Assembly (NCBI GenBank): GCA_017477245.1
Contig: JAFUWY010000004.1
Coordinates: 1 to 64,000, forward strand
DNA length: 64,000 nucleotides
Source: Bacteroidales bacterium
GTDB taxonomy: Bacteria > Bacteroidota > Bacteroidia > Bacteroidales > UBA932
Direction of reading: 5' to 3'
A program made the translations under genes and the position numbers. Shown in pieces: positions 1-64,000 of this stretch; position 1 is the stretch's first letter; every line of letters begins with the position of its first letter. The notes beneath the pieces were generated by a model. The model ran no database searches and was not told the origin of the DNA. It worked only from the letters and a program-made list of their open reading frames with translations.

Positions 1-2
1 AG

Positions 3-1043
3 GCCGAGGCCGAAGCCGCCCCCGCCGCTGCTCCCGCAGCCGCCGAGGCGCCTGCCGCCGGCCCCGTGATCGCCGGCGCCCCCGTGTCCCCGCGCGCCCG
101 CAAGCTTGCCGGCGAGAAGGGTGTCGACACCGCCCAGGTGGCCGGTTCCGGTCCTCACGGACGCATCATCGAGCGCGACGTGCTCGCAGCCGCCGGCGCT
201 CCGAAGAGCGGCCTGGCGAAGGCCATGGCCCAGGACGGCAGCTTCGCAGCCCCCGAGCGCGGCACCGGCATCGGCGGCATGGTCAAGGGTTCCGACCTCA
301 AGGTCTGGCAGCCGAACCACACCGACATCGCCGGCGAAGGCGAGGAGTTCAAGGTGGAGAAGATGTCCAACATGCGCAAGCTCATCGCCAAGAGCATGTA
401 CAACTCCCTGCAGAATTCCGCCCAGCTCACCCACATGCTCGGCGCGGACGCCCGTCGCATCCAGGCCCTGCGCAAGAAGGCCAAGAAGGCCCTCGAAGAA
501 GGCAGGATCGACGCCAACATCACCATCAACGACTTCGTCTGCTACGCCGTCATCAAGGCCCTCAAGAAGTTCCCGAGCGTCAACTCCCACTGCCTGGGCG
601 ACGCCATGCGCATCTTCAACACCGTCAACCTCGGCTGCGCGGTCGACACCGAGCGCGGCCTGATGGTCCCGTGCGTCAAGAGCGCCGAGAACCTCAACAT
701 CGTGGGCCTGAGCAAGAGCCTCAAGAAGGTGGCCGACGACTGCAAGAAGGGCAGCATCAACCCCGACCTGCTCGCCAGCGAGGCCGCTTCCTTCACCGTC
801 TCCAACCTCGGCGGCTTCGGCGTCGAGTGGTTCACCCCGATCATCAACGTCCCGCAGAGCGCCATCCTCGGCGTCGGCACCATCGTCGCCCGTCCGAAGG
901 ACCTCGGCGGCGGAGTCTACGCCTTCGTGCCGTACATGGGCCTGTCCCTGACCTATGACCACCGCGCCATCGACGGCGGCGAGGCGACCCGCTTCCTCAA
1001 GCAGGTGGCCGTGGAGATCGAAAACCTCGAAGTAGAATTCTAA
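3..1043 (+). CDS. Dihydrolipoamide acyltransferase, E2 component of a 2-oxoacid dehydrogenase complex (5' partial)
   Basis: The acyltransferase core of a pyruvate or branched-chain 2-oxoacid dehydrogenase complex, which moves the acyl group from lipoyl-lysine to CoA. The reading frame is open to the left edge, so the lipoyl domain(s) lie outside the window. What is visible starts with an Ala/Pro/Glu linker (positions 3-65), then a peripheral subunit-binding domain (PVSPRARKLAGEKG, about 84-190), a second linker, and the catalytic domain. The active-site motif HRAIDGG is present, with His at 960-962 and Asp at 972-974. The stop lies 7 bp before the E3 gene, so the two are surely co-transcribed. 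An internal GTG at 66 is not the true start. Substrate specificity (pyruvate or branched-chain acids) cannot be read from the sequence. Confidence 0.93.
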   Translation, partial: AEAEAAPAAAPAAAEAPAAGPVIAGAPVSPRARKLAGEKGVDTAQVAGSGPHGRIIERDVLAAAGAPKSGLAKAMAQDGSFAAPERGTGIGGMVKGSDLKVWQPNHTDIAGEGEEFKVEKMSNMRKLIAKSMYNSLQNSAQLTHMLGADARRIQALRKKAKKALEEGRIDANITINDFVCYAVIKALKKFPSVNSHCLGDAMRIFNTVNLGCAVDTERGLMVPCVKSAENLNIVGLSKSLKKVADDCKKGSINPDLLASEAASFTVSNLGGFGVEWFTPIINVPQSAILGVGTIVARPKDLGGGVYAFVPYMGLSLTYDHRAIDGGEATRFLKQVAVEIENLEVEF

Positions 1044-1050
1044 TAACCTG

Positions 1051-2436
1051 ATGAATATGTACGATTTAGCGATTATCGGCGGCGGTCCCGGTGGTTATGT
1101 GGCCGCAGAACGGGCCGGCGCAGCCGGGCTCAAGGTCGTCCTTTTCGAGAAGAAGTCGCTCGGCGGCGTGTGCCTCAACGAAGGCTGCATCCCGACCAAG
1201 ACCCTCCTCTACAGCGCCAAGGTGTACAACTACGCCGTCACCGGCGACCACTACGGCGTCTATGTCAAGGACCCCGCCTACAAATATGAAGAATTCGTGT
1301 CCCGCAAGGACAAGGTCGTCCGCAAGCTCGTCGGCGGCATCAAGGCCGCGATGAAGGGCTTCAAGGTCGAGGTCGTGAACGAGTCCGCCATGATCCAGGG
1401 CCGCAGCGCCGAAGGCATCACCGTCAGCGCGGCCGGCACGGACTACGTGGCCCGCAACCTCCTCATCTGCTCCGGATCCGAGGCCGTCGTGCCTCCGTTC
1501 CCGGGCCTCAAGGAGGCCGGCGACGTGATCGTCACCAACCGTGAGATCCTCGCCCTCAAGGAGCAGCCGAAGGAGCTCGTCGTCATCGGCGGCGGCGTGA
1601 TCGGCATGGAGTTCGCCGCCTTCTACAGCACCCTCGGCACCAAGGTGACCGTCGTGGAGATGCTGCCGAAGATCCTCGGCCCGCTCGACGACGAGATCAG
1701 CACGATGCTCCAGGGCATCTACGCCAAGCGCGGCATCAACTTCTGCCTGCGCTGCAAGGTGACCGGCATCGAGGGCAACACCGTGGTCTACGAAGACCCG
1801 GACGGCAAGGTCTGCCGCGTCAGCGGTGACAAGATCCTCGTCTCCGTGGGCCGCCGCGCCAACCTCCAGGGCTTCGGCCTGGAGAACCTCGGCGTGGAGA
1901 TGACCCTCAACAAGGCCGGCCGTCCCGTCGGCATCAAGGTCGACGAGAAGATGCGCACCAACATCCCGGGCGTGTACGCCGCAGGCGACGTCACGGGCTT
2001 CTCGATGCTCGCCCACACCGCTTCCCGCGAGGGTGAGGTGGCCGTCAACAACATCCTCGGCAAGCAGGACCGCATGCGCTACAACGCCATCCCGGGCGTG
2101 GTCTACACCAACCCGGAGGTCGCCGGCGTCGGCCTGACCGAGGGCGAGGCCAAGGCCAAGGGCATCGACTTCACCGTCGTCAAGCTCCCGATGGCCTACT
2201 CCGGCCGTTTCGTCGCCGAGAACGAGGGCGGCGAGGGTATCTGCAAGATCATCGTCGGCAAGAAGTACCGCGAAGTCCTGGGCGTCCACATGCTGGGCAA
2301 CCCCTGCTCCGAGATCCTGGCCGCCGCTTGCATCGCCATCGAAGGCGAGATGACCCTCGAACAGCTCAAGGAAGTCGTCTTCCCGCACCCGACCGTATCC
2401 GAAATCATCAAAGAAACCGCATTTTCACTCAAGTAA
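1051..2436 (+). CDS. lpdA: Dihydrolipoyl dehydrogenase, E3 component
   Basis: FAD-dependent disulfide oxidoreductase that reoxidises dihydrolipoyl groups of E2 and passes electrons to NAD+. At 461 aa it has normal family length. It shows the N-terminal FAD dinucleotide-binding motif GGGPGG, the redox-active disulfide CLNEGC (Cys41 and Cys46), a second NAD-binding motif VVIGGGVIGMEFA, the AAGDVTG FAD motif, and the C-terminal HPTVSE motif with the His/Glu catalytic pair (His446, Glu451). It sits between E2 (7 bp upstream) and E1 (18 bp downstream), the order expected of a complete complex operon. Confidence 0.96.
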   Translation: MNMYDLAIIGGGPGGYVAAERAGAAGLKVVLFEKKSLGGVCLNEGCIPTKTLLYSAKVYNYAVTGDHYGVYVKDPAYKYEEFVSRKDKVVRKLVGGIKAAMKGFKVEVVNESAMIQGRSAEGITVSAAGTDYVARNLLICSGSEAVVPPFPGLKEAGDVIVTNREILALKEQPKELVVIGGGVIGMEFAAFYSTLGTKVTVVEMLPKILGPLDDEISTMLQGIYAKRGINFCLRCKVTGIEGNTVVYEDPDGKVCRVSGDKILVSVGRRANLQGFGLENLGVEMTLNKAGRPVGIKVDEKMRTNIPGVYAAGDVTGFSMLAHTASREGEVAVNNILGKQDRMRYNAIPGVVYTNPEVAGVGLTEGEAKAKGIDFTVVKLPMAYSGRFVAENEGGEGICKIIVGKKYREVLGVHMLGNPCSEILAAACIAIEGEMTLEQLKEVVFPHPTVSEIIKETAFSLK

Positions 2437-2454
2437 CCAATAACTCACAACAAT

Positions 2455-4935
2455 ATGCCTAAATCACTTTACATCGATCCCAACAAGACCCTGCGTCCGG
2501 AAGAGCACAAGATCGTGCTGCCTGAAATCCCCGTGATGCAGTACAACAAGACCATCAAGGACGAACTTGGCGAAGGCCACTTCACCAAGGAAGATCTCCT
2601 GCGCATTTACCACGACATGTTCGTGATCCGCGAGTTCGAGACGATGCTCAACCTCGTCAAGACCACCGGCGGCTACAACGGCGTGGAGTACAACAACCCG
2701 GGTCCCGCCCACCTCTCCGCCGGCCAGGAAGCCGCGGCGGTCGGCATGGCCTACAACCTCGACACCGACGACTTCATCTTCGGCAGCCACCGCTCCCACG
2801 GCGAGATCCTCGCCAAGGGCCTGCGCTCCATCCAGATCCTCCCGGACGAGGAGCTCGAGAAGATCATGAACGGGTTCTGGGACGGCGCCACCGTGGCCGT
2901 CGCCAAGACCGGCTTCAAGGGCACGACCAAGGAGCTCGGCATCCGCTTCCTGCTCTACGGTGCCATGGCGGAGATCTTCGCCCGCACCACCGGCTTCAAC
3001 AAGGGCCTCGGCGGATCGATGCACACCTTCTTCACCCCGTTCGGCATCTATCCCAACAACGCCATCGTGGGTGGCTCCGGCTCCATCGCCGTGGGCGCCG
3101 CGCTTTACAAGAAAGTCAACCGCAAGAAGGGCATCGTCGTCGCCAACCTCGGTGACGGCGCCATGGCCCGCGGCCCGGTCCTCGAAGGCATGACCTTCGC
3201 CTCCATGGACCAGTTCCACACCCTCTGGGAGGGCGACATGAAGGGCGGCCTGCCCGTGCTCATCAACGTGATGGACAACCAGTACGCCATGGGTGGCCAG
3301 ACCCGCGGCGAGACCATGGGCTACGACTTCCCGGCCCGCCTGGGCGCCGGCTTCAACCCGGAGGCCTGGCACGCCGAGCGCGTCAACGGCTATGATCCCC
3401 TCGCCGTCATCGACGCCTTCCGCCGCAAGAAGGCCCTCCTCGAGAAGAAGGAAGGCCCGGCGCTGCTCGACGTCGTGACCTACCGCTACAGCGGACACTC
3501 CCCGAGCGACCAGTCTTCCTACCGTACCAAGGAGGAGATCGCCGCCTGGGAGGCCGAGGACTGCATCGTCGCCTATGGCAAGAAGCTCATCGAGGCCGGC
3601 CTCGCCGACCAGGCTGCGCTCGACGCCATCCAGAAGGAAGTGAAGGACGTGATCTTCGACTGCTACAAGCTCGCCATCGACGAGAAGGTGTCCCCGCGCA
3701 TGGACCTCGTGAAGGACAACGAGTTGCTCGGCGACATGATGTTCTCCAACCAGAGCATCGACTCCCTGAGCGACGCCAAGCCCGACGTGCTCATGCCGAT
3801 GGAGGAGAACCCGCGCGTCAAGCAGATCGCCGGCAAGGAGCGCTTCTACAAGGACAAGGACGGCAAGCCGGTCAGCAGCATGAAGATGTACAACTTCCGC
3901 GACGGCGTGTTCGAGGCCATCGTGGACCGCTTCTACAAGGACGCTTCGCTGGTCGCCTACGGCGAGGAGAACCGTGAGTGGGGCGGCGCCTTCGCCGTGT
4001 ACCGCGGACTCACCGAGGCCCTGCCTTACCACCGTCTGTTCAACTCCCCGATCGCGGAGGCCGCCATCATCGGCACCGCCATCGGTTACGCCATGTGCGG
4101 CGGCCGCGTGATCCCCGAGATCATGTACTGCGACTTCCTCGGCTGCTGCGGCGACGAGATCTTCAACCAGCTGCCGAAGTGGCAGGCCATGTCCGGCAAC
4201 ATCCTCAAGATGCCGGTCGTCGTGCGCGTGTCCGTCGGTTCCAAGTACGGTGCGCAGCACTCCCAGGACTGGACGTCCCTCTGCACCCACATCCCGGGCC
4301 TGAAGGTCGTCTTCCCGGTCACCCCGTACGATGCCAAGGGTCTGATGAACAGCGCCCTGCAGGGCACCGACCCGGTCATCTTCTTCGAGAGCCAGCGTCT
4401 CTACGGCATCGGCGAGCAGTTCCACGAGGGTGGCGTGCCGGCCGGGTACTATGAGATTCCGCTCGGCGAGCCGGACATCAAGCGCGCAGGCAAGGACGTC
4501 ACCTTCCTGACGATCGGCGCCACGCTCTACCGTGCCCTCAAGGCCGCCGACATGCTCAAGGAGAAGTACGGCATGGAGGCCGAGGTCATCGACGCCCGCA
4601 CCCTGGTGCCGTTCAACTACGAGAAGGTCATCGAGTCCGTCAAGAAGACCGGCCGCATCATCATCGCCGGCGACGCCAGCGCCCGCGGCTCCTTCCTCAA
4701 CGACCTCGCCGCCAACATCACCGAGCTCTGCTTCGACTACCTCGACGCAGCCCCGGTCGTGCTCGGTTCCCGCAACTGGATCACCCCTTGCCACGAGCTC
4801 GAGGAGGCGTTCTTCCCGCAGCCGGAGTGGTTCCTCGACGCGATCAACGAGAAGATCGTCCCGCTCAAGGACTACGTCCCCGTCAGCAACCAGACCGACG
4901 CGCAGGCCATCCTCCGCGCCAAGAAAGGCGTCTAG
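2455..4935 (+). CDS. Fused E1 alpha/beta thiamine-diphosphate-dependent 2-oxoacid dehydrogenase
   Basis: Decarboxylating E1 component with alpha and beta subunits joined in one 826-residue chain. The alpha half (about 45-440) carries the HLSAGQEA and GSHRSHGE motifs and a ThDP/Mg motif beginning GDGAMARG (233-235) and ending near Asn275. The beta half (about 480-826) contains VAYGEEN, the GAQHSQ motif and the transketolase C-terminal domain (EVIDARTLVPF). Alpha and beta are separate genes in many bacteria; fused forms are known in Bacteroidetes and in some 2-oxoisovalerate dehydrogenases. Its substrate remains open between pyruvate and branched-chain oxoacids. The next gene starts 3 bp after the stop. 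Confidence 0.92.
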   Translation: MPKSLYIDPNKTLRPEEHKIVLPEIPVMQYNKTIKDELGEGHFTKEDLLRIYHDMFVIREFETMLNLVKTTGGYNGVEYNNPGPAHLSAGQEAAAVGMAYNLDTDDFIFGSHRSHGEILAKGLRSIQILPDEELEKIMNGFWDGATVAVAKTGFKGTTKELGIRFLLYGAMAEIFARTTGFNKGLGGSMHTFFTPFGIYPNNAIVGGSGSIAVGAALYKKVNRKKGIVVANLGDGAMARGPVLEGMTFASMDQFHTLWEGDMKGGLPVLINVMDNQYAMGGQTRGETMGYDFPARLGAGFNPEAWHAERVNGYDPLAVIDAFRRKKALLEKKEGPALLDVVTYRYSGHSPSDQSSYRTKEEIAAWEAEDCIVAYGKKLIEAGLADQAALDAIQKEVKDVIFDCYKLAIDEKVSPRMDLVKDNELLGDMMFSNQSIDSLSDAKPDVLMPMEENPRVKQIAGKERFYKDKDGKPVSSMKMYNFRDGVFEAIVDRFYKDASLVAYGEENREWGGAFAVYRGLTEALPYHRLFNSPIAEAAIIGTAIGYAMCGGRVIPEIMYCDFLGCCGDEIFNQLPKWQAMSGNILKMPVVVRVSVGSKYGAQHSQDWTSLCTHIPGLKVVFPVTPYDAKGLMNSALQGTDPVIFFESQRLYGIGEQFHEGGVPAGYYEIPLGEPDIKRAGKDVTFLTIGATLYRALKAADMLKEKYGMEAEVIDARTLVPFNYEKVIESVKKTGRIIIAGDASARGSFLNDLAANITELCFDYLDAAPVVLGSRNWITPCHELEEAFFPQPEWFLDAINEKIVPLKDYVPVSNQTDAQAILRAKKGV

Positions 4936-4938
4936 CAT

Positions 4939-6039
4939 ATGAAGACTTTCGACGTCAACGCCCATCTGCATACTCCCTATTCTTTCAGTGCCTTCTCCTC
5001 CATCAGCCAGGCGCTTGACATGGCATCCGAGGAAGGTGTGAAAGTCGTGGGAATCAATGATTTCTACTCGATGGACGGATATCGTGAATGGAGTGAAGAG
5101 TGTGGCAAACGCCACCTCTTCCCTCTTTTCAACATCGAGTTCATCTCCCTCAACGTGGAGGACCAGGCCGCAGGCGTGCGGGTCAACGACCCCAACAACC
5201 CGGGCCGCACCTACCTCAGCGGCAAGGGTCTCGCCTATCCCGTCATCCTGAAGGGCAAGGAGGCGGAGCAGCTCGCCGCCGTCAAGGCCGAGTCCAACGC
5301 CCAGGTCGAGAAGATGTGCGCCAAGCTCAACGAGCATCTCGATGCCGTCAAGGCGGGCTTCAACATCTCCTTCGCCGAGGTGCGCGACACGCTCACCCGC
5401 GGTTCCATCCGCGAGCGCCATCTCGCCAAGGCCCTGCGCCTCGCAGTCGACGCCCGTCCGGGCTGCGACAACTGCAAGCGCGCCCTCTACGAGCAGATCT
5501 TCGGCAAACCCCTCAAGAGCGACCCCGCCAACGCGGCCGCCGTCGAGAACGAGATCCGCGGCAACCTCCTCAAGGCGGGCGGCGCGGCCTTCGTGCCCGA
5601 GGATCCCAAGGCCTTCCTGCCGATGGAGACGGTCCAGCGCATCATCGAGGCGGCCGGCGGCATCCCCACCTACCCGTTCCTCGCCGACGACGCCAAGGGC
5701 AACTTCACCGACTTCGAGGGCGACCTCATGAAGGCGGCCGACACGCTCAAGAAGCGCGGCTTCCGCTCCGTCGAGTTCATCACCACCCGCAACACCACGG
5801 CCGTGCTGGAGCAGTATGCCGGCTACCTGGAGGATGAAGGCTTCACCGTCACCTTCGGCAGCGAGCACAACACCCCGGCCCTCGAGCCCATCAAGCTCCG
5901 CACCCGCGACGCGGCGGATCTCTCCGACAAGCTCAAGGAGATCAACTACCGCGGCGCCTGCACCGTGGCCGCCCACCAGGCCGGTCTCAAGACCATCGAA
6001 GAGGGCGACGCCCTCATCACCAAAACCGTAACCGCATAA
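4939..6039 (+). CDS. PHP-domain metal-dependent phosphoesterase-like protein
   Basis: A 366-aa protein with the N-terminal PHP signature (AHLHTPYSF, residues 8-16), a following GINDF segment where many PHP enzymes have TDH, an acidic FNIEF motif and a C-terminal GSEHNTP. PHP proteins are TIM-barrel-like hydrolases that usually act on phosphate esters with two or three metal ions. The central region (about 100-240) is not one I recognise. The stop codon overlaps the ATG of the aldolase/dehydrogenase gene by one base (TAATG), so translation is probably coupled and a role in the same sugar-phosphate pathway is likely. The exact substrate is unknown. Confidence 0.72.
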   Translation: MKTFDVNAHLHTPYSFSAFSSISQALDMASEEGVKVVGINDFYSMDGYREWSEECGKRHLFPLFNIEFISLNVEDQAAGVRVNDPNNPGRTYLSGKGLAYPVILKGKEAEQLAAVKAESNAQVEKMCAKLNEHLDAVKAGFNISFAEVRDTLTRGSIRERHLAKALRLAVDARPGCDNCKRALYEQIFGKPLKSDPANAAAVENEIRGNLLKAGGAAFVPEDPKAFLPMETVQRIIEAAGGIPTYPFLADDAKGNFTDFEGDLMKAADTLKKRGFRSVEFITTRNTTAVLEQYAGYLEDEGFTVTFGSEHNTPALEPIKLRTRDAADLSDKLKEINYRGACTVAAHQAGLKTIEEGDALITKTVTA

Positions 6040-7994
6040 TGAAAGAAATCGAGGCTCTCATAGCCATCTCACAGAAATACGGTGCTGACGACAGGTTCGT
6101 CATCGCCGGCGGCGGCAACACGTCCTACAAGACGGCGGACCGCCTTTGGGTCAAGGCCAGCGGCCACGCCCTCGCCACCATCACCGAGGACGGCTTCGCC
6201 GTGCTGGACAGGGCCCTTCTCAACCCGATGGGTGAGAAGAAGTACAGCGCCGACACCGCCGAGCGCGAGGAGCAGGTCAAGAACGACCTCGCCGCCGCGT
6301 GCATCACCAAGGGTCGCCGCCCGTCCGTCGAGACCTCCATGCACAACTGCCTGGAGGCCGCCTACATCGTGCATCTCCACCCGACCCTCGTGGGCGGCCT
6401 GATGTGCGCCAAGGACGCCGCCGAGAAGTGCGCGCAGCTCTTCCCGGACGCCCTCTACATCCCTTACACCGATCCCGGCTACACCCTCTTCAAGAAGGTG
6501 TACGACAAGGTGGCCGAGTACAAGAAGGCCCACGGCTGCGAGCCGCAGGTGATCTTCTTGCAGAACCACGGCATCTTCGTGGGTGCCGACACCACCGAAG
6601 AGATCGAGAAGGTCTACGACTGCATCCTCTCCACCCTGGAGAAGGAGGTGCGTCCCGTCCCGCAGGGTGAGGCGCCGGTCTGCGACTGCATCAGCGAGAC
6701 CATCCCCGCCATCCGCCAGATCCTTTCGCGCGGCGGCCGCGGCCTCAAGACCCTCAAGGTCACCAACAACGCGCTCATCAATGGGTTCATCGAGAGCAAG
6801 GCGGCCGCAGACGCCGTCCTGTCCCCGTTCACCCCGGACGGCATCGTGTACTGCAAGAGCGAGTACATCTACCTCGACAGCCCCTGCGACAAGCTCGTCG
6901 CCCAGGCCGAGAAGAAGATCGAGGCCTATGTCGAGAAGCGCGGCCACACCCCCAAGGTGCTCCTGATCAAGGGCATCGGCCTCGTCGCCGTGGGCGACAA
7001 CGCCAAGAACGCGCAGATCATCACCGACGTCTACTATGACGCGATGAAGATCGCCTGGTACGCCCAGAGCTTCGGCGGCCAGCACCCGATGACCAAGCGC
7101 CAGATCGAGTTCATCGACAACTGGGAGGTGGAGAACTACCGCCGCAAGGTCGCCGGCGCCGGCTCCAAGGGCCGTGTCGAAGGCAAGACCATCATCGTGA
7201 CGGGCGCCGCCCAGGGCTTCGGCGAGGGTATCGCGCGCAACCTCATGAAGGAGGGCGCCAACATCGTCGTCGCCGACCTCAACGAGGCCGTCGGCGAGAA
7301 GACCGCCGAGTCCTTCAACGCGATCGCGAAGAACAACCGCGCCATCTTCGTCAAGACCAACGTGGCCGACATGGACAGCCTGCACGGCCTGATCCGCCAG
7401 ACCATCCTGAACTTCGGCGCCCTCGACGTCTTCGTGTCCAATGCCGGCGTGCTCCGCGCAGGCGGCCTGGAGGCGATGACCCCCGAGAACTTCGAGTTCG
7501 TGACGAACATCAACTACAAGGCCTACTTCTTCTGCGCCAAGGTCGCGAGCCACGTGATGAAGATCCAGACCGCCATCGATCCGGAATACTTCGCCGACAT
7601 CGTCCAGGTCAACTCCAAGAGCGGCCTGCGCGGCTCCAAGGCCAACTTCGCCTACGCCGGCGGCAAGTTCGGCGGCATCGGCCTCACGCAGAGTTTCGCC
7701 CTTGAGCTGGCCCCGTTCCGCGTCAAGGTCAACTCCATCTGCCCGGGCAACTTCTACGACGGACCGCTCTGGAGCAATCCGGTCAACGGCCTGTTCGTGC
7801 AGTACCTCGCCGCAGGCAAGGTGCCCGGCGCCAAGACCGTCCAGGATGTCAAGGACTACTACCTGGCACAGGTCCCGATGCGCAAGGGTTGTAATCCCGA
7901 AGATGTGACCAAGGCCATCCTCTACGCCATCGACCAGACCGGTGAGACCGGCCAGGCGATCCCTGTGACGGGCGGCCAGGTGATGCTCGCATAA
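6039..7994 (+). CDS. Bifunctional class II aldolase / short-chain dehydrogenase (rhamnulose-1-phosphate aldolase/lactaldehyde dehydrogenase type)
   Basis: A 651-aa fusion. The N-terminal part (about 1-370) is a class II aldolase/adducin domain with zinc-ligand motifs VHLHPTLVGG and LQNHGIF. The C-terminal part (about 385-651) is a short-chain dehydrogenase with the Rossmann motif TGAAQGFG, the catalytic Ser in NSKSG and the YAGGK active-site Tyr/Lys. Proteins of this architecture are annotated as rhamnulose-1-phosphate aldolase/alcohol dehydrogenases: the aldolase would split a deoxy-ketose phosphate and the dehydrogenase would handle lactaldehyde. The activity is assigned by family only. It is translationally coupled to the PHP gene and lies 26 bp before the Tricorn-like gene. 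Confidence 0.85.
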   Translation: MKEIEALIAISQKYGADDRFVIAGGGNTSYKTADRLWVKASGHALATITEDGFAVLDRALLNPMGEKKYSADTAEREEQVKNDLAAACITKGRRPSVETSMHNCLEAAYIVHLHPTLVGGLMCAKDAAEKCAQLFPDALYIPYTDPGYTLFKKVYDKVAEYKKAHGCEPQVIFLQNHGIFVGADTTEEIEKVYDCILSTLEKEVRPVPQGEAPVCDCISETIPAIRQILSRGGRGLKTLKVTNNALINGFIESKAAADAVLSPFTPDGIVYCKSEYIYLDSPCDKLVAQAEKKIEAYVEKRGHTPKVLLIKGIGLVAVGDNAKNAQIITDVYYDAMKIAWYAQSFGGQHPMTKRQIEFIDNWEVENYRRKVAGAGSKGRVEGKTIIVTGAAQGFGEGIARNLMKEGANIVVADLNEAVGEKTAESFNAIAKNNRAIFVKTNVADMDSLHGLIRQTILNFGALDVFVSNAGVLRAGGLEAMTPENFEFVTNINYKAYFFCAKVASHVMKIQTAIDPEYFADIVQVNSKSGLRGSKANFAYAGGKFGGIGLTQSFALELAPFRVKVNSICPGNFYDGPLWSNPVNGLFVQYLAAGKVPGAKTVQDVKDYYLAQVPMRKGCNPEDVTKAILYAIDQTGETGQAIPVTGGQVMLA

Positions 7995-8020
7995 TGATCA
8001 ACCGTTAGTATCCAGTTAGT

Positions 8021-11000
8021 ATGAAAAGATTCCTTATTGCATTAATTACGTTGGTTACGGCGGCCATGCCGCTCTTTGCAGCCCCGACGGCGGACGAAGC
8101 GCGCCTGTTGCGCTTCCCCGCCGTAGGCGGCGGCAAAATCGTTTTCTGCTACGCCGGCAACCTCTACAGCGTCGACATCAACGGCGGACGCGCCGTCAAG
8201 CTGACCTCCGACGTCGGCTACGAGTGCTTCCCCAAGATCTCCCCGGACGGCCAGACCGTGGCCTTCACGGCCCAGTACGACGGCAACACCGAGGTCTACA
8301 CCATCCCCATCACCGGCGGTGAGCCCAAGCGCCTGACCTACAGCGCCCTCGTGGGCCGCGACCAGGTCGGCGAGCGCATGGGTCCCAACAACATCGTGAT
8401 GGGCTGGACCCCCGACGGCAAGCAGATTGTCTACCGCAACAAGCAGTGGTGCTTCAGCGGCCTGCGCGCCCAGCTGTGCAAGGTCAGCGTGGACGGCGGT
8501 GTACCGGAGTTCATCCCCACGACCGAGGGCGGCTTCTGCTCCTATTCGCCGGACGGCAAGCAGCTGGCGATGAACCGGATGTTCCGTGAGTTCCGCACCT
8601 GGAAGTACTACCGGGGCGGCCAGGCGGACGACATCTGGATCAACACCGTCGGCACCACCAAACTCGAGAAGATCACGGACAACGACGCCCAGGACATCTT
8701 CCCGATGTGGATCGGCAACGAGATCTACTACCTGTCGGACCGCGACCGGACGATGAACCTGTTCGTGTACGACACCCGCAGCAAGCAGAGCCGCAAGGTG
8801 ACGGATTTCACCGAATATGACTGCAAGTTCCCCGCCCACTCCGCCGACGGTTTCGTCGTCTTCGAGAACGGCGGCTACATCTATAAGTACGATGTCAAGA
8901 AGGGTGCCGCCGAGAAGGTCACCATCCAGCTCGCCGACGACGACGTCTGGAGCCGCACCGAATACCGCAGCACGGGGCTCAACCCCAGCGGGTTCAGCCT
9001 CTCTCCCGACGGCAAGCGCCTGTTGGCCGTGGTGCGCGGCGACATCTTCTCCCTGCCTGCCGAGAAGGGTCCGGTGGTGAACATCTCCCGTTCGCCGCAG
9101 TCCCACGAGCGCGAGGCCGTATGGAGCCCGGACGGTTCCCGCATCGCCTGGCTCTCCGACGCCTCCGGCGAATACCAGGTCTATACCGCCCCCGCCGACA
9201 ACATGGCGGAAGCCACCTGCCTGACCGATTTCAAGGAGGGCTATCCCTCCGGCCTGCAGTGGAGCCCGGACGGCAAGAAGCTCTATTTCAGCACCCTGCA
9301 CTGGGATGTCTGCGAACTGGACGTGGATTCCAAGGCGCTCAGCCGCATCCTCGTGGGCGAGCGCTCCGCCATCCGCTCCTTCACCCTGTCGCCGGACGGC
9401 GCCTGGGCGGCCTATACGCAGACGCTCCCCAACTTCATGAGCGGCATCTACCTCTTCGACCTCAAAGCCCGCAAGAGCTACCAGGTCACCGACCGCTGGT
9501 ATGAGGCCAGTTCCCCGGTCTTCTCCCGCGACGGCAAGTACCTCTTCTTCACCTCTTCCCGCGAGTTCCGCTCGCAGTACTCCGCCGTGGAGTGGAACGC
9601 TGCCTACAACGTCTCCGACTACGTCTTCGTGCTGCCCCTCGCCAAGGACACGCCCAACCCGATGGTCCTGGGCAATGACGAGTACGAGATTCGCCGGTCG
9701 GAGCCGGCGAATGACAAGAAGGGTCCGTCATCCGCCGGCTCGACCGGCGGATCTCCCGCCACCAAGGTCGATCTTGACGGTCTCGCGCAGCGCATCACGG
9801 CCCTGCCGCTCGAAGCCGGCCGTTACCGCCTCATCCTCGCCGACGGCGACAAGCTCTACTACAGCTCCTTCGGCGGCATGATGGGTGGCGGCATGATGGG
9901 CGGTGCCCGCGGCGGCGCTGCTGCCGGCGGCATCAAGGCCCTTGACCTGAAGACCCTGCAGACCTCCGATGTACCCACCTCACCGCTCGCCCTCACCGCC
10001 GATGCCAAGAAGGCCCTCGTGCGTGCGGACGGCGCCTACAAGGTCGTGAACTTCGGCGCCCCGGCCGGTCGTGGCGGTTCCGTGCCCGTGGGCGAGATCG
10101 ACATGATGATCGACCACGAAGCCGAATGGGCCCAGATCTACGACGAGAGCTGGCGCATCACCCGCGACAATTTCTACGTGGAGAACATGCACGGCGTCGA
10201 CTGGGACCACATGCGCGAGAAATACGGCCAGATGCTGCCCTACGTCAAGCACCGCGACGACCTGACCTACCTGATCGGCGAGCTTATCGGCGAACTGAAC
10301 ATCGGCCACGCCTATATCACCTCCGGCGAGAGCCCCGCCATCCCGCGTGTCGCCACGGGCCTGCTCGGCGCCCAGTACAGCAAGGACCGCCGCACCGGCG
10401 CATTCAAGATCGAGAAGATCTTCCGGGGAGCCGACTGGGACGCTTCCCTGCGCTGCCCGCTCCGCACCCCCGGCGTGGACGCCAAGGTCGGTGAGTACAT
10501 CGTAGAAGTCAACGGCACGCCCGCGAAAGACCTGCTCGATCCGGGTCAGGCCCTCATCGGCAAGGCCGGCAAGACCGTCTCCCTGAAGATCTCCGCCAAC
10601 GCCAACGGCACCGGCGCCCGCACCGTCTATGTCAAGCCCGTCGCGGACGAAGCCAACCTCGCCTACTACGAATGGGTCCAGAACAACATCGAGAAGGTGG
10701 ACAAGCTCTCCGGCGGCGAGATTGGCTACATCCACATCCCCGACATGAGCACCGAAGGCCTCGACATGTTCACCAAGCTCTACTACACCCAGCTGGACAA
10801 GAAGGCCCTCATCATCGATGACCGCATGAACGGCGGCGGCAACGTCTCCCCGATGATCCTCGAGCGCCTGCAGCGCGAGGTCTACCGGATGAACATGTAC
10901 CGCAACGGCGGCAACCGCACCGTGCCCAACGAAGCCTTCTATGGCCCGAAGGTCTGCCTCATCGACAAGTACTCCTCCTCCGACGGCGACCTCTTCCCGT

Positions 11001-11317
11001 ACGGCTTCCGCCAGCTCGGTCTGGGCAAGCTGATCGGCACCCGCTCCTGGGGCGGCATCGTGGGCATCTCCGGCTCCCGCCAGTTCGTGGACGGGCAGGA
11101 CATGCGCACGCCGTTCTTCACCTCCTACTCCACCGACGGTGAGTGGATCATCGAAGGCCACGGCGTCGACCCCGACATCGTGGTGGACATCAACCCCTTC
11201 GAGGACTGGCTCGGCAAGGACGCCCAGCTCGAGAAGGCCGTCGATTACCTCAAGGGCGAGCTCAAGCATTACAAACCGCTGCCGGGCACCCCTGCGGCAC
11301 CCGACAAAAGCAAATAA
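8021..11317 (+). CDS. Tricorn-like protease (beta-propellers, PDZ, S41 C-terminal peptidase)
   Basis: A 1098-aa exported protease. A signal peptide (residues 1 to about 20, ending LFAAP) is followed by WD40/TolB-like propeller repeats with recurring SPDG motifs to about residue 640, then a Tricorn C1 domain, a PDZ domain (about 790-860) and the S41-type core. Candidate catalytic residues are His763 in NIGHAY, Ser987-Asp988 in SSSDGD and a downstream Glu in the EWIIEGHG region, matching the arrangement in archaeal Tricorn. Bacteroidetes homologues are usually periplasmic. Positions 9688-9753 are a pair of palindromic repeats read in frame (see findings), lying between the second propeller and the C1 domain next to a Gly/Met-rich loop. 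Confidence 0.92.
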   Translation: MKRFLIALITLVTAAMPLFAAPTADEARLLRFPAVGGGKIVFCYAGNLYSVDINGGRAVKLTSDVGYECFPKISPDGQTVAFTAQYDGNTEVYTIPITGGEPKRLTYSALVGRDQVGERMGPNNIVMGWTPDGKQIVYRNKQWCFSGLRAQLCKVSVDGGVPEFIPTTEGGFCSYSPDGKQLAMNRMFREFRTWKYYRGGQADDIWINTVGTTKLEKITDNDAQDIFPMWIGNEIYYLSDRDRTMNLFVYDTRSKQSRKVTDFTEYDCKFPAHSADGFVVFENGGYIYKYDVKKGAAEKVTIQLADDDVWSRTEYRSTGLNPSGFSLSPDGKRLLAVVRGDIFSLPAEKGPVVNISRSPQSHEREAVWSPDGSRIAWLSDASGEYQVYTAPADNMAEATCLTDFKEGYPSGLQWSPDGKKLYFSTLHWDVCELDVDSKALSRILVGERSAIRSFTLSPDGAWAAYTQTLPNFMSGIYLFDLKARKSYQVTDRWYEASSPVFSRDGKYLFFTSSREFRSQYSAVEWNAAYNVSDYVFVLPLAKDTPNPMVLGNDEYEIRRSEPANDKKGPSSAGSTGGSPATKVDLDGLAQRITALPLEAGRYRLILADGDKLYYSSFGGMMGGGMMGGARGGAAAGGIKALDLKTLQTSDVPTSPLALTADAKKALVRADGAYKVVNFGAPAGRGGSVPVGEIDMMIDHEAEWAQIYDESWRITRDNFYVENMHGVDWDHMREKYGQMLPYVKHRDDLTYLIGELIGELNIGHAYITSGESPAIPRVATGLLGAQYSKDRRTGAFKIEKIFRGADWDASLRCPLRTPGVDAKVGEYIVEVNGTPAKDLLDPGQALIGKAGKTVSLKISANANGTGARTVYVKPVADEANLAYYEWVQNNIEKVDKLSGGEIGYIHIPDMSTEGLDMFTKLYYTQLDKKALIIDDRMNGGGNVSPMILERLQREVYRMNMYRNGGNRTVPNEAFYGPKVCLIDKYSSSDGDLFPYGFRQLGLGKLIGTRSWGGIVGISGSRQFVDGQDMRTPFFTSYSTDGEWIIEGHGVDPDIVVDINPFEDWLGKDAQLEKAVDYLKGELKHYKPLPGTPAAPDKSK
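9688..9753. repeat. Paired inverted REP-like palindromes inside the Tricorn coding sequence
   Basis: Two palindromes face each other: 9688-9715 (GATTCGCCGG ... CCGGCGAATGAC) and 9727-9753 (GTCATCCGCCGG ... CCGGCGGATC), separated by 11 bp. Both belong to the same family as the intergenic repeats at 12,620-12,770, 17,185-17,283 and 59,310-59,338. The reading frame stays open and encodes IRRSEPAND and a Ser/Gly/Thr-rich stretch, a linker-like peptide. The paired arrangement resembles a BIME. Confidence 0.85.
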
Positions 11318-11333
11318 CCAATAACTCCATACA

Positions 11334-12605
11334 TTGATGAAAACCAAAGCAGTACGCCTCTATGGCGAGAACGACCTGCGGCTCGATGAGTTCGAGCTCC
11401 CGCAGATCAAGGAAGATGAGATCCTGGCCAAGGTGGTCAGCGACAGCATCTGCATGTCTACCTACAAGGCCGTCCACCAGGGCACGGCCCACAAGCGCGT
11501 CCCGGCGGACGTCGCCACGAATCCGACCATCGTCGGCCACGAGTTTTCCGGCGAAGTCCTGGAGGTCGGCGCCAAGTGGAAGGACCAGTTCAAGCCCGGC
11601 GACAAGTTCTCCATCCAGCCGGCCCTCAACTATGCCGGCGGCCCGAAAGGCATTTACAGCGCGCCCGGTTATTCCTATCCGTTCATTGGCGGTGACGCCA
11701 CCTATATCGTCATCCCCAACGAAGTGATGGAGCACGGCTGCCTGCTGCCCTACAAGGGTGAGGCATTCTATCCGGCTTCCCTGAGCGAGCCGCTCAGCTG
11801 CGTGATCGGCGCCATGCACGCCAACTACCACACCACCCCCGGCAAGTATGTCCACTCCATGGAGATCAAGGACGGCGGCAAGATGGCGCTGCTCGCCAGC
11901 GTGGGCCCGATGGGCCTCGCCGCCATCAGCTACGCCCTGCACCGTGAGGACCGCCGTCCGTCCCTGATGGTCGTCACCGACATCAACCAGGAGCGGCTTG
12001 ACCGCGCCGCCAGCCTCTACACCGTAGAGTTCGCGGCCTCCCGCGGCATCACCCTGAAGTATGTCAACACCGGCACCTGCGACGATCCCGTGGCCCTGCT
12101 CCGCGAGATCTCCGGCGGCACCGGCTACGACGACGTCTTCTGCTTCGCTCCGGTGGCCCCGGTGGTCGAGCAGGCTGACGACATCCTCGCCTTCGACGGC
12201 TGCCTGAACTTCTTCGCCGGCCCCGGCAAGTCCCCGTTCAAGGCTCCGTTCAACTTCTACAACGTCCACTACAACTCCACGCACGTGGTCGGCACCTCCG
12301 GCGGCAACACCGACGACATGAAGGAAGCCCTCCACTACATGGGACTCGGCATGGACCCGGCCGGCCTGATCACCCACATCGGTGGTCTCAACGCCGTGGT
12401 CGAGACCACCCTCAACCTCCCGAACATCCCGGGTGGCAAGAAGATGATCTACACCCACATCACCATGCCGCTGACCGCCATCGCGGACTTCGGCAAGGTC
12501 GGCAAGCCGGTCTTCGACGAACTCGACCGCATCTGCAAGGCCCACAACGGCCTGTGGAACGCCGAGGCCGAGAAGTACCTCCTCGCCCACGCCGACGAGC
12601 TGTAG
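11334..12605 (+). CDS. Zinc-type alcohol dehydrogenase family protein, L-sorbose-1-phosphate-reductase-like
   Basis: A 423-aa medium-chain dehydrogenase. It has the N-terminal catalytic-domain Cys in SICMSTYK, the GHEFSGEVLEVG motif (second zinc ligand and glutamate) and a Rossmann region LLASVGPMGLAA. The SxCxSxxK pattern and overall length match proteins annotated as L-sorbose-1-phosphate reductase, which interconvert a keto-sugar phosphate and a polyol phosphate with NAD(P)H. The real substrate is unknown. The gene starts 16 bp after the Tricorn-like gene and is the last of the seven-gene plus-strand run. Its 3' side is a repeat cluster. Confidence 0.78.
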   Translation: MMKTKAVRLYGENDLRLDEFELPQIKEDEILAKVVSDSICMSTYKAVHQGTAHKRVPADVATNPTIVGHEFSGEVLEVGAKWKDQFKPGDKFSIQPALNYAGGPKGIYSAPGYSYPFIGGDATYIVIPNEVMEHGCLLPYKGEAFYPASLSEPLSCVIGAMHANYHTTPGKYVHSMEIKDGGKMALLASVGPMGLAAISYALHREDRRPSLMVVTDINQERLDRAASLYTVEFAASRGITLKYVNTGTCDDPVALLREISGGTGYDDVFCFAPVAPVVEQADDILAFDGCLNFFAGPGKSPFKAPFNFYNVHYNSTHVVGTSGGNTDDMKEALHYMGLGMDPAGLITHIGGLNAVVETTLNLPNIPGGKKMIYTHITMPLTAIADFGKVGKPVFDELDRICKAHNGLWNAEAEKYLLAHADEL

Positions 12606-12619
12606 GCTGACGCCGGACC

Positions 12620-12770
12620 ATTCCCCGTCATTTGCCGGATCGGTCCCGTCATCCATCGACCTGACCTCCCGTCATTCGCCGGCTTGACCCCCCGTCATTC
12701 GCCGGCCTAACGTCCTGTCATTCGCCGGCTTGACCCCCCGTCATTCGCCGGCTTGACCGGCGAATCTGAC
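12620..12770. repeat. Array of REP-like units (family with GCCGG stems)
   Basis: Four to five units of about 20-25 bp, each containing GTCATTCGCCGGC, lie in one orientation (at about 12,670, 12,693, 12,716 and 12,739, with a degenerate copy near 12,627). The last unit completes the palindrome CGCCGG...CCGGCG before the adjacent long hairpin. The array lies between the convergent ends of the dehydrogenase and transposase genes. Confidence 0.9.
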
Positions 12771-12780
12771 AATCAATCAC

Positions 12781-12824
12781 TTACGAATTAACCTTCGGAG
12801 AAAACTCCGAAGGTTAATTTATAA
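12781..12824. repeat. Long hairpin element, copy 1 (composite REP partner)
   Basis: Left arm 12,781-12,800 (TTACGAATTAACCTTCGGAG), loop AAAA, right arm 12,805-12,824, with two mismatches near the base. The flanking segment 12,765-12,792 is the exact reverse complement of the corresponding part of copy 3 near 17,160-17,186. It lies between convergent gene ends, so it may also stop transcription in both directions. Confidence 0.88.
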
Positions 12825-12839
12825 GTATCTGATTATCAA

Positions 12840-13763
12840 CTATACCAAAAAAGCCGCGTGCAGAAACTTGGCATTCTCAACCGGGGTTGCTCCCGCTTGT
12901 TCGCAAAAGAGATTGGCCAGCCGATGCTGTTCATACAGGGACAGGCGTGACAACCGGACCCGGGACAGGTCATATCCTTCAGCATATGCCAGCCGCATCA
13001 TCTTGTAATAGTGCCGGTAATCTTCCCTGACCTGCTCCTCGGCCAGATCGTACTCGCTTCCGGCAACCGTCGCAAGCATGGTGCAGATCGCCCGATAATC
13101 TCCCCACTTCCTCATCGCTTCCCCGTAATCGATTGCATTATACAGTACGACAATATAGTCCAGGACCTGTCTCCTTTCTTTGTCGGACAACCGCGAATAT
13201 ACACCGCCGAAGAACAGATAATCAACGGGATGACCCGCCCTGCGACGCATCCGCACAGCTGCAAATGCCTGCTGCAACGGCTCCGACATCTCCTCCGGAT
13301 CAACCGGATCGGAAAACGGATTCCGGTTATCCATATAGGCCAGAAAGTTCCAACGATAGCGTTCCGCACGGTCGACAGCGTGCTTGACAACCGGATTGTT
13401 GCAGATGTAAATGTAGTTATCCTGGATTTTCTGCCCTTTATTCTTCGGTGCATTGCTGAACTGTCCCAGGAACAACCGCCCGGAGCGTTTGTATTGCCGA
13501 TTGTACATACGGGTGAACTGTGCCATCAGGTCCCGCATGAACGAAGACAGTATCTCCGGCGAACGCGCCCAGATCTGGATGTGATAGTGATTGAGCATAA
13601 TGCACAGGGACAAGATACGCACACCGTACTTCCTGGCCAGGACACAGAGCAGCGTGAACCAAACCAGGCAATCCGCCGAAGAGTAAAAGCAGATCCCCCG
13701 GTCAACCGTAATCTGGTAAACATGGTCATACCCATGTATGCTGTTTTTGCGGACTGAAGTCAT
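12840..13763 (-). CDS. REP-associated tyrosine transposase (Y1/IS200-like, RAYT)
   Basis: A 307-aa HUH single-strand transposase. It shows the metal-binding HxH in MLNHYHIQIW (His59, His61), a candidate catalytic tyrosine at Tyr87 in RMYNRQYKRSG, and a family-typical NNPVV segment. Family members act on hairpin-forming REP sequences by single-strand cleavage. The start was moved from an upstream TTG to the ATG at 13,763. Hairpin elements lie on both sides (12,781-12,824 and 13,933-13,976), the context expected of a RAYT with its own substrates. The C-terminal about 130 residues extend beyond the core domain and are not recognised. No IS-type terminal repeats were seen, so it is likely a domesticated single-copy gene. 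Confidence 0.87.
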   Translation of the reverse strand: MTSVRKNSIHGYDHVYQITVDRGICFYSSADCLVWFTLLCVLARKYGVRILSLCIMLNHYHIQIWARSPEILSSFMRDLMAQFTRMYNRQYKRSGRLFLGQFSNAPKNKGQKIQDNYIYICNNPVVKHAVDRAERYRWNFLAYMDNRNPFSDPVDPEEMSEPLQQAFAAVRMRRRAGHPVDYLFFGGVYSRLSDKERRQVLDYIVVLYNAIDYGEAMRKWGDYRAICTMLATVAGSEYDLAEEQVREDYRHYYKMMRLAYAEGYDLSRVRLSRLSLYEQHRLANLFCEQAGATPVENAKFLHAAFLV

Positions 13764-13932
13764 ATGCAAATGTCAGTATAATTAGCCGTTTGACAGGTAG
13801 ATTATTGTCCGGAAATGGAAATCGTTGACAATCAGCAGATTTACGATTGCACCCCAAAGAATCAGACATACATTCCACTTCGTTTTTGTACGATTCTTTC
13901 TGATTATACGACTGATCTTGAATGACAGGCAC

Positions 13933-13976
13933 TTACGAAATAACCTTCGGAGAAATCTCCGAAGGTTATTTCGTAA
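13933..13976. repeat. Long hairpin element, copy 2
   Basis: A perfect palindrome with 21-bp arms (13,933-13,953 and 13,956-13,976) and a 2-nt AA loop. It shares the core AACCTTCGGAGA with copies 1 and 3, while the outer arm bases differ compensatorily (GAAATA instead of GAATTA). The 9-mer TGATAATCA follows at 13,982. It lies 24 bp beyond the end of the beta-propeller gene and could serve as its terminator. Confidence 0.9.
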
Positions 13977-13999
13977 AACACTGATAATCAGCAGTAGCC

Positions 14000-15175
14000 T
14001 CAATCCTTAAAGCGGACGGCTACCATCTGCCAAGTGTAGGAAGGGAATGGAAGGACACCCTGCTCGACCAGGTAGCGGACCAGGGCGTCCCGCTCGAAGA
14101 TGCCGTTGTCCTTGTCTTGCTCAGCGAAGGGCGGAATCCCGAAATAGAAGGTCTCCCCGTCCGTGGCCAGGAGACGTGTCATGATGATCTGCGGCCAGAG
14201 GATGGTTTGGGACCCGTTTGCCTTGCTGAGCAGGCACCAGGTGGACCCTCCGGCTCCGAAGAGGGAGAAGCAGATCCGTTTCGGGGTCATGTGGACATTG
14301 CTCACCAGTTTGAAGTAGTCGCTGTCCATGATGTCTCCGAACCTGTCCCAGGGATCACCCCCGCCCTGCAGGGCATAGCCCTGCGGCAGGTATTTGGGCC
14401 CCAGGTCGAAGGAGAGCACTTCGCGGATCCGGCCATCCTCGAAGACGGGGCAGGATGCATAGGAGGATTCCGGGACCAGGATGTAACGGCCGGGAGAGAT
14501 CTCCGTGACGGCGCGCAGCATCGAGAAAGGAATGTTGAAATCGGTCAGTAGGAGCTGGCGGCCGGTCACGGCACCGGTCTTGTCGTAGGACCACAGACAC
14601 CAGGCGGGATTCTCCGGGTCGATCGTGGACCCGGGAGCATCGAACCCGGTGAAATACAATGCGAAACCGCCATCCTGCAGCGGGATGATCCCGGTCGGTG
14701 TCGATGGCATTTCCGCCGGGACGGTCTGTCCGAGGAATTCGCCCGTCGCGGCGCTGTAGCGCAGGACGCCGCCGCCCCGGTAGGAGGTCATGCAGAGCAC
14801 CTCTGAGTCGGAGACATCCAGGCAGAAGTCCTCGACGGCCAGGTACTCGCCGGGACCGCGGCCCGACCGGCCGATCTGCCGGAGTTCCTTGCCGTCGCGG
14901 CTGAGGCGCCAGACGGCACTGCCGTTCAGGAAATAGAAGGCGTCCTGGCGGAGGAGCGTCTTGAACGGCGGCACGGCGAAGTCTTGCGCTCCGTCCGTGG
15001 GGCAGAGCGTGGCGCTGGCAATATACGGCGTCAGGTCCTCGACCGTACGGGCCTTGGCCATCGGGGCGATCACACGGTCCGGGACCATGTCTCCCGCCGT
15101 TTTCGGGGCTTGGCGGCAGGCCGTCAGCAGCCCCAGGACCGTCAGCACGGCCCATCTGGTGTAGTGTATGTGCAT
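14000..15175 (-). CDS. 6-bladed beta-propeller lipoprotein
   Basis: A 391-aa exported lipoprotein with a lipobox at LLTAC (Cys20). The body has repeating hydrophobic blades with sequences such as GRSGRGPGEY, typical of the 6-bladed beta-propeller (NHL-like) lipoproteins common in Bacteroidetes. Such proteins are thought to sit on the periplasmic or outer surface; their functions are mostly unknown. It follows the ExbB-like gene by 11 bp and is presumably co-transcribed with it from the promoter at 15,608-15,638. Confidence 0.78.
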   Translation of the reverse strand: MHIHYTRWAVLTVLGLLTACRQAPKTAGDMVPDRVIAPMAKARTVEDLTPYIASATLCPTDGAQDFAVPPFKTLLRQDAFYFLNGSAVWRLSRDGKELRQIGRSGRGPGEYLAVEDFCLDVSDSEVLCMTSYRGGGVLRYSAATGEFLGQTVPAEMPSTPTGIIPLQDGGFALYFTGFDAPGSTIDPENPAWCLWSYDKTGAVTGRQLLLTDFNIPFSMLRAVTEISPGRYILVPESSYASCPVFEDGRIREVLSFDLGPKYLPQGYALQGGGDPWDRFGDIMDSDYFKLVSNVHMTPKRICFSLFGAGGSTWCLLSKANGSQTILWPQIIMTRLLATDGETFYFGIPPFAEQDKDNGIFERDALVRYLVEQGVLPFPSYTWQMVAVRFKD

Positions 15176-15186
15176 ATCTTCCGGAG

Positions 15187-15585
15187 TTAGATCCTGGGTT
15201 TATGGATGATCCTGATAATCAGCGAAACCAGGTAGATCAGCAGGCCGTAGATGATCGGGATCGTGCAGCATTGCAGGCCGCCGAACAAAACGCCGGGACT
15301 GATGACGCCGGCGGTCTGCCCCAAGGTGTCAAAGGTATTGTACAAGCCGAACAGTACGGAGAGGATGGCCACGACCGGAGCGGCAAGCCCGATCTCCTTG
15401 ACCCAGCGAGGGGCCTTCCAGGCCGCAAAGAGCAGCGCAACCAGCAGGATGGTGAGCAGGCTCATCAAGAAAGGTCCGCCCTGGGAGAAGAAGTCCGGGA
15501 GGGTCGCCCCTTGGGGCTTGGCAGCCTGGAGTGCTTCGGGCGGGGTTTCAAACTGAAGCGGCAGGAATGTTTTCATGATCATCAT
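15187..15585 (-). CDS. Small membrane protein resembling the C-terminal part of MotA/TolQ/ExbB channels
   Basis: A 132-aa protein with three predicted membrane segments (about 40-56, 66-82 and 100-124). The ISPGVLFGGLQCCTIPIIYGL stretch resembles the membrane-spanning pair of ExbB/TolQ proteins, although the family is normally over 200 aa. No ExbD or TonB gene is adjacent. The ATG at 15,585 is followed by further in-frame ATGs at 15,582 and 15,576. It heads a two-gene operon diverging from the LytTR regulator. Confidence 0.5.
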   Translation of the reverse strand: MMIMKTFLPLQFETPPEALQAAKPQGATLPDFFSQGGPFLMSLLTILLVALLFAAWKAPRWVKEIGLAAPVVAILSVLFGLYNTFDTLGQTAGVISPGVLFGGLQCCTIPIIYGLLIYLVSLIIRIIHKPRI

Positions 15586-15607
15586 TTATATAGGGACTCA
15601 ACTGATA

Positions 15608-15638
15608 CAAAGGTACATATACTGACTGTAAAATGAAA
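15608..15638 (-). promoter_or_regulatory. Promoter of the ExbB-like/beta-propeller operon
   Basis: On the minus strand, a perfect -7 element TACCTTTG (15,608-15,615) with a near-consensus -33 element TTTC (15,635-15,638) at 19-nt spacing. The predicted start of transcription is about 18 nt upstream of the ATG. The 21-bp tandem repeat lies just upstream of the -33 element. Confidence 0.65.
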
Positions 15639-15640
15639 GG

Positions 15641-15682
15641 TCGAATCCCCCTGTCGGCCGGTGAAAACCCCCTGTCGGGCGG
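15641..15682. promoter_or_regulatory. 21-bp tandem direct repeat, candidate LytTR operator
   Basis: The 11-mer CCCCCTGTCGG occurs at 15,647-15,657 and 15,668-15,678, exactly 21 bp apart. Including flanks, 17 of 21 positions match between the two units. LytTR-domain regulators typically bind pairs of 9-bp direct repeats with a two-turn (about 21 bp) period. The site lies between two divergent genes, one of which encodes a LytTR protein. Confidence 0.65.
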
Positions 15683-15713
15683 CCGACGTATGGGAAGGGT
15701 GGCGAAAATTCCT

Positions 15714-15721
15714 TATTTTTG
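15714..15721 (+). promoter_or_regulatory. -7 promoter element of the LytTR gene
   Basis: TATTTTTG matches TAnnTTTG perfectly and ends 7 bp before the ATG at 15,729, so the mRNA would be leaderless or nearly so. No -33 TTTG is visible, consistent with dependence on an activator. Confidence 0.5.
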
Positions 15722-15728
15722 TCCTGTC

Positions 15729-16448
15729 ATGAAGAAAGCGCTCTGCCAGACCGGATACTATGTCGCCGCCGTCGCCCTGGTGGCGGTGATCCTGCTGAGT
15801 TTCGGCTACCGCTTCGGTGAGGCCCTGTTCGTCGGGACCATGTTCCTGCCCGGAGCGCTGGCGGCCCGGTGGCTCTATCCGAAGATTGCTTTCACGCATC
15901 GCTGGGAAGGAATCCGGGACGGCTTGTTCGTGACGGCCGGCCTGTTGGTCGGAGAGATCCTGCTGGTGATTCTGGCCCACTGTTTCATCAGACGCTTCCG
16001 GACGGGGCCCCATGTCCTCTACGTACCGGACGTCGCGGATGCGCTGCTCAATCCGGTATTCCTAGCCCTGATCCTGCTGGTCCTGGTGGCCGGGGATATC
16101 TGGCTGTCGCGCTGGCTGGAGCGGAAATACCCGGCCGCCGAGCAGCCGATCCGCTTCGTCTCCGACCGGCACGAGGTCTCGCTCCATCCCTCGGAGATCC
16201 GCTACGTGGAGTCCAACGACGATGAAGTCTGGGTCCACGCCACGGAGGGTCGGAGCTACCGCAACAAGACCGGCATCTCCCAGTGGGAAGCGCTGCTCGG
16301 CCCGGGCTTCCTGCGGATCCACCGGGCCTATCTGGTCAACCGGGCTTTCATCACGGAGTACACGGCAGAGACCGTGACGCTGGCAGACACCACCCTGCCC
16401 GTGTCGCGCAAGTACCGCGAGCGCGTGCGCAGCCTGGCAGGAATGTAA
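15729..16448 (+). CDS. Membrane-anchored LytTR-family transcription regulator
   Basis: A 239-aa protein with four predicted N-terminal membrane helices (about 9-28, 33-50, 62-84 and 106-124) and a C-terminal LytTR DNA-binding domain (about 140-239) with the family patterns IRYVESNDDEVWVH, FLRIHRAYLVN and LPVSRKYRERV. There is no receiver domain, so it would sense a signal through its membrane part and act on DNA at the membrane. The longer frame from 15,633 is rejected because the -7 element and the tandem operator lie inside it. It diverges from the ExbB-like operon and precedes a DUF2271 lipoprotein gene. Confidence 0.85.
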   Translation: MKKALCQTGYYVAAVALVAVILLSFGYRFGEALFVGTMFLPGALAARWLYPKIAFTHRWEGIRDGLFVTAGLLVGEILLVILAHCFIRRFRTGPHVLYVPDVADALLNPVFLALILLVLVAGDIWLSRWLERKYPAAEQPIRFVSDRHEVSLHPSEIRYVESNDDEVWVHATEGRSYRNKTGISQWEALLGPGFLRIHRAYLVNRAFITEYTAETVTLADTTLPVSRKYRERVRSLAGM

Positions 16449-16488
16449 ATTTCCCTTCCGGGACGGGACAATTTCCGTGAGAAATGTT

Positions 16489-16496
16489 TATCTTCG
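16489..16496 (+). promoter_or_regulatory. Possible -7 element of the DUF2271 gene
   Basis: TATCTTCG differs from TAnnTTTG at one position and lies 24 bp before the ATG. No clear -33 element is seen. Confidence 0.3.
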
Positions 16497-16520
16497 CTTG
16501 AACCAATAATTAGCTGCAAG

Positions 16521-17099
16521 ATGAAAAAAGTCCTTTCCTTCCTGATGGCCTGCGTCGCCGCAGTGCTGATGGCCTCCTGTGCGCCCAAGCCGGGCAGCCT
16601 GGAGATCTCTTTCAACTATACCAAGCAGGTCGGTCCCGGCTCCAACCAGTATGCCGTCTGGATCGAGAATGCCGATGGCCAGGTCGTCAAGACCCTCTTC
16701 GTGACCGAGTTCGCCGCCAAAGGACGCAGCCGCGACGGCTCCAAGCCGCAGCGCGGCTATACCTACCGTACGTCCTGCGTGCCGACCTGGGTCAAGCACG
16801 TGGGGGCAGACAACCTGACGGACGAGCAGATGGACGCCTTCACCGGCGCCACGCCGGCTGAGAGCGGCGTCCAGACCTTCACCTGGGACTTCACCGACCA
16901 GGCGGGAGCGCCGGTCGCCAAGGGGACCTACCGCTTCTATGTGGAAGCCACTTATAACGGCGCCAGCGTCGTGACGCACACCGGCACGGTCGCCTACGGC
17001 GCAGCCGCGGCGGACCTCCCGGTCGAGGTCTCCTACACCGCCGCCTCGGAAGACCGCAAGGGCATGATCTCCGAGGTCCGCGTCCGGAAAATGAAATAA
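16521..17099 (+). CDS. DUF2271-family lipoprotein
   Basis: A 192-aa protein with a lipoprotein signal (LMASC, Cys20) and a beta-rich body containing YAVWIENADGQVVKTLFV and GTYRFYVEATY, characteristic of DUF2271. Members are periplasmic or surface proteins sometimes found near FMN-binding or iron-related genes; their activity is not established. It follows the LytTR gene by 72 bp in the same direction and may belong to its regulon. Downstream is the third hairpin element. Confidence 0.75.
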   Translation: MKKVLSFLMACVAAVLMASCAPKPGSLEISFNYTKQVGPGSNQYAVWIENADGQVVKTLFVTEFAAKGRSRDGSKPQRGYTYRTSCVPTWVKHVGADNLTDEQMDAFTGATPAESGVQTFTWDFTDQAGAPVAKGTYRFYVEATYNGASVVTHTGTVAYGAAAADLPVEVSYTAASEDRKGMISEVRVRKMK

Positions 17100-17127
17100 A
17101 ACCGGCGCACAATTGATAATCAGCGAT

Positions 17128-17171
17128 TTACGAATTAACCTTCGGAGAAATCTCCGAAGGTTAATTCGTAA
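17128..17171. repeat. Long hairpin element, copy 3
   Basis: A perfect palindrome with 21-bp arms (17,128-17,148 and 17,151-17,171) and an AA loop. It lies between the convergent ends of the DUF2271 and aldolase genes. TGATAATCA precedes it at 17,114 and TGATTGATTGTCAG follows, leading directly into the REP-like array. Confidence 0.9.
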
Positions 17172-17184
17172 GTGATTGATTGTC

Positions 17185-17283
17185 AGATTCGCCGGTCAGG
17201 CCGGCGAATGACGGGAGGTCAGGCCGGTGAATGACAGCGTCAGGCCGGCGAATGACGGGACGCGGGGCCGGTGAATGACGGCG
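17185..17283. repeat. Array of REP-like units, inverted relative to the 12.6-kb array
   Basis: Four units of about 22-25 bp sharing GGCCGG(C/T)GAATGAC, starting with a full palindrome GATTCGCCGG...CCGGCGAATGACGG at 17,186-17,214. Order and orientation mirror the array at 12,620-12,770, with the long hairpin on the inner side in both cases. Confidence 0.9.
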
Positions 17284-17290
17284 GCAGGTG

Positions 17291-18595
17291 CTACTCCCCG
17301 ACGTGGAAGGCGACGCGGAGGTCTTCGACTTCCTTGTCGGTGATCGGGTGGAGCTTGCCGACCGGCGTGGCGAGGATCAGCGACTTGGCAGCGAACTCGG
17401 CGACTTCGAGGCGGTCGAAGGCGTTGATCAGGCTGTCAGAGGCCACGACCACGGAGTCGTTGGCGAGCATCGCGCACGGACGGTTCTTGAAGACCTCGGC
17501 AACCTTGCCCGGGTCGGTGACATGGGCGCCGAAGGGGAACTTCGGCACGTCCTGCAGGAAGATCCAGCTCTCCGGAATGGTGCGGACGTTGAACTCGGCA
17601 TCCGTCGTGCAATAACCCATCAAGGACGGGCACTGCGTGAGGATGATCGCGTTGACCTTGGGGTTGCGGCGGTAGATCTCGTAGTGGAGCGCCGTGGCGT
17701 GGCTCGGGGTCTTGCCGGCTTCGGCCATGCCGTCCTTGATCTGGACGAGGTCCTCCTCGTCGATGTCCCAGCGCTGGATGCCCGGAGGCGTGATGAGGAA
17801 GTCGTTGCCGCGCCAGCGCATCGAGACCGTGCCGTAGGAGCTGCTCATCAGCTTCTGGTCGCAGGCACGGCGCACCATCCGCACGATCTCCGTGCGCAGG
17901 GCGCGCTCGTCGGACGGGTGCTCGACGTTCATGAAATGCTGGAAATCGCCGACCAGGTGGTTCTCATGGAAGAGGAGCTCCTCCTCGGTGAGGTAGTGCG
18001 GATTGCCCAGGGTCTTGGCATTGAGGATGGTGCGGGCGCAGAGTTCGAGGGTCTCGAAACGCTGGTAGGCGTCGGCGATGTCCTCGCCGCAGAGCACCAC
18101 GCCGTGGTTCTCCATGATCACGGCCTTGTAGTCCGGATTCTTCTTGAACTCGCCGGCGATCTTCTCGCCCAGCGCGGCGCTGCCCGGCACGTCATAGGGA
18201 GCGAAACCGATGGGACCGCAGACGTTGCGGGCCTGCGGCAGGATGCTGGTGTCCGGAATCTGATGCACGATACTGAAGGTCACGAGTCCCGGGGGATGCG
18301 CGTGGATGACCGCGTGCATCTTGGGGCGGATCTTGTAGATCGCCTTGTGGAAGGGGTACTCGGAGGACGGGCGGTGCGGGCCGACGATGGTACCGTCCGC
18401 CTTGACGCACATGATGTCCTTGGCGGTCAGGGAGCCCTTGTCGATACCGGCCGGGGTGATCCACATGTCGCCGTTGTCGTCCATGATGGACAGGTTGCCG
18501 CCGGAGGTCGTCGTGAGACCGCTGCGGTAGATCCGGCCGATGATGAGCGCAAGCTGCTCCGCCGGATGCATCAGTTTCGTGTTGAGCTGTTTCAT
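17291..18595 (-). CDS. Tandem class II aldolase/adducin protein with a degenerate C-terminal domain
   Basis: A 434-aa protein made of two class II aldolase-like domains. The first (about 10-210) has the expected zinc and catalytic residues: Glu79 in SSEYPFH, His98 and His100 in HAHPPG, and His164 in ENHGVV. The second (about 230-430) aligns along its length but has replaced all of them (SHATALH, TQCP, ANDSVV), so it should not bind zinc. Enzymes of this family cleave or epimerise phosphorylated sugars such as fuculose-, rhamnulose- or ribulose-phosphate. It follows the two GH2 genes by 32 bp, so it is the likely cytoplasmic end of the same locus. Confidence 0.82.
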   Translation of the reverse strand: MKQLNTKLMHPAEQLALIIGRIYRSGLTTTSGGNLSIMDDNGDMWITPAGIDKGSLTAKDIMCVKADGTIVGPHRPSSEYPFHKAIYKIRPKMHAVIHAHPPGLVTFSIVHQIPDTSILPQARNVCGPIGFAPYDVPGSAALGEKIAGEFKKNPDYKAVIMENHGVVLCGEDIADAYQRFETLELCARTILNAKTLGNPHYLTEEELLFHENHLVGDFQHFMNVEHPSDERALRTEIVRMVRRACDQKLMSSSYGTVSMRWRGNDFLITPPGIQRWDIDEEDLVQIKDGMAEAGKTPSHATALHYEIYRRNPKVNAIILTQCPSLMGYCTTDAEFNVRTIPESWIFLQDVPKFPFGAHVTDPGKVAEVFKNRPCAMLANDSVVVASDSLINAFDRLEVAEFAAKSLILATPVGKLHPITDKEVEDLRVAFHVGE

Positions 18596-18627
18596 ATCAT
18601 CAAATTTTCCGGGTGCAAAGTTAACAA

Positions 18628-21603
18628 TTATTGCAACAAGTTCTCCTTGAATTCGATCTCAATCACGTTGAGTTCGCTGTTGCGCTGCTGTCCGCCGACG
18701 CCGGCCTGCGCGTTCCGCTGGTCGGCCAGCTCCACGACCTGTCCGAAAGCGTCCTTCTCCTCGGACGCGGTCTTGAGCTTGAGCGTGATCTCGCGGGTCA
18801 TCACCGGCTTGACGTTGATGTGGGCATAACCCAGGCTGCGCGGCAGCTCGCCTTCGTAGATCAGCGTGTCGCCGGCATACAGCTGGAGTGGATACCGGCG
18901 GTCCCGCCAGCCGGACATCTTGACGCAGACTTCGTCGATGGTCGCCATGCGGCCCAGCCGGTAGGTGATCCAGGCATTCTCGAGCGCACCTTCGCTCTTC
19001 CAGCCGGTCCGCTCGTTGTCGTCCCAGCTCGCCGCCACGTCCCCGGCATTGGAGCCGGCCTCGGCGCCGACGATCTCCACGTCAACGGTGCGGTCGATGT
19101 AGGACGGCGTCTGCGGGGTCTCCCCGCGGTCCAGCCGCGCGGCCAGGTGGTCGCCCGGGATGTAGGTCGACAGACCGCCCTTCGTCTCGAACGGGATGGT
19201 CTCCAGGGAGATGGAGGCGCCCTTCAGGCCTTCGGCACTCGCCGTGAGCGTGATCTTGCCGGCCGTCGTCGTGGAGCGGAGGATCGCGCGGTTCACGCCG
19301 CACTCCACCGGAAAGTCCTTGGCGAGGATGTAGTTGTCCGGTCCCTGCGCGATGCCGCCGCGCCACTCCGCCGGGCCCTGCAGGTCGTAATGGATCATGT
19401 CGTTCGCCAGCGGGCAGCGGCGGCCCTGTGCATCGACGACCTCGATCTGGACGAGGGCCACATCGGCCCCGTCGGCCTTCCAGCCGCTCGGGTTCTCCAT
19501 TTTCGTCAGTTTCAGGGCTGCCGGGGCGCCGGCCGTCTCCAGGCTGTAGCGCGTCACTTCGCGACCACCGTTGTAACCAACAGCCTCCAGTTTGCCGGGA
19601 GCGAAAGCCACGTCCTTATAGGTGAAGAGGAACTGATACTGCTGCTCGGGAGCAGGAAGTTCCTTGCCATTCAGATAGAGTTTGACACTTTCAGTATTAG
19701 ACACCACATAGACCGGCTTGACAGTCCCGGCGTCGTAATTCCAGTGACCTACAATGTAGATGTGCGGCTTCTCGATATCCACCCAGCCGTCCCACATCAC
19801 CTGGTGGGCAAAATAGGTGTCCTTGGGGATGCGCAGCGGGTCGACGTTGCCGCTGCGGCGGTAGTTCTCCACGCCGCGGAAGTGCGTGTTGGAGTCGGAG
19901 AAGATGATCTTGACGCCGCCGCTGCTCACGCGCGAGCCCGTGCCCGGGCGCTCACGCCAGTAGTCGTACCAGCGCGCCACGTGCTCCACCACGAAGCGGT
20001 CCTGGTTGTGGTTGTAGGCCGCCGCTCCGCCGGGTACGTATTTGTTCTGGGAAGCAGACCACACCATGTTGTTGCCCTCGCCCTCTTTGTGATAAGGGTA
20101 GGACCAGTCGTCCCAGTATTTGCGGAGCGCCTCATCGCGGCAGTACTCCATGGCCCAGAATGGCGTATGGGCGCTCTTGTTGATGTAGAGCATCTCGCCG
20201 CCGTACTCCGACTCGCGGATGTCCAGCATCTCGCGCGAGCCGATCGCCCGGCCGCCGTAGAAGTCATACTGGTCGCGGATCTCGCGCATCTCCAGGAAAT
20301 GCTCGCGGCTCACGCCCTTGTTGCCGATCTCATAATAGACGATGGAAGGGTTGTTGCGGTTGTAGATGATCGCATCCCGCATCAACTCCTTGCGCTGTTC
20401 CCACTGCGGGCCTTCGATATCACGCTCGGCGTCGCCCGCCTGCATGCTCATCATCAGGCCCACGCGGTCGCAGGACTCGATATCCTGCTTCCAGGGCGTC
20501 ACGTGCATCCAGCGCACGGTGTTGGCGTTCTGCTCCACCATCAGGCCGTTGGAGTAGTCGCTCAACCAGGCCGGAACGCTCAGGCCGAGCGCCGGCCACT
20601 CATTGGAAGTCCGCTGCGCGAAGCCCTTCACCTGCAGCACGCGGTCGTTGATCCAGATCTTGCCTTCGGCAAAACGCGTCTTGCGGAAGCCGGTCCGCGT
20701 CGTCACCTCGTCCACGACCTTGCCGTCCACCTTGAGCGCAGTCTTCACGTCATACAGGTAACCGTAGCCCCAGCTCCAGAAATGCAGCCCCTCGACCAGC
20801 GCCTCGGCGCAGAGCGTCGCCGTCTCCCCCGCGGCGACCGTCACCGGCTCCGCCTCGAAGGTCTTGAGCGTCTTGCCGTCACGGTCCACCAGCGCCACGG
20901 CGTACACCGCCGTCTGCGGCAGGCCGCTCTCGTTGCGCACCTGCGACTCCGCATGCAGGACCGCGCTGCGATCCTTGACGCGGATCTCCTTCGCGTACAC
21001 ATACACGCCCGTCGTGCCCAGGTTGCTGTAGAGCGGCAGGGTCTGGTAGAACCGGTCCGTCACGTGCAGCCACACGTTCTTGGGCAAGCCGCCGTAGTTG
21101 GCGTTGAAATTGCGGTCGCTCCACTGGAACTTGACACCGCGCACGCGGTCGAGGTAGTCCCAGTTGTTGTCGATCCGCACGGCGATCACGTTGGCGCCGG
21201 TCTTCACATACGGCGTCAGGTCGAAACCGAACGCCATCACGCCGTTCTCATGGTAGCCCACGTTCTTGCCGTTGACATACACATCGATCCCCTGGCGGGC
21301 GCCTTCGAACTCGATAAAGACCTTCTTGCCCTTAACCTCCTTCGGGAGGACGAAATGCTTGCGGTACCACATCACCGTGTCGGTGAGGTCGTGGATGTCC
21401 AGTTTGAAGGCCTCATCCTCGTTGAAGGCATGCGGCAGCGTGACCTTCTGCCAGGCCTTGTCGTTGAAGCCCGTCTTCTGGGCTGCCGGGAAATCCCCCA
21501 CCTTGAGGAGCCAGTCGGCGTTGAAATTGTACTTCTGCCGGGCGCCGCCGATCAGCGACAGTCCCATCAACAGGGTGCAGAAAAGGATCTTGACGGTTCT
21601 CAT
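18628..21603 (-). CDS. GH2-family glycoside hydrolase paralogue with substituted acid/base residue
   Basis: A 991-aa exported GH2 (beta-galactosidase-like) protein: signal peptide (about 1-21), sugar-binding jelly roll (NGKNVGYHENGVMAFGFDLT), immunoglobulin-like domain, TIM barrel (about 320-610), further beta domains, and a C-terminal F5/8-type carbohydrate-binding-like domain (about 850-960). The nucleophile is retained (Glu486 in AMEYCRDE). The acid/base position in the usual GNE motif is Lys429 (YYEIGNKG; codon AAG at 20,317-20,319). The paralogue immediately upstream has GNE there. The ATG overlaps the paralogue's stop by 4 bp (ATGA), so translation is coupled. Either this copy is not a normal retaining hydrolase or another residue acts. 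Confidence 0.9.
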   Translation of the reverse strand: MRTVKILFCTLLMGLSLIGGARQKYNFNADWLLKVGDFPAAQKTGFNDKAWQKVTLPHAFNEDEAFKLDIHDLTDTVMWYRKHFVLPKEVKGKKVFIEFEGARQGIDVYVNGKNVGYHENGVMAFGFDLTPYVKTGANVIAVRIDNNWDYLDRVRGVKFQWSDRNFNANYGGLPKNVWLHVTDRFYQTLPLYSNLGTTGVYVYAKEIRVKDRSAVLHAESQVRNESGLPQTAVYAVALVDRDGKTLKTFEAEPVTVAAGETATLCAEALVEGLHFWSWGYGYLYDVKTALKVDGKVVDEVTTRTGFRKTRFAEGKIWINDRVLQVKGFAQRTSNEWPALGLSVPAWLSDYSNGLMVEQNANTVRWMHVTPWKQDIESCDRVGLMMSMQAGDAERDIEGPQWEQRKELMRDAIIYNRNNPSIVYYEIGNKGVSREHFLEMREIRDQYDFYGGRAIGSREMLDIRESEYGGEMLYINKSAHTPFWAMEYCRDEALRKYWDDWSYPYHKEGEGNNMVWSASQNKYVPGGAAAYNHNQDRFVVEHVARWYDYWRERPGTGSRVSSGGVKIIFSDSNTHFRGVENYRRSGNVDPLRIPKDTYFAHQVMWDGWVDIEKPHIYIVGHWNYDAGTVKPVYVVSNTESVKLYLNGKELPAPEQQYQFLFTYKDVAFAPGKLEAVGYNGGREVTRYSLETAGAPAALKLTKMENPSGWKADGADVALVQIEVVDAQGRRCPLANDMIHYDLQGPAEWRGGIAQGPDNYILAKDFPVECGVNRAILRSTTTAGKITLTASAEGLKGASISLETIPFETKGGLSTYIPGDHLAARLDRGETPQTPSYIDRTVDVEIVGAEAGSNAGDVAASWDDNERTGWKSEGALENAWITYRLGRMATIDEVCVKMSGWRDRRYPLQLYAGDTLIYEGELPRSLGYAHINVKPVMTREITLKLKTASEEKDAFGQVVELADQRNAQAGVGGQQRNSELNVIEIEFKENLLQ

Positions 21604-24536
21604 CGTAAATTATGCTCTTTGAATTCGATTTCAACAATACGCAGTTCGTTGCTGGGGGCATCGGCCCCGCGGGCCTTGAAGAGGTCCAGCTCGCCGGCCG
21701 CAGGCTCGACCAGCTCCACAATGCCGCTGAAGGCATCCTGCTCGGTCGCGGACCCCTTGAGCCGCAGGGTGAATTCGCGGGCCGTCACCGGACGGACCGG
21801 AATATGGATATAACCCAGGCTCTGCGGCGTGTCGCCGCTCCAGACCAGTTCGTCGCCGGCGTAGATCTCCAGCGGATAGGAACGCAGGCGCCAGCCGGTC
21901 AGCTTGAGGCAGACATCATCCACCGTGGCCATCCGGCCCAGCTGATAGGTAATCCAGCCCGTCGCCAGTTTGCCGTCGTTGGACCACTCGCTGAGCTCGT
22001 TGTCGTCCCAGCTCGCGCCGACCCTGTCGGCATTGGCCCCCGCCGTGGCGCTCACGATCTCCACATCGACCGCCCGGTCGACATATGAAGGCGTGCGCGG
22101 CGTCTCGCCGCGGTCCAGACGCGCCGCCAGGTGGTCGCCCTGCACATAGGTCGACAGGCCGCCCTGCACTTCGAACGGAAGGGTCTCCAGGCTGATGGCG
22201 TCGCCCTGCAGGCCGTCGGCGCTCGCCGTGAGCGTCACCTTGCCAGCCCGGGTCGTCGAGCGCAGGATCGCGCGGTTCACGCCGCACTCCACCGGGAAGT
22301 CCTTCGCCAAAATGTAATTGTCCGGTCCCTGCGCGATGCCGCCGCGCCACTCCGCGGGGCCCTGCAGGTCGTAATGGATCATGTCGTTCGCCAGCGGGCA
22401 GCGGCGCCCCTGCGCGTCCACCACCTCCACCTGCACCAGCGCCACGTCCGCCCCGTCGGCCCGCCAGCCGGCCGGGTCTTCCAGCTTCGTCAGCTTGAGC
22501 GCCACCGGCGCGCCGACCGTCTCGATGCTGTAACGTGCGACTTCGCGGTCGCCGTTGTAGCCGACCGCTTCCAGCTTGCCGGGGACATAGGGGACATCCT
22601 TATAGGTGAACAGGAAATGGTATTCCTGCTCCGGCGCCGGAAGCTCCCGGCCGTTCAGGAAGAGCTTGACCGTCTCTGTATTCGAGACCACATAGACGGG
22701 TTTGACCGTGCCGGGTTCATAGTTCCAGTGGCCCACGATATAGATGCGCGGGTTCTCGATGTCCACCCAGCCGTCCCACATCACCTGATGGGCGAAATAA
22801 GAATCCTTCGGGATACGCAGCGGGTCGGTCACACCGCTGACGCGGTAGGTCATCTCGCTGCGCCCGTGGGTGTTGGAATCGGAGAAGATGATCTTGACGC
22901 CGCCGCTGCTCACGCGCTTGCCCGTGCCCGGGCGCTCGCGCCAGTAGTCGTACCAGCGGCGGACGTGCTCCACGACAAATTCGTCCTGGTTGTGGTTGTA
23001 GGGAGCCGTATCCTGGCCCCGGCGCGCCATCTCCTCGTTGTAACCCACGCCTTCCTTGTGGAAGGGATAGGAGATCTCGTCCCAGTATTTGCGCAAGCCT
23101 TCGTCGCGGCAATACTCGGTGGCCCAGAACGGCGAATGCGCACTCTTGTTGATGTAGAGCATCTCGCCGCCGTACTCGGCCTCGCGAATGTCCAGCATCT
23201 CGCGCGAGCCGATCGCCCGGCCGCCGTAGAAGTCATACTGGTCACGGATCTCGCGCATCTCGAGCATGTGCTCGCGGCTGATGGATTCGTTGCCGCACTC
23301 GTAGTAGATGATCGAAGGGTTGTTGCGGTTGTAGATGATCGCGTCCCGCATCACAGCCTTGCGCTGCTCCCACTGCTCGCCCCGCACATCCTTCTCGGAG
23401 TCGCCGGCAGGCATGGCCTGCATCAGGCCCACGCGGTCACAGCTCTCCACATCCTGCTTCCAGGGTGTGATGTGCATCCAGCGCACCGTGTTCGCCCCGC
23501 CCTTGACCATCAGGTCGTTGGAATAATCGCTCAGCCAGGCGGGGACGCTCATGCCCAGCGCCGGCCATTCGTTGGACGTCCGCTGCGCAAACCCTTTCAC
23601 CTGCAGCACACGGTCATTGATCCAGATCTTGCCTTCGGCGAAACGCGTCTTGCGGAAGCCAGTGCGTGTGGTGACTTCGTCCACCACCCGGCCGTCCACC
23701 TGGAGGCAAGTCTTGACATCGTAGAGGTAGCCGTAGCCCCAGCTCCAGAAATGCAGCCCTCCCACGGGCGCCTCGGCGCAGAGCGTCGCCGTCTCCCCCG
23801 CCGCCACGGTCACCGGCCCGCTCTCGAAGGTCTTGAGTACGGTCCCGTCGCGGTCTATCAGGGCTACGGCATAGACAGCCGTCTGCGGCTTGCCGGTCTC
23901 GTTGCGCACTTCAGATTCGGCGTGCAGCAGCGCGGTGCGCGCGGCCACGCGGATATCGGCCGCATAGACATACACGCCCGTCGTCCCGAGATTGGAATAC
24001 AGCGGCAGCGTCTGGTAAAATTTGTCCGTCACGTGCAGCCAGACATTCTTCGGCAGGCCACCGTAGTTGGCGTTGAAGCTGGTGTGGTTCCACTGGAAAC
24101 CGGTCCGGCTCTCACGGGCGACATAGCGCCAGTCGTTGTCGCAGCGGACCTCGATCACGTTCCGGCCCGGCCGCACATAGGGCGTCAGGTCGAAGCCGAA
24201 GGCCATCACGCCGTTCTCGCTGTAGCCGACCATCTTGCCGTTGACATAGACGTCGGCGCTCTGGCGGGCGCCTTCGAACTCGATGAAGACTTTCTTGCCC
24301 CGGGCCGAGGCCGGCAGGGTGAACTCTTTCTTATAGACAGGCTTGCCTGTGGCGAGGTTCCGGATATTGACGCGGAAGGCGTCATCCTCGTTGAATGCGT
24401 GAGGCAAGGTCACGGACTTGGTCTGTCCGTTCCAGGTCAGGGTCCACCCGCTGTTGAAATTGTATTTCTCGCGGGCGGAGGCGCCGAGGGCCAGCGCACA
24501 CAGCAAGGCAACGGTTAAAAACGGTTTGGTTCTCAT
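21600..24536 (-). CDS. GH2-family glycoside hydrolase (beta-galactosidase-like), intact active site
   Basis: A 978-aa paralogue of the next gene with the same domain order: signal peptide ending near GASA, jelly roll, Ig-like domain, TIM barrel, beta domains and a C-terminal discoidin-like domain. The acid/base is Glu417 (YYECGNES) and the nucleophile Glu474 (ATEYCRDE), 57 residues apart as in the paralogue. The start was moved to the ATG at 24,536, which begins a proper signal peptide (MRTKPFLTVALL) and lies 17 bp after the promoter's -7 element; the frame from 24,623 is not used. It likely cleaves oligosaccharides in the periplasm or at the cell surface. Sugar specificity cannot be read from sequence. 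Confidence 0.93.
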   Translation of the reverse strand: MRTKPFLTVALLCALALGASAREKYNFNSGWTLTWNGQTKSVTLPHAFNEDDAFRVNIRNLATGKPVYKKEFTLPASARGKKVFIEFEGARQSADVYVNGKMVGYSENGVMAFGFDLTPYVRPGRNVIEVRCDNDWRYVARESRTGFQWNHTSFNANYGGLPKNVWLHVTDKFYQTLPLYSNLGTTGVYVYAADIRVAARTALLHAESEVRNETGKPQTAVYAVALIDRDGTVLKTFESGPVTVAAGETATLCAEAPVGGLHFWSWGYGYLYDVKTCLQVDGRVVDEVTTRTGFRKTRFAEGKIWINDRVLQVKGFAQRTSNEWPALGMSVPAWLSDYSNDLMVKGGANTVRWMHITPWKQDVESCDRVGLMQAMPAGDSEKDVRGEQWEQRKAVMRDAIIYNRNNPSIIYYECGNESISREHMLEMREIRDQYDFYGGRAIGSREMLDIREAEYGGEMLYINKSAHSPFWATEYCRDEGLRKYWDEISYPFHKEGVGYNEEMARRGQDTAPYNHNQDEFVVEHVRRWYDYWRERPGTGKRVSSGGVKIIFSDSNTHGRSEMTYRVSGVTDPLRIPKDSYFAHQVMWDGWVDIENPRIYIVGHWNYEPGTVKPVYVVSNTETVKLFLNGRELPAPEQEYHFLFTYKDVPYVPGKLEAVGYNGDREVARYSIETVGAPVALKLTKLEDPAGWRADGADVALVQVEVVDAQGRRCPLANDMIHYDLQGPAEWRGGIAQGPDNYILAKDFPVECGVNRAILRSTTRAGKVTLTASADGLQGDAISLETLPFEVQGGLSTYVQGDHLAARLDRGETPRTPSYVDRAVDVEIVSATAGANADRVGASWDDNELSEWSNDGKLATGWITYQLGRMATVDDVCLKLTGWRLRSYPLEIYAGDELVWSGDTPQSLGYIHIPVRPVTAREFTLRLKGSATEQDAFSGIVELVEPAAGELDLFKARGADAPSNELRIVEIEFKEHNLR

Positions 24537-24552
24537 GGGGATTCGGTTTGCG

Positions 24553-24584
24553 TAAATATACGGATTTCTGCGCCCATAAACAAA
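24553..24584 (-). promoter_or_regulatory. Promoter of the GH2-GH2-aldolase operon
   Basis: Minus strand: -33 TTTG (24,581-24,584), 20-nt spacer, then TATATTTA (24,553-24,560), one mismatch to TAnnTTTG. It lies just beyond the hairpin that follows the SusD gene, so the enzymes can be transcribed separately from the transporters. Confidence 0.65.
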
Positions 24585-24585
24585 T

Positions 24586-24611
24586 CGGGGACGGCCCGAA
24601 GACCGTCCCCG
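24586..24611 (-). terminator. Intrinsic terminator after the first SusC/SusD unit
   Basis: A 9-bp GC stem (CGGGGACGG at 24,586-24,594 with CCGTCCCCG at 24,603-24,611) and an 8-nt loop. In the minus direction it is followed by ATTTGTTTATG, a moderately T-rich tail. It is 22 bp beyond the SusD stop. Confidence 0.65.
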
Positions 24612-24633
24612 AAAAACATTCATCAGATAACTG

Positions 24634-26373
24634 CTACCAGCCCGGATTCTGCGTAAGATTCTGGTTCTTCATGATCTCGGTCTGCGGGATCGGGAAGAGG
24701 TACATCTTCTCATTCCACTGGCGGGAGACGTTGACACGGTTGTACTTGAAACCGTCTCCGTCGGGCGTAATCTGCATCTCGACGATATTGGTGAAGTACT
24801 TGTCAGCCTCTTTCCAACGGCGGACATCCCAGAAGCGGTGGTTCTCGAAGGCAAGTTCGACCATACGCTCGTTCTTGTACTTCGTCCAGAACGCATCGTT
24901 GCTCATGCCCGTCTCGAAGGCCGGCATGCCCACGCGTTCGCGCGTCTTGCTGGCCAGCGTGGCGGCGGACTCGGCGAACTCGCCGCTCGTCGCATCCGCG
25001 CTGCCCAGGTACTGGAACACGGCCTCGGCATAGTCCAGGTAGATGCCGCCCATGCGGTACAGCACATACGTGTGGTAGTTCTGCTTCAGCTTGGAGTTCG
25101 CAGACAGGTCGATCTCACCGTGGAGGAGTTTCTTCAGGTAGTAGCCCGTGGTGGTCGCACCGGCCAGCGGCAAGCCGTTGGTCCCGCCGACATAGGTCTG
25201 CAGGAGAGGAGCGCCGCTGTAGGTCGGCCACTGGCTGCCGTTGGTCGCCACGGTCAGCGCCAGGCGCGGATCGCGGTTCGCATACGGATCGTTCGGGTCA
25301 TAACCGCTGCCGGCTTCGTTGATGCCCTTGCCGTTGAGCATGTCGTAGGCATCCACCAGGTTCTGGGTCGGGCAGTTCGCGCCGACGATGTTGTCCACAT
25401 CCGTCGTCGCAGCAGCCTTCTCGATACCGGCCGGGTAGTTGTAGGACTCCGCGTTGTTGTTGACACCGCTCACACGGCGGGCGAACACGATCTCCTTCGT
25501 GATGGCAGCCGTGGTGTAGTTCAGCGTGGACCAGGTGTCCTCATACTTGGCCGTCAGGCCTTTGCCGCGGGCGTCGCAGGCAGCCACCAGCTCTTTATAA
25601 TAGGTAGCGGCATTGTGCCAGCGCTCCTTGTCATTGCCCGGGTTGAACAGCGGGCTTGCCCAGTACAGGGCCGCCTGGGCCTTGAGGGCCAGCACGGCCA
25701 GCTGGTCGGCGCGGCCGTCTTCGGCGGTGCCGATAGCCATGTCACCGAGGTCCGTATAGTCCTTGATGATCTTGTTCTGGATGTCGGTGCACTCCGAGAT
25801 GATGAAGGAGAAGACCTCGTCCGAGGTGCTGCGGGAAATCGAGTTGATTTCCTCGACAGACATGCCTTCTTTCACCAGGGGGACCCCACCGTACTGGCGG
25901 GCCAGGTTGAAGTAGAAGTACGCACGCATGAACCGGACCTCATACTGGTAGTTCTGATACCGGAACATCTGCTGCGGGTAGTCCTTGTTGAGCTCCAGCT
26001 TGGCGAAATCCAGCCCCTGCATCTCCGACAGGAAGATGTTGCAGGTCGAGATACCTGCATACATGTTGGTCCACGTGGAGGACTTCGGGTTCGCCGGACT
26101 CCAGCCGCCGTTGTAGAAGGCCTCGATTCCGTTGCCCCGGACGCTGTACTCGCTCTCGTCGGAAGCGGAAGAGAGCATCGCGCCGCTGCTGTAATTACCG
26201 AAGTCGTATTCCATTGTGTTATAGATGTCGGTCAGGAAACCGCCGACATTCCCGAACGTCTCGGTAATATAGTCCCTGTCGTAGACGATGTACTCCTTGT
26301 AGTTCATCTGCTTCTGGCAGGCAGCCAGCAGAAGGACGGAAAGGGCGATAAGAAATATGTGTTTCTGTTTCAT
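24634..26373 (-). CDS. SusD-like glycan-binding lipoprotein (unit 1, second pair)
   Basis: A 579-aa SusD/RagB-family outer-membrane lipoprotein, lipobox at LLAAC (Cys19). It contains the family's TPR-like helical core and the ENHRFWDVRRWKEAD segment, and ends in LTQNPGW. It should cap the SusC barrel 19 bp upstream and bind oligosaccharides. It clearly matches the protein at 34,804 over its full length (by eye about three-quarters identical), so the two arose by duplication. Confidence 0.94.
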   Translation of the reverse strand: MKQKHIFLIALSVLLLAACQKQMNYKEYIVYDRDYITETFGNVGGFLTDIYNTMEYDFGNYSSGAMLSSASDESEYSVRGNGIEAFYNGGWSPANPKSSTWTNMYAGISTCNIFLSEMQGLDFAKLELNKDYPQQMFRYQNYQYEVRFMRAYFYFNLARQYGGVPLVKEGMSVEEINSISRSTSDEVFSFIISECTDIQNKIIKDYTDLGDMAIGTAEDGRADQLAVLALKAQAALYWASPLFNPGNDKERWHNAATYYKELVAACDARGKGLTAKYEDTWSTLNYTTAAITKEIVFARRVSGVNNNAESYNYPAGIEKAAATTDVDNIVGANCPTQNLVDAYDMLNGKGINEAGSGYDPNDPYANRDPRLALTVATNGSQWPTYSGAPLLQTYVGGTNGLPLAGATTTGYYLKKLLHGEIDLSANSKLKQNYHTYVLYRMGGIYLDYAEAVFQYLGSADATSGEFAESAATLASKTRERVGMPAFETGMSNDAFWTKYKNERMVELAFENHRFWDVRRWKEADKYFTNIVEMQITPDGDGFKYNRVNVSRQWNEKMYLFPIPQTEIMKNQNLTQNPGW

Positions 26374-26392
26374 ATCCGTACAGGTTTATCAG

Positions 26393-29227
26393 TTAAAAGG
26401 TCAGGCTGATGCCGGCCACGATGCTGCGGGACAGCTGTGCCGTGCCATAGGCCTCGGGATCGTCAACCGCCATGCTGTCGAAGCTGAACAGGTCGTTGCC
26501 GCGGCAGTACACCTTGGCGGCCTTGATGAAGGTCGTGCGCTCGAGCAGGCTCTCAGGCAGCTTGTAGTAAAGCTCGATGTTGCGGAGCTTCAGGAAGGAG
26601 CGGTCCTGCAGGAACACGGTGTTGTTGCGGTAGTTGTTGAGGTTGCTCTGGCTGCTCAGCGCCGGGAACAATGCATCCGGCGTGGACGGGGTCCAGCGGT
26701 TATCGTAGTAGTACTTGGAAATCGTGGTGTCGCCCACCAGCGGATAGTACATACTCTTGGTATTGAGGATGCCGCTGTAGGTCGAAGCGCCCTGGAAGAG
26801 GGCGTACACACCCAGGCCTCTCCACTCGGCTCCCAGATGGAAGTTGTAGTAGATCTCAGGGGAAGTACCGCCGTTGCCGATGGCCACGACGTCGTTCTCG
26901 TCGATCACGCCGTCATGGTTGACATCCTCGTACTTGATGTCACCGGGACGGACGACGGAGAAATTCTGGGTCGGGCTGGCTGCGATGTCTTCGGCATCCG
27001 CGAAGAAACCGATGGCGTTCAGGCCGTAGAGCTGGTCCACGCGGTTGCCCGTCTGGACCAGGTTCTCATACAGGCGCGGCTCTTCGAGCATGTCCACGAT
27101 CTTGCTGCGGTTCAGGTTGAAATTCCCGCCGTAATCGAGGAAGAGATCGCCCAGCTTGGTGCTGTAGTTCAAACCGAGTTCGAAACCATGGCTGTCCACG
27201 ACGCCGCCGTTCTCATACGGTGCGGTCATACCGACCACGGAAGAGTACTTACCTTCGGCGCTCACCCAGATGTTGCTGCGGCGCTGCCAGTAAGCATCGA
27301 ACGTTGCGGTCAGGCCGTCAAACAGACGGGCGTCCACGCCGAAGTTGACCTTGAGCGCCTTCTCATGCGTAGGATTGATCGCCGCGATACGGCCGACATA
27401 CGTACGGCTGAATTCCGTACCGTAACCGTTGTTGAACGGATAGCTGCCGCTACCGGTCGCATACTGCTGGACGTAGTAGTCCCAGGTGTTGCTGCCCGGC
27501 AGGTAATCGGCATTCAGGATACCGGCGGATGCGCGGAGCTTCAGGTAGTTCAGCACATCGGAGCCCTGGACGGAATCCATGTTCGAAATCACCCAACCCA
27601 GCGAGAGGGTCGGCGAGAACGCCCACTTCGTATTCGGAGCCAGGCGGCTCGATCCGCTCTCCATCAGGACCACATCCGCGAGGAACGTGTCCGCATAGTT
27701 ATAGTGGCCCCACAGGCTGAGGTTGTGGCGGTAGATCGTACGGTTGGTGCCGTTGATGTCCTCGTAGTCAAAGTCGTATTTGAACTGCGTCTTGAAAGCA
27801 CTCTCGCCTACCGCGAAGTCATACTTCAGGCCCGCATCCACATGCGCCCGGCGGCTGTAGGAGTTCGCACCGGAACCCGTGCCCATCGCGGAATCCGTAC
27901 CGGCAGAGGTGGAGGTGTAGGTCGGCATGGCCGCGCCTTGCGCCCAGGTCGGGGTGTTCACATGATAGACATAGGTCTTGCTGTGGTTCTCGTACATGTT
28001 CACCACGTTGTCGTAGGACACGCGCAGGAATGCGCTCAGGCCCTCCGTCCAGGAGGACAGGTCCTGCTTGATCGTGATGTCGGAGAACAGCAGGCGGTTG
28101 TGGTTCTTGTAATAGGCTGCGCCACGCGTCTGGCCCACAGGGTTCACGGTGCCCGGCCAGGCAGCGTTGGCACTACCGGCCCAGATGGCTCCGGCGCCGC
28201 CGCGCGTCCACGTGAAGCCACCGTCCTGGATCGGGAAAGCGGCCGAAGGGACGCTATAGACCATGTCCCAGGGATCGATGTTGGAGCCCGGGCGGCTGTC
28301 TTCCATCAACATACCCAGCACGTTGATCCGCAGGTCCGTCGTCGGGGTCAGGTCGATGTCCATGTTCATGCGCATGTTGCCGCGCACATACTTGTCCTGC
28401 GTGCTGTAGCCTTCGTTCACCTCGGAGCCATTGATGAAGCCCTTGTCGGCGATCAGGTCCAGCATCGCAAAGTAACGCAGACGGCCCTGGCCGCCGCTGA
28501 ACTCCATGTTAAAGTTGTTGGTCGAAGCCGTGTTCTTGAAGACCTCGTCCACCCAGTTCACACTCGGGTACAGCGCAGGATAGATGCCGCTGCGGAGCGC
28601 GTTGATCTCGGAGGAGTTGTACATCGGGGTCATACCGTCGTTGGCCCGGGCCTCGTTGATGGCCAGGCCATAGGTGTAACCGTCCACGAACTGCGGCTTG
28701 TTCACCAGCGAGTTGAACATATGGTCGTAGGTGAACTTCACCGACCGCGTGTTGTACTCACCCCGCTTGGTCGTCAGCAGGATCGCGCCGTTGATGCCCT
28801 TGTAGCCGTACAGGGCCGTCGCAGCAGCATCCTTGAGGATCGACACGCTCTCCACTTCCTCTGCGGAGACACTGGTAATCGGGCGCTCGATGCCATCCAC
28901 CAGAATCAGCGGAGTCGAGTTGCCGTTCAGCGTCTGAAGTCCGCGCACGTAGAACGTCGGATTCATGTCGGAGACATTGCCCGCGCCCTGCAGGGAGATC
29001 AGACCCAGACCCTGACCCAGAATACTGTTGCCGATATTCTTGGTCGTCCGGTGCCCGAACTCATCCGCCGTGATGACGGAGATCGCCGCCGTGGACTCCT
29101 CCATCGTCAGCTCGGTCGCCGGAAGACCCGTCTCGACCGACCGCTTCTCGAACTTGTCGTCCTGTGCGGCCGCTGTCAGGCAGATCGCCGCCGACAGCGC
29201 AAGCACGAATGTATATTTCATTTTCAT
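26393..29227 (-). CDS. Short SusC-like TonB-dependent transporter (unit 1, second pair)
   Basis: A 944-aa SusC/RagA-family transporter. A signal peptide (1 to about 21) is followed almost directly by the plug domain (FYVRGLQTLNG, VEEVESVSILKDAAATALYG) and the beta-barrel ending in ISLTF. Unlike the neighbouring SusC genes it has no CarboxypepD_reg-like N-terminal domain and no obvious TonB box of the EVVxxYG type. Its partner SusD begins 19 bp downstream. The closest relative in the window is the gene at 36,564. Confidence 0.93.
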   Translation of the reverse strand: MKMKYTFVLALSAAICLTAAAQDDKFEKRSVETGLPATELTMEESTAAISVITADEFGHRTTKNIGNSILGQGLGLISLQGAGNVSDMNPTFYVRGLQTLNGNSTPLILVDGIERPITSVSAEEVESVSILKDAAATALYGYKGINGAILLTTKRGEYNTRSVKFTYDHMFNSLVNKPQFVDGYTYGLAINEARANDGMTPMYNSSEINALRSGIYPALYPSVNWVDEVFKNTASTNNFNMEFSGGQGRLRYFAMLDLIADKGFINGSEVNEGYSTQDKYVRGNMRMNMDIDLTPTTDLRINVLGMLMEDSRPGSNIDPWDMVYSVPSAAFPIQDGGFTWTRGGAGAIWAGSANAAWPGTVNPVGQTRGAAYYKNHNRLLFSDITIKQDLSSWTEGLSAFLRVSYDNVVNMYENHSKTYVYHVNTPTWAQGAAMPTYTSTSAGTDSAMGTGSGANSYSRRAHVDAGLKYDFAVGESAFKTQFKYDFDYEDINGTNRTIYRHNLSLWGHYNYADTFLADVVLMESGSSRLAPNTKWAFSPTLSLGWVISNMDSVQGSDVLNYLKLRASAGILNADYLPGSNTWDYYVQQYATGSGSYPFNNGYGTEFSRTYVGRIAAINPTHEKALKVNFGVDARLFDGLTATFDAYWQRRSNIWVSAEGKYSSVVGMTAPYENGGVVDSHGFELGLNYSTKLGDLFLDYGGNFNLNRSKIVDMLEEPRLYENLVQTGNRVDQLYGLNAIGFFADAEDIAASPTQNFSVVRPGDIKYEDVNHDGVIDENDVVAIGNGGTSPEIYYNFHLGAEWRGLGVYALFQGASTYSGILNTKSMYYPLVGDTTISKYYYDNRWTPSTPDALFPALSSQSNLNNYRNNTVFLQDRSFLKLRNIELYYKLPESLLERTTFIKAAKVYCRGNDLFSFDSMAVDDPEAYGTAQLSRSIVAGISLTF

Positions 29228-29260
29228 ACTTTCTGATTTTTACAAGTTACAGGAAGTCTG

Positions 29261-31324
29261 CTACCAGCCCGGGTTCTGCTCGAGTCCGTATCCCTTGTTG
29301 ATCTCAGTCAGCGGGAACGGGGTCAGGAACCACTTGCAGTCAAAACCTTCTTTCCACCACTTGCGGGAGAGAATGTCGATGGGGACACGCTCATAGTCGA
29401 AGTGGGAAGGCTCATACCAGTTGAACGTACCCTCTTCAGCTGCGGTGCGGTCGCCGTTGTACCACTGCGTCGTGACGCGGTTGCCGTTCTCGTCCAGACG
29501 GTAGATCAGCAGGCGGTGCAGCGTGGCCTCGAAGCGGTCGGAACGCTTGTAGCGGACCAGGTCCGTATAGCGGGAGTCATTGAGCGCCAGCTCGCAGGCA
29601 CGCTCACGCAGGATCTCCTCCAGGAGGTTGTCCTTGTTGGAGAGCAGGTTCTTGTCCGGGTTGCACTCGACGATGCCGCCGAGGCCGACGCGGGCGCGTA
29701 CGGCATCGATATACGAGACAGCTTCGGAAGCACTGCCACCGCTCTGGAGGATTGCCTCGGCGTAGGTCAGATACATCTCGCTCATGCAGAGCCAGACCCA
29801 CTGCGGATACTTGCCGTTGAAGGCGTCACCCGCGACATACTTGAGGTTGCGGAAACCGGTCCCCCAGTGGTCATCCTGGTTGATCGGGTGCTGGAGGGCG
29901 GTGGTGCCACCGACCCAGGCCTCGTAGTTGGCGCCGCTGCGCTGGCCGTTGCCCCAGTTGATGGTCTGGAGGGCGCCGTTGACGCCGGCCGTCTCATACA
30001 GGCGCGGGTCGCGGACGTACTTGCGGTTCTGCAGCATCTGGGATCCGGCGACCTTGTCACCCTTGATGAACATGTTGTCCAGACCGTTGATCTCCACGTC
30101 CTGGCCGTTCACCTTGACCGTGAACGGGGTCTTCGCGGCAGCCTCGGTCTTGTCCCAGTCGAACGGCGTACCGTCGGCCCAAGGGAACATCTCCACATAC
30201 TCCTCCGTCGGGCAGTAGCTCATACGGGGGTTGTTACGCAGGTTCATCCAGCCGTAGTCGTTGCCGCTGGCGTTGCGGTGGACACGGACACCCATCAGGA
30301 CCTCGGGGCTGCTCTGGAGCAGGTAGGAGGAGCGGAAGGCATAAGCGTAGTCTTCCTGGGTCGTGCCGGCAGGCTCTACCAGATGGTAAGGGTTTCCTTC
30401 CGCGGCATTGCGGTCGAAGAAAGCCTTGCAGGCATCACGAACGGCCGTCCAGCGGCTGGCGTCATAGTTGCCGTACCACACCGGGCCGGAATCTTCCATC
30501 GTGTACTTGCCGTCGTAGTAAGGCTTGGTATCGTTGAACAGCGGGGAAGCGGCGAAGAGGAGGATCTTGGCCTTCAGCGCCATGGCGGCGCCGATCGTCC
30601 AGCGGCCCGTCTCGCTCGCGGCGTCGGTCGTGCCGGCGTAGCTGAACACGAGGTTGTTGTTCTTGATCACGGTATCCAGCAGGCCGACCATGAACTTCAC
30701 GGTCTCGTCCACGCTGCCGCGCGGCAGGTTGTATTCGGCGTCAGCACCGGAGAATGTGCCCTCGATGATCGGCAGGCCGCCGTAGAAGCGGAAGGTCACG
30801 AAATAGGTGCTTGCCAGGATACAACGGACTTCGTCCTTCATCCGGGCCTTCTCGGCATCGGACAGGCCGGGTACACCGTCAATGTTCTCCAAGAGGATGT
30901 AGCAATGGCGGACGTTCTCCCACACGTACTCGTTGAGGTACGGGTAGATCGAGCCGTTGTTGTTGCTGTTGTAGGACGAGGTCATCGCCAGATCATAGTA
31001 GGAGGTCACGACGATCAAGCTCGCAAAGAAAGCATGATGCGTATCGGACAGGGCGTCCGGCGTTCCCTTCCAGTAGTTCAGGCACTGGGGCGGCGAGTTC
31101 GTGGAATTCGTCGGGAGCGCATAGTACATCTTGTTATAGATGGCAGACAGGAACTGCCGCGTGTATTCGGCGTTCGTAAACACCGTGTCCGCCGTGACCG
31201 TGCCACCCGGAGCCTTCTCAAGGAAAGCATTGCCCACCTTGAACGGATCCGTACAGGAATTGATGCTGAAGCAGAATCCTACTGCAGCAGCCATCGCAAT
31301 AAGGGCTTTATATAGGTGTTTCAT
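29261..31324 (-). CDS. SusD-like lipoprotein (unit 1, first pair)
   Basis: A 687-aa SusD-family lipoprotein, longer than the other pair's SusD. Lipobox at SINSC (Cys24). It contains YLTYAEAILQSGG and a C-terminus ending in LEQNPGW. It follows its SusC by 5 bp and precedes the short SusC by 33 bp, so all four genes of the unit are probably one transcript. The first about 60 residues are nearly identical to the copy at 39,408, while the middle regions differ more, suggesting divergence in ligand binding or local gene conversion. Confidence 0.94.
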   Translation of the reverse strand: MKHLYKALIAMAAAVGFCFSINSCTDPFKVGNAFLEKAPGGTVTADTVFTNAEYTRQFLSAIYNKMYYALPTNSTNSPPQCLNYWKGTPDALSDTHHAFFASLIVVTSYYDLAMTSSYNSNNNGSIYPYLNEYVWENVRHCYILLENIDGVPGLSDAEKARMKDEVRCILASTYFVTFRFYGGLPIIEGTFSGADAEYNLPRGSVDETVKFMVGLLDTVIKNNNLVFSYAGTTDAASETGRWTIGAAMALKAKILLFAASPLFNDTKPYYDGKYTMEDSGPVWYGNYDASRWTAVRDACKAFFDRNAAEGNPYHLVEPAGTTQEDYAYAFRSSYLLQSSPEVLMGVRVHRNASGNDYGWMNLRNNPRMSYCPTEEYVEMFPWADGTPFDWDKTEAAAKTPFTVKVNGQDVEINGLDNMFIKGDKVAGSQMLQNRKYVRDPRLYETAGVNGALQTINWGNGQRSGANYEAWVGGTTALQHPINQDDHWGTGFRNLKYVAGDAFNGKYPQWVWLCMSEMYLTYAEAILQSGGSASEAVSYIDAVRARVGLGGIVECNPDKNLLSNKDNLLEEILRERACELALNDSRYTDLVRYKRSDRFEATLHRLLIYRLDENGNRVTTQWYNGDRTAAEEGTFNWYEPSHFDYERVPIDILSRKWWKEGFDCKWFLTPFPLTEINKGYGLEQNPGW

Positions 31325-31329
31325 CTCTC

Positions 31330-34300
31330 TTAGAAGTTAAGTTTCAGACTGAGCGTCAGCGTCCGCGTCAGCGGATAGGTCGGCGAGTTCGATGCACGCG
31401 TCTCCGGGTCGCCCCAGATGTACGGTGTGAAGGTCAGCAGGTTGTAGCCGCTGAGCGCCACTTGTGCGCGGTCCAGGCCGATCGTGGAGAAGAATGGGAA
31501 CTTGAAGTTGTAACCCACCATCACGGTCTTCAGACGCACGTAGTTGGCGTTCTTCTCATAGAGGGTGCAGTCCTGGTAGTTGTTGACGTTACCGTTGGAC
31601 CAGGTAGCACGCGGATAATAGGCATCCTGGGAAGGATTGTTCGGGTCCCAGGTGTGGTCCACCTGATACTTGAGCAGACCGCCGGTCGTGTAGTCCGTAC
31701 GGGACTCGAACGGGACGCGGAAGGAGTTGGAAATCATACGGGACACGCCGAAGGCGCCGGTCCACTGCATGTTGAAATCCCAGTTCTTCCAGCTGAAGCC
31801 TCCGTTGAGACCCACCACGTACATCGGATCGTCGGTAAAGCCTAGGTCGCGGGTCTTGTCGTTCGCATCGATGTAGCCGTTGCCGTCAAGGTCCACAAAC
31901 ACGGCGTCACCGTCCTTGAGGTTGACCAGCTGGGTCGGGAACGGCTTGCCGAAGGTCTCCTGGTAGAGGCGCGGCGTGTCGGCGTCGTAGTAGCGGAAGA
32001 ACTGGTACTGGCTGCGGGCGCCGATACGGTGGCCCTTCTCGTACTGGTACTCATTATTATAAGGAGCTTCCTTGCGCTCGATGATCTTGTTCTGGTTGTA
32101 GGACAGGTTCATGTTCAGGTTGTAGCGGAAGTCGGAGCCGATCCGGTCGTTCCACTTCAACTGCACTTCCCAGCCCCAACTGTCCACCTTGCCCAGGTTG
32201 GCGTAAGGCACCGTGAAGCCGATCACCTTCGGGGCCGTCTGGTCCTGCAGGAGGATGTCCCAGCGGTGCTCCATGTAGTAGTCGAAGGAGGCGCTCAGGC
32301 GGTTGTCCAGGAAGTTCATGTCCACGCCGTAGTCCTGCTTGAGAGCCTTTTCCCAGGACACGTTCGGGTTGTTGCGGGAGCTCTCCATGGCACCGTTGTG
32401 GGCGGTGGAGTTCTCGATACCGAAGTTGTAGGCCCAACCGGAACGGGTTGCATAGGAAGAACTGTTGACCGTGTACGGGTCAGCCAGATACATGAAGCGG
32501 GAACCACCGATCTTGTCGTTACCGACCAGACCGACGGAGGCACGGAATTTCAGGAAGTTGATCACGCCCTTCAGCGGACGGAAGAACGGCTCGTCGCTCA
32601 CCACCCAGCCGATGGAACCGGCCGGGAACAGGCCGAAGCGGCGGTCGGGGTGGAAGTTCTCGGAACCGTTGTAGCCCACGTTGAACTCCGCCAGGTAGCG
32701 CTTCTTGTAGTCATAGGTCACACGGCCGACCAGGCCGATGTAGCCGCGCGGGATATCCGAATAGGAGCTCGGATAGTATTCCTTGCTCTGGTTGTAGAGC
32801 ACCAGGGCGCCCACGCTGTGGTCGCCGAAAGTGCGGCCGTAGTTGAGCGATGCCTCCGCGTACCAGTTACGGCTGCGGCCGATGCCCTTCGAGTAACTCA
32901 GCGGGCTGTCCTGGCCGCTCACGCGGTACTTCAACGAGCCATCATCCTGAATGACAGGAGAGTATGTCGCAATGCTGTGCGAGCCGGTATAGGAGATGGT
33001 GAAGTTCGAGTTGTAGGAGCCCTTGATCTTGAAGTTGAGGCCCGGGGTGATGAACTTCAGGTCCTGGTTCAGGGTGAGGTCCATCTGCAGGCGGTTATTG
33101 CCGCTGGAGATGAAACCCGGCTGATAGGTCAGGTATTCCAACGGGTTGTCGTTCATGACAAACGGCAGCTGCACGCCGTCCGTGTAGTCGTTGGTCGTCA
33201 CGACATATTTGCCATCAACGAGACCCGGAGAAGCGAAAGGATTCGCGTAGTACACCTTCATGAGCATACCCGAAGAACCCTGGCCGGTACGCGGCGCATC
33301 CTGGCGGGATACGTTGCCCGAGATGTCGAAGGAAATCTTCGTCGTCTTCGTCACGTCGATGTCCAGGTTCGAGCGGTAGTTGAAACGCTTGTACTGGTAG
33401 CCAAAGTGGTAGTCGCGGTCGAATTCGTTGAACAGACCGTCCTGCGTCGCAAGACCCACGGACACGAAGTACTTCACTCGCTCCGCGCCACCCGAGATGC
33501 TCACGCTATGGTTGGACTGCATCGTCTGCTTCTTCATGATGTAGTCCGTCCACTGCATGCTCGGGAAACGGATCGGATCTTCGCCAGTACGGAATTTCTC
33601 GATCACGGCATCGGAGAACACGGGATTGGCACCGTCGTTGGCACGCATCTGGTTGTAGAACAACGCATATTCCAGCGAACTTGCCTGCTCGACCAGCTTG
33701 GTCGGCATCTGCAGCGACACGCTCGTGTTCACGTTGATCCGGGGCTTGCCCTGAGAACCGCGCTTCGTCGTGATCAGCAGGACGCCGTTCGCTCCGCGCA
33801 CACCGAACACGGCCGTCGCGGAAGCATCCTTCAACACCGTGATGCTCTCGATGTCTTCCGGGTTCAGGTCCGACATCGGACGCTCCACGCCGTCCACCTG
33901 GATCAGCGGGGAGGAGTCCGTCCACGTACCTTTACCACGGACGAACACCGTCGCCGCATCGGCGCCCGGTTCACCGGAGTACTGGACCGTGGTCACACCG
34001 GACAGCTGGCCCGCAAGCACGTTGTTCACGGACGTGACCGGCGTGCGGACCAGGTCTTCTGACTTCACGCTCGACAGAGCGCCCGTCACCGTGACCCTGG
34101 TCTGTCTACCATAGGCGACGATCTCGACTCCTTCCAGTGATTCGGCATCTTCCTCCAGCACAAGGTTGTACGTCCGCCGCTGGTCCACGGTGAACTCCAT
34201 CTCCTTGTAGCCGATGCAGGATACCGTAACCACCGCGCCGGCAGGTACGTTCAACGTGAACTTGCCGTCGATGTCGGTGACCGTACCATTGCGCATGTTG

Positions 34301-34449
34301 CCATTCTGGTACAGGCCGGCGCCAATGACAGGTTCTCCATTGGCATCCTTCACCGTTCCAGAAATGCTCTGCTGCGCCATCGCGCAGAGGCTCGTCAATA
34401 GGAATAATCCTATCGCGAGTGCGTTCTTGAAATGGGTTTTGGTAATCAT
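31330..34449 (-). CDS. SusC-like TonB-dependent transporter (unit 1, first pair)
   Basis: A 1039-aa SusC/RagA transporter with signal peptide (ending AMAQQ), CarboxypepD_reg-like domain (ISGTVKDANGEPVIGAG to about residue 105), TonB-box-like segment VEIVAYGRQ, plug (FVRGKGTWTDSSPLIQVDGVERP) and a barrel ending in LSLKLNF. It would import the oligosaccharides bound by the SusD 5 bp downstream. Its partner by duplication is the gene at 41,474, most alike in the N-terminal 250 residues. Confidence 0.95.
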   Translation of the reverse strand: MITKTHFKNALAIGLFLLTSLCAMAQQSISGTVKDANGEPVIGAGLYQNGNMRNGTVTDIDGKFTLNVPAGAVVTVSCIGYKEMEFTVDQRRTYNLVLEEDAESLEGVEIVAYGRQTRVTVTGALSSVKSEDLVRTPVTSVNNVLAGQLSGVTTVQYSGEPGADAATVFVRGKGTWTDSSPLIQVDGVERPMSDLNPEDIESITVLKDASATAVFGVRGANGVLLITTKRGSQGKPRINVNTSVSLQMPTKLVEQASSLEYALFYNQMRANDGANPVFSDAVIEKFRTGEDPIRFPSMQWTDYIMKKQTMQSNHSVSISGGAERVKYFVSVGLATQDGLFNEFDRDYHFGYQYKRFNYRSNLDIDVTKTTKISFDISGNVSRQDAPRTGQGSSGMLMKVYYANPFASPGLVDGKYVVTTNDYTDGVQLPFVMNDNPLEYLTYQPGFISSGNNRLQMDLTLNQDLKFITPGLNFKIKGSYNSNFTISYTGSHSIATYSPVIQDDGSLKYRVSGQDSPLSYSKGIGRSRNWYAEASLNYGRTFGDHSVGALVLYNQSKEYYPSSYSDIPRGYIGLVGRVTYDYKKRYLAEFNVGYNGSENFHPDRRFGLFPAGSIGWVVSDEPFFRPLKGVINFLKFRASVGLVGNDKIGGSRFMYLADPYTVNSSSYATRSGWAYNFGIENSTAHNGAMESSRNNPNVSWEKALKQDYGVDMNFLDNRLSASFDYYMEHRWDILLQDQTAPKVIGFTVPYANLGKVDSWGWEVQLKWNDRIGSDFRYNLNMNLSYNQNKIIERKEAPYNNEYQYEKGHRIGARSQYQFFRYYDADTPRLYQETFGKPFPTQLVNLKDGDAVFVDLDGNGYIDANDKTRDLGFTDDPMYVVGLNGGFSWKNWDFNMQWTGAFGVSRMISNSFRVPFESRTDYTTGGLLKYQVDHTWDPNNPSQDAYYPRATWSNGNVNNYQDCTLYEKNANYVRLKTVMVGYNFKFPFFSTIGLDRAQVALSGYNLLTFTPYIWGDPETRASNSPTYPLTRTLTLSLKLNF

Positions 34450-34678
34450 CGGTTAAATTATAGTGGTTAATAAAAAGGGTCGTCCATTTTTAAATATTTT
34501 GCCCTGTATAGCAAATAAAAATATAAATTATTTTTATTTGATGTCCATACCTCGCCGACGATTTGAAGAATTTTTATACCATTGATTTTCAGTCCGTACT
34601 GCGCGCTTCTATAGTATTTTATCTCATATATCACGGAAATGAAACGTATATTTAAATAAGTGTTGCTAATATATAAAT
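34450..34678. promoter_or_regulatory. AT-rich regulatory region before SusC/SusD unit 1
   Basis: A 230-bp region without a credible gene and much more AT-rich than its surroundings. The first about 30 bp next to the SusC ATG match the same position of unit 2 (TAGTGGTTAATAAA), after which the two units diverge. The best minus-strand -7 candidate is TTTATTTG (34,512-34,519), one mismatch from consensus with no clear -33 element, so activator dependence is possible. A 76-aa frame here is not gene-like. Confidence 0.45.
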
Positions 34679-34713
34679 TGACCGAATCTGGTCCCATGGA
34701 CCCGATTCGGTCA
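34679..34713 (-). terminator. Second hairpin after SusC/SusD unit 2
   Basis: An inverted repeat with 16-nt arms and one mismatch (TGACCGAATC ... GATTCGGTCA outer arms, GGTCC/GGACC inner) around a CAT loop. In the minus direction it is followed by AATTTATATAT. It may be a backup terminator or a leader structure of unit 1. Confidence 0.5.
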
Positions 34714-34724
34714 CGCCATGCACG

Positions 34725-34758
34725 AAAAAAGGGTGGCCGGTCACGCGACCGGCCACCC
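34725..34758 (-). terminator. Strong intrinsic terminator after SusC/SusD unit 2
   Basis: A perfect 12-bp GC-rich stem (GGGTGGCCGGTC at 34,731-34,742 with GACCGGCCACCC at 34,747-34,758), loop ACGC, followed in the minus direction by six T. It lies 46 bp beyond the SusD stop, so unit 2 should be a separate transcript from unit 1. Confidence 0.88.
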
Positions 34759-34803
34759 TTCCAATAAGGTGCTCGCGATGCTCAAGAGAGCATCAGGCTG
34801 CTG

Positions 34804-36543
34804 CTACCAGCCCGGATTCTGCTCGAGATTCGGATTCTTCATCCGCTCAGTCTGCGGGATCGGGAACAGGTACATCTTGTCATCCCACTGGCGGCTCACG
34901 GTCTTGCGGGTGTACTTGAAGCCGTCACCGTCCGGGGTGATCTCCATCTCCACGATATTCTTGAAGTACTTGTCGGCCTCCTTCCAGCGACGGACATCCC
35001 AGAAGCGATGGTTTTCGAACGCAAGCTCGACCATACGCTCATTCTTGTACTTCTCCCAGAACTTGTCGTTGCTCATGCCGCTCTCGAACGCAGGCATGCC
35101 GGCACGCACGCGCGTCCTGCTGGCGAGCGCCGCAGCGGACTCCGGGAACTCGGAGCTCGTCGCATCCGCGCTGCCCAGGTAGCGGAACACCGCCTCGGCG
35201 TAGTCCAGGTAGATGCCGCCCATGCGGAACAGCACATACGTATGGTAGCTGTTCTTGTATCGGCTGGTGGAACGCAGGTCGATCGTGCCGTTGAGGAGTT
35301 TCTTCAGATAGTACCCGGTCGTCGTGGCGCCGAGGAGCGGCTGGCCATTGGCTCCGCCGACATAGGTCTGGAGCATCGGGGCGCCGCTGTAGCTCGGCCA
35401 CTGGCTTCCGTTGGTCGCCACGGTCAGCGCCAGGCGCGGATCGCGGTTCGCATACGGGTTGGCGGGATCATAGCCGCTGTCCGCATCGTCGATGGACTTG
35501 CCGTTGAGCATGTCGTAGGCATCCACCAGGTTCTGCGTCGGGCAGTTCGCGCCGACAATGTTGTCCACGTCGGTGATGGAGGTCGCCTTCTCGATGCCGG
35601 CCGGATAGTTGTAGGACTCGGCCTGGTTGTTGGCGCTGGTCCGGCGGGCGAAGATGATCTCCTGCACGATGGCCGGGGTCGTATAGTTCAGGTAAGACCA
35701 GATGTCATCATACTTCGGCGTGAGCTTCTTCCCGCGGGCGTCGCAGGCGGCCACCAGCTCTTTATAATAGGTGGCGGCATTGTGCCAGCGCTCCTTGTCG
35801 TTGTTCGGGTTGAACAGCGGGCTTGCCCAGTACAGGGCCGCCTTGGCCTTGAGGGCCAGCACGGTCAGCTGGTCGGCACGGCCGGTCTCGGCGGAGCTCA
35901 GGGCATTGTCGCCCAGGTCCGTGTGGTCCTTGATGATCTTGTCCTGGATGTCGGCGCACTCCGAAATGATGAAGGAGAACACCTCGTCCGAAGAAGAACG
36001 GCTCAGGGAATTGACTTCGTCCAGCGACATCTCCGGCGTCACCATCGGCACGCCGCCGTACTGCCGAACCAGATTGAAGTAGAAGAACGCGCGCATGAAG
36101 CGGGCATCATACTGGTAGTTCTTGTACCGGTACATCTGCTGGGGATAATCCTTGTTGAGCTTCAGCTCATCGAAGGTCAGCCCCTGCATCTCCGACAGGA
36201 CCAGGTTGCAGGTAGCGATACCCTTGTACATGTTGGTCCAGGTAGCGGACTTGGGATTTGCCGGACTCCAGCCACCGTTGTAGAAATCTTCGATATCGTT
36301 GCCGCGCACGCTGTACTCGCTCTCGTCGGAGGCGGAAGCCAGCATCGCACCGCTGCTGTAGTTACCGAAGTCGTACTCCATCACGTTGTAGGCATTGGTC
36401 ATGAAACCACCTACATTCTCGAAAGTCTGCGTAACGTAGTCCTTATCGTAGATGGCGTATTCCTTGTAATTCATCTGCTTGGTGCAGCCTAACAGGAACA
36501 ACGCAGCGACGGTGAGGAGCAGAAATATGCTTTTGTGTTTCAT
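34804..36543 (-). CDS. SusD-like glycan-binding lipoprotein (unit 2, second pair)
   Basis: A 579-aa SusD/RagB-family lipoprotein (lipobox LFLLGC, Cys20), ending in LEQNPGW. It aligns without large gaps to the protein at 24,634. Differences concentrate in the signal peptide and in segments such as LSSAETGRADQ, while blocks like NYSSGAM and NPANPYANRDPRLAL are conserved. The ATG at 36,543 was chosen over the one at 36,549 because it matches the start of the duplicate. It is paired with the SusC 20 bp upstream. Confidence 0.94.
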   Translation of the reverse strand: MKHKSIFLLLTVAALFLLGCTKQMNYKEYAIYDKDYVTQTFENVGGFMTNAYNVMEYDFGNYSSGAMLASASDESEYSVRGNDIEDFYNGGWSPANPKSATWTNMYKGIATCNLVLSEMQGLTFDELKLNKDYPQQMYRYKNYQYDARFMRAFFYFNLVRQYGGVPMVTPEMSLDEVNSLSRSSSDEVFSFIISECADIQDKIIKDHTDLGDNALSSAETGRADQLTVLALKAKAALYWASPLFNPNNDKERWHNAATYYKELVAACDARGKKLTPKYDDIWSYLNYTTPAIVQEIIFARRTSANNQAESYNYPAGIEKATSITDVDNIVGANCPTQNLVDAYDMLNGKSIDDADSGYDPANPYANRDPRLALTVATNGSQWPSYSGAPMLQTYVGGANGQPLLGATTTGYYLKKLLNGTIDLRSTSRYKNSYHTYVLFRMGGIYLDYAEAVFRYLGSADATSSEFPESAAALASRTRVRAGMPAFESGMSNDKFWEKYKNERMVELAFENHRFWDVRRWKEADKYFKNIVEMEITPDGDGFKYTRKTVSRQWDDKMYLFPIPQTERMKNPNLEQNPGW

Positions 36544-36563
36544 ATCCATACTGTGTTATTCAG

Positions 36564-39374
36564 TTAAAAGGTCAGGGACACGCCGGCCACGATGCTGCGG
36601 AACAGCTGCGCCGTGCCATAGGCCTCAGGATCGCTGACTGCCAGGTGGTCGAAGCTGAACAGGTCGTTGCCGCGGGCATAGATCTTCGCGCCCTTGATGA
36701 AGCGGGTCCGCTCCAGCAGGTTACCGGGAAGATTGTAGTAGAGCTCGACGTTGCGAAGTTTCAGGAACGAGCGGTCCGCCAGGAACACGGTGTTGTTCTG
36801 GTAGTTGTTCGGGCTGCCGTTCTCGCTGGTCAGGCGCGGGAACTTCGCATTCTGGTTGGACGGAGTCCAGCGGTTGTCATAGTAGTACTGCGACAGGCTT
36901 GTGTAGCCCATGAGCGGCTGGTACATCGCCTTGGTATTGAGCATCGCACTATAGCTTGCGGCGCCCTGGAACAAGGCATAGAAGCCGAGGCCCTTCCATT
37001 CGACACCCAGATGGAAATTGTAGAAGATTTCCGGAGCCGTGGCGCTGTAGCCGATCGCGACAAGGTCGTTCTCGTTGATCACACCGTCCTTGTTGACATC
37101 CTCATACTTGATGTCGCCGGGGCGGACGGTGGAGAATGCCTGGGCCGGGCTGGCTGCAATGTCAGCCTCATCCTTGAAGAAGCCGACGGCCTTCAGGCCG
37201 TAGAGCTGGCCCACGCGGTCGCCCGTCTGGACCAGGTTGTCATACAGACGCGGCTCTTCGAGCATCTCCACGATCTTGCTGCGGTTCAGGTTGAAATTCC
37301 CGCCGTAGTCGAGGATCACATCGCCGAGCTTGGTGTTGTAGTTCAGGCCGAGTTCGAAGCCGTAGCTGTCCACGATACCGGCATTCTCATAAGGGAGTGT
37401 CTTGCCGATGACATTCGTGTACTTGCCGGCCGTGCTCACCCAGATGTTGCTGCGGCGCTGCCAGTAGGCATCGAAGGTCGCGGTCAGGCCTCCGAACAGG
37501 CGGCTGTCAATACCGAAGTTGAGTTTGGCCGCCCGCTCGTTGGAGGGATTCAGCGTAACCAGCTGACCCAGGCCCGTGGAGCTGATCTCAGAGGTGTAGG
37601 AACTGGTCATCGGATAACCCGAACCGCCGGTGGTGTAGGCCTGCACGTAGTAGTTCCAGACATTGCTGCCGGGCAGGTAGTCCGCATGGATGATACCGGC
37701 GGAAGCACGCAGTTTCAGGTAGTCCACCCAATCGGAACCGCGCAGGAAATCCTCGTTGGAAGGGACCCACGCAAGCGAGAGGGTCGGCGAGAAATTCCAT
37801 TTCGTACCCGGAGCGAGACGGCTGGAACCGTTCTCCATCAGGACCAGATCGGCGAGGAACTTGCCACCATAGGAATAGTGGCCCCACAGGCCGATGCTGT
37901 GGCGGTAGATCGACTGGTTGGTGCCGTTGGCGTCACGATAGTCGAAATCATAGCGCAGCTGGGTCTTGAAGTTGTGCTCCCCGAAGGCGAAGTCGTAGTT
38001 CACCCCGGCATCCACATGTGCACGACGTGCATATGAATTACATCCTGCACCCGTGCCCATGGCAGAATCAGTACCCGCGGAAACCGTCCGGTAGGTCGGT
38101 TCGGAAGCACCGTCCGGCCAGCTCGGCGTCGTGTAATGATAGACATAGGTCTTGCTGTGGTTCTCATACATGTTCGCCACGTTGTCATATGCTGCGCGGA
38201 CATAGGCCGACAGGCCTTCTGCCCAGTCAGACAGGTCCTGCCTGATAGTCAGGTCCGTGAACAGCAGGCGGTTGTGATTCTTGTAGTAGGCCGCGCCGCG
38301 GGTCTGGGCGACCGGGTTGGACGTGCCCGGCCATGCGGTGTTGCCGCTGCCGGCCCAGATGCCGTCGGCATCACGGACAGGGAAGGCCGAGGACGGGATC
38401 GTATAAACCATGTTCCAGGGATCGATGTTCGAACCCGGACGGCTGTCCTCCATCAACATGCCGAGCAGGTTGAGCCGGAGGTCCGTGGTCGGGGTCAGGT
38501 CGATATCCATGTTCAGGCGGAGGTTGCCGCGGGAATACTTGTCCTGCGTGCTGTAACCCTCATTCACTTCGGAGCCGTTGATGAAGCCCTTGTCGGAAAT
38601 GAGGTTCAGCATCGCGAAGTAGCGGAAACGGCCCTGGCCGCCGCTGAACTCCAGGTTGAAGTTGTTGGTCGAAGCGGTATTCCTGAATACCTCGTCCGCC
38701 CAGTTCACGTTCGGATACAACGCAGGATACTGTCCGCTCCTGAACGCAGCCAGTTCATTGGCGCCGTACTGGGCGGCATAGCCGTCGTTGTCACGGGCCT
38801 CGTTGGTCGCGAGGGCATAGGTATAACCGTCCACGAACTGCGGCTTGTTGAGCAGCGAGTTGAACATGTGGTCGTAGGTGAATTTCACCTTGCGGGTATT
38901 GTACTCTCCCCGCTTGGTCGTCAGCAGGATCGCGCCGTTGATGCCTTTGTAGCCGTACAGCGCGACAGCTGCAGCATCCTTGAGGATTGAGACGCTCTCC
39001 ACTTCCTCCGCAGATACGCTCGCGATGTCACGCTCGATGCCGTCCACCAGGATCAGCGGAGCGGTGTTGCCGTTCAGCGTCTGGAGACCGCGTACATAGA
39101 AGGTCGGATTCATGTCGGAGACATTGCCCGCGCCCTGCAGGGAGATCAGGCCCAGGCCCTGACCCAGGATACTGTTGCCAATATTCTTGGTCTTGCGGTG
39201 CCCGATCTGGTCCGCCGTGATGACGGAGATCGCCGCCGTGGACTCCTCCATCGTCAGTTCGGTCCCCGGCTGGCCGGTCTCGGCCATCCGCTTCTCGAAC
39301 TTGTCGTCCTGTGCGGCCGCCGTCAGGCAGAAGGCTGCCGACAGCACTAGTACGATTGTATATTTCATTTTCAT
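36564..39374 (-). CDS. Short SusC-like TonB-dependent transporter (unit 2, second pair)
   Basis: A 936-aa SusC/RagA-family transporter that, like its duplicate at 26,393, lacks the CarboxypepD_reg-like domain: the signal peptide is followed by DDKFEKRMAETGQPGTE and then the plug. The C-terminus is VSLTF. It is 8 residues shorter than the duplicate, mainly in the barrel region around residues 320-340. It follows the unit 2 long-type SusD by 33 bp, the same spacing as in unit 1. Confidence 0.93.
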   Translation of the reverse strand: MKMKYTIVLVLSAAFCLTAAAQDDKFEKRMAETGQPGTELTMEESTAAISVITADQIGHRKTKNIGNSILGQGLGLISLQGAGNVSDMNPTFYVRGLQTLNGNTAPLILVDGIERDIASVSAEEVESVSILKDAAAVALYGYKGINGAILLTTKRGEYNTRKVKFTYDHMFNSLLNKPQFVDGYTYALATNEARDNDGYAAQYGANELAAFRSGQYPALYPNVNWADEVFRNTASTNNFNLEFSGGQGRFRYFAMLNLISDKGFINGSEVNEGYSTQDKYSRGNLRLNMDIDLTPTTDLRLNLLGMLMEDSRPGSNIDPWNMVYTIPSSAFPVRDADGIWAGSGNTAWPGTSNPVAQTRGAAYYKNHNRLLFTDLTIRQDLSDWAEGLSAYVRAAYDNVANMYENHSKTYVYHYTTPSWPDGASEPTYRTVSAGTDSAMGTGAGCNSYARRAHVDAGVNYDFAFGEHNFKTQLRYDFDYRDANGTNQSIYRHSIGLWGHYSYGGKFLADLVLMENGSSRLAPGTKWNFSPTLSLAWVPSNEDFLRGSDWVDYLKLRASAGIIHADYLPGSNVWNYYVQAYTTGGSGYPMTSSYTSEISSTGLGQLVTLNPSNERAAKLNFGIDSRLFGGLTATFDAYWQRRSNIWVSTAGKYTNVIGKTLPYENAGIVDSYGFELGLNYNTKLGDVILDYGGNFNLNRSKIVEMLEEPRLYDNLVQTGDRVGQLYGLKAVGFFKDEADIAASPAQAFSTVRPGDIKYEDVNKDGVINENDLVAIGYSATAPEIFYNFHLGVEWKGLGFYALFQGAASYSAMLNTKAMYQPLMGYTSLSQYYYDNRWTPSNQNAKFPRLTSENGSPNNYQNNTVFLADRSFLKLRNVELYYNLPGNLLERTRFIKGAKIYARGNDLFSFDHLAVSDPEAYGTAQLFRSIVAGVSLTF

Positions 39375-39407
39375 ACTTTCTGGTTTTTACAAGTTACAGG
39401 AAGTCTG

Positions 39408-41468
39408 CTACCAGCCCGGGTTCTGGGTAAGGCCATAACCCTTGTTCACCTCCGTGAGCGGGAACGGCGTCAGATACCACTTCGGATCGTAACCCTGGGT
39501 CCACCAGACGCGCGGCAGGTTCGTGATCGGCGCACGCTCATACTCGAAATGGGAAGGTTCGTACCAGTTGAACGTTCCTTCTTTCGCAGATTTACGGTCA
39601 CCGTTGTACCACTGGGTCTCGACGCGCTTGCCGTTCTCGTCCAGACGGTAGATCAGCAGGCGGTGCAGCGGCAGTTCGAAGCGGTCGGCACGCTTGTAGC
39701 GGATCAGGTCGAAATAACGGGAATCGTTGAAGTCCAGTTCGCAGGCACGCTCGCGGAGGATCTCCTCCAGCAGGGCGTTCTTGTCCGTCAGGAGGTTCTT
39801 GTCCGGGTTGCACTCCACCAGGCCCTTCAGGCCCACGCGGGCACGCACCATGTCGACATACTTAACCGCCTCGGCGAGGTCGCCGCCGGTCTGCAGGATG
39901 GCCTCGGCGTAACCCAGGTAGAACTCACTCATGCAGAGCCAGACCCACTGCTTGTACTGGCTCTTGAAGGCCGCACCGGACCAGTAGCGCAGGTGACGGT
40001 AGCCCGTACCGTAGTGGTCGCTCTGCGTGATCGGGACCTGCTTGGCTTCCGTACCGCCGACCCAGGTCTCATAGTTGGCGCCGCTGCGCTGGCCGTTGCC
40101 CCAGTTGATGGTCTGGAGCTGGCCGTTCACGGCCACGGTCTCGTACAGACGCGGGTCACGCACATACTTGCGGTTCTGCAGCATCTGGGATCCGGCAACC
40201 TTCTCACCCTTGATGAACATGTTGTCCAGACCGTCGATCTCGACTTCCTCTCCGTTCACGGTCACGTTGAAAGGCTTCGTGGAAGCCGCTTCGGTCTCGT
40301 CCCAGTCGAACGGACGTCCGTCCGCCCACGGGAACATCTCCACATACTCCTGCGTCGGGCAGTAGCTCATACGGGGGTTGTTGATGAGGTTCGTCCAGGC
40401 ATATCCGTTGCCGCCGGTCGTCGTGACCACACGGTGGCTGTGGATAACCTCCGGGCTTCCCTGCAGCAGATAAGAGGAACGGAACGCGTAGGCGTAATCC
40501 TCCTGGGTATTGCCGGCCGGCTCCACCAAATGGTAAGGGTTGCCGGCGGCGGCGTTGCGGGAGATAAATTCCTCGCATGCGTTGCGGAAAGCCGTCCAAC
40601 GGCCGGCGTCATAGTTGCCGTACCAGACGGGACCGGAGTCCTCCATCGTGTACTTGCCGTCGTAATAAGGCTTGGTATCGTTGAAGAGCGGGGAAGCGGC
40701 GAACTGCAGGATCTTGCACTTCAGGGCCAGGGCACCGGCAATCGTCCAGCGGCCGGTCTTCTCCTGCGCATCCGAACCGGTGTAGTTCCAGGCCAGGTGG
40801 TTGCCCTTGATCACGGTATCCAGCAGGTCCACCATGAACTTGACCGTCTCGTCCACGCTGGCGCGCGGCAGGTCATATTCCGGCTCCGAACCGAGGTAGG
40901 TCTGCTTGACAAGCGGGAGGCCGCCGTAGAAACGGAAGGTGATAAAGTAGGTCGATGCGAGCAGGCAGCGCGCCTCGTCCTTCATGTGCTCTTTCTCGGC
41001 GTCGCTCAGGCCCGGGACATCGTCGATGTGCTCCATCAGGATGTAGCAGTTGCGCACATTCTCCCAGATGTACTCGTTGAGGTACGGGTAGATCGAGCCG
41101 TTGTTGTTGCTGTTGTAAGAAGACGTCATCGCACCCGTGTAGTACGAGCTGTTGACGATGGTGTTCGCAAAGAAGAACTGGTGCGTATCGGACAGGGCGT
41201 CCGGGACACCCTTCCAGTAGTTCAGGCACTGGGGCGGCGAGTTCGTGGAGCTCGTCGGGAGGGCGTAATACTGACGCCGGTAGATGTATGAAAGGAACTG
41301 GCGGGTGTATTCGGCATTCGTGAACACCGTATCCGCCGTGACCGTGCCACCCGGAGCCTTCTCAAGGAAAGCGTTGCCCACCTTGAGCGGATCCGTACAG
41401 GAATTGATGCTGAAGCAGAATCCTACTGCAGCAGCCATCGCAATAAGGGCTTTATATAGGTGTTTCAT
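39408..41468 (-). CDS. SusD-like lipoprotein (unit 2, first pair)
   Basis: A 686-aa SusD-family lipoprotein (Cys24 in SINSC), ending in LTQNPGW. The N-terminal about 40 residues are the same as in the protein at 29,261 apart from one or two positions. The middle third (for example EVIHSHRVVTTTGGNGYAW) differs more strongly. It lies 5 bp after its SusC. Predicted role: outer-membrane surface binding of the substrate of the second duplicated unit. Confidence 0.94.
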   Translation of the reverse strand: MKHLYKALIAMAAAVGFCFSINSCTDPLKVGNAFLEKAPGGTVTADTVFTNAEYTRQFLSYIYRRQYYALPTSSTNSPPQCLNYWKGVPDALSDTHQFFFANTIVNSSYYTGAMTSSYNSNNNGSIYPYLNEYIWENVRNCYILMEHIDDVPGLSDAEKEHMKDEARCLLASTYFITFRFYGGLPLVKQTYLGSEPEYDLPRASVDETVKFMVDLLDTVIKGNHLAWNYTGSDAQEKTGRWTIAGALALKCKILQFAASPLFNDTKPYYDGKYTMEDSGPVWYGNYDAGRWTAFRNACEEFISRNAAAGNPYHLVEPAGNTQEDYAYAFRSSYLLQGSPEVIHSHRVVTTTGGNGYAWTNLINNPRMSYCPTQEYVEMFPWADGRPFDWDETEAASTKPFNVTVNGEEVEIDGLDNMFIKGEKVAGSQMLQNRKYVRDPRLYETVAVNGQLQTINWGNGQRSGANYETWVGGTEAKQVPITQSDHYGTGYRHLRYWSGAAFKSQYKQWVWLCMSEFYLGYAEAILQTGGDLAEAVKYVDMVRARVGLKGLVECNPDKNLLTDKNALLEEILRERACELDFNDSRYFDLIRYKRADRFELPLHRLLIYRLDENGKRVETQWYNGDRKSAKEGTFNWYEPSHFEYERAPITNLPRVWWTQGYDPKWYLTPFPLTEVNKGYGLTQNPGW

Positions 41469-41473
41469 CTCTC

Positions 41474-44400
41474 TTAGAAGTTAAGTCTCAGACTGAGCGT
41501 TACAGTACGGGTCAGCGGGTAGGTCGGCGAGGAGGATGCCCGGGACTCAGGATCACCCCAGATGTACGGGGTAATGGTGAAGAGGTTGTAGGCGCTGAGC
41601 GCAACCTGGGAATTCTTGATGCCGAGCTTGGAGAAGAACGGAGCCTGGAAATTGTATCCGACCATGACGGTCTTCAGACGCACGTATGCAGCGTTTTTCT
41701 CGTACAGGGTACAGTCCTGATAGTTGTTGACAGTACCGTTGGTCCAGGTCGCACGCGGATACTCAGCATCCTGGGAAGGATGTTCCGGATCCCAGGTGTG
41801 ATCCACGTGATACTGGAGCAGACCGCCCGTGTTGTAGTCCGTACGGGACATGAACGGGATACGGAAAGCATCGGAGATCATACGGGACACGCCGAAAGCG
41901 CCGGTCCACTGCATGTTGAAGGTCCACTTCTTCCAGTTGAAGCCGCCGTTGAATCCGAGCACATAACGCGGATCGTCGGTGAAGCCCAGTTCGCGGGTCT
42001 TGTCGTTGGCGTCGATGTAGCCGTTGCCGTCGAGGTCCACGAACACGGCGTCACCGTCCTTGAGTTCGACCAGCTGCTGCGGGAACGGCTTGCCGAAGGT
42101 CTCCTGGTAGAGACGCGGCGTGTCGGCGTCGTAGTAGCGGAAGAACTGGTACTGGCTGCGGGCACCGATACGGTGACCCTTCTGGTACTGGTACTCGTTG
42201 TTGAGCGGGGCCTCTTTGCGCTCGATGATCTTGTTCTGATTGTAGGACAGGTTCAGGTTCATGTTGTAGCGGAAGTCGGAGCCGATCCGGTCGTTCCACT
42301 TCAACTGAACTTCCCAGCCCCAGCTGTCCACCTTGCCCATGTTGGCGTAAGGGACATTGAAGCCGATCACCTTCGGAGCCGTCTGGTCCTGCAGGAGGAT
42401 GTCCCAGCGGTGCTCCATGTAGTAGTCGAAGGAGGCGCTCAGACGGTTATCCAGGAAGTTCATATCCACGCCGTAGTCCTGCTTGAAGGCCTTCTCCCAG
42501 GTCACGTTCGGGTTGTTGTGGCCGGATTCGAAGGCGCCGGAATACCAGCTGGAGTTCTCGATACCGAAGTTGGCGCCGGTCGAATTGACCGTGTACGGGT
42601 CAGCGAGGTACATAAAGCGGGAACCACCGATCTTGTCGTTACCGACCAGACCCCAGGAAGCACGGAACTTCAGGAAGTTGACCACGCTCTTGAGCGGACG
42701 GAAGAACGACTCGTCACTGACGACCCAGCCCAGGGAACCGGCCGGGAAGAAACCGAAGCGGCGGTCGGGGTGGAAGTTCTCGGAGCCGTTGTAGCCCACG
42801 TTGAACTCCGCCAGATAGCGCTTCTTATAGTCATAGGTCACACGGCCGACCAGTCCCACGTAACCGCTCGGGATATCCGAATAGGAACCGGGATAGTAGG
42901 TCTTGCGCTGGTTGTAAAGCAGAAGGCCGCCGACGCTGTGGTCGCCGAAACTGCGGTTGTAGTTGAGGGAGGCCTCCGCATACCAGTTACGGCTGCGGCC
43001 CAGGCTCTTGGAATAGGTGATCGGCGAATCCTGGCCGCTCTTGCGGTAAAGCAGCGAGCCGTCTTCCTGGATCACCGGGTTATATGTGGCCGTACTACGG
43101 GCGCCGGTATAAGATATGGAGAAGTTGCTGTTGTAGGAACCCTTGATCTTGAAGTTGAGACCCGGGGTGATGAACTTCAGGTCCTGGTTCAGCGTGAGGT
43201 CCATCTGCAGCGTGTTGTTGCCGGACGTGATGAAACCACCGCCGTTGGCCACGACATACTCAAGACCGTTGCCGCCCACGAACGGGAGCTGCACGCCATC
43301 GGTATAATCATCGGTCGTCACGACATACTTGCCGTCCACGAGACCGGGGCTGGAGAACGGGGTGGAATAATACACGTTCATCAACATACCCGAAGATCCC
43401 TGGCCGGTGCGCGGATGGTCCTGACGGGACACCGTGCCGGCGATATCGAACGAAATCTTCGTCGTCTTCGTCACGTCAAGGTCCAGGTTCGAACGGAAGT
43501 TGAAGCGCTGGTACTGATAGCCGAAGTGGTAGTCGCGGTCGAACTCGTTGAACTGGCCGTCCTGCGTCGCCAGACCGGCGGAAACGAAGTACTTCACGCG
43601 CTCTGCGCCACCGGAGATGCTGATGCTGTGGTTGCTCTGCATGTTGGCTTTTCGCATGATGTAGTCCGTCCACTTCATGTCCGGGAAACGGATCGGGTCG
43701 GAGTGCGTGCGGAACTTCTCGATCACGGCATCGGAGAACATCGGCTCCTGGCCGTCATTCGCGCGCATCTTGTTGTAGAACAGGGCATAATCATACGATC
43801 CTGCCTGCTCGACCAGTTTGGTCGGCATCTGCAGCGACACGCTCGTGTTCACGTTGATCCGGGGCTTGCCGGCGGCGCCGCGCTTGGTCGTGATCAGCAG
43901 GACGCCGTTCGCACCGCGCACACCGAACACAGCCGTCGCGGAGGCATCCTTCAGAACGGTGATGCTCTCGATGTCCTCCGGGTTCAGGTCCGACATCGAA
44001 CGCTCCACGCCGTCCACCTGGATCAGCGGGGAGGAGTCCGTCCAGGTACCCTGGCCGCGGACGAACACCGTAGCGGCGTCGGATCCCGGCTCACCGGACC
44101 ACTGGACCGTGGTCACACCGGACAGCTGACCTGCCAGGATGTTGTTCACGGACGTGACCGGCGTGCGGACCAGATCCTCCGACTTCACGCTCGACAGAGC
44201 GCCCGTCACCGTGACCCTGGTCTGTTTACCATAGGCGACGATCTCGACACCTTCGAGGGCTTCCGTATCCTCCTGGAGTACAAGGTTGTAGGTCCGCCGC
44301 TGGTCCACGGTGAACTCCATGTCCTTGTAGCCGATGCAGGAGACGGTGACCACTGCGCCGGCAGGTACGTTCAGCGTGAACTTACCGTCGATGTCGGTGA

Positions 44401-44569
44401 CCGTACCATTGCGCATGTTGCCATTCTGGTAGATGCCGGCGCCAATGACGGGTTCGCCACTGGAATCCTTCACCGTTCCAGAAATGCTCTGCTGCGCCAT
44501 CGCGCAGAGGCTCGTCAACAGGAATAATCCTATCGCGAGTGCGTTTTTGAAATGGATTTTGGTAATCAT
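41474..44569 (-). CDS. SusC-like TonB-dependent transporter (unit 2, first pair)
   Basis: A 1031-aa SusC/RagA transporter with signal peptide, CarboxypepD_reg-like domain (ISGTVKDSSGEPVIGAG), TonB-box-like VEIVAYGKQ, plug and barrel (C-terminal LSLRLNF). It is the first gene of the eight-gene SusC/SusD series in transcriptional order. Similarity to the gene at 31,330 is nearly complete across the N-terminal 230 residues and lower in extracellular-loop regions of the barrel, the pattern expected if the copies now differ in substrate. Confidence 0.95.
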   Translation of the reverse strand: MITKIHFKNALAIGLFLLTSLCAMAQQSISGTVKDSSGEPVIGAGIYQNGNMRNGTVTDIDGKFTLNVPAGAVVTVSCIGYKDMEFTVDQRRTYNLVLQEDTEALEGVEIVAYGKQTRVTVTGALSSVKSEDLVRTPVTSVNNILAGQLSGVTTVQWSGEPGSDAATVFVRGQGTWTDSSPLIQVDGVERSMSDLNPEDIESITVLKDASATAVFGVRGANGVLLITTKRGAAGKPRINVNTSVSLQMPTKLVEQAGSYDYALFYNKMRANDGQEPMFSDAVIEKFRTHSDPIRFPDMKWTDYIMRKANMQSNHSISISGGAERVKYFVSAGLATQDGQFNEFDRDYHFGYQYQRFNFRSNLDLDVTKTTKISFDIAGTVSRQDHPRTGQGSSGMLMNVYYSTPFSSPGLVDGKYVVTTDDYTDGVQLPFVGGNGLEYVVANGGGFITSGNNTLQMDLTLNQDLKFITPGLNFKIKGSYNSNFSISYTGARSTATYNPVIQEDGSLLYRKSGQDSPITYSKSLGRSRNWYAEASLNYNRSFGDHSVGGLLLYNQRKTYYPGSYSDIPSGYVGLVGRVTYDYKKRYLAEFNVGYNGSENFHPDRRFGFFPAGSLGWVVSDESFFRPLKSVVNFLKFRASWGLVGNDKIGGSRFMYLADPYTVNSTGANFGIENSSWYSGAFESGHNNPNVTWEKAFKQDYGVDMNFLDNRLSASFDYYMEHRWDILLQDQTAPKVIGFNVPYANMGKVDSWGWEVQLKWNDRIGSDFRYNMNLNLSYNQNKIIERKEAPLNNEYQYQKGHRIGARSQYQFFRYYDADTPRLYQETFGKPFPQQLVELKDGDAVFVDLDGNGYIDANDKTRELGFTDDPRYVLGFNGGFNWKKWTFNMQWTGAFGVSRMISDAFRIPFMSRTDYNTGGLLQYHVDHTWDPEHPSQDAEYPRATWTNGTVNNYQDCTLYEKNAAYVRLKTVMVGYNFQAPFFSKLGIKNSQVALSAYNLFTITPYIWGDPESRASSSPTYPLTRTVTLSLRLNF

Positions 44570-44605
44570 CGGTTAAAATTAGTGGTTAATAAATAGTAAC
44601 AAACA

Positions 44606-44613
44606 CAAATCTA
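44606..44613 (-). promoter_or_regulatory. -7 promoter element of SusC/SusD unit 2
   Basis: On the minus strand TAGATTTG matches TAnnTTTG perfectly and would start transcription about 30 nt before the SusC ATG. No clear TTTG is seen at -33. The surrounding 100 bp are AT-rich. Confidence 0.5.
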
Positions 44614-44689
44614 ATAATAATAACCGAGAATTACACATTTATTTTAAGAAATGAACGATTTGTTTATGATTTTGCATGATTTATGTCCC

Positions 44690-44708
44690 GTCTTTCCCGC
44701 GGAAAGAC
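44690..44708 (-). terminator. Possible terminator after the lipoate ligase gene
   Basis: An 8-bp stem GTCTTTCC/GGAAAGAC with a 3-nt loop, 31 bp beyond the stop codon. No T-run follows, so termination would be weak. Confidence 0.35.
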
Positions 44709-44739
44709 AGTCCATACAAAAACCCTCAAAAAGGATGGA

Positions 44740-45696
44740 TTAGTCCTTGATAATCAGATCAGTAAGCTCGTCGGGCGAGACCCCGTCGAAATAGCGCCCG
44801 GTATCTTCCGCCGCGAGCGTCGCGAGCAGCGTCTGCCGGTCGAAGCGGAGTCCGTGGAGGCGCTCCGCAAGCCGCTCCGCGGGCAGCCCGCCCAGGAAAT
44901 CGCCGCCGAAGGCGAGGTCCGTGACACAGCCGTGGTCGAGGCTGAGCCGGACCTCGACCGTGCCGCACGCCAGGCGTGCGCTGCGGACGATGTCCGCCTG
45001 CCGGGACCGGCCGTAGATCCAGTCCCAGGTCGAGAACTTCCCATCGGAGATCCGCTGCACCGCGGCGCGGCGCTCCTCCCCGAAGGGGAGTTCGCCGTCT
45101 CCCCCGGCGAGGATCTCCTGCAGGGCCGCCTGCAAGCCGTCGAGCGAAGAGAACTGCGGCAGGAAGTCCTTGAGATTGGCCACGCGGCTGCGCACGGACG
45201 CGATGCCCTTGGCCTCCAGCTTGGAGCCGGGCACGTCCAGCACGCGCGTGAGCGTGTCCAGATCCACGTCGTACATCAGGGTCCCGTGGACGATCTCCCG
45301 TTCGTGCCAGACCCGCCGGGCATAGCCCGAGACCTTGCGGCCGTCCACGTAGATGTCGTTGCGCCCGGTGAGCTCCGCCGGCACGCCCAGGGCGCGGAGC
45401 GCCTCAACGACCGGCCGGGGCGTGGCTTCCCGGCCGACGATGGTGTAATTGAGGTTCTGGAGGTCGTGGTAGACGGCGCCGCCGCCGGTCACGCGGCGCG
45501 CCAGGCGGATGCCATGTTCCTCCAGGTAGGCGAGGTTGACCTCGCTGTAGGCGTTCTGGTTGAGCCCGATGATGACGCTCGGGCGGTTGCGCCACAGATA
45601 GAAAAAAGGGTCGTTCGACGGATACTGCTCCAGGCAGTACTCGTCGAACGACATATTGTACCAGGGGTCGGTCGAAGGGTTCTTCAGAAACCGCAT
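44740..45696 (-). CDS. lplA: Lipoate-protein ligase A family protein
   Basis: A 318-aa enzyme that attaches lipoate to the lipoyl lysine of 2-oxoacid dehydrogenase E2 (and GcvH) through lipoyl-AMP. Visible motifs are the NQNAYSEVN segment, RRVTGGGAVYHD (lipoate/ATP binding) and GRNDIYVDGRKVSG with the catalytic lysine, followed by a C-terminal accessory domain. The start was moved to the ATG at 45,696 (MRFLKNPSTDPWYN); the longer frame reads into the SIS gene. It lies 16 bp after that gene. A probable client, the E2 at the left edge, is in the same window but in another operon. Confidence 0.93.
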   Translation of the reverse strand: MRFLKNPSTDPWYNMSFDEYCLEQYPSNDPFFYLWRNRPSVIIGLNQNAYSEVNLAYLEEHGIRLARRVTGGGAVYHDLQNLNYTIVGREATPRPVVEALRALGVPAELTGRNDIYVDGRKVSGYARRVWHEREIVHGTLMYDVDLDTLTRVLDVPGSKLEAKGIASVRSRVANLKDFLPQFSSLDGLQAALQEILAGGDGELPFGEERRAAVQRISDGKFSTWDWIYGRSRQADIVRSARLACGTVEVRLSLDHGCVTDLAFGGDFLGGLPAERLAERLHGLRFDRQTLLATLAAEDTGRYFDGVSPDELTDLIIKD

Positions 45697-45712
45697 ACGA
45701 TGGCCCCTCCGA

Positions 45713-46723
45713 TTACATCTCGTTGCCGACCTTGCGGGCGCGCTCCGGCTTGTCGAGGTTGATGCCGTCGGAGGTCGCCACCTCCACGAGGATGTTCCAG
45801 CCTGCGCAGAGATAGACATACGGCTGCATCACGCCTGCATCCGGGACGATGATCGTGCGCTCGAACGGGGTGGCCTTGGTGTCGATGGCCACGACGTGCA
45901 CGCCGGCGCCCTTGAAGACGGTGAGGAACTTCTCGTACTCGGACTCGATCGGGTTCACGAGGAACACGATGTCGCCTTCCTGCATCACTTCCTCGATGCC
46001 GTGGACGGCGTAGGTACCCTCCAGGAAGTCGCTCTTGCGGCGGGTGATCTCGTTGGTCTTGAGGGTGAGCTCCTCAGCCACGCCGTCATTGTAGCCGCTG
46101 AAGTAGATGGTGTGGGCACCCTTGACCCACTCCACGACCTCGGCCGGGATCTCGAGGGTCAGCGCCTGCTCGATCTTCTCGGGAAGACCCTTCAGGACGG
46201 CCTTCATGTCCTTGCCGGCAAGATGCCAGAAGATGGACTCGCAGAAGAGTCCCTGCTCGATCACGCTCTTGGTGGCGGCCACGGCCTCCTCCCAGCCGCA
46301 TCCGAGCACATGGCCGTCGACGCAGGCCTGGCGGATCGGGGTGTCGGGGTTGGCGCTCAGCGCGAAGGTGTCCTTGTGACCCTCGGCCTGGAGCTTCTTG
46401 GCGAGCATCAGGGCCTCCTTGGTACGGCCGGAGTTGGAGTCGATCAGGACGGTGAACTTGCTCAGGTCATAGCCCTCGGCCTGGTGGGAGCCTTCGATCT
46501 GGACGTTGACGTCCAGGCCCCAGGACAGGGCGACGCGACGGCTGTTCTTGGCCGGCAGCAGGCGGGAAGAGCCCTCGCCGGAGAAGAGGATCTTGCCGGT
46601 CTTGCGGACGGAGTCCGCGACGAACTTGGAGCAATCGGGGTCGAACTTGGCCACGGTGGGCACGGTCCCCATCATTTCCTGCACCAGGTAGTACTGGGCA
46701 TACTTGTTTTCTTTCAGATTCAT
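45713..46723 (-). CDS. SIS-domain sugar-phosphate isomerase/deaminase-like protein
   Basis: A 336-aa protein with two SIS domains (about 35-170 and 195-330). Sequence marks include FSGEGSSRLLPAKN, IDSNSGRTKEALMLAKKL and the C-terminal LDKPERARKVGNE resembling the end of GlmS isomerase domains. There is no glutaminase domain, so it is more like the AgaS/FrlB-type proteins that act on amino-sugar or fructosamine phosphates. Substrate unknown. It is the middle gene of a three-gene operon with DUF4954 (17 bp upstream) and lipoate ligase (16 bp downstream). Confidence 0.82.
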   Translation of the reverse strand: MNLKENKYAQYYLVQEMMGTVPTVAKFDPDCSKFVADSVRKTGKILFSGEGSSRLLPAKNSRRVALSWGLDVNVQIEGSHQAEGYDLSKFTVLIDSNSGRTKEALMLAKKLQAEGHKDTFALSANPDTPIRQACVDGHVLGCGWEEAVAATKSVIEQGLFCESIFWHLAGKDMKAVLKGLPEKIEQALTLEIPAEVVEWVKGAHTIYFSGYNDGVAEELTLKTNEITRRKSDFLEGTYAVHGIEEVMQEGDIVFLVNPIESEYEKFLTVFKGAGVHVVAIDTKATPFERTIIVPDAGVMQPYVYLCAGWNILVEVATSDGINLDKPERARKVGNEM

Positions 46724-46740
46724 TTTCTATCAATTATCAA

Positions 46741-48945
46741 TTAAATTCGCAGGCGCAGCTCTTCGAGTCGCTTCAGGTTGGTCTCGGTCTCGGACCGGAC
46801 CTGCCGCACAAAGCTGTTCTCTTCCAGCGTCCCGATCGCGGCGGTCATCTCCTCGGCATTGCGGTAGGTGGCCTGGCGGAACGGGTTCTGATGGTCCTTC
46901 TGGCGGGTGCGGTACACCTCGTCGCAGATGTATTGCTGGATGCGTTCTTCTTCGCTGATGGCCTGTGCCCAGGCGGCTGCGTCCAGTTGGTCGACCCCGT
47001 ACAGATCGCAGAGCGAGAGATAGGCATGGCGCAACTTGTCGACGGGATAACGCCTCCAGATGTCATTGTAACGCTTGTGGATGTCCTTCCAGGAGGAGAG
47101 CTTGCCGCTCCGGATATCGGCGCGGATGCGGTCGAACTCGGTCGCCGTCATCAGCTGTCCGCCCAGGTTGACCCACTCGCGCTGACGACGGCTCTTGAGA
47201 AATGCAGACAGGGAGGTGAGCGTCTCGCCGGGATTGGCTTCCAGGTACTCCATCGCATTGGTCATGGCGTAATGCACAAGCATGTCGCCATATGCGCGGT
47301 ACGCGCGCCAAGCCTTGCGGATCAGGACGCATCGATTGCTTTTCTCCATGTTTTCGCCGAAAATCTCAAGGGCGTCAACGGTTTGGGCGTCTCCGTCGAG
47401 CAAGGTGCGGCCCTTAGCCCGCAACTGCTTGTCCGACAGATGGTCGGTGGATTTATTCTCTTTGCGGTACCACGCCTGGGCCGTCCAGCGCTCCAGCAGG
47501 GCGCGGGCCTGGATGACCTCCTCCATGCTGTCGGGGGCGAAGGTATCGAACTCGATGTTCTGGGTCTTGGTGATCCGCTTGTCGCGGGTCTTGTACTTCC
47601 AGTTGTTGCGCGCGAGCGCATACATGTTGTGGCTCCACCAGAAGGCCGGCGAGACCTCCAGGCGGTCCTCCTTGGCATTGTTGCTAAGCAGCGCGAACGG
47701 CAGGGGGATGTTGAGCTCGGCCGGGTAGTCGGCCTTGGCCAGGAGCGTATAGCTGGCGAACTTGCTGGAATGCTTGATGCTCGTGCACAGGCCCGGCCAG
47801 AAGCCGCGGCCCGCTTCCACCTCGTTGTCGTTGGTGCGGCTGTTGTGGTTGGAGCCGATCGTCGCGCCGGCGGCCATGTTGCTCTGGCCCTTGACGCAGG
47901 CGGCGATCAGGAAGGAGTTGTTGTGGTGCTGCTCGTGCGCCGGGAAGATGAGGTTGTGGAGCACCTCGCAGCAGGAGATCGTGGAATTGTCGCCGAGGAT
48001 GGAGTTGATCAGGCGCGCGCCGAACTTGAGGGCGCTGTTGTTGCCGATCACGAAGCGGATGGCCGTGCAGGAGTAGAACACGCGGCTGCCGTAGCCCATG
48101 ATGCCGTTGACCATGATGACGTTCTCGCCGATCTGGGACGGCTCCTTCTCGGAGGAATTGATCGTGATGTTCTTGAGCTTGCTCGCACCCTTGATATAGC
48201 AGGCGGGGCCGATCTTGGCATCCTTGAGGATGGAGGAATTCTTGATCACACAGCCTTCGCCGACGGTGCCGTAGTAGCCGCGGTGGCTGTCCACGGAGGC
48301 CTGTGTCATCTCACGCAGGCGCTGCTGCAGCGGCGCGTCGTCGATGTACTTGGCCCACATGTAGGCGTCCGCCGTGGTCATCCCGTCGAAGGGATAGACC
48401 GCGCGGCAGCCCGTCTCGTTCATCACCTCGATCGTGACGCGGACATCCTCGGGTTCACCGTCCTTGACGATGCCGTTGCCGAACTTGGAGTGGTCCGTGG
48501 TGCACATCTCCTCGATGTTGAAGAGCATGCAGCGGGAGCCGATGATGTAGTGGCTGAGATAGTGGACGTTGTGGATGGCGCAGTCGTCGCCGATGTCGCA
48601 CGAGTGGATCGAAGAGTTGGTGATGCCGATAGGCAGGCGCAGGTCGTGGAACTGCAGGCCGTCGCCCGTGACGCGTCCGATGCGGACCGTACCGTAGAAC
48701 CTGTTGTTCTTGAGCATCTGCGGGCGGAACTCGTCCGTCACCCAGATGTTGTCCCAGCTGGCCGCCGTGTTGTCGTTCTTGACCAGGCGCTCGATCTCAT
48801 CGCTGGTCAGGTGGCGCCAGCCGCCCTTGGGCTTGCGCACCTGGCGGTTGCGCAGGTAATACTTGTCCTTGCCTTCGGGCAGATAGACGGGATCGATCCA
48901 GCTGTCGAACAGCTGCTCGGAAGAGAGTACGGTGACTTTTTCCAT
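46741..48945 (-). CDS. DUF4954 family protein with left-handed beta-helix region
   Basis: A 734-aa protein of the Bacteroidetes-typical DUF4954 family. The central part (about 85-400) consists of short hexapeptide-like turns (IHSCDIGDDCAIHNV, KNSSILKDAKIGPACYIKG), a left-handed beta-helix as in sugar-nucleotide acyl- or nucleotidyl-transferases; the C-terminal third is helical. Function is not established. The start at 48,945 (MEKVTVLSSEQ) is chosen because a perfect promoter lies between it and the upstream TTG at 48,999. Being first in an operon with a SIS isomerase points to sugar-phosphate or cell-envelope metabolism. Confidence 0.85.
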   Translation of the reverse strand: MEKVTVLSSEQLFDSWIDPVYLPEGKDKYYLRNRQVRKPKGGWRHLTSDEIERLVKNDNTAASWDNIWVTDEFRPQMLKNNRFYGTVRIGRVTGDGLQFHDLRLPIGITNSSIHSCDIGDDCAIHNVHYLSHYIIGSRCMLFNIEEMCTTDHSKFGNGIVKDGEPEDVRVTIEVMNETGCRAVYPFDGMTTADAYMWAKYIDDAPLQQRLREMTQASVDSHRGYYGTVGEGCVIKNSSILKDAKIGPACYIKGASKLKNITINSSEKEPSQIGENVIMVNGIMGYGSRVFYSCTAIRFVIGNNSALKFGARLINSILGDNSTISCCEVLHNLIFPAHEQHHNNSFLIAACVKGQSNMAAGATIGSNHNSRTNDNEVEAGRGFWPGLCTSIKHSSKFASYTLLAKADYPAELNIPLPFALLSNNAKEDRLEVSPAFWWSHNMYALARNNWKYKTRDKRITKTQNIEFDTFAPDSMEEVIQARALLERWTAQAWYRKENKSTDHLSDKQLRAKGRTLLDGDAQTVDALEIFGENMEKSNRCVLIRKAWRAYRAYGDMLVHYAMTNAMEYLEANPGETLTSLSAFLKSRRQREWVNLGGQLMTATEFDRIRADIRSGKLSSWKDIHKRYNDIWRRYPVDKLRHAYLSLCDLYGVDQLDAAAWAQAISEEERIQQYICDEVYRTRQKDHQNPFRQATYRNAEEMTAAIGTLEENSFVRQVRSETETNLKRLEELRLRI

Positions 48946-48969
48946 GGCCAGGGGATTGTTTACAACCTG

Positions 48970-49000
48970 CAAATTTACGGATTCTCCGTTTTTTCTCAAA
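48970..49000 (-). promoter_or_regulatory. Consensus promoter of the DUF4954-SIS-lplA operon
   Basis: Minus strand: TTTG (48,997-49,000), 19-nt spacer, TAAATTTG (48,970-48,977); both elements match the Bacteroidetes primary sigma consensus exactly. Transcription should begin near 48,965, about 20 nt before the ATG at 48,945, which settles the start codon. Confidence 0.85.
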
Positions 49001-49047
49001 GGGGAATCTTTAAAAAATGTTGGAAATCAATCCCTCCGACGGCTTGT

Positions 49048-49611
49048 TCACCCCCGCACCAGCGGCACCAGATAGCGCTTCAACTCCGGGAAGACCGGCA
49101 GATGCCGCCCGGGATAATCCACTTTCCGCCCCGGATAGTGCAGCTCGAATTCCGGGCCGCAGTGCACCAGCTCGTCGTCCAGCGCGAACATCCCGGTCGT
49201 GAGCGCAATCTCCTCCGGCGTGAGCGCGTCGAACTCCGTCCGCTCGACCGCCTCGTAGCCGGCACAGATCCCTTCGGTCAGCAGGAAGCTCTCCGCCCCG
49301 TCGCGGCGGGGCGAGAGGTACTTGACCTCCCCGATCATCGTGCGGAGCAGCCGGGAGGGATGGAAGTCGGGGTTGACGAGGATCTTGCGGCGTCCGCGCA
49401 GCTTCTGCGCCCAGAAGCCGCCGAGCGAGAGCCCGACCACGAGGTCGGGGTCTTCCTCGGCGCACAGCCGCTCCAGCAGCGCCAGCGCCGCCTCCGGCTC
49501 GATCGGCACATCCGGCGCGACCACCTCGCAGGGCTTCAGCAGGATCCGCAGGGAATCCGCCATCTTGTACGCCCCGGAGGACGCCAGACCATGTATGAAG
49601 AGGATTTTCAT
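49048..49611 (-). CDS. YqiA/YcfP-family alpha/beta hydrolase
   Basis: A 187-aa small serine hydrolase. It begins MKILFIHGLASSG (oxyanion-type HG motif) and has the nucleophile elbow GLSLGG. YqiA-type proteins have esterase or thioesterase activity in vitro; the physiological substrate is uncertain. The start was moved to the ATG at 49,611 because a perfect -7 element ends 4 bp before it and the longer frame would include the upstream hairpin. Confidence 0.8.
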   Translation of the reverse strand: MKILFIHGLASSGAYKMADSLRILLKPCEVVAPDVPIEPEAALALLERLCAEEDPDLVVGLSLGGFWAQKLRGRRKILVNPDFHPSRLLRTMIGEVKYLSPRRDGAESFLLTEGICAGYEAVERTEFDALTPEEIALTTGMFALDDELVHCGPEFELHYPGRKVDYPGRHLPVFPELKRYLVPLVRG

Positions 49612-49615
49612 GCTG

Positions 49616-49623
49616 CAAAGATA
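49616..49623 (-). promoter_or_regulatory. -7 element of the YqiA-like gene, leaderless arrangement
   Basis: TATCTTTG on the minus strand, a perfect TAnnTTTG match, ending 4 bp before the ATG. Transcription would start at or within a couple of bases of the start codon. Confidence 0.6.
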
Positions 49624-49631
49624 CGAAATAA

Positions 49632-49661
49632 TAATGGTCTCGCTTCCCAGCGAGACCATTA
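49632..49661 (-). terminator. Hairpin terminator after the PPIase gene
   Basis: Perfect 13-bp arms TAATGGTCTCGCT/AGCGAGACCATTA with a TCCC loop, followed in the minus direction by TTATTTCG. It ends the flippase-PPIase transcript and lies directly upstream of the next gene's promoter. Confidence 0.6.
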
Positions 49662-49737
49662 CGCAATTCTAACCTAAAATTAAACCTATGAAAAAACTAT
49701 TCAAACGTTTTTCTAGCAATTTCTGTGCCAGCGGAGG

Positions 49738-50412
49738 CTATTCCGCCAGCTTGACCGTGACGATTTTCACGTCCTGCACGGGGCAGTCGCGGGCGTCCGT
49801 CTGGACGGCTGCGATCTTGTCGATCACGTCCAGGCCCTCGATGGTCTCGCCGAAGACGGTGTACTCACCGTCCAGGAAGCGGGCGTCGCCCTGCACCAGG
49901 TAGAACTGGGAGCCGGAGGATTCCTTGTAGGGGTTGACGGCGTCGCCGCGGCGGGCAGCCGCCAGGGCGCCCTTCTTGTGGACGTGCTCGGGCACGAACT
50001 CGGCCGGCACGGTGTAGTCCGGGCCGCCGGTACCGAAGCGCGGCTTGTTGGCGGCGTCCTTGGTGAGCGGGTCGCCGCCCTGGATCATGAATCCGTTGAT
50101 GACGCGGTGGAAGAGCGTCCCGTCATAGTACTTCTCCAGGGCCAGCTTGGCGAAGTTCTCGCGGTGCTTGGGGGTGTCCGCATACAGTTTGACCTTGATG
50201 ACACCCATCGAGGTGATGATGTCGAAGACCGGCTCGGCCGGCAGTTTGGCGATTTTGTCCATGGTTCTTTGGGTTTGTTCCGCCGCTGCGACGGAATCGG
50301 CCGCAGCCTTGGCGGCTTCTTTCTCCGCCTGCTTGGCAGCATTGCCGCCGCAGCCGGCGAGCAGCGCCGCTGCGCCGAGGCAGCAGAGGGTGGTTGTCAG
50401 GAAATGTTTCAT
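49738..50412 (-). CDS. Cyclophilin-type peptidyl-prolyl isomerase, lipoprotein
   Basis: A 224-aa exported lipoprotein (LLAGC, Cys21), an Ala/Glu/Lys-rich linker (about 25-55), then a bacterial cyclophilin domain with DGTLFHRVINGFMIQGGD, SSGSQFY and FGETIEGLDVIDKI. It catalyses cis-trans isomerisation of prolyl bonds and probably helps fold envelope proteins. The ATG overlaps the flippase stop by 4 bp, so the two are translationally coupled. Confidence 0.92.
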   Translation of the reverse strand: MKHFLTTTLCCLGAAALLAGCGGNAAKQAEKEAAKAAADSVAAAEQTQRTMDKIAKLPAEPVFDIITSMGVIKVKLYADTPKHRENFAKLALEKYYDGTLFHRVINGFMIQGGDPLTKDAANKPRFGTGGPDYTVPAEFVPEHVHKKGALAAARRGDAVNPYKESSGSQFYLVQGDARFLDGEYTVFGETIEGLDVIDKIAAVQTDARDCPVQDVKIVTVKLAE

Positions 50413-51860
50413 ATGGCTTTTGAGGATTTGATTTCACGCCAGGCGGCCAGGGCGAACACGGCCAGCAGCACCGTGCCGGAGAACAACTGCAGCCAGACCG
50501 GCAGCCGGTGGAGGTAGAACGCATGCAGGGCGAACATCGCGCCCGCGATCAGGGCGAACTTGCCGATGGCCTTGAGGTCGTACGGGATAGGATACTTCTT
50601 CTGGCCGAGGAAATAGCTGATGAGCATCGGGATGCCGTAGCCGGCGAAGCCGCCCCAGGCGCAGGCCCAGTAGCCGATCTTCGGCACGAACAGGACGTTG
50701 ACCAGCACCATCACCGCCACGCCGATGGCGCTGATGATGGCGCCCCACCAGTTCTGGTCCGTAAGTTTGTACCAGAAGGAGAGGTTGAAATACACGCCCA
50801 TGAAGATCTCCGCCATCATCACGATGGGGATGACCCCGATGCCCTCACGGTAGTCCGCGCCGATGAAGCGCTGCAGCAGCGGCATGTAGAACACCACGGC
50901 GAGGAACGCCAGCAAGGTGAAGATGATGAAATACTTGGTCCCTTCGGCCAGGGTCGCCGGAGAATTCTTGTCCTTGTTGTCCGCGAAGACGATGGGCTCG
51001 TAGGCATAACGGAAGGCCTGCGTGAGCAGCGACATGATCATCGCCACCTTGACACAGGCGCCGTAGATGCCCAGCTGCACCATCCCCTCCTCGCCCGGCA
51101 TCAAGTATGGGAGCAGGATCTTGTCAGACACCTGGTTGAGCACACCCACCAGGCTCAGGAGCAGCAGCGGCCAGGAGTAGCGCAGCATCTCCTTCGCCAG
51201 CCCCTTGTCGAAGCCGTAGGCGATCCCGCGGATCTCCGGGATGAAGAGCAGCGAGACCAAGGTCGTGCAGATCAGGTTCACGAAGAAGATCAGGCCGACG
51301 CCGTAGTTGAAATATTCGAACGTCCCCTGCAGCGCAGGGATCTTCGGCATCACCAGGAAGATGAACAGGTTCAGCAGCACGCTCGGGATGATAAAGGAGA
51401 GCTTCAGCGCTACGAAACGCAGGGGGCGGCGCTGCTGACGCAGGCGGCTGAACATGATCGCCTGGAAGGCATCCTGGGCCGTGATCAGCGCGAAGACCGC
51501 GATATACTCCGGATGGGCCGCGTAGCCCATCGCGCCGGAGATCGGGGTCAGCAGCAGGAAGACCAGCGCCAGGAACCCCAGTCCCACGCCTCCCACCATC
51601 CGGAGGGCGTTGCTGTACACCATCTTGTCGTCCGTCCCGGGCTTGTTGGCGAAGCGGAACAGGGTCGTCTCCATCCCGAAGGTCAGCAGCGCCAGGAACA
51701 GCGCCGTATACGCATACAGGTTGGACACAATGCCGTATCCGCCGCTCTCCGCGGGGATGTAATAGGTATGGACCGGCACCAGCAGGTAGTTCAGGAACCT
51801 GCCCACGATGCTCACCAGCCCGTACAGGGCGGTATCCTTCGCCAGACTCTTCAGATTCAT
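50409..51860 (-). CDS. Polysaccharide flippase (Wzx/MATE-like, MVF superfamily)
   Basis: A 483-aa integral membrane protein with about 14 hydrophobic segments beginning MNLKSLAKDTALYGLVSIVGRFLNYLLVP, typical of oligosaccharide flippases in the polysaccharide biosynthesis family. It would move lipid-linked glycans across the inner membrane. No glycosyltransferases are adjacent, so the substrate is unclear; its operon partner is a lipoprotein PPIase. Confidence 0.88.
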   Translation of the reverse strand: MNLKSLAKDTALYGLVSIVGRFLNYLLVPVHTYYIPAESGGYGIVSNLYAYTALFLALLTFGMETTLFRFANKPGTDDKMVYSNALRMVGGVGLGFLALVFLLLTPISGAMGYAAHPEYIAVFALITAQDAFQAIMFSRLRQQRRPLRFVALKLSFIIPSVLLNLFIFLVMPKIPALQGTFEYFNYGVGLIFFVNLICTTLVSLLFIPEIRGIAYGFDKGLAKEMLRYSWPLLLLSLVGVLNQVSDKILLPYLMPGEEGMVQLGIYGACVKVAMIMSLLTQAFRYAYEPIVFADNKDKNSPATLAEGTKYFIIFTLLAFLAVVFYMPLLQRFIGADYREGIGVIPIVMMAEIFMGVYFNLSFWYKLTDQNWWGAIISAIGVAVMVLVNVLFVPKIGYWACAWGGFAGYGIPMLISYFLGQKKYPIPYDLKAIGKFALIAGAMFALHAFYLHRLPVWLQLFSGTVLLAVFALAAWREIKSSKAI

Positions 51861-51867
51861 ACGGATG

Positions 51868-51875
51868 CAAAGATA
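51868..51875 (-). promoter_or_regulatory. -7 element of the flippase gene
   Basis: TATCTTTG on the minus strand, perfect match, 7 bp before the ATG at 51,860; again a near-leaderless arrangement. No -33 TTTG is visible. Confidence 0.55.
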
Positions 51876-51926
51876 ACAAAAATGGCCCGCACTTGGCGAG
51901 CCATTCCTGCATTATTTGACTTGAAA

Positions 51927-52922
51927 CTAGTCGTTGAGGGAGAAGCGCTTGAAGGCGACGACGCAAGCGTCCTTGTCGGCGGCGGCGAGCGCCTGGGCGA
52001 CGGTCTTCTTGTCGTCGGCCATCTGGTACTCCTGCTCGGTCAGGGTGTTCTCCTTGAGGAATTTCTGGACACGGCCGTTGGCGATGTTCTCGATCATCTG
52101 GGCGGGGAGGTTCGCAGCCTTCTCGGCACCGACGGTCTTGATGATCTCGCGGGCCTTGTCGGCCTGCTCGGGCGTGATCCAACCCTTGGCAGTGTTGGAC
52201 TCGATGTGGTCCTCGCTGTCCACGTGGGCAGGGTTGATGCCGGCCTTCTTGAGGGCGGCGTCAACGGCCTTCTGGACCTGCTCTTCCTTGGTCTTCTCGA
52301 TGGCGACCTTCTTCTCGTTCTCAAGCACCTCGGCCGGGCAGTCCGCCGGGGAGATGGAGACGGGGTTCATGGATGCGACCTGCATCACGATACCCTTGGC
52401 GAGGTCTGCGGGGACTTCCTTGTTGAAGCCCACGAGGGCGCCGAGTTTGCCGTTGAGCGTGTGGATGTACTCGACCACGAAGGGAGCCTCCACGAGCGCA
52501 TAGTATGCGAGCACGTGCTTCTCGCCGGTCTTGCCGGTCTGGGCCTCGACGGCCTCGGCGACGGTGTAGCCGTCCGCCATCTTGCAGGCCTTCAGGCCCT
52601 CGATGTCGGCCGGGCAGTTCGCGATCGCGACGTCGGCGATGGCGTTGGCCAGATCCTGGAAATCGGAGTTGCGGGAGACGAAGTCGGTCTCGCAGCCGAG
52701 GCAGACGAGGATCGCCTTGCCGCCGGCCACGCGGGCCTTCACCGCACCCTCGGAAGTCTCGCGGTCGGCGCGCTTGGCGGCCACGAGCTTGCCCTTCTCG
52801 CGGATGATGCCGATGGCCTTCTGGAAGTCGCCTTCGGCTTCCTCAAGGGCCTTCTTGCAGTCCATCATGCCGGCGGAAGTCATCTTCCGGAGCTTCATTA
52901 CATCTGCTGCAGTAATTGCCAT
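51927..52922 (-). CDS. tsf: Elongation factor Ts
   Basis: A 331-aa guanine-nucleotide exchange factor for EF-Tu. The N-terminus MAITAADVMKLRKMTSAGMM, the CKKALEEAEGD segment and the FVSRN core motif are diagnostic. The start at 52,922 replaces a longer frame that reads into the intergenic repeat. It follows rpsB, the usual order, with a REP-like palindrome in the 62-bp gap. Confidence 0.97.
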   Translation of the reverse strand: MAITAADVMKLRKMTSAGMMDCKKALEEAEGDFQKAIGIIREKGKLVAAKRADRETSEGAVKARVAGGKAILVCLGCETDFVSRNSDFQDLANAIADVAIANCPADIEGLKACKMADGYTVAEAVEAQTGKTGEKHVLAYYALVEAPFVVEYIHTLNGKLGALVGFNKEVPADLAKGIVMQVASMNPVSISPADCPAEVLENEKKVAIEKTKEEQVQKAVDAALKKAGINPAHVDSEDHIESNTAKGWITPEQADKAREIIKTVGAEKAANLPAQMIENIANGRVQKFLKENTLTEQEYQMADDKKTVAQALAAADKDACVVAFKRFSLND

Positions 52923-52935
52923 AATCTTGTAAATG

Positions 52936-52963
52936 AGATTCCGGGTCAAGCCCGGAATGACGG
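52936..52963. repeat. REP-like palindrome (CCGGG-stem type) between rpsB and tsf
   Basis: AGATTCCGGG-TCAAG-CCCGGAATGACGG: the termini (GATTC/GAATGAC) match the GCCGG-stem repeats but the stem bases differ in a paired fashion. It sits just upstream of the tsf start. Confidence 0.9.
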
Positions 52964-52984
52964 GTTAATATTCAAATGAAACAA

Positions 52985-53794
52985 TTATTCGGCTGCTTCA
53001 GCCTTCTCTTCGGCATCCTTGCCGCCCTTGCGGGCGCGGAGCTTGCGGGCAGCGGGCTTGGCGCCCTCTTCGACCACCTCCTCGGCAGCCTCCTTGTCCT
53101 TCTCGAGCTTACGCTCGTCGAGGCCTTCCTGGATGGCGGCGCAGAGGATGTTCATCACGCATTCGATAGACTTCGTGGCGTCGTCGTTGGCCGGTATCAC
53201 ATAATCAATAGGGGTGGGATCGCAACAAGTATCAACCATTGCGAATACCGGGATGTTGAGGCGGCTGGCCTCCTTGACGGCGTTGGCCTCCTTCTGCACG
53301 TCGATGACGAACAGGGCGGAAGGGAGGCGGGACATGTCGCGGATGGAGCCGAGGTTCTTCTCGAGCTTCGCGCGCTGGCGGTCGACCTGGAGACGCTCAC
53401 GCTTGGCGAGCTTCTCGAAGGTGCCGTCCTCCTTCATCTTGTCGATGGTGGACATCTTCTTGACGGCCTTGCGGATCGTCGGGAAGTTGGTCAGCATACC
53501 GCCGGCCCAGCGCTCCGTGATGGAGGGCATGTTGACCGCGGTGGCCTTCTCCTTGACGATATCCTTGGCCTGCTTCTTGGTGGCGACGAAGAGGATCTTG
53601 CGGCCGGACTTGGCCAGCTGCTTCATCTCCTCGGCAGCCTCATCGATCTTGCCGATGGTCTTGTGCAGGTCGATGATGTGGATGCCGTTCTTCTGGTCGA
53701 AGATATACGGAGCCATCTTGGGGTTCCACTTACGGGCCAGGTGGCCGAAGTGAACACCTGCATCAAGCAATTCCTGGAAATTTGTACGTGACAT
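52985..53794 (-). CDS. rpsB: 30S ribosomal protein S2
   Basis: A 269-aa small-subunit ribosomal protein with canonical blocks LLDAGVHFGHLARKWNPKM, AGGMLTNF and IPVFAMVDTCCDPTPIDYVIPANDDA. A Lys/Glu/Ala-rich C-terminal extension (about 235-269) goes beyond the E. coli protein and is common in Bacteroidetes. It lies downstream of rpsI with a 181-bp structured gap and upstream of tsf. Confidence 0.97.
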   Translation of the reverse strand: MSRTNFQELLDAGVHFGHLARKWNPKMAPYIFDQKNGIHIIDLHKTIGKIDEAAEEMKQLAKSGRKILFVATKKQAKDIVKEKATAVNMPSITERWAGGMLTNFPTIRKAVKKMSTIDKMKEDGTFEKLAKRERLQVDRQRAKLEKNLGSIRDMSRLPSALFVIDVQKEANAVKEASRLNIPVFAMVDTCCDPTPIDYVIPANDDATKSIECVMNILCAAIQEGLDERKLEKDKEAAEEVVEEGAKPAARKLRARKGGKDAEEKAEAAE

Positions 53795-53975
53795 TTGTTT
53801 GTCTGTGTGTTTTGTTTTGTCTAAACTGTCCCCTTGCGGGGTCTCTTTTCATCAAGGCGGAGTAGCGGAGAAAAAACCGGTCTCCGACCTTTTCCGCAGC
53901 GCGGCAACTTCCCGTCTCGGTCCTCACGGACACCGGAAGTTTGAAACCGCGGCTGTGCCGTAAAACGGGCAGTAA
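53795..53975 (-). promoter_or_regulatory. Structured leader between rpsI and rpsB
   Basis: A 181-bp gap with four potential hairpins in the minus orientation: ACTTCC/GGAAGT with an inner GGTCC stem (53,907-53,940), CCGC/GCGG (53,894-53,904), a weak terminator-like GGTC/GACC flanked by A and T runs (53,872-53,894), and CCCC-GCAA-GGGG with a GNRA-type loop (53,830-53,841). No TAnnTTTG promoter is seen, so rpsB-tsf are probably reached by read-through from rplM-rpsI and this may be an autoregulatory leader. Confidence 0.45.
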
Positions 53976-54365
53976 CTAACGTTTACTGAACTGGAAGCGG
54001 CGGCGTGCACCCGGCTGACCCGGCTTCTTGCGCTCGACCTCGCGTGCATCGCGGGTGAGGAAACCGGCGGCCTTGAGCGCAGAACGGTAAGCTTCACGGT
54101 CCAGCTCGCTGAGGGCGCGGGCGATACCGAGACGGATGGCTTCAGCCTGACCTTTGATACCACCGCCGATGACGGTGACCTTCACGTCAAACTGACCCTG
54201 CGTAGCGGTAACTTCGAACGGCTGGTTCACGATGTAACGGAGGGACTCGAGTGCGAAATAGGTCTCGAGGGGACGGCCGTTGACCGTGACGTTGCCTGCA
54301 CCGGGAGTGAGATAAACGCGAGCGACGGCTGCTTTACGTCTTCCAAGGGCGTGTGTTTGTTCCAT
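53976..54365 (-). CDS. rpsI: 30S ribosomal protein S9
   Basis: A 129-aa protein starting [18 protein letters not shown] and ending in the conserved [10 protein letters not shown] tail that reaches the ribosomal P site. It lies 9 bp after rplM. Family length and motifs are normal. Confidence 0.98.
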
Positions 54366-54374
54366 TTGCTCTGT

Positions 54375-54827
54375 TTAAATTTCGTCCAACTTGATAACTT
54401 GAGGGTTCTGGGCCTGGTGCGGATGCTCCGGACCTGCGTAAACGAACAGGTTGCCGAGGAGGTCTGCACCAAGACGGGTCTTGGGGAGCATACCCTTCAC
54501 TGCTCTCCTGACGAGTTCGGCGGGCCGCTTCTCGAGGATCTCACGCGGGGTCGTGAACCGCTGTCCGCCGGGGAATCCGGTGTAGCGGGTGTAGACCCGG
54601 TCGGTCATCTTCTTGCCGCTGAGGGCGACCTTCTCCGCATTGACGACGATGACGTTGTCACCGCAGTCGACGTGCGGGGTGTAACCCGGCTTGGTCTTGC
54701 CACGGAGGACAAGCGCCACGCGGGAAGCGAGACGACCAAGAGCGAGATCAGTCGCGTCAATGACAACCCACTTCTTGTCAACAGTCGCTTTGTTAAGCGA
54801 TACAGTCTTGTAGCTTTGTGTGTCCAC
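54375..54827 (-). CDS. rplM: 50S ribosomal protein L13
   Basis: A 150-aa large-subunit protein with the diagnostic WVVIDATDLALGRLAS, GDNVIVVNAEKVALSG and YTRYTGFPGGQR segments. It heads the rplM-rpsI(-rpsB-tsf) operon, with a consensus promoter upstream. Confidence 0.98.
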   Translation of the reverse strand: MDTQSYKTVSLNKATVDKKWVVIDATDLALGRLASRVALVLRGKTKPGYTPHVDCGDNVIVVNAEKVALSGKKMTDRVYTRYTGFPGGQRFTTPREILEKRPAELVRRAVKGMLPKTRLGADLLGNLFVYAGPEHPHQAQNPQVIKLDEI

Positions 54828-54852
54828 TGTCTTGATCTTTAATTAGTTAATA

Positions 54853-54885
54853 AAAATTGCGATCCCTACACAAAATAGGGACCGC
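54853..54885 (-). terminator. Intrinsic terminator of sdhC overlapping the rplM promoter
   Basis: A 10-bp stem (54,859-54,868 with 54,876-54,885, one G-U pair in RNA) and a 7-nt loop, followed in the minus direction by AATTTTTATT. The final base of the rplM -7 element is the first base of the stem. Transcripts from that promoter would lack most of the 5' arm, so the hairpin should work only on read-through from sdhC. Confidence 0.75.
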
Positions 54886-54916
54886 AAAGGTAGGAATTTT
54901 ATTCTGAAAAAACAAA
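54885..54916 (-). promoter_or_regulatory. Consensus promoter of the rplM operon
   Basis: Minus strand: TTTG (54,913-54,916), 20-nt spacer, TACCTTTG (54,885-54,892), both exact. It begins only 8 bp after the sdhC stop codon. The predicted leader is about 50 nt. Confidence 0.85.
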
Positions 54917-54923
54917 CAGGGCG

Positions 54924-55661
54924 CTACAGGGTGGCACCCCAGCCCCAATGGGCCTGGTAGAACCCGTTGATGGCGGCGGCCAGGAACAGGAACACGATCA
55001 GGGAGGCGACGATCACGCCGATCACCTTGACGCGCTTGAACCAGGTCTTGCCGTTCCAGCCCACGGTCTGGAACATGCTCCAGAAGCCGTGCACGAGGTG
55101 GAGCCAGATGGCGCAGAACCACACCAGGTAGATGGCGAGGACCCACCACTGTCCGAAGGTCGTGACCAGCAGGTAGTAGGGATTGTTCTCGAACGTGCCG
55201 ATGCCGAACATCTCGGGCAGCTGCATCTTGGCCCAGAAGTGGGACAGGTGGAAGGCCAGCAGGCCGAGCACCACGATGCCGAGCACGAACATGTTCTTGG
55301 CGGACCAGGAATCGGTAGCAGCCTTGCTGGACACGGCATAACGCTTCCAGCCGCCGCGGGCCTTGATGTTCTGCCAGGTCAGCCAGCAGCCGTAGAGGAT
55401 GTGGACCAGGAACCCGAGCGCGAGGATCGGGACCATGATGTCGATGACAGGCGTGGACATGAAGTCGCAGCCGAGCTTGAACAGGCCGTCTCCCTTGCTG
55501 AACAGGATCTCGTCATCGGCGACGACGCCGAATTTGCCCGTGAAGGTGTCGATGACGGAGAAGAAATTGATCACGCCGTGAAGCAGGAGGAAAAGGATCA
55601 GGAAGGCTCCACTCACCGCCTGGATGAATTTCTTGCCGATTGAGGAATTGAATATGAACAT
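54924..55661 (-). CDS. sdhC: Succinate dehydrogenase/fumarate reductase cytochrome b subunit (b558 type)
   Basis: A 245-aa membrane anchor with five hydrophobic segments and candidate haem-ligand histidines in LLLHGVIN, LVHILYG, AFHLSHFW and WLHLVHGFW, matching the di-haem b558 family of Bacteroidetes and Bacillus. It would pass electrons between menaquinone and the flavoprotein/iron-sulfur subunits. The genes for those subunits (sdhA, sdhB), which normally follow directly, are absent: the next genes are rplM and rpsI behind a terminator. Confidence 0.92.
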   Translation of the reverse strand: MFIFNSSIGKKFIQAVSGAFLILFLLLHGVINFFSVIDTFTGKFGVVADDEILFSKGDGLFKLGCDFMSTPVIDIMVPILALGFLVHILYGCWLTWQNIKARGGWKRYAVSSKAATDSWSAKNMFVLGIVVLGLLAFHLSHFWAKMQLPEMFGIGTFENNPYYLLVTTFGQWWVLAIYLVWFCAIWLHLVHGFWSMFQTVGWNGKTWFKRVKVIGVIVASLIVFLFLAAAINGFYQAHWGWGATL

Positions 55662-55690
55662 CGCGTTTGGATTTATTCGGGTCTAGACTG

Positions 55691-55698
55691 CAAATATA
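55691..55698 (-). promoter_or_regulatory. -7 element of sdhC
   Basis: TATATTTG on the minus strand, a perfect TAnnTTTG match 29 bp before the ATG. The -33 region has no TTTG at the right distance. Confidence 0.55.
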
Positions 55699-55745
55699 AC
55701 CCGAATCTTGCAAGTTTCATAATTTTCCAATATTTTTGTTTTCGG

Positions 55746-55807
55746 AGATTCCGGGGCATGCCCGGAATGACGTGAACGAACCAGATTCCGGGACGGCCCC
55801 GGAATCT
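55746..55807. repeat. Pair of REP-like palindromes upstream of pyrH
   Basis: AGATTCCGGGG...CCCGGAATGACG (55,746-55,772) and a second palindrome AGATTCCGGG...CCCCGGAATCT (55,783-55,807), 10 bp apart, in the region between divergent sdhC and pyrH. The second ends 20 bp before the pyrH ATG. Confidence 0.88.
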
Positions 55808-55827
55808 CCCGCAAAAGACAAGAGACT

Positions 55828-56526
55828 ATGAGAGTATTGCTGAAACTGAGCGGCGAGAGCCTGGGCGGCCCCGCCGGCAAGGGCATTGACGAGAAATACC
55901 TCGTCCGCTATGCCCGCGAGATCGTCGATGCCGTGAAGGCCGGCCACCAGGTGGCCGTCGTCAACGGAGGCGGCAACATTTTCCGCGGCCTGCAGGGCGT
56001 GGGCAAGGGTTTCGACCGCATCACCGGCGACCGCATGGGGATGCTCGCCACCGTGATCAACTCGCTCGCCATCGCGGGCGCCATCCGCAGCCTCGGCGTC
56101 GAGGCCGAGGTCTTCACCGCCACCCCGATGCAGCCCGTCGCCCATTATTATAGGAGGGAGGATGCCGTGGCCCTGCTCGAGCGGGGCGGCGTGGCGCTGA
56201 TCGCCGGCGGCACCGGCAACCCCTTCTTCACCACCGACAGCGGCGCCGCGCTGCGCGCCCTGGAGATCGGCGCGGACGCGCTCCTCAAGGGCACCCGCGT
56301 GGACGGCGTCTACACCGCCGACCCCGAGAAGGATCCCACGGCCACGCGCTACGAGGAGCTCACCTTCTCCAAGGCCCTCGCCGACCGCCTCAAGGTGATG
56401 GACGCCACCGCCTTCGCCCTCTGCGAGCAGGGCCCCGTGCCGATCATCGTCTTCAACGTCGAGCAGGACGGCAACCTCGCCCGGCTCCTGGACGGCGAGA
56501 AGATCGGGACCGTCGTGCATGCCTGA
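55828..56526 (+). CDS. pyrH: UMP kinase
   Basis: A 232-aa amino-acid-kinase-fold enzyme converting UMP and ATP to UDP and ADP. It shows LKLSGESL, VVNGGGNIFRG, GTGNPFFTTDSGAALRALE and the C-terminal VPIIVFN segment, all typical of bacterial PyrH. It is followed by frr, a common arrangement, with a REP-like palindrome starting at its stop codon. Confidence 0.97.
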   Translation: MRVLLKLSGESLGGPAGKGIDEKYLVRYAREIVDAVKAGHQVAVVNGGGNIFRGLQGVGKGFDRITGDRMGMLATVINSLAIAGAIRSLGVEAEVFTATPMQPVAHYYRREDAVALLERGGVALIAGGTGNPFFTTDSGAALRALEIGADALLKGTRVDGVYTADPEKDPTATRYEELTFSKALADRLKVMDATAFALCEQGPVPIIVFNVEQDGNLARLLDGEKIGTVVHA

Positions 56527-56553
56527 GATTCCGGGTCAAGCCCGGAATGACGG
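56526..56553. repeat. REP-like palindrome between pyrH and frr
   Basis: AGATTCCGGG-TCAAG-CCCGGAATGACGG, the same sequence as the copy between rpsB and tsf. Its first base is the last base of the pyrH stop codon. Confidence 0.9.
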
Positions 56554-56583
56554 ATAAAAGGTAATAATACAAAAACTGATAAT

Positions 56584-57153
56584 ATGTTAACTGACAGAGC
56601 CAAGGAAATCCTGGACCAGACCGGGTCCAAGATGCAGGAAGCCCTCAACTTCCTCGAAGAAGACCTCAAGACCTACCGCGTCGGCAAGGCCAACCCCGCC
56701 ATCTTCAACGGCGTGACCATCGACTACTACGGCACACCCACCCCGCTGCACCAGGTGGCGTCCATCTCCGCCCCGGACGTCAAGACCCTCGCCCTGCAGC
56801 CCTGGGAGCGCAACCTCATCCCCAAGATCGAGAAGGCGATCATCGACGCCAACCTCGGCCTCACCCCGCAGAACAACGGCGAGGTCATCCGCTGCACCGT
56901 CCCGGCCCTGACCGAGGAGCGCCGCAAGGACCTGATCAAGAAAGCCAAGAACGCCGGCGAGAGCGCCAAGGTCGTGGTGCGCAACGCCCGCCGCGACGGC
57001 ATCGAACTCCTCAAGAAGGCCCAGAAGAACGAAGGCATGTCCGAGGATACCGAGAAAGAAGCCGAAGCCGAAGTCCAGAAGGTCACCGACAAGAACGTCA
57101 AGCGCGTCGACGAGATCGTCGCCGCCAAGGAGAAGGAGATCATGACGGTATAG
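56584..57153 (+). CDS. frr: Ribosome recycling factor
   Basis: A 189-aa protein with the RRF blocks YRVGKANPAIFNGVTIDYYG, PWERNLIPKIEKAI and LTEERRKDLIKKAK. With EF-G it splits post-termination ribosomes. It ends 12 bp from the convergent lpxK gene. Confidence 0.98.
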   Translation: MLTDRAKEILDQTGSKMQEALNFLEEDLKTYRVGKANPAIFNGVTIDYYGTPTPLHQVASISAPDVKTLALQPWERNLIPKIEKAIIDANLGLTPQNNGEVIRCTVPALTEERRKDLIKKAKNAGESAKVVVRNARRDGIELLKKAQKNEGMSEDTEKEAEAEVQKVTDKNVKRVDEIVAAKEKEIMTV

Positions 57154-57165
57154 CCGCCTCTCCCC

Positions 57166-58290
57166 TTACATATTGACGATGAAGTCCTTGAAGATTTCCT
57201 GTTCCTCCGGGGACAGGAAATCTGTCGTTATGGGCACGTAGAAGAGCCGTTCGCGCAGGCTCTCGGGCATCCCGCTGTAGTCCAGCAGCCGCTGGGCGTC
57301 CTTCTCCGTGGTGGCGACGGCCAGCGTGGGGTTCTTGTCCACGAGCTCCTGCAGCTTGTTGATGTCCTTCCACGTGTAGCGGTGGTGGTCCGGGAAGGCG
57401 AAGCGCTTGACGATCTTATATGTGTCGCTGAGGTACGCGCGCAGCGGAGCGTCATCGGCGATGCCGCTGAGCAGCGCGACCTTCTTGGCGTAGGAGAAGC
57501 GGGGCTCCGAGGTGGAGTACACGCCCTGGATGGCGCCGTAGCGGACCGTCGTGAAGAGGATGAGCAGCTGGCGGCCGTTCGGGGCCGTGGCCGTGCAGGC
57601 GGACGGGAGGAAATTGGTGAAGCCCATCTCCTCGACGAACTTGACCTTGGCCATGTGGTCCATCTCCGCGGGACACTTGGTCACGATGACCACGTCCGCG
57701 TCGTAGATGCGCTCCGGCAGGTCGCGCAGGCGGCCCAGGGGCAGGAGCATGTCCTTGTGGACCGGACGGTTCCAGTTGACCAGCACGACGTTGCGCGTGG
57801 CCTTGAAACGGCGGTACTGGTAGGCGTCGTCGAGCACGATGTACTCCGCCGCCGGGAAGTCGCGGTTCCAGCACTTCTTGGCGTATTTGCGCCCGGAGAG
57901 CTTCTCGGGATGGACCAGCAGGTCGCAGCCCTCCACGCGGTCCTCGTCCACGGCCACGGTCACGTCCGGGAACTTCTTCTTGATCTGGAGCGGCTCGTCG
58001 CCGAACATCTCGGCGCTGCCGGCGGCGATCACCTGCTGGAAGCCGGTGCTGTCGCGCTTGTAGCCGCGGGACAGCACGGCGATGCTGCGGCCGCCCCACT
58101 CCTCGCTCTCGCGCAGCATGCGCAGGACCATCTCGACGTGCGGGGTCTTGCCGGTGCCGCCCACGGTCACGTTGCCGATGCAGAGCGTCGGCACCTCGGC
58201 GCCGGCGGCCTTCCGCCCGGGGCGCTTGTAATAGCTGTCACGCAGTTTGAGCGACAGGTAATACGGGAAGAGCAGGAACTTGTCAATCAT
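57166..58290 (-). CDS. lpxK: Tetraacyldisaccharide 4'-kinase (lipid A biosynthesis)
   Basis: A 374-aa inner-membrane kinase phosphorylating the 4' position of the lipid A precursor. It shows the Walker A motif GNVTVGGTGKTP, a SRGYKR segment and LDDAYQYRRF, which replaces the more usual LDDGFQHR. A hydrophobic N-terminal helix fits membrane attachment. The start overlaps the dusB stop by 8 bp, so the two genes are co-transcribed. Confidence 0.95.
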   Translation of the reverse strand: MIDKFLLFPYYLSLKLRDSYYKRPGRKAAGAEVPTLCIGNVTVGGTGKTPHVEMVLRMLRESEEWGGRSIAVLSRGYKRDSTGFQQVIAAGSAEMFGDEPLQIKKKFPDVTVAVDEDRVEGCDLLVHPEKLSGRKYAKKCWNRDFPAAEYIVLDDAYQYRRFKATRNVVLVNWNRPVHKDMLLPLGRLRDLPERIYDADVVIVTKCPAEMDHMAKVKFVEEMGFTNFLPSACTATAPNGRQLLILFTTVRYGAIQGVYSTSEPRFSYAKKVALLSGIADDAPLRAYLSDTYKIVKRFAFPDHHRYTWKDINKLQELVDKNPTLAVATTEKDAQRLLDYSGMPESLRERLFYVPITTDFLSPEEQEIFKDFIVNM

Positions 58291-59278
58291 ATCGCTTTTC
58301 TATTGAATCCAGTATCTCGTGCAGTTCGGCCACGTCCAGGGTCGTGACCATCCGCATGCGGGTCTCCTTGAAGTCCGGCAGGCCCTTGAAGTAGCAGGAC
58401 AGGTGGCGGCGCATCTCGTAGATGCCGCGGGGCTCGCCCTTCAGCGCGAGCGACAGGGCGAGGTGGCGGCGCGCCAGGGCCACCTTCTCCGAGACCGACA
58501 GCGGGGGCATGGGTTCGCCGTGCTCCAGGAAATACTTGATCTCCCGGAAGATCCAGGGATGGCCGAAGGTCGCGCGTCCGATCATGATGCCGTCCACGCC
58601 GTAACGCTCGAAGGCCTCGCGGGCGGAGGGACCGTCGGTGATGTCGCCGTTGCCGATGATGGGGATGTGCATGCGGGGATTGGCCTTGACGGCGCCGATC
58701 AGCGTCCAGTCGGCGCTGCCCCTGTACAGCTGGCAGCGGGTGCGGCCGTGGATCGTGAGGGCCTGGATGCCTGCGTCCTGCAGGCGCTCGGCCAGCTCGA
58801 CGATGATCTTGGAGTCGTCGTCCCAGCCCAGGCGGGTCTTGACCGTGACGGGCTTGTCCACCGCCTCCACCACGGCCTTGGTGATGGCCACCATCTTGTC
58901 CGGCTCGCGCATCATGCCGGAGCCGGCGCCGCGCCCGGCGATCTTGCTGACCGGGCAGCCGAAATTGATGTCGATGATGTCGGCGCCGTGGCCGCCCGCC
59001 AGTTCGGCGGCACGCTCCGCCATCCTGGCGGCCTCGACCATGGCGTCGGGGTGCTGGCCGTAGATCTGGACGCCGATGGGCGCCTCCTCGTCGGAGGTGC
59101 GCATCTTGGCGATGGTCTTGGGCACGTCGCGGACGAGGCCGTCGGAGTTGACGAACTCCGTGTAGACCATGTCCGCACCCTGCTCGCGGCAGAGCACGCG
59201 GAAGGAGGCGTCCGTGACGTCCTCCATCGGCGCGAGCAGCAGCGGGCGCTCGCCCAGGTCCAGGCTTCCGATCTTCAT
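58283..59278 (-). CDS. dusB: tRNA-dihydrouridine synthase
   Basis: A 331-aa FMN enzyme reducing uridines in the tRNA D-loop. Visible are LLAPMEDVTDASFR (FMN binding), the catalytic Cys108 in INFGCPVSKI, the VTVKTRLGW and LTIHGRTR blocks and GNGDITDG. The start is the ATG at 59,278: the upstream in-frame codon at 59,287 is TTG and lies inside the -7 element. DusB assignment over other Dus families rests on overall pattern. Confidence 0.93.
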   Translation of the reverse strand: MKIGSLDLGERPLLLAPMEDVTDASFRVLCREQGADMVYTEFVNSDGLVRDVPKTIAKMRTSDEEAPIGVQIYGQHPDAMVEAARMAERAAELAGGHGADIIDINFGCPVSKIAGRGAGSGMMREPDKMVAITKAVVEAVDKPVTVKTRLGWDDDSKIIVELAERLQDAGIQALTIHGRTRCQLYRGSADWTLIGAVKANPRMHIPIIGNGDITDGPSAREAFERYGVDGIMIGRATFGHPWIFREIKYFLEHGEPMPPLSVSEKVALARRHLALSLALKGEPRGIYEMRRHLSCYFKGLPDFKETRMRMVTTLDVAELHEILDSIEKRYD

Positions 59279-59284
59279 AATGTG

Positions 59285-59305
59285 CAAAAATAATAATTAT
59301 ATTTG
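59285..59305. promoter_or_regulatory. Back-to-back -7 elements for dusB and the aminopeptidase gene
   Basis: Minus-strand TATTTTTG (59,285-59,292) and plus-strand TATATTTG (59,298-59,305), both exact matches and only 5 bp apart. dusB would have a near-leaderless mRNA; the aminopeptidase leader would be about 55 nt. The two promoters cannot easily be occupied at the same time. Confidence 0.65.
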
Positions 59306-59309
59306 TAAA

Positions 59310-59338
59310 GATTCGCCGGTCAGGCCGGCGAATGACGG
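59310..59338. repeat. REP-like palindrome in the aminopeptidase leader
   Basis: GATTCGCCGG-TCAGG-CCGGCGAATGACGG, a GCCGG-stem copy. It begins almost exactly at the predicted transcription start, so the mRNA would open with a stable hairpin 28 nt before the ATG. Confidence 0.88.
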
Positions 59339-59365
59339 ACAGACAAAGGCAGAAACGGACAGACG

Positions 59366-61120
59366 ATGGCAGAAAGAATCGAAATGCTGCGCGCCCTGAT
59401 GCGCGCCAAGGGCTGGGACGCCGTGGTCGTCACCGGCTCGGACCCCCACTGCAGCGAGTACCCCGCCGAGCGGTGGAAACAGGTGGAATGGCTCTCCGGC
59501 TTCACCGGCGAGGCGGGCGACCTCGTGGTCACCCTCGACCACGCCGGGCTCTGGACCGACACGCGCTACTTCATCCAGGCGGAGCAGCAGCTGGCGGGCA
59601 CCGGCATCGCGCTCCACAAGATGCGCGTGCCGGAGCAGGTCCCCATCCCGCAGTGGCTCCACGAACAGTTCGGCGACGAAGGGCTCATCGCCGTGGACGG
59701 CCTGAGCATGGGCGCCGGCTTCGCGCAGGCGCTCCCCGGCACCGTCATCAGCGTGCCCGACCTGCTGGGCCGCCTCTGGGAGGACCGCCCGGGCGTGCCG
59801 CAGACACCCGTCTACACGGCCGACCCCGGCGAGAGCCGCTCCGCCAAACTGGCCTGGCTCCGGCAGTTCCTGCAGGAGCAGGGCTGCGAGGGGATCCTGC
59901 TCACCGCCCTGGACGAGATCGCGTGGACGCTCAATGTCCGCGCATCCGACATCGAATACAATCCGCTGGTGATCAGCTACCTGCTGGTCACGCGTGAGGA
60001 GGCGTCCTGGTACGTCCTCAAGGAGCGGGTCGAGGACCCGCAGACCGAGGCGACCTTCAGCATCCTCAAGTCCGACGGCATCCGGCTGCTCTCCTACGAG
60101 GATATCTACTACCTGCCGTCCGAGTTCCAGGGCCGGCTCTTCGTGGACGCGGAGACCCTCAACTTCCACCTCTACAACAACCTCGTCGCCGCCGGGATCC
60201 CCCTGGAGGAAGGCACCAGCCCCGTGCAGCTGCGCAAGGCCGTCAAGAATGAGCACGAGATCGCGGGGATGCGCGAGGCGCACCTGCGGGACGGCCTCGC
60301 GATGGAGCGCTTCCTCTACTGGCTGGACCGGTCCGTGGCCGCCGGCCGCGAGATCACCGAGTGGGACGCCGCCGTCAAGCTCGGCCAGCTCCGCGCCGAC
60401 CAGAACGGCTACCTCGGAGACAGTTTCGCCACCATCTCCGCCTACGGTCCCGGGGCGGCGCTCCCGCACTACATCACCCCGCACCGCTACGCCCCGGTGA
60501 TCCGCGACAGCGGATTCTACCTCTGCGACTCCGGCGGGCAGTACACCTGCGGCACCACCGACATCACCCGCACGGTGCCGATGGGCAGCTGCACCGCGCT
60601 GGAACGCGAGGACTACACGCTTGTGCTCAAGGGCCACATCGACCTGGCCATGGCCGTATTTCCCGAAGGGACGCCCGGCTGCCGGCTCGACGTGCTCGCC
60701 CGTGCGCCGCTCTGGCAGAGCAAGCGCAACTTCGGCCACGGCACGGGCCACGGCGTGGGCTGGCTGCTCGGCGTACACGAGGGGCCGCAGGACATCCGGC
60801 AGAACCTCAACCCCACGCCTCTGATGCCGGGGATGATCACCTCGGACGAGCCGGGGATCTATCGCGAGGGCAGGCACGGCGTGCGCCACGAGAATCTGTT
60901 GCTGTGCGTGCCGGCCGGAGAGACGGAATTCGGCCGCTGGCTCGCCTTCGAGCCCCTGACCCTCTGCCACTTCGACACGGAGCCCATCGAGCTCGGCCTG
61001 CTCGACCGGAGCGAGATCCGGTGGCTCAACGACTACAACGAGCACGTCTACCGCACCCTCTCCCCGCTTCTGCCGCCGGAGATTTCCGCGTGGCTGCGCG
61101 AGCGCACCCTGCCGGTCTGA
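59366..61120 (+). CDS. Xaa-Pro aminopeptidase (M24B)
   Basis: A 584-aa metallopeptidase that removes N-terminal residues before proline. It has two creatinase-like N-terminal domains (about 1-290) and the pita-bread catalytic domain with the five metal ligands in CDSGGQY (Asp), TTDITR (Asp), GHGTGHGVG (His), SDEPGIY (Glu) and RHENLLL (Glu), and a C-terminal extension. No signal peptide is evident, so it is cytoplasmic. Length fits the longer eukaryote-like aminopeptidase P type. Confidence 0.94.
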   Translation: MAERIEMLRALMRAKGWDAVVVTGSDPHCSEYPAERWKQVEWLSGFTGEAGDLVVTLDHAGLWTDTRYFIQAEQQLAGTGIALHKMRVPEQVPIPQWLHEQFGDEGLIAVDGLSMGAGFAQALPGTVISVPDLLGRLWEDRPGVPQTPVYTADPGESRSAKLAWLRQFLQEQGCEGILLTALDEIAWTLNVRASDIEYNPLVISYLLVTREEASWYVLKERVEDPQTEATFSILKSDGIRLLSYEDIYYLPSEFQGRLFVDAETLNFHLYNNLVAAGIPLEEGTSPVQLRKAVKNEHEIAGMREAHLRDGLAMERFLYWLDRSVAAGREITEWDAAVKLGQLRADQNGYLGDSFATISAYGPGAALPHYITPHRYAPVIRDSGFYLCDSGGQYTCGTTDITRTVPMGSCTALEREDYTLVLKGHIDLAMAVFPEGTPGCRLDVLARAPLWQSKRNFGHGTGHGVGWLLGVHEGPQDIRQNLNPTPLMPGMITSDEPGIYREGRHGVRHENLLLCVPAGETEFGRWLAFEPLTLCHFDTEPIELGLLDRSEIRWLNDYNEHVYRTLSPLLPPEISAWLRERTLPV

Positions 61121-61256
61121 TTACTTTTTCTTCCGCAGATAGCGGATGGCCATCATCGTGAGGTCGTCGCTCTGCTCGGCGCCGTCCGCGAAGCGGCGCA
61201 CCGCATCCGTCATCCCGTCCAGGAGGCTCCGGGCATCCCGGAAGCCGGAATTCTTA
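61121..61256 (-). pseudogene. C-terminal remnant of a SpoIIE/PP2C-type serine phosphatase
   Basis: Reading the minus strand to the stop at 61,121-61,123 gives about 44 residues including LLDGMTDAVRRFADGAEQ and SDDLTMMAIRYLRKKK. This closely resembles the extreme C-terminus of SpoIIE-family PP2C phosphatases (the conserved AEQSDDLT metal-binding end). The rest of the gene is missing: just upstream the sequence becomes AT-rich and the DUF4919 gene ends at 61,264. The fragment has no start codon of its own and marks the left edge of the accessory region. It directly abuts the aminopeptidase stop codon. Confidence 0.72.
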
Positions 61257-61263
61257 TACGATA

Positions 61264-61950
61264 TTATAGTCCAAGGGCCTTTGCAAGGATTTCCAAAGGA
61301 CGTGTCGCATCGAAGTAAATCTTCTTGTCAGAATAGTATTCGCTTGTTTCTTTCAAGGTAAAGACATCGCAAGAACCAATAAGGGCTTGTTCTTCATACT
61401 CGTAAAGTTCAAGGTAGTTCCGCATGAACTCATATTCATCCGAAACGGTAGTCACGCAGAAAGGATACTCCTCATTACCCAATCCCGTCATTGCGATCGT
61501 ATTGTAAATCCTCATTGCCCGGTTAAAATACTGCTTCGCCTCGTCCTTATTGTAAGAAGTATCTCCAGATTCAATCATTAAAGCGATACTCGTCCCTGCT
61601 CTGTCCAAGGCAACGAGGTTAAGAGGATTGATTGCCAATGCTTCCCTTGCTTTAACCAATGTATCAGCATATTTTTTTTCCGAGAACAGGCGTCGCACCT
61701 CATCAACCAAGGCATCTTCCGAACCGTTGGAAATCAGTGACTGACCATAGAAAGCTATGATACGGTCATTAAAAGTGAGGGTCGTATCAAGTGTCGGTGC
61801 TGACAACCTGCTTACAAGTTGTTTTACATCATCCGGGTCCTCTTTCACAATGTCTTTCACAACATCCCAATCCATAACTATGATTTCCCTTTGTCCGAAG
61901 GCTGAAAAACAGGATAACAAGACCAGGATTGAAAGAAAATACCTTTTCAT
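61264..61950 (-). CDS. DUF4919-like exported protein
   Basis: A 228-aa protein with a signal peptide (MKRYFLSILVLLSCFSAFGQ). The body resembles DUF4919 proteins: AFYGQSLI, INPLNLVALDRAG, and VSDEYEFMRNYL with a C-terminal KKIYFD. Function unknown; such genes are frequent on accessory regions of Bacteroidetes. Base composition is clearly more AT-rich than the surrounding core genes, suggesting transfer. The start at the ATG 61,950 is preferred to a TTG at 61,959. It ends 8 bp from the truncated phosphatase. Confidence 0.68.
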   Translation of the reverse strand: MKRYFLSILVLLSCFSAFGQREIIVMDWDVVKDIVKEDPDDVKQLVSRLSAPTLDTTLTFNDRIIAFYGQSLISNGSEDALVDEVRRLFSEKKYADTLVKAREALAINPLNLVALDRAGTSIALMIESGDTSYNKDEAKQYFNRAMRIYNTIAMTGLGNEEYPFCVTTVSDEYEFMRNYLELYEYEEQALIGSCDVFTLKETSEYYSDKKIYFDATRPLEILAKALGL

Positions 61951-62180
61951 AAAGAGCAATTTAGTCCCGCCGAGGAGAGGTTATTAATATTCCTTTCCAT
62001 TTTTGCAATAATCATTCCCTTGTGGCATACTACCAGAGACGTTCAAGTTTTTCATGTACGAATAGAGACCCATTGGAAAGATAAGTATTTTAATAATTCC
62101 GCTTCGACCTGCCAGGGCCGCAAAAGGCCTGAAGATTCTTTCCGGACCCGAAAGAGTATCCACAGGACAACGCCCAGCGT

Positions 62181-62261
62181 GCATATGGGTCCAGAAAGTG
62201 GGACGATATGAGCAAAAATGGCCTAAATCGCGCATATGGGTCCAAGAGTTGGGACGATATG
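62181..62261. repeat. 30-bp direct repeat with 51-bp period
   Basis: GCATATGGGTCCA...GGGACGATATG occurs at 62,181-62,210 and 62,232-62,261 with three differences. It precedes the 149-bp array and does not share its unit. Confidence 0.8.
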
Positions 62262-62270
62262 CACGGGGCA

Positions 62271-62810
62271 CGGACACCAGGCAGGACGGCCGCATAAGAA
62301 AGGACGCCGGCAATCCAAGGCCATTGCCTCGAAATGCCAGCACCCGAGGGAATCGGAGCGAAGCGACAGGGGGAGCTCGAGGGGAACACCCCTCGATGGA
62401 TTAAAGGGCCCGCAGGGCACGAGCACCGGGTAGAACGGCCACAAAAGGAGAAGCGCCCGCACCCCAAAGCCTTCTGCTTTGAAATGCCGGCGCTACCGGC
62501 ATCGGAGCGAAGCGACAGGGGGAGCTCGAGGGGTTCGCCCCTCGATGGATTAAAGGGCCCGCAGGGCACGAGCACCGGGTAGAACGGTCACAAAAGGAGA
62601 AGTGCCCGCACCCCAAAGCCTTCTGCTTTGAAATGCCGGCGCTACCGGTATCGGAGCGAAGCGACAGGGGGAGTTCGAGGGGTTCTCCCCTCGATGGATT
62701 AAAGGGCCCGCAGGGCACGAGCACTGGGTAGAACGGCCACAAAAGGAGAAGCGCCCGCACCCCAAAGCCTTCTGCTTTGAAATGCCGGCGCTACCGGTGC
62801 TCGTGCCCCA
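62271..62810. repeat. 149/150-bp tandem repeat array
   Basis: Units start at GAAATGCC(G/A)GC at 62,331, 62,481, 62,630 and 62,779 (periods 150, 149, 149), with a diverged partial copy before (from about 62,271) and a partial copy after. Each unit holds a 7-bp stem CGAGGGG/CCCCTCG with 4-nt loops that vary (AACA, TTCG, TTCT), a CAAAGC/GCTTTG hairpin and a CCGG...CCGG pair. The period is not a multiple of three and all frames rotate, so it is non-coding. The end carries GTGCTCGTGCCC, the reverse complement of GGGCACGAGCAC inside each unit. Confidence 0.92.
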
Positions 62811-63001
62811 AGCGGGAATCGAAAACGTGAACAGGTTTGAAAGGGGTTGAACGGCCTTGACATTGGAGATAGCTTATTATAAATTGATTATCAATAAATT
62901 ATATATGATTCTGAGCCTGTTTCGATTCTAGTACGGAACCACGAAAAATCATTATTTTTCAGCTAAGTCGCCAAAATGTCGCCAAAAATTTATTACATTT
63001 G
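62811..63001 (+). promoter_or_regulatory. AT-rich regulatory region of the integrase gene
   Basis: No gene is seen here. It contains a 13-bp palindrome ATTGATTATCAAT (62,883-62,895), two direct repeats GTCGCCAAAA (62,967 and 62,978, 11 bp apart), a perfect -7 element TACATTTG (62,994-63,001) and two inverted TGGCGA copies (63,002 and 63,025). These could be binding sites for the integrase or an excisionase/repressor. Confidence 0.5.
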
Positions 63002-63023
63002 TGGCGAGCTAAATGGTTGATTT

Positions 63024-64000
63024 ATGGCGACTATTGAATATTCTCTGTCCAGTAAGAAGGACAAAACAACGGGAAAACAGGAGATTTTGGTCAGATTTTT
63101 CCACGGAAGGTTCAATCAGAGGGGAAAAACGAACCTATACGGACATTCTGAGGACTGGGCTCAGGACCGGCAAAGGTTCGTGATTCCCAAGGTCCGTATG
63201 ATGACCGAAGAGAAGCGGAAGGAGATCCAGGAGCTTCAGAACTTGAACTCCGAACTGAACGCGATATCCAGATACCTGCTAGATGCTTTTGTCGCTGCAG
63301 GATCAGGCAAGGTTCCCCTTCCCAACAAGTGGGTGGCGGATAAGTTGCTTGAGAGGACGGTCGAGAGCCTGGATATCCCAACCGTGGAAGATGCGAAGGA
63401 GGATGAATCTGCCGAGGAGAAGAATAATCCCCAGAAGGAGTTTTTCGACACGTTCGAACACTTCGTGTCCATCCAGAAGATCTCTATCTCCCGGATCCGG
63501 CATTACAATGTCATCATCCGGGCACTGAAGCGCTTTGCCATCTACAGCGCTCAGGAGGTGAGCTTCGCCACGCTATCCTCGGATCTGCTCCGGAAGTTCT
63601 CCAAGTTCCTGGAGAATGAACACAAATTCGTCGTGGAAGGCAAGGACGGGAAACCGTGCATCAAAGATCCCCTTTATAAGAAAGCCTACAAGTCGGTCCC
63701 GGAGTGCCGGTTCCCGAAGCAGCGGGGTCAGAACTCCATCATTGGCACGATGTCCCGTCTCCACACCTTCGTCCGCTGGTCAATCAAGAGAGGCTACATG
63801 AACCGTGACCCCTACGATGACTATGTTATCGGCACAGCTATCTACGGTACTCCCTTCTATCTTACAAAGGAGGAACGGAACCAGCTGTACCAGGCCAAAT
63901 TCCCAGATAACCCTGGACTGGATGTCCAGCGCGATATCTTCGTCTTCCAATGCTTCATTGGGTGCCGCGTCGGCGACCTGATGAAGATGACCAAGAACAA
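63024..64000 (+). CDS. Tyrosine recombinase/integrase (3' partial)
   Basis: An open frame of 325 codons from the ATG at 63,024 to the window edge. The first about 110 residues contain the arm-binding-like N-terminus (MATIEYSLSSKKDKTTGKQE), the middle is a SAM-like core-binding domain (FFDTFEHFVSIQKIS ... LSSDLLRKFSKFLE), and the visible end starts the catalytic domain with FIGCRVGDLMKM, where the Arg is the first catalytic residue. The remaining catalytic residues and the Tyr lie outside. This is the typical integrase of Bacteroidetes mobile elements (conjugative transposons, genomic islands). It points away from the DUF4919 gene. Confidence 0.9.
   Translation, partial: MATIEYSLSSKKDKTTGKQEILVRFFHGRFNQRGKTNLYGHSEDWAQDRQRFVIPKVRMMTEEKRKEIQELQNLNSELNAISRYLLDAFVAAGSGKVPLPNKWVADKLLERTVESLDIPTVEDAKEDESAEEKNNPQKEFFDTFEHFVSIQKISISRIRHYNVIIRALKRFAIYSAQEVSFATLSSDLLRKFSKFLENEHKFVVEGKDGKPCIKDPLYKKAYKSVPECRFPKQRGQNSIIGTMSRLHTFVRWSIKRGYMNRDPYDDYVIGTAIYGTPFYLTKEERNQLYQAKFPDNPGLDVQRDIFVFQCFIGCRVGDLMKMTKN

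Follow-up and report, generated by a model that had tools for sequence, protein, structure and literature searches.

A facing pair of REP-type palindromes lies in frame within the linker of a Tricorn-like protease gene of an uncultured Bacteroidales bacterium, and the same linker, as well as loops in a nitrilase, MurE and an M3 peptidase, holds palindromes of different families, decayed copies, other inserts or no recognisable repeat in related species. Most probably (we put it at about 0.85) the pair, which belongs to CGTC-like REPs, entered the linker and was kept in frame, many genes of the same genome were affected, and the four loops are docking sites that have been re-used. The stretch of DNA analysed (64,000 nt, hereafter the window) corresponds to contig C27 of a 2.38-Mb genome (G000), which is 96% complete. 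Judged by the Tricorn protein, the named relatives nearest to it belong to Bacteroidales/Bacteroidia, several of them coming from goat, yak or deer stomach samples.

The protease gene of the S41 type (8021–11317, plus strand) is an intact reading frame of 1098 aa, open through both palindromes. Pfam domains PD40, Tricorn_C1, PDZ_Tricorn and Peptidase_S41 are recognised in its product, and residues 29–1091 align to PDB 1k32. Palindrome 1 (9688–9715, plus strand) is the 28-nt form of REP family A with arms GATTCGCCGG/CCGGCGAATGAC and a 6-nt loop, while palindrome 2 (9727–9753, minus strand) is a stem variant of the same family with the changes GATCCGCCGG/CCGGCGGATGAC. They face each other across 11 nt within a stretch of 66 bp and are read as EIRRSEPAND (residues 556–565, nt 9686–9715) and SSAGSTGGS (residues 570–578). 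Thus, the earlier note was right that two facing palindromes of the intergenic repeat family are translated here as a linker. It had also named an insertion of about 22 residues unique to this lineage as something that would support it. The insertion is evident, since residues 556–578 meet gaps of 6, 11 and 4 (21 residues) between the blocks aligned with Thermoplasma tricorn 1k32, but its uniqueness had to be rejected: G203 has the pair, G208 has palindrome 1, and other species carry different palindromes at this site. Homologues with the same peptide in genomes free of the repeat were not seen: G204 and G214, which have no exact copy of family A or B, lack it, although they are not devoid of all palindromes (11 and 8 matches to a looser pattern, and two family-C copies in G214). 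The 28 nt of palindrome 1 are also found in frame at G000:C16:9823 in a gene of the MFS type and at C42:91636 in the M3 peptidase gene. The core of palindrome 2 recurs at G000:C3:13451-13475 with the same SSAGSTGGS peptide in a YfhO-like gene, which has two palindromes.

Family A is built as GATTCGCCGG-loop-CCGGCGAATGAC, the loop being 5 nt in the 27-nt form (A27) and 6 nt in the 28-nt form (A28). With up to 3 mismatches its pattern gave 71 matches (35 forward and 36 reverse, most hairpins being counted twice, once per strand), and the reversed-pattern control gave 0. Exact copies number 36 in the window's genome, 6 of them in the 28-nt form, again with 0 in the reversed control; one copy (C32) has flanks equal to those of the C33 copy and was merged, which leaves 35 with distinct flanks. 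A chance resemblance of the 28-nt sequence is very unlikely, as it matches a dispersed family and the reversed controls gave 0. Family B is represented by 16 exact copies, which were the ones classified, or by 19 with a looser pattern (reversed controls 0), and family C by no copy in the window's genome. Rfam gave no match in the window or in the related locus L031 at gathering thresholds.

According to PMC3733652 (Di Nocera et al. 2013), CGTC REPs have CGTC (or TGTC/CCTC) at one end, a stem of 8–9 bp starting from A/T and mostly a 5-nt loop; they form facing dimers, belong to several families in some genomes, and Bacteroidetes are among the phyla reported. The palindromes described here share the end, the stem, the facing dimers and the intragenic sites. 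GAATGAC is followed by G in all 18 non-coding and in 14 of the 17 coding family-A copies, and the stems start with A/T, with 9 bp in family A (ATTCGCCGG/CCGGCGAAT) and 8 bp in family B (ATTCCGGG/CCCGGAAT). The 27-nt form fits the rule of a 4–5 nt loop; the 28-nt form, to which the Tricorn copy belongs, has 6 nt, and exceptions are published in PMC3733652 as well. Whether coding or not, family-A copies mostly have GGA or GGG in front and GG or GA behind. On the CGTC strand the triplets before GATTC thus mostly read TCC/CCC after the stem instead of a CCA tail; as most but not all units described in PMC3733652 fit CCA, we file the families as CGTC-like. The GTAG end of REPs and REPINs was not found, the ends being mostly GGAGATTC and GAATGACGG. 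Many non-coding family-A copies run on into tandem arrays of the 3' half. Two intergenic arrays of this kind lie at 12625–12766 (minus strand, 23-nt period, ending in one full REP at 12740–12766) and at 17186–17279 (plus strand).

Coding copies were called by an open frame spanning the repeat together with genome-typical codon usage on both sides, and this automatic test was applied to 50 copies with distinct flanks (28 A27, 6 A28 and 16 B). In the window's genome 9/28 A27, 4/6 A28 and 1/16 B copies pass; an additional, 29th A27 copy at C44 fails. When the codon score was combined with inspection and a Pfam scan of 20 candidate proteins, 17 of the 35 family-A copies and 3–4 of the 16 family-B copies were found to be coding, so that the genome search proposed along with the original observation did yield further coding copies. 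These counts include copies below the automatic threshold that were called by inspection and Pfam (L019, L020, L028 and L030 of family A; L167, L168 and L171 of family B), the weakest being L028 and L167, where the repeat precedes the first recognised domain. Pfam found no match for L002 and L182 among the 20 candidates, and the YfhO match of L003 was below cut-off. The repeat is located within one Pfam envelope in indole-3-glycerol-phosphate synthase (IGPS, L009), MurE (L012), the nitrilase (L023), two MFS transporters (L011, L194), a copper ATPase (L030), a GH2 protein (L154), the M3 peptidase (L156) and the NUDIX domain of a MutY-like protein (L168). It falls between recognised parts in a response regulator/sigma-54 activator (L006), a GH2/Ig protein (L008) and RmlD (L020), between two parts matched in the PDB alignment in Sua5 (L013), and after the matched part in GH92 (L019). 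In PDB alignments of the M3 peptidase, RmlD, nitrilase, IGPS and Sua5 the match is interrupted, or residues are added, where the repeat lies; in MurE the repeat occupies a loop of about normal length.

In other genomes the automatic test gave lower values: 1/15 A28 copies in G210 and 0/1 in G063, in a sample from G208 2/6 A27, 2/16 A28 (the Tricorn gene among these two) and 1/2 B, and among the remaining loci 4/11 A27, 2/13 A28 and 5/27 B. The idea that the 28-nt form is a version adapted to coding was rejected, since 4/6 coding copies in the window's genome are set against 1/15 in G210 and 2/16 in the G208 sample.

Nine of the 17 coding A copies are read as SFAGLTGES-like peptides (in reverse), three as DSPVKPAND-like and four, all of the 28-nt form, as EIRRSEPAND-like ones, with a single EIRRSSRRMT; the open arginine-rich reverse frame VIRRLDRRI is used by 0 of the 17. 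Tandem halves within coding regions preserve the frame as well: of 16 coding steps 15 are spaced by a multiple of 3, versus 10 of 24 non-coding ones (Fisher p = 0.0009). The sole exception (L011) was read as a pattern offset, and if it is counted as 18 the ratio becomes 16/16 (p = 0.0001). Both the choice of frame and the spacing pattern are as predicted by selection for an open and tolerable peptide, and one can assume that selection at the protein level filters the inserts.

Occupation of the same place in different species was compared for four loops, in 18 genomes for Tricorn (that of the window and those of L031–L047), 17 for the nitrilase, 17 for M3 and 18 for MurE. As the four genes were selected for having a palindrome in the window's genome and not blindly, generality across genes cannot be claimed yet. 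The Tricorn linker holds intact family A in the window's genome, G203 and G208, and intact family B at the same codon in G207, G210, G211 and G212. Decayed copies, one A and one B, are present in G202 and G209, and a longer, different insert, VERSE[VA]GTSR, in G200, G205, G206 and G215; in the remaining five of the 18 genomes (G201, G204, G213, G214 and G216) no repeat was recognised. In the nitrilase loop, G000 has two facing A palindromes; G203 and G201, genomes with 8 C copies each, have family C there, G208 has reverse B and G213 VERSEVGTSR, and there are decayed C-like forms in G200 and G211 and a decayed B-like pair in G206. The loop is short (15–18 nt) in G204, G209, G210, G212, G214 and G215 and has 24 nt in G216. 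In the M3 loop family A is found in G000 and G203 and reverse A in G208 and G216, while a further family (EIPGQAGDD, EIPDQVGDD) occupies it in G201, G207, G208 and G210 and in decayed form in G205; G206 has a decayed B-like pair, G202 and G213 have other inserts, and the loop is short in G200, G204, G209, G212, G214 and G215. The MurE loop is occupied by family A in G000 and G203 and by a different hairpin in G210; many other genomes have long, differing inserts of varied length there.

In MurE loops of different species (L296–L307) the inserts SPVLPDGEGSAAA..., PPVWKTPS.GTT and ERAFPQR.ED...LQPSGD recur. A second, longer insert is seen in frame in the Tricorn linker of several species (L031:6684 onward, L036:4501, L046:6684) and in the nitrilase loop of a further one (L316:679-707, minus strand). 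It follows the pattern GTTGAGCG.AG.GA.GTCGG.ACCAGCCG..., is common to L031 and L316 over ~100 bp, and varies in its inner stem (GACTTCGTC/GACGAAGTC versus GACTTTTG/CAAAAGTC). In the window, the DNA pattern of VERSEVGTSR had no match even when 3 mismatches were allowed.

A strict hairpin rule (arms of at least 8, no more than 1 mismatch, loop of 3–7 and TGAC directly after) was satisfied by 7/18 Tricorn, 4/17 nitrilase, 7/17 M3 and 3/18 MurE loops. Altogether this makes 21/70 loops, or 17/66 without the window's genome, versus 58 of 13145 control windows (0.44%) of the same length from the rest of the same genes, which overlap and are therefore not that many independent draws. The occupant of the Tricorn linker also follows the composition of the genome in part. 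Where it is intact A, family A is at least as numerous as B (A/B copies 36/19, 11/11 and 58/19), where it is intact B, family B prevails (10/36, 21/30, 1/17 and 25/72), and G204 and G214 (0/0) have neither in this loop. Such a pattern fits supply from the resident family, but these species are related to each other, G216 with 38/44 copies has no recognised Tricorn insert, and A-rich G208 breaks the supply rule, carrying B in the nitrilase and another family together with A in M3.

These observations are best accounted for as follows. A facing pair of CGTC-like REPs (66 bp) would have entered the linker of the protease gene and would have been retained because its length and frame give a short, polar peptide free of stops, in a linker that was permissive and variable already. 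Many genes of this genome would have been struck likewise, and the loops of Tricorn, nitrilase, MurE and M3 peptidase would serve as docking sites used repeatedly, with gain, loss, exchange and decay of palindromes and other inserts. Differences in occupancy may arise from insertions, or from conversion among elements whose ends resemble each other (GGAGAT...GATGAC). Because the loops are naturally variable, exact boundaries of the empty site cannot be drawn. A broader form of this proposal, to which we give slightly less than an even chance, is that certain loops in the genus are standing docking sites, where unrelated palindrome families replace one another in frame as species diverge. The turnover of REPs would then keep supplying new loop sequence to conserved proteins, even to the essential MurE.

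It may be supposed instead that each gene received one ancient palindrome and that the families now differ through gene conversion or element replacement from other copies in the genome, with occasional deletion. We regard this as quite possible, though somewhat on the doubtful side. It is in line with the 5' junction, which is alike across families (GAG|GAGAT[TC]C for M3, CTGGA|GATTC for the nitrilase), the ends of the families being similar, and with some near-empty nitrilase loops (G209, G216) that look like shortened palindromes. However, short loops are scattered over the tree, and the unrelated insert VERSEVGTSR also occupies the Tricorn and nitrilase sites. On a quick tree with loop states assigned by eye, the fewest changes of state are 10 for Tricorn (22 rows), 8 for the nitrilase (15 rows; G202 and G207 left out, their state not being assignable, and G205 having no loop sequence) and 10 for M3 (17 rows; G211 having no loop, the G206 segment absent from the tree, and the putative-repeat inserts of G202 and G213 counted as one 'other repeat' state). 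Whether the palindromes came once or many times, they must thus have been gained or lost repeatedly.

The earlier note also suggested that the repeats actively move. Occupancy does differ between species, and we infer movement itself from this difference; a transposase of the Y1/RAYT type may be the agent. A candidate lies in the window at 12840–13769 (minus strand, 309 aa). It scores 25.3 bits with PF01797 (cut-off 23) and has HYH, an HUH motif, in LNHYHIQIW, which assigns it to Y1 (HUH) transposase-like proteins. With NF047646 of NCBIfam (REP-associated tyrosine transposase) it reaches 38 bits at a cut-off of 80 and is for this reason called RAYT-like only. That this gene encodes the dedicated transposase of the CGTC-like REPs and forms a CGTC REPtron with them seems to us unlikely, albeit worth considering. 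A full family-A REP is located ~77 bp from the gene, on one side, both in the window and in the syntenic locus L032 (98% identical protein), a family-C REP 79 bp from a fragment of the gene in L031, and a family-A REP 157 bp from a distant Y1-like gene in G210. Yet the three close cases represent one syntenic locus (window, L032 and L031), and the syntenic RAYT-like copy of L037 (69%) has no REP beside it. Of 30 loci matching the protein (many of them weak, some gene pieces), 5 contain an exact CGTC-like REP and 4 have it within 200 bp. REP-rich G208 gave no match to the RAYT-like protein, while G201 has a 98% identical one and only 5 A copies. A firm link between REPs and this gene, with REPs within 200 bp at 4/30 loci, three of them one locus, was thus not supported, and the link remains weak. 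The locus deserves attention all the same, since according to PMC3733652 no RAYT gene is flanked by CGTC units; here one RAYT-like locus has a CGTC-like REP, on one side only.

The palindrome might also be kept for a role in RNA or DNA, as an mRNA hairpin slowing the ribosome between domains or as a binding site for gyrase or another protein, the peptide being a by-product. The pair does fold very stably (−54.3 kcal/mol for 9680–9760, z = −7.4, unmatched in 200 shuffles), and some of the sites are found between domains, as in the linker from response regulator to sigma-54 domain. But related species have no hairpin there or only decayed remnants, and one loop may be occupied by families with different stems, which makes this role improbable. 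An ordinary low-complexity linker that resembles the repeat by chance or biased composition is hardly credible, for although the linker varies in length and sequence in aligned orthologues, its 28 nt match a dispersed family (reversed controls 0), and genes unrelated to this one contain such DNA and peptide too.

Rickettsia palindromic elements (RPEs) are the classic case of in-frame palindromic repeats in unrelated genes. In the work of Ogata and Claverie they are said to fit the protein fold and to decay with time. The parallel with RPEs drawn in the first description of the Tricorn insert is apt, as in-frame palindromes in unrelated genes were found here too. The palindromes work like RPEs, and we set the two side by side by description and not by sequence, claiming no membership; unlike RPEs, they belong to another phylum, and it is a new aspect that from species to species one loop can exchange one family for another. 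Intragenic CGTC repeats of R. conorii are identified with RPE-4 and RPE-6 in PMC3733652, where CGTC REPs are also described within genes in several species and different REPs at approximately the same recB site in two Xanthomonas species. CGTC REPs, their presence in Bacteroidetes and their intragenic location in several species are thus already published. In contrast to that account, one genome has about half of its family-A copies called coding here, the same loops are re-used in four genes over 17–18 species, and tandem clusters are common, being rare for CGTC in the table of PMC3733652. What is new is how far this goes in a single Bacteroidales genome, and that in each of the four genes one loop is used repeatedly, by several families or inserts. 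With REPINs/BIMEs and their RAYTs (PMC3116915, PMC2817692) our case shares two inverted REPs and a Y1 transposase gene in the genome, but REPs there are mainly extragenic and tagged with GTAG (PMC3733652), a tag lacking here. Related work on intragenic small mobile sequences is listed under PMC2759123, PMC2229807 and PMC2996958. Intragenic REPs in Bacteroidales were not described in the titles and abstracts found, a scope outside which most subscription papers and the supplementary list of PMC3733652 fall.

So far, REPs inside genes have been described for a limited set of species. The present case comes from an uncultured lineage, whose named relatives are largely ruminant-derived and in which one and the same loop can be seen filled, decayed, swapped or nearly empty. 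This allows questions that earlier work left to be tested: by what route palindromes get into genes, whether insertion prevails over conversion or the reverse, and how fast the new peptide is remodelled. Such loops would be places where DNA repeats become new protein sequence, and for annotation they are a warning that a REP is not always extragenic.

Several other repeats were registered in the window. An imperfect palindrome of ~70 bp (12767–12838) adjoins the REP array and the 3' end of the RAYT-like gene, and a related one lies upstream of that gene (13926–13991), so that the two flank it; a third related copy, at 17113–17185, is solo and directly followed by the other REP array. The REP and the palindrome 12767–12838 pair as a repeat with 17113–17237. 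A REP thus adjoins two of the three palindromes in the same arrangement, which suggests a composite mobile unit. In L032 the neighbouring dehydrogenase (ADH) and the RAYT-like protein are 98–99% identical to those of the window and the Tricorn protein ~90%, a disparity that, judged by sequence identity, may suggest recent recombination in the Tricorn-ADH-RAYT region. Three copies of REP family B (52937–52961, 55747–55771 and 56527–56551) and a single family-A REP (59310–59336), all on the plus strand, are not coding by the codon test. A long tandem duplication joins 24600–33500 with 34800–43600 at ~10.1 kb spacing (72–91% identical in the blocks listed), and at 62349–62797 a unit of ~149 bp is present in three head-to-tail copies that are 96% identical.
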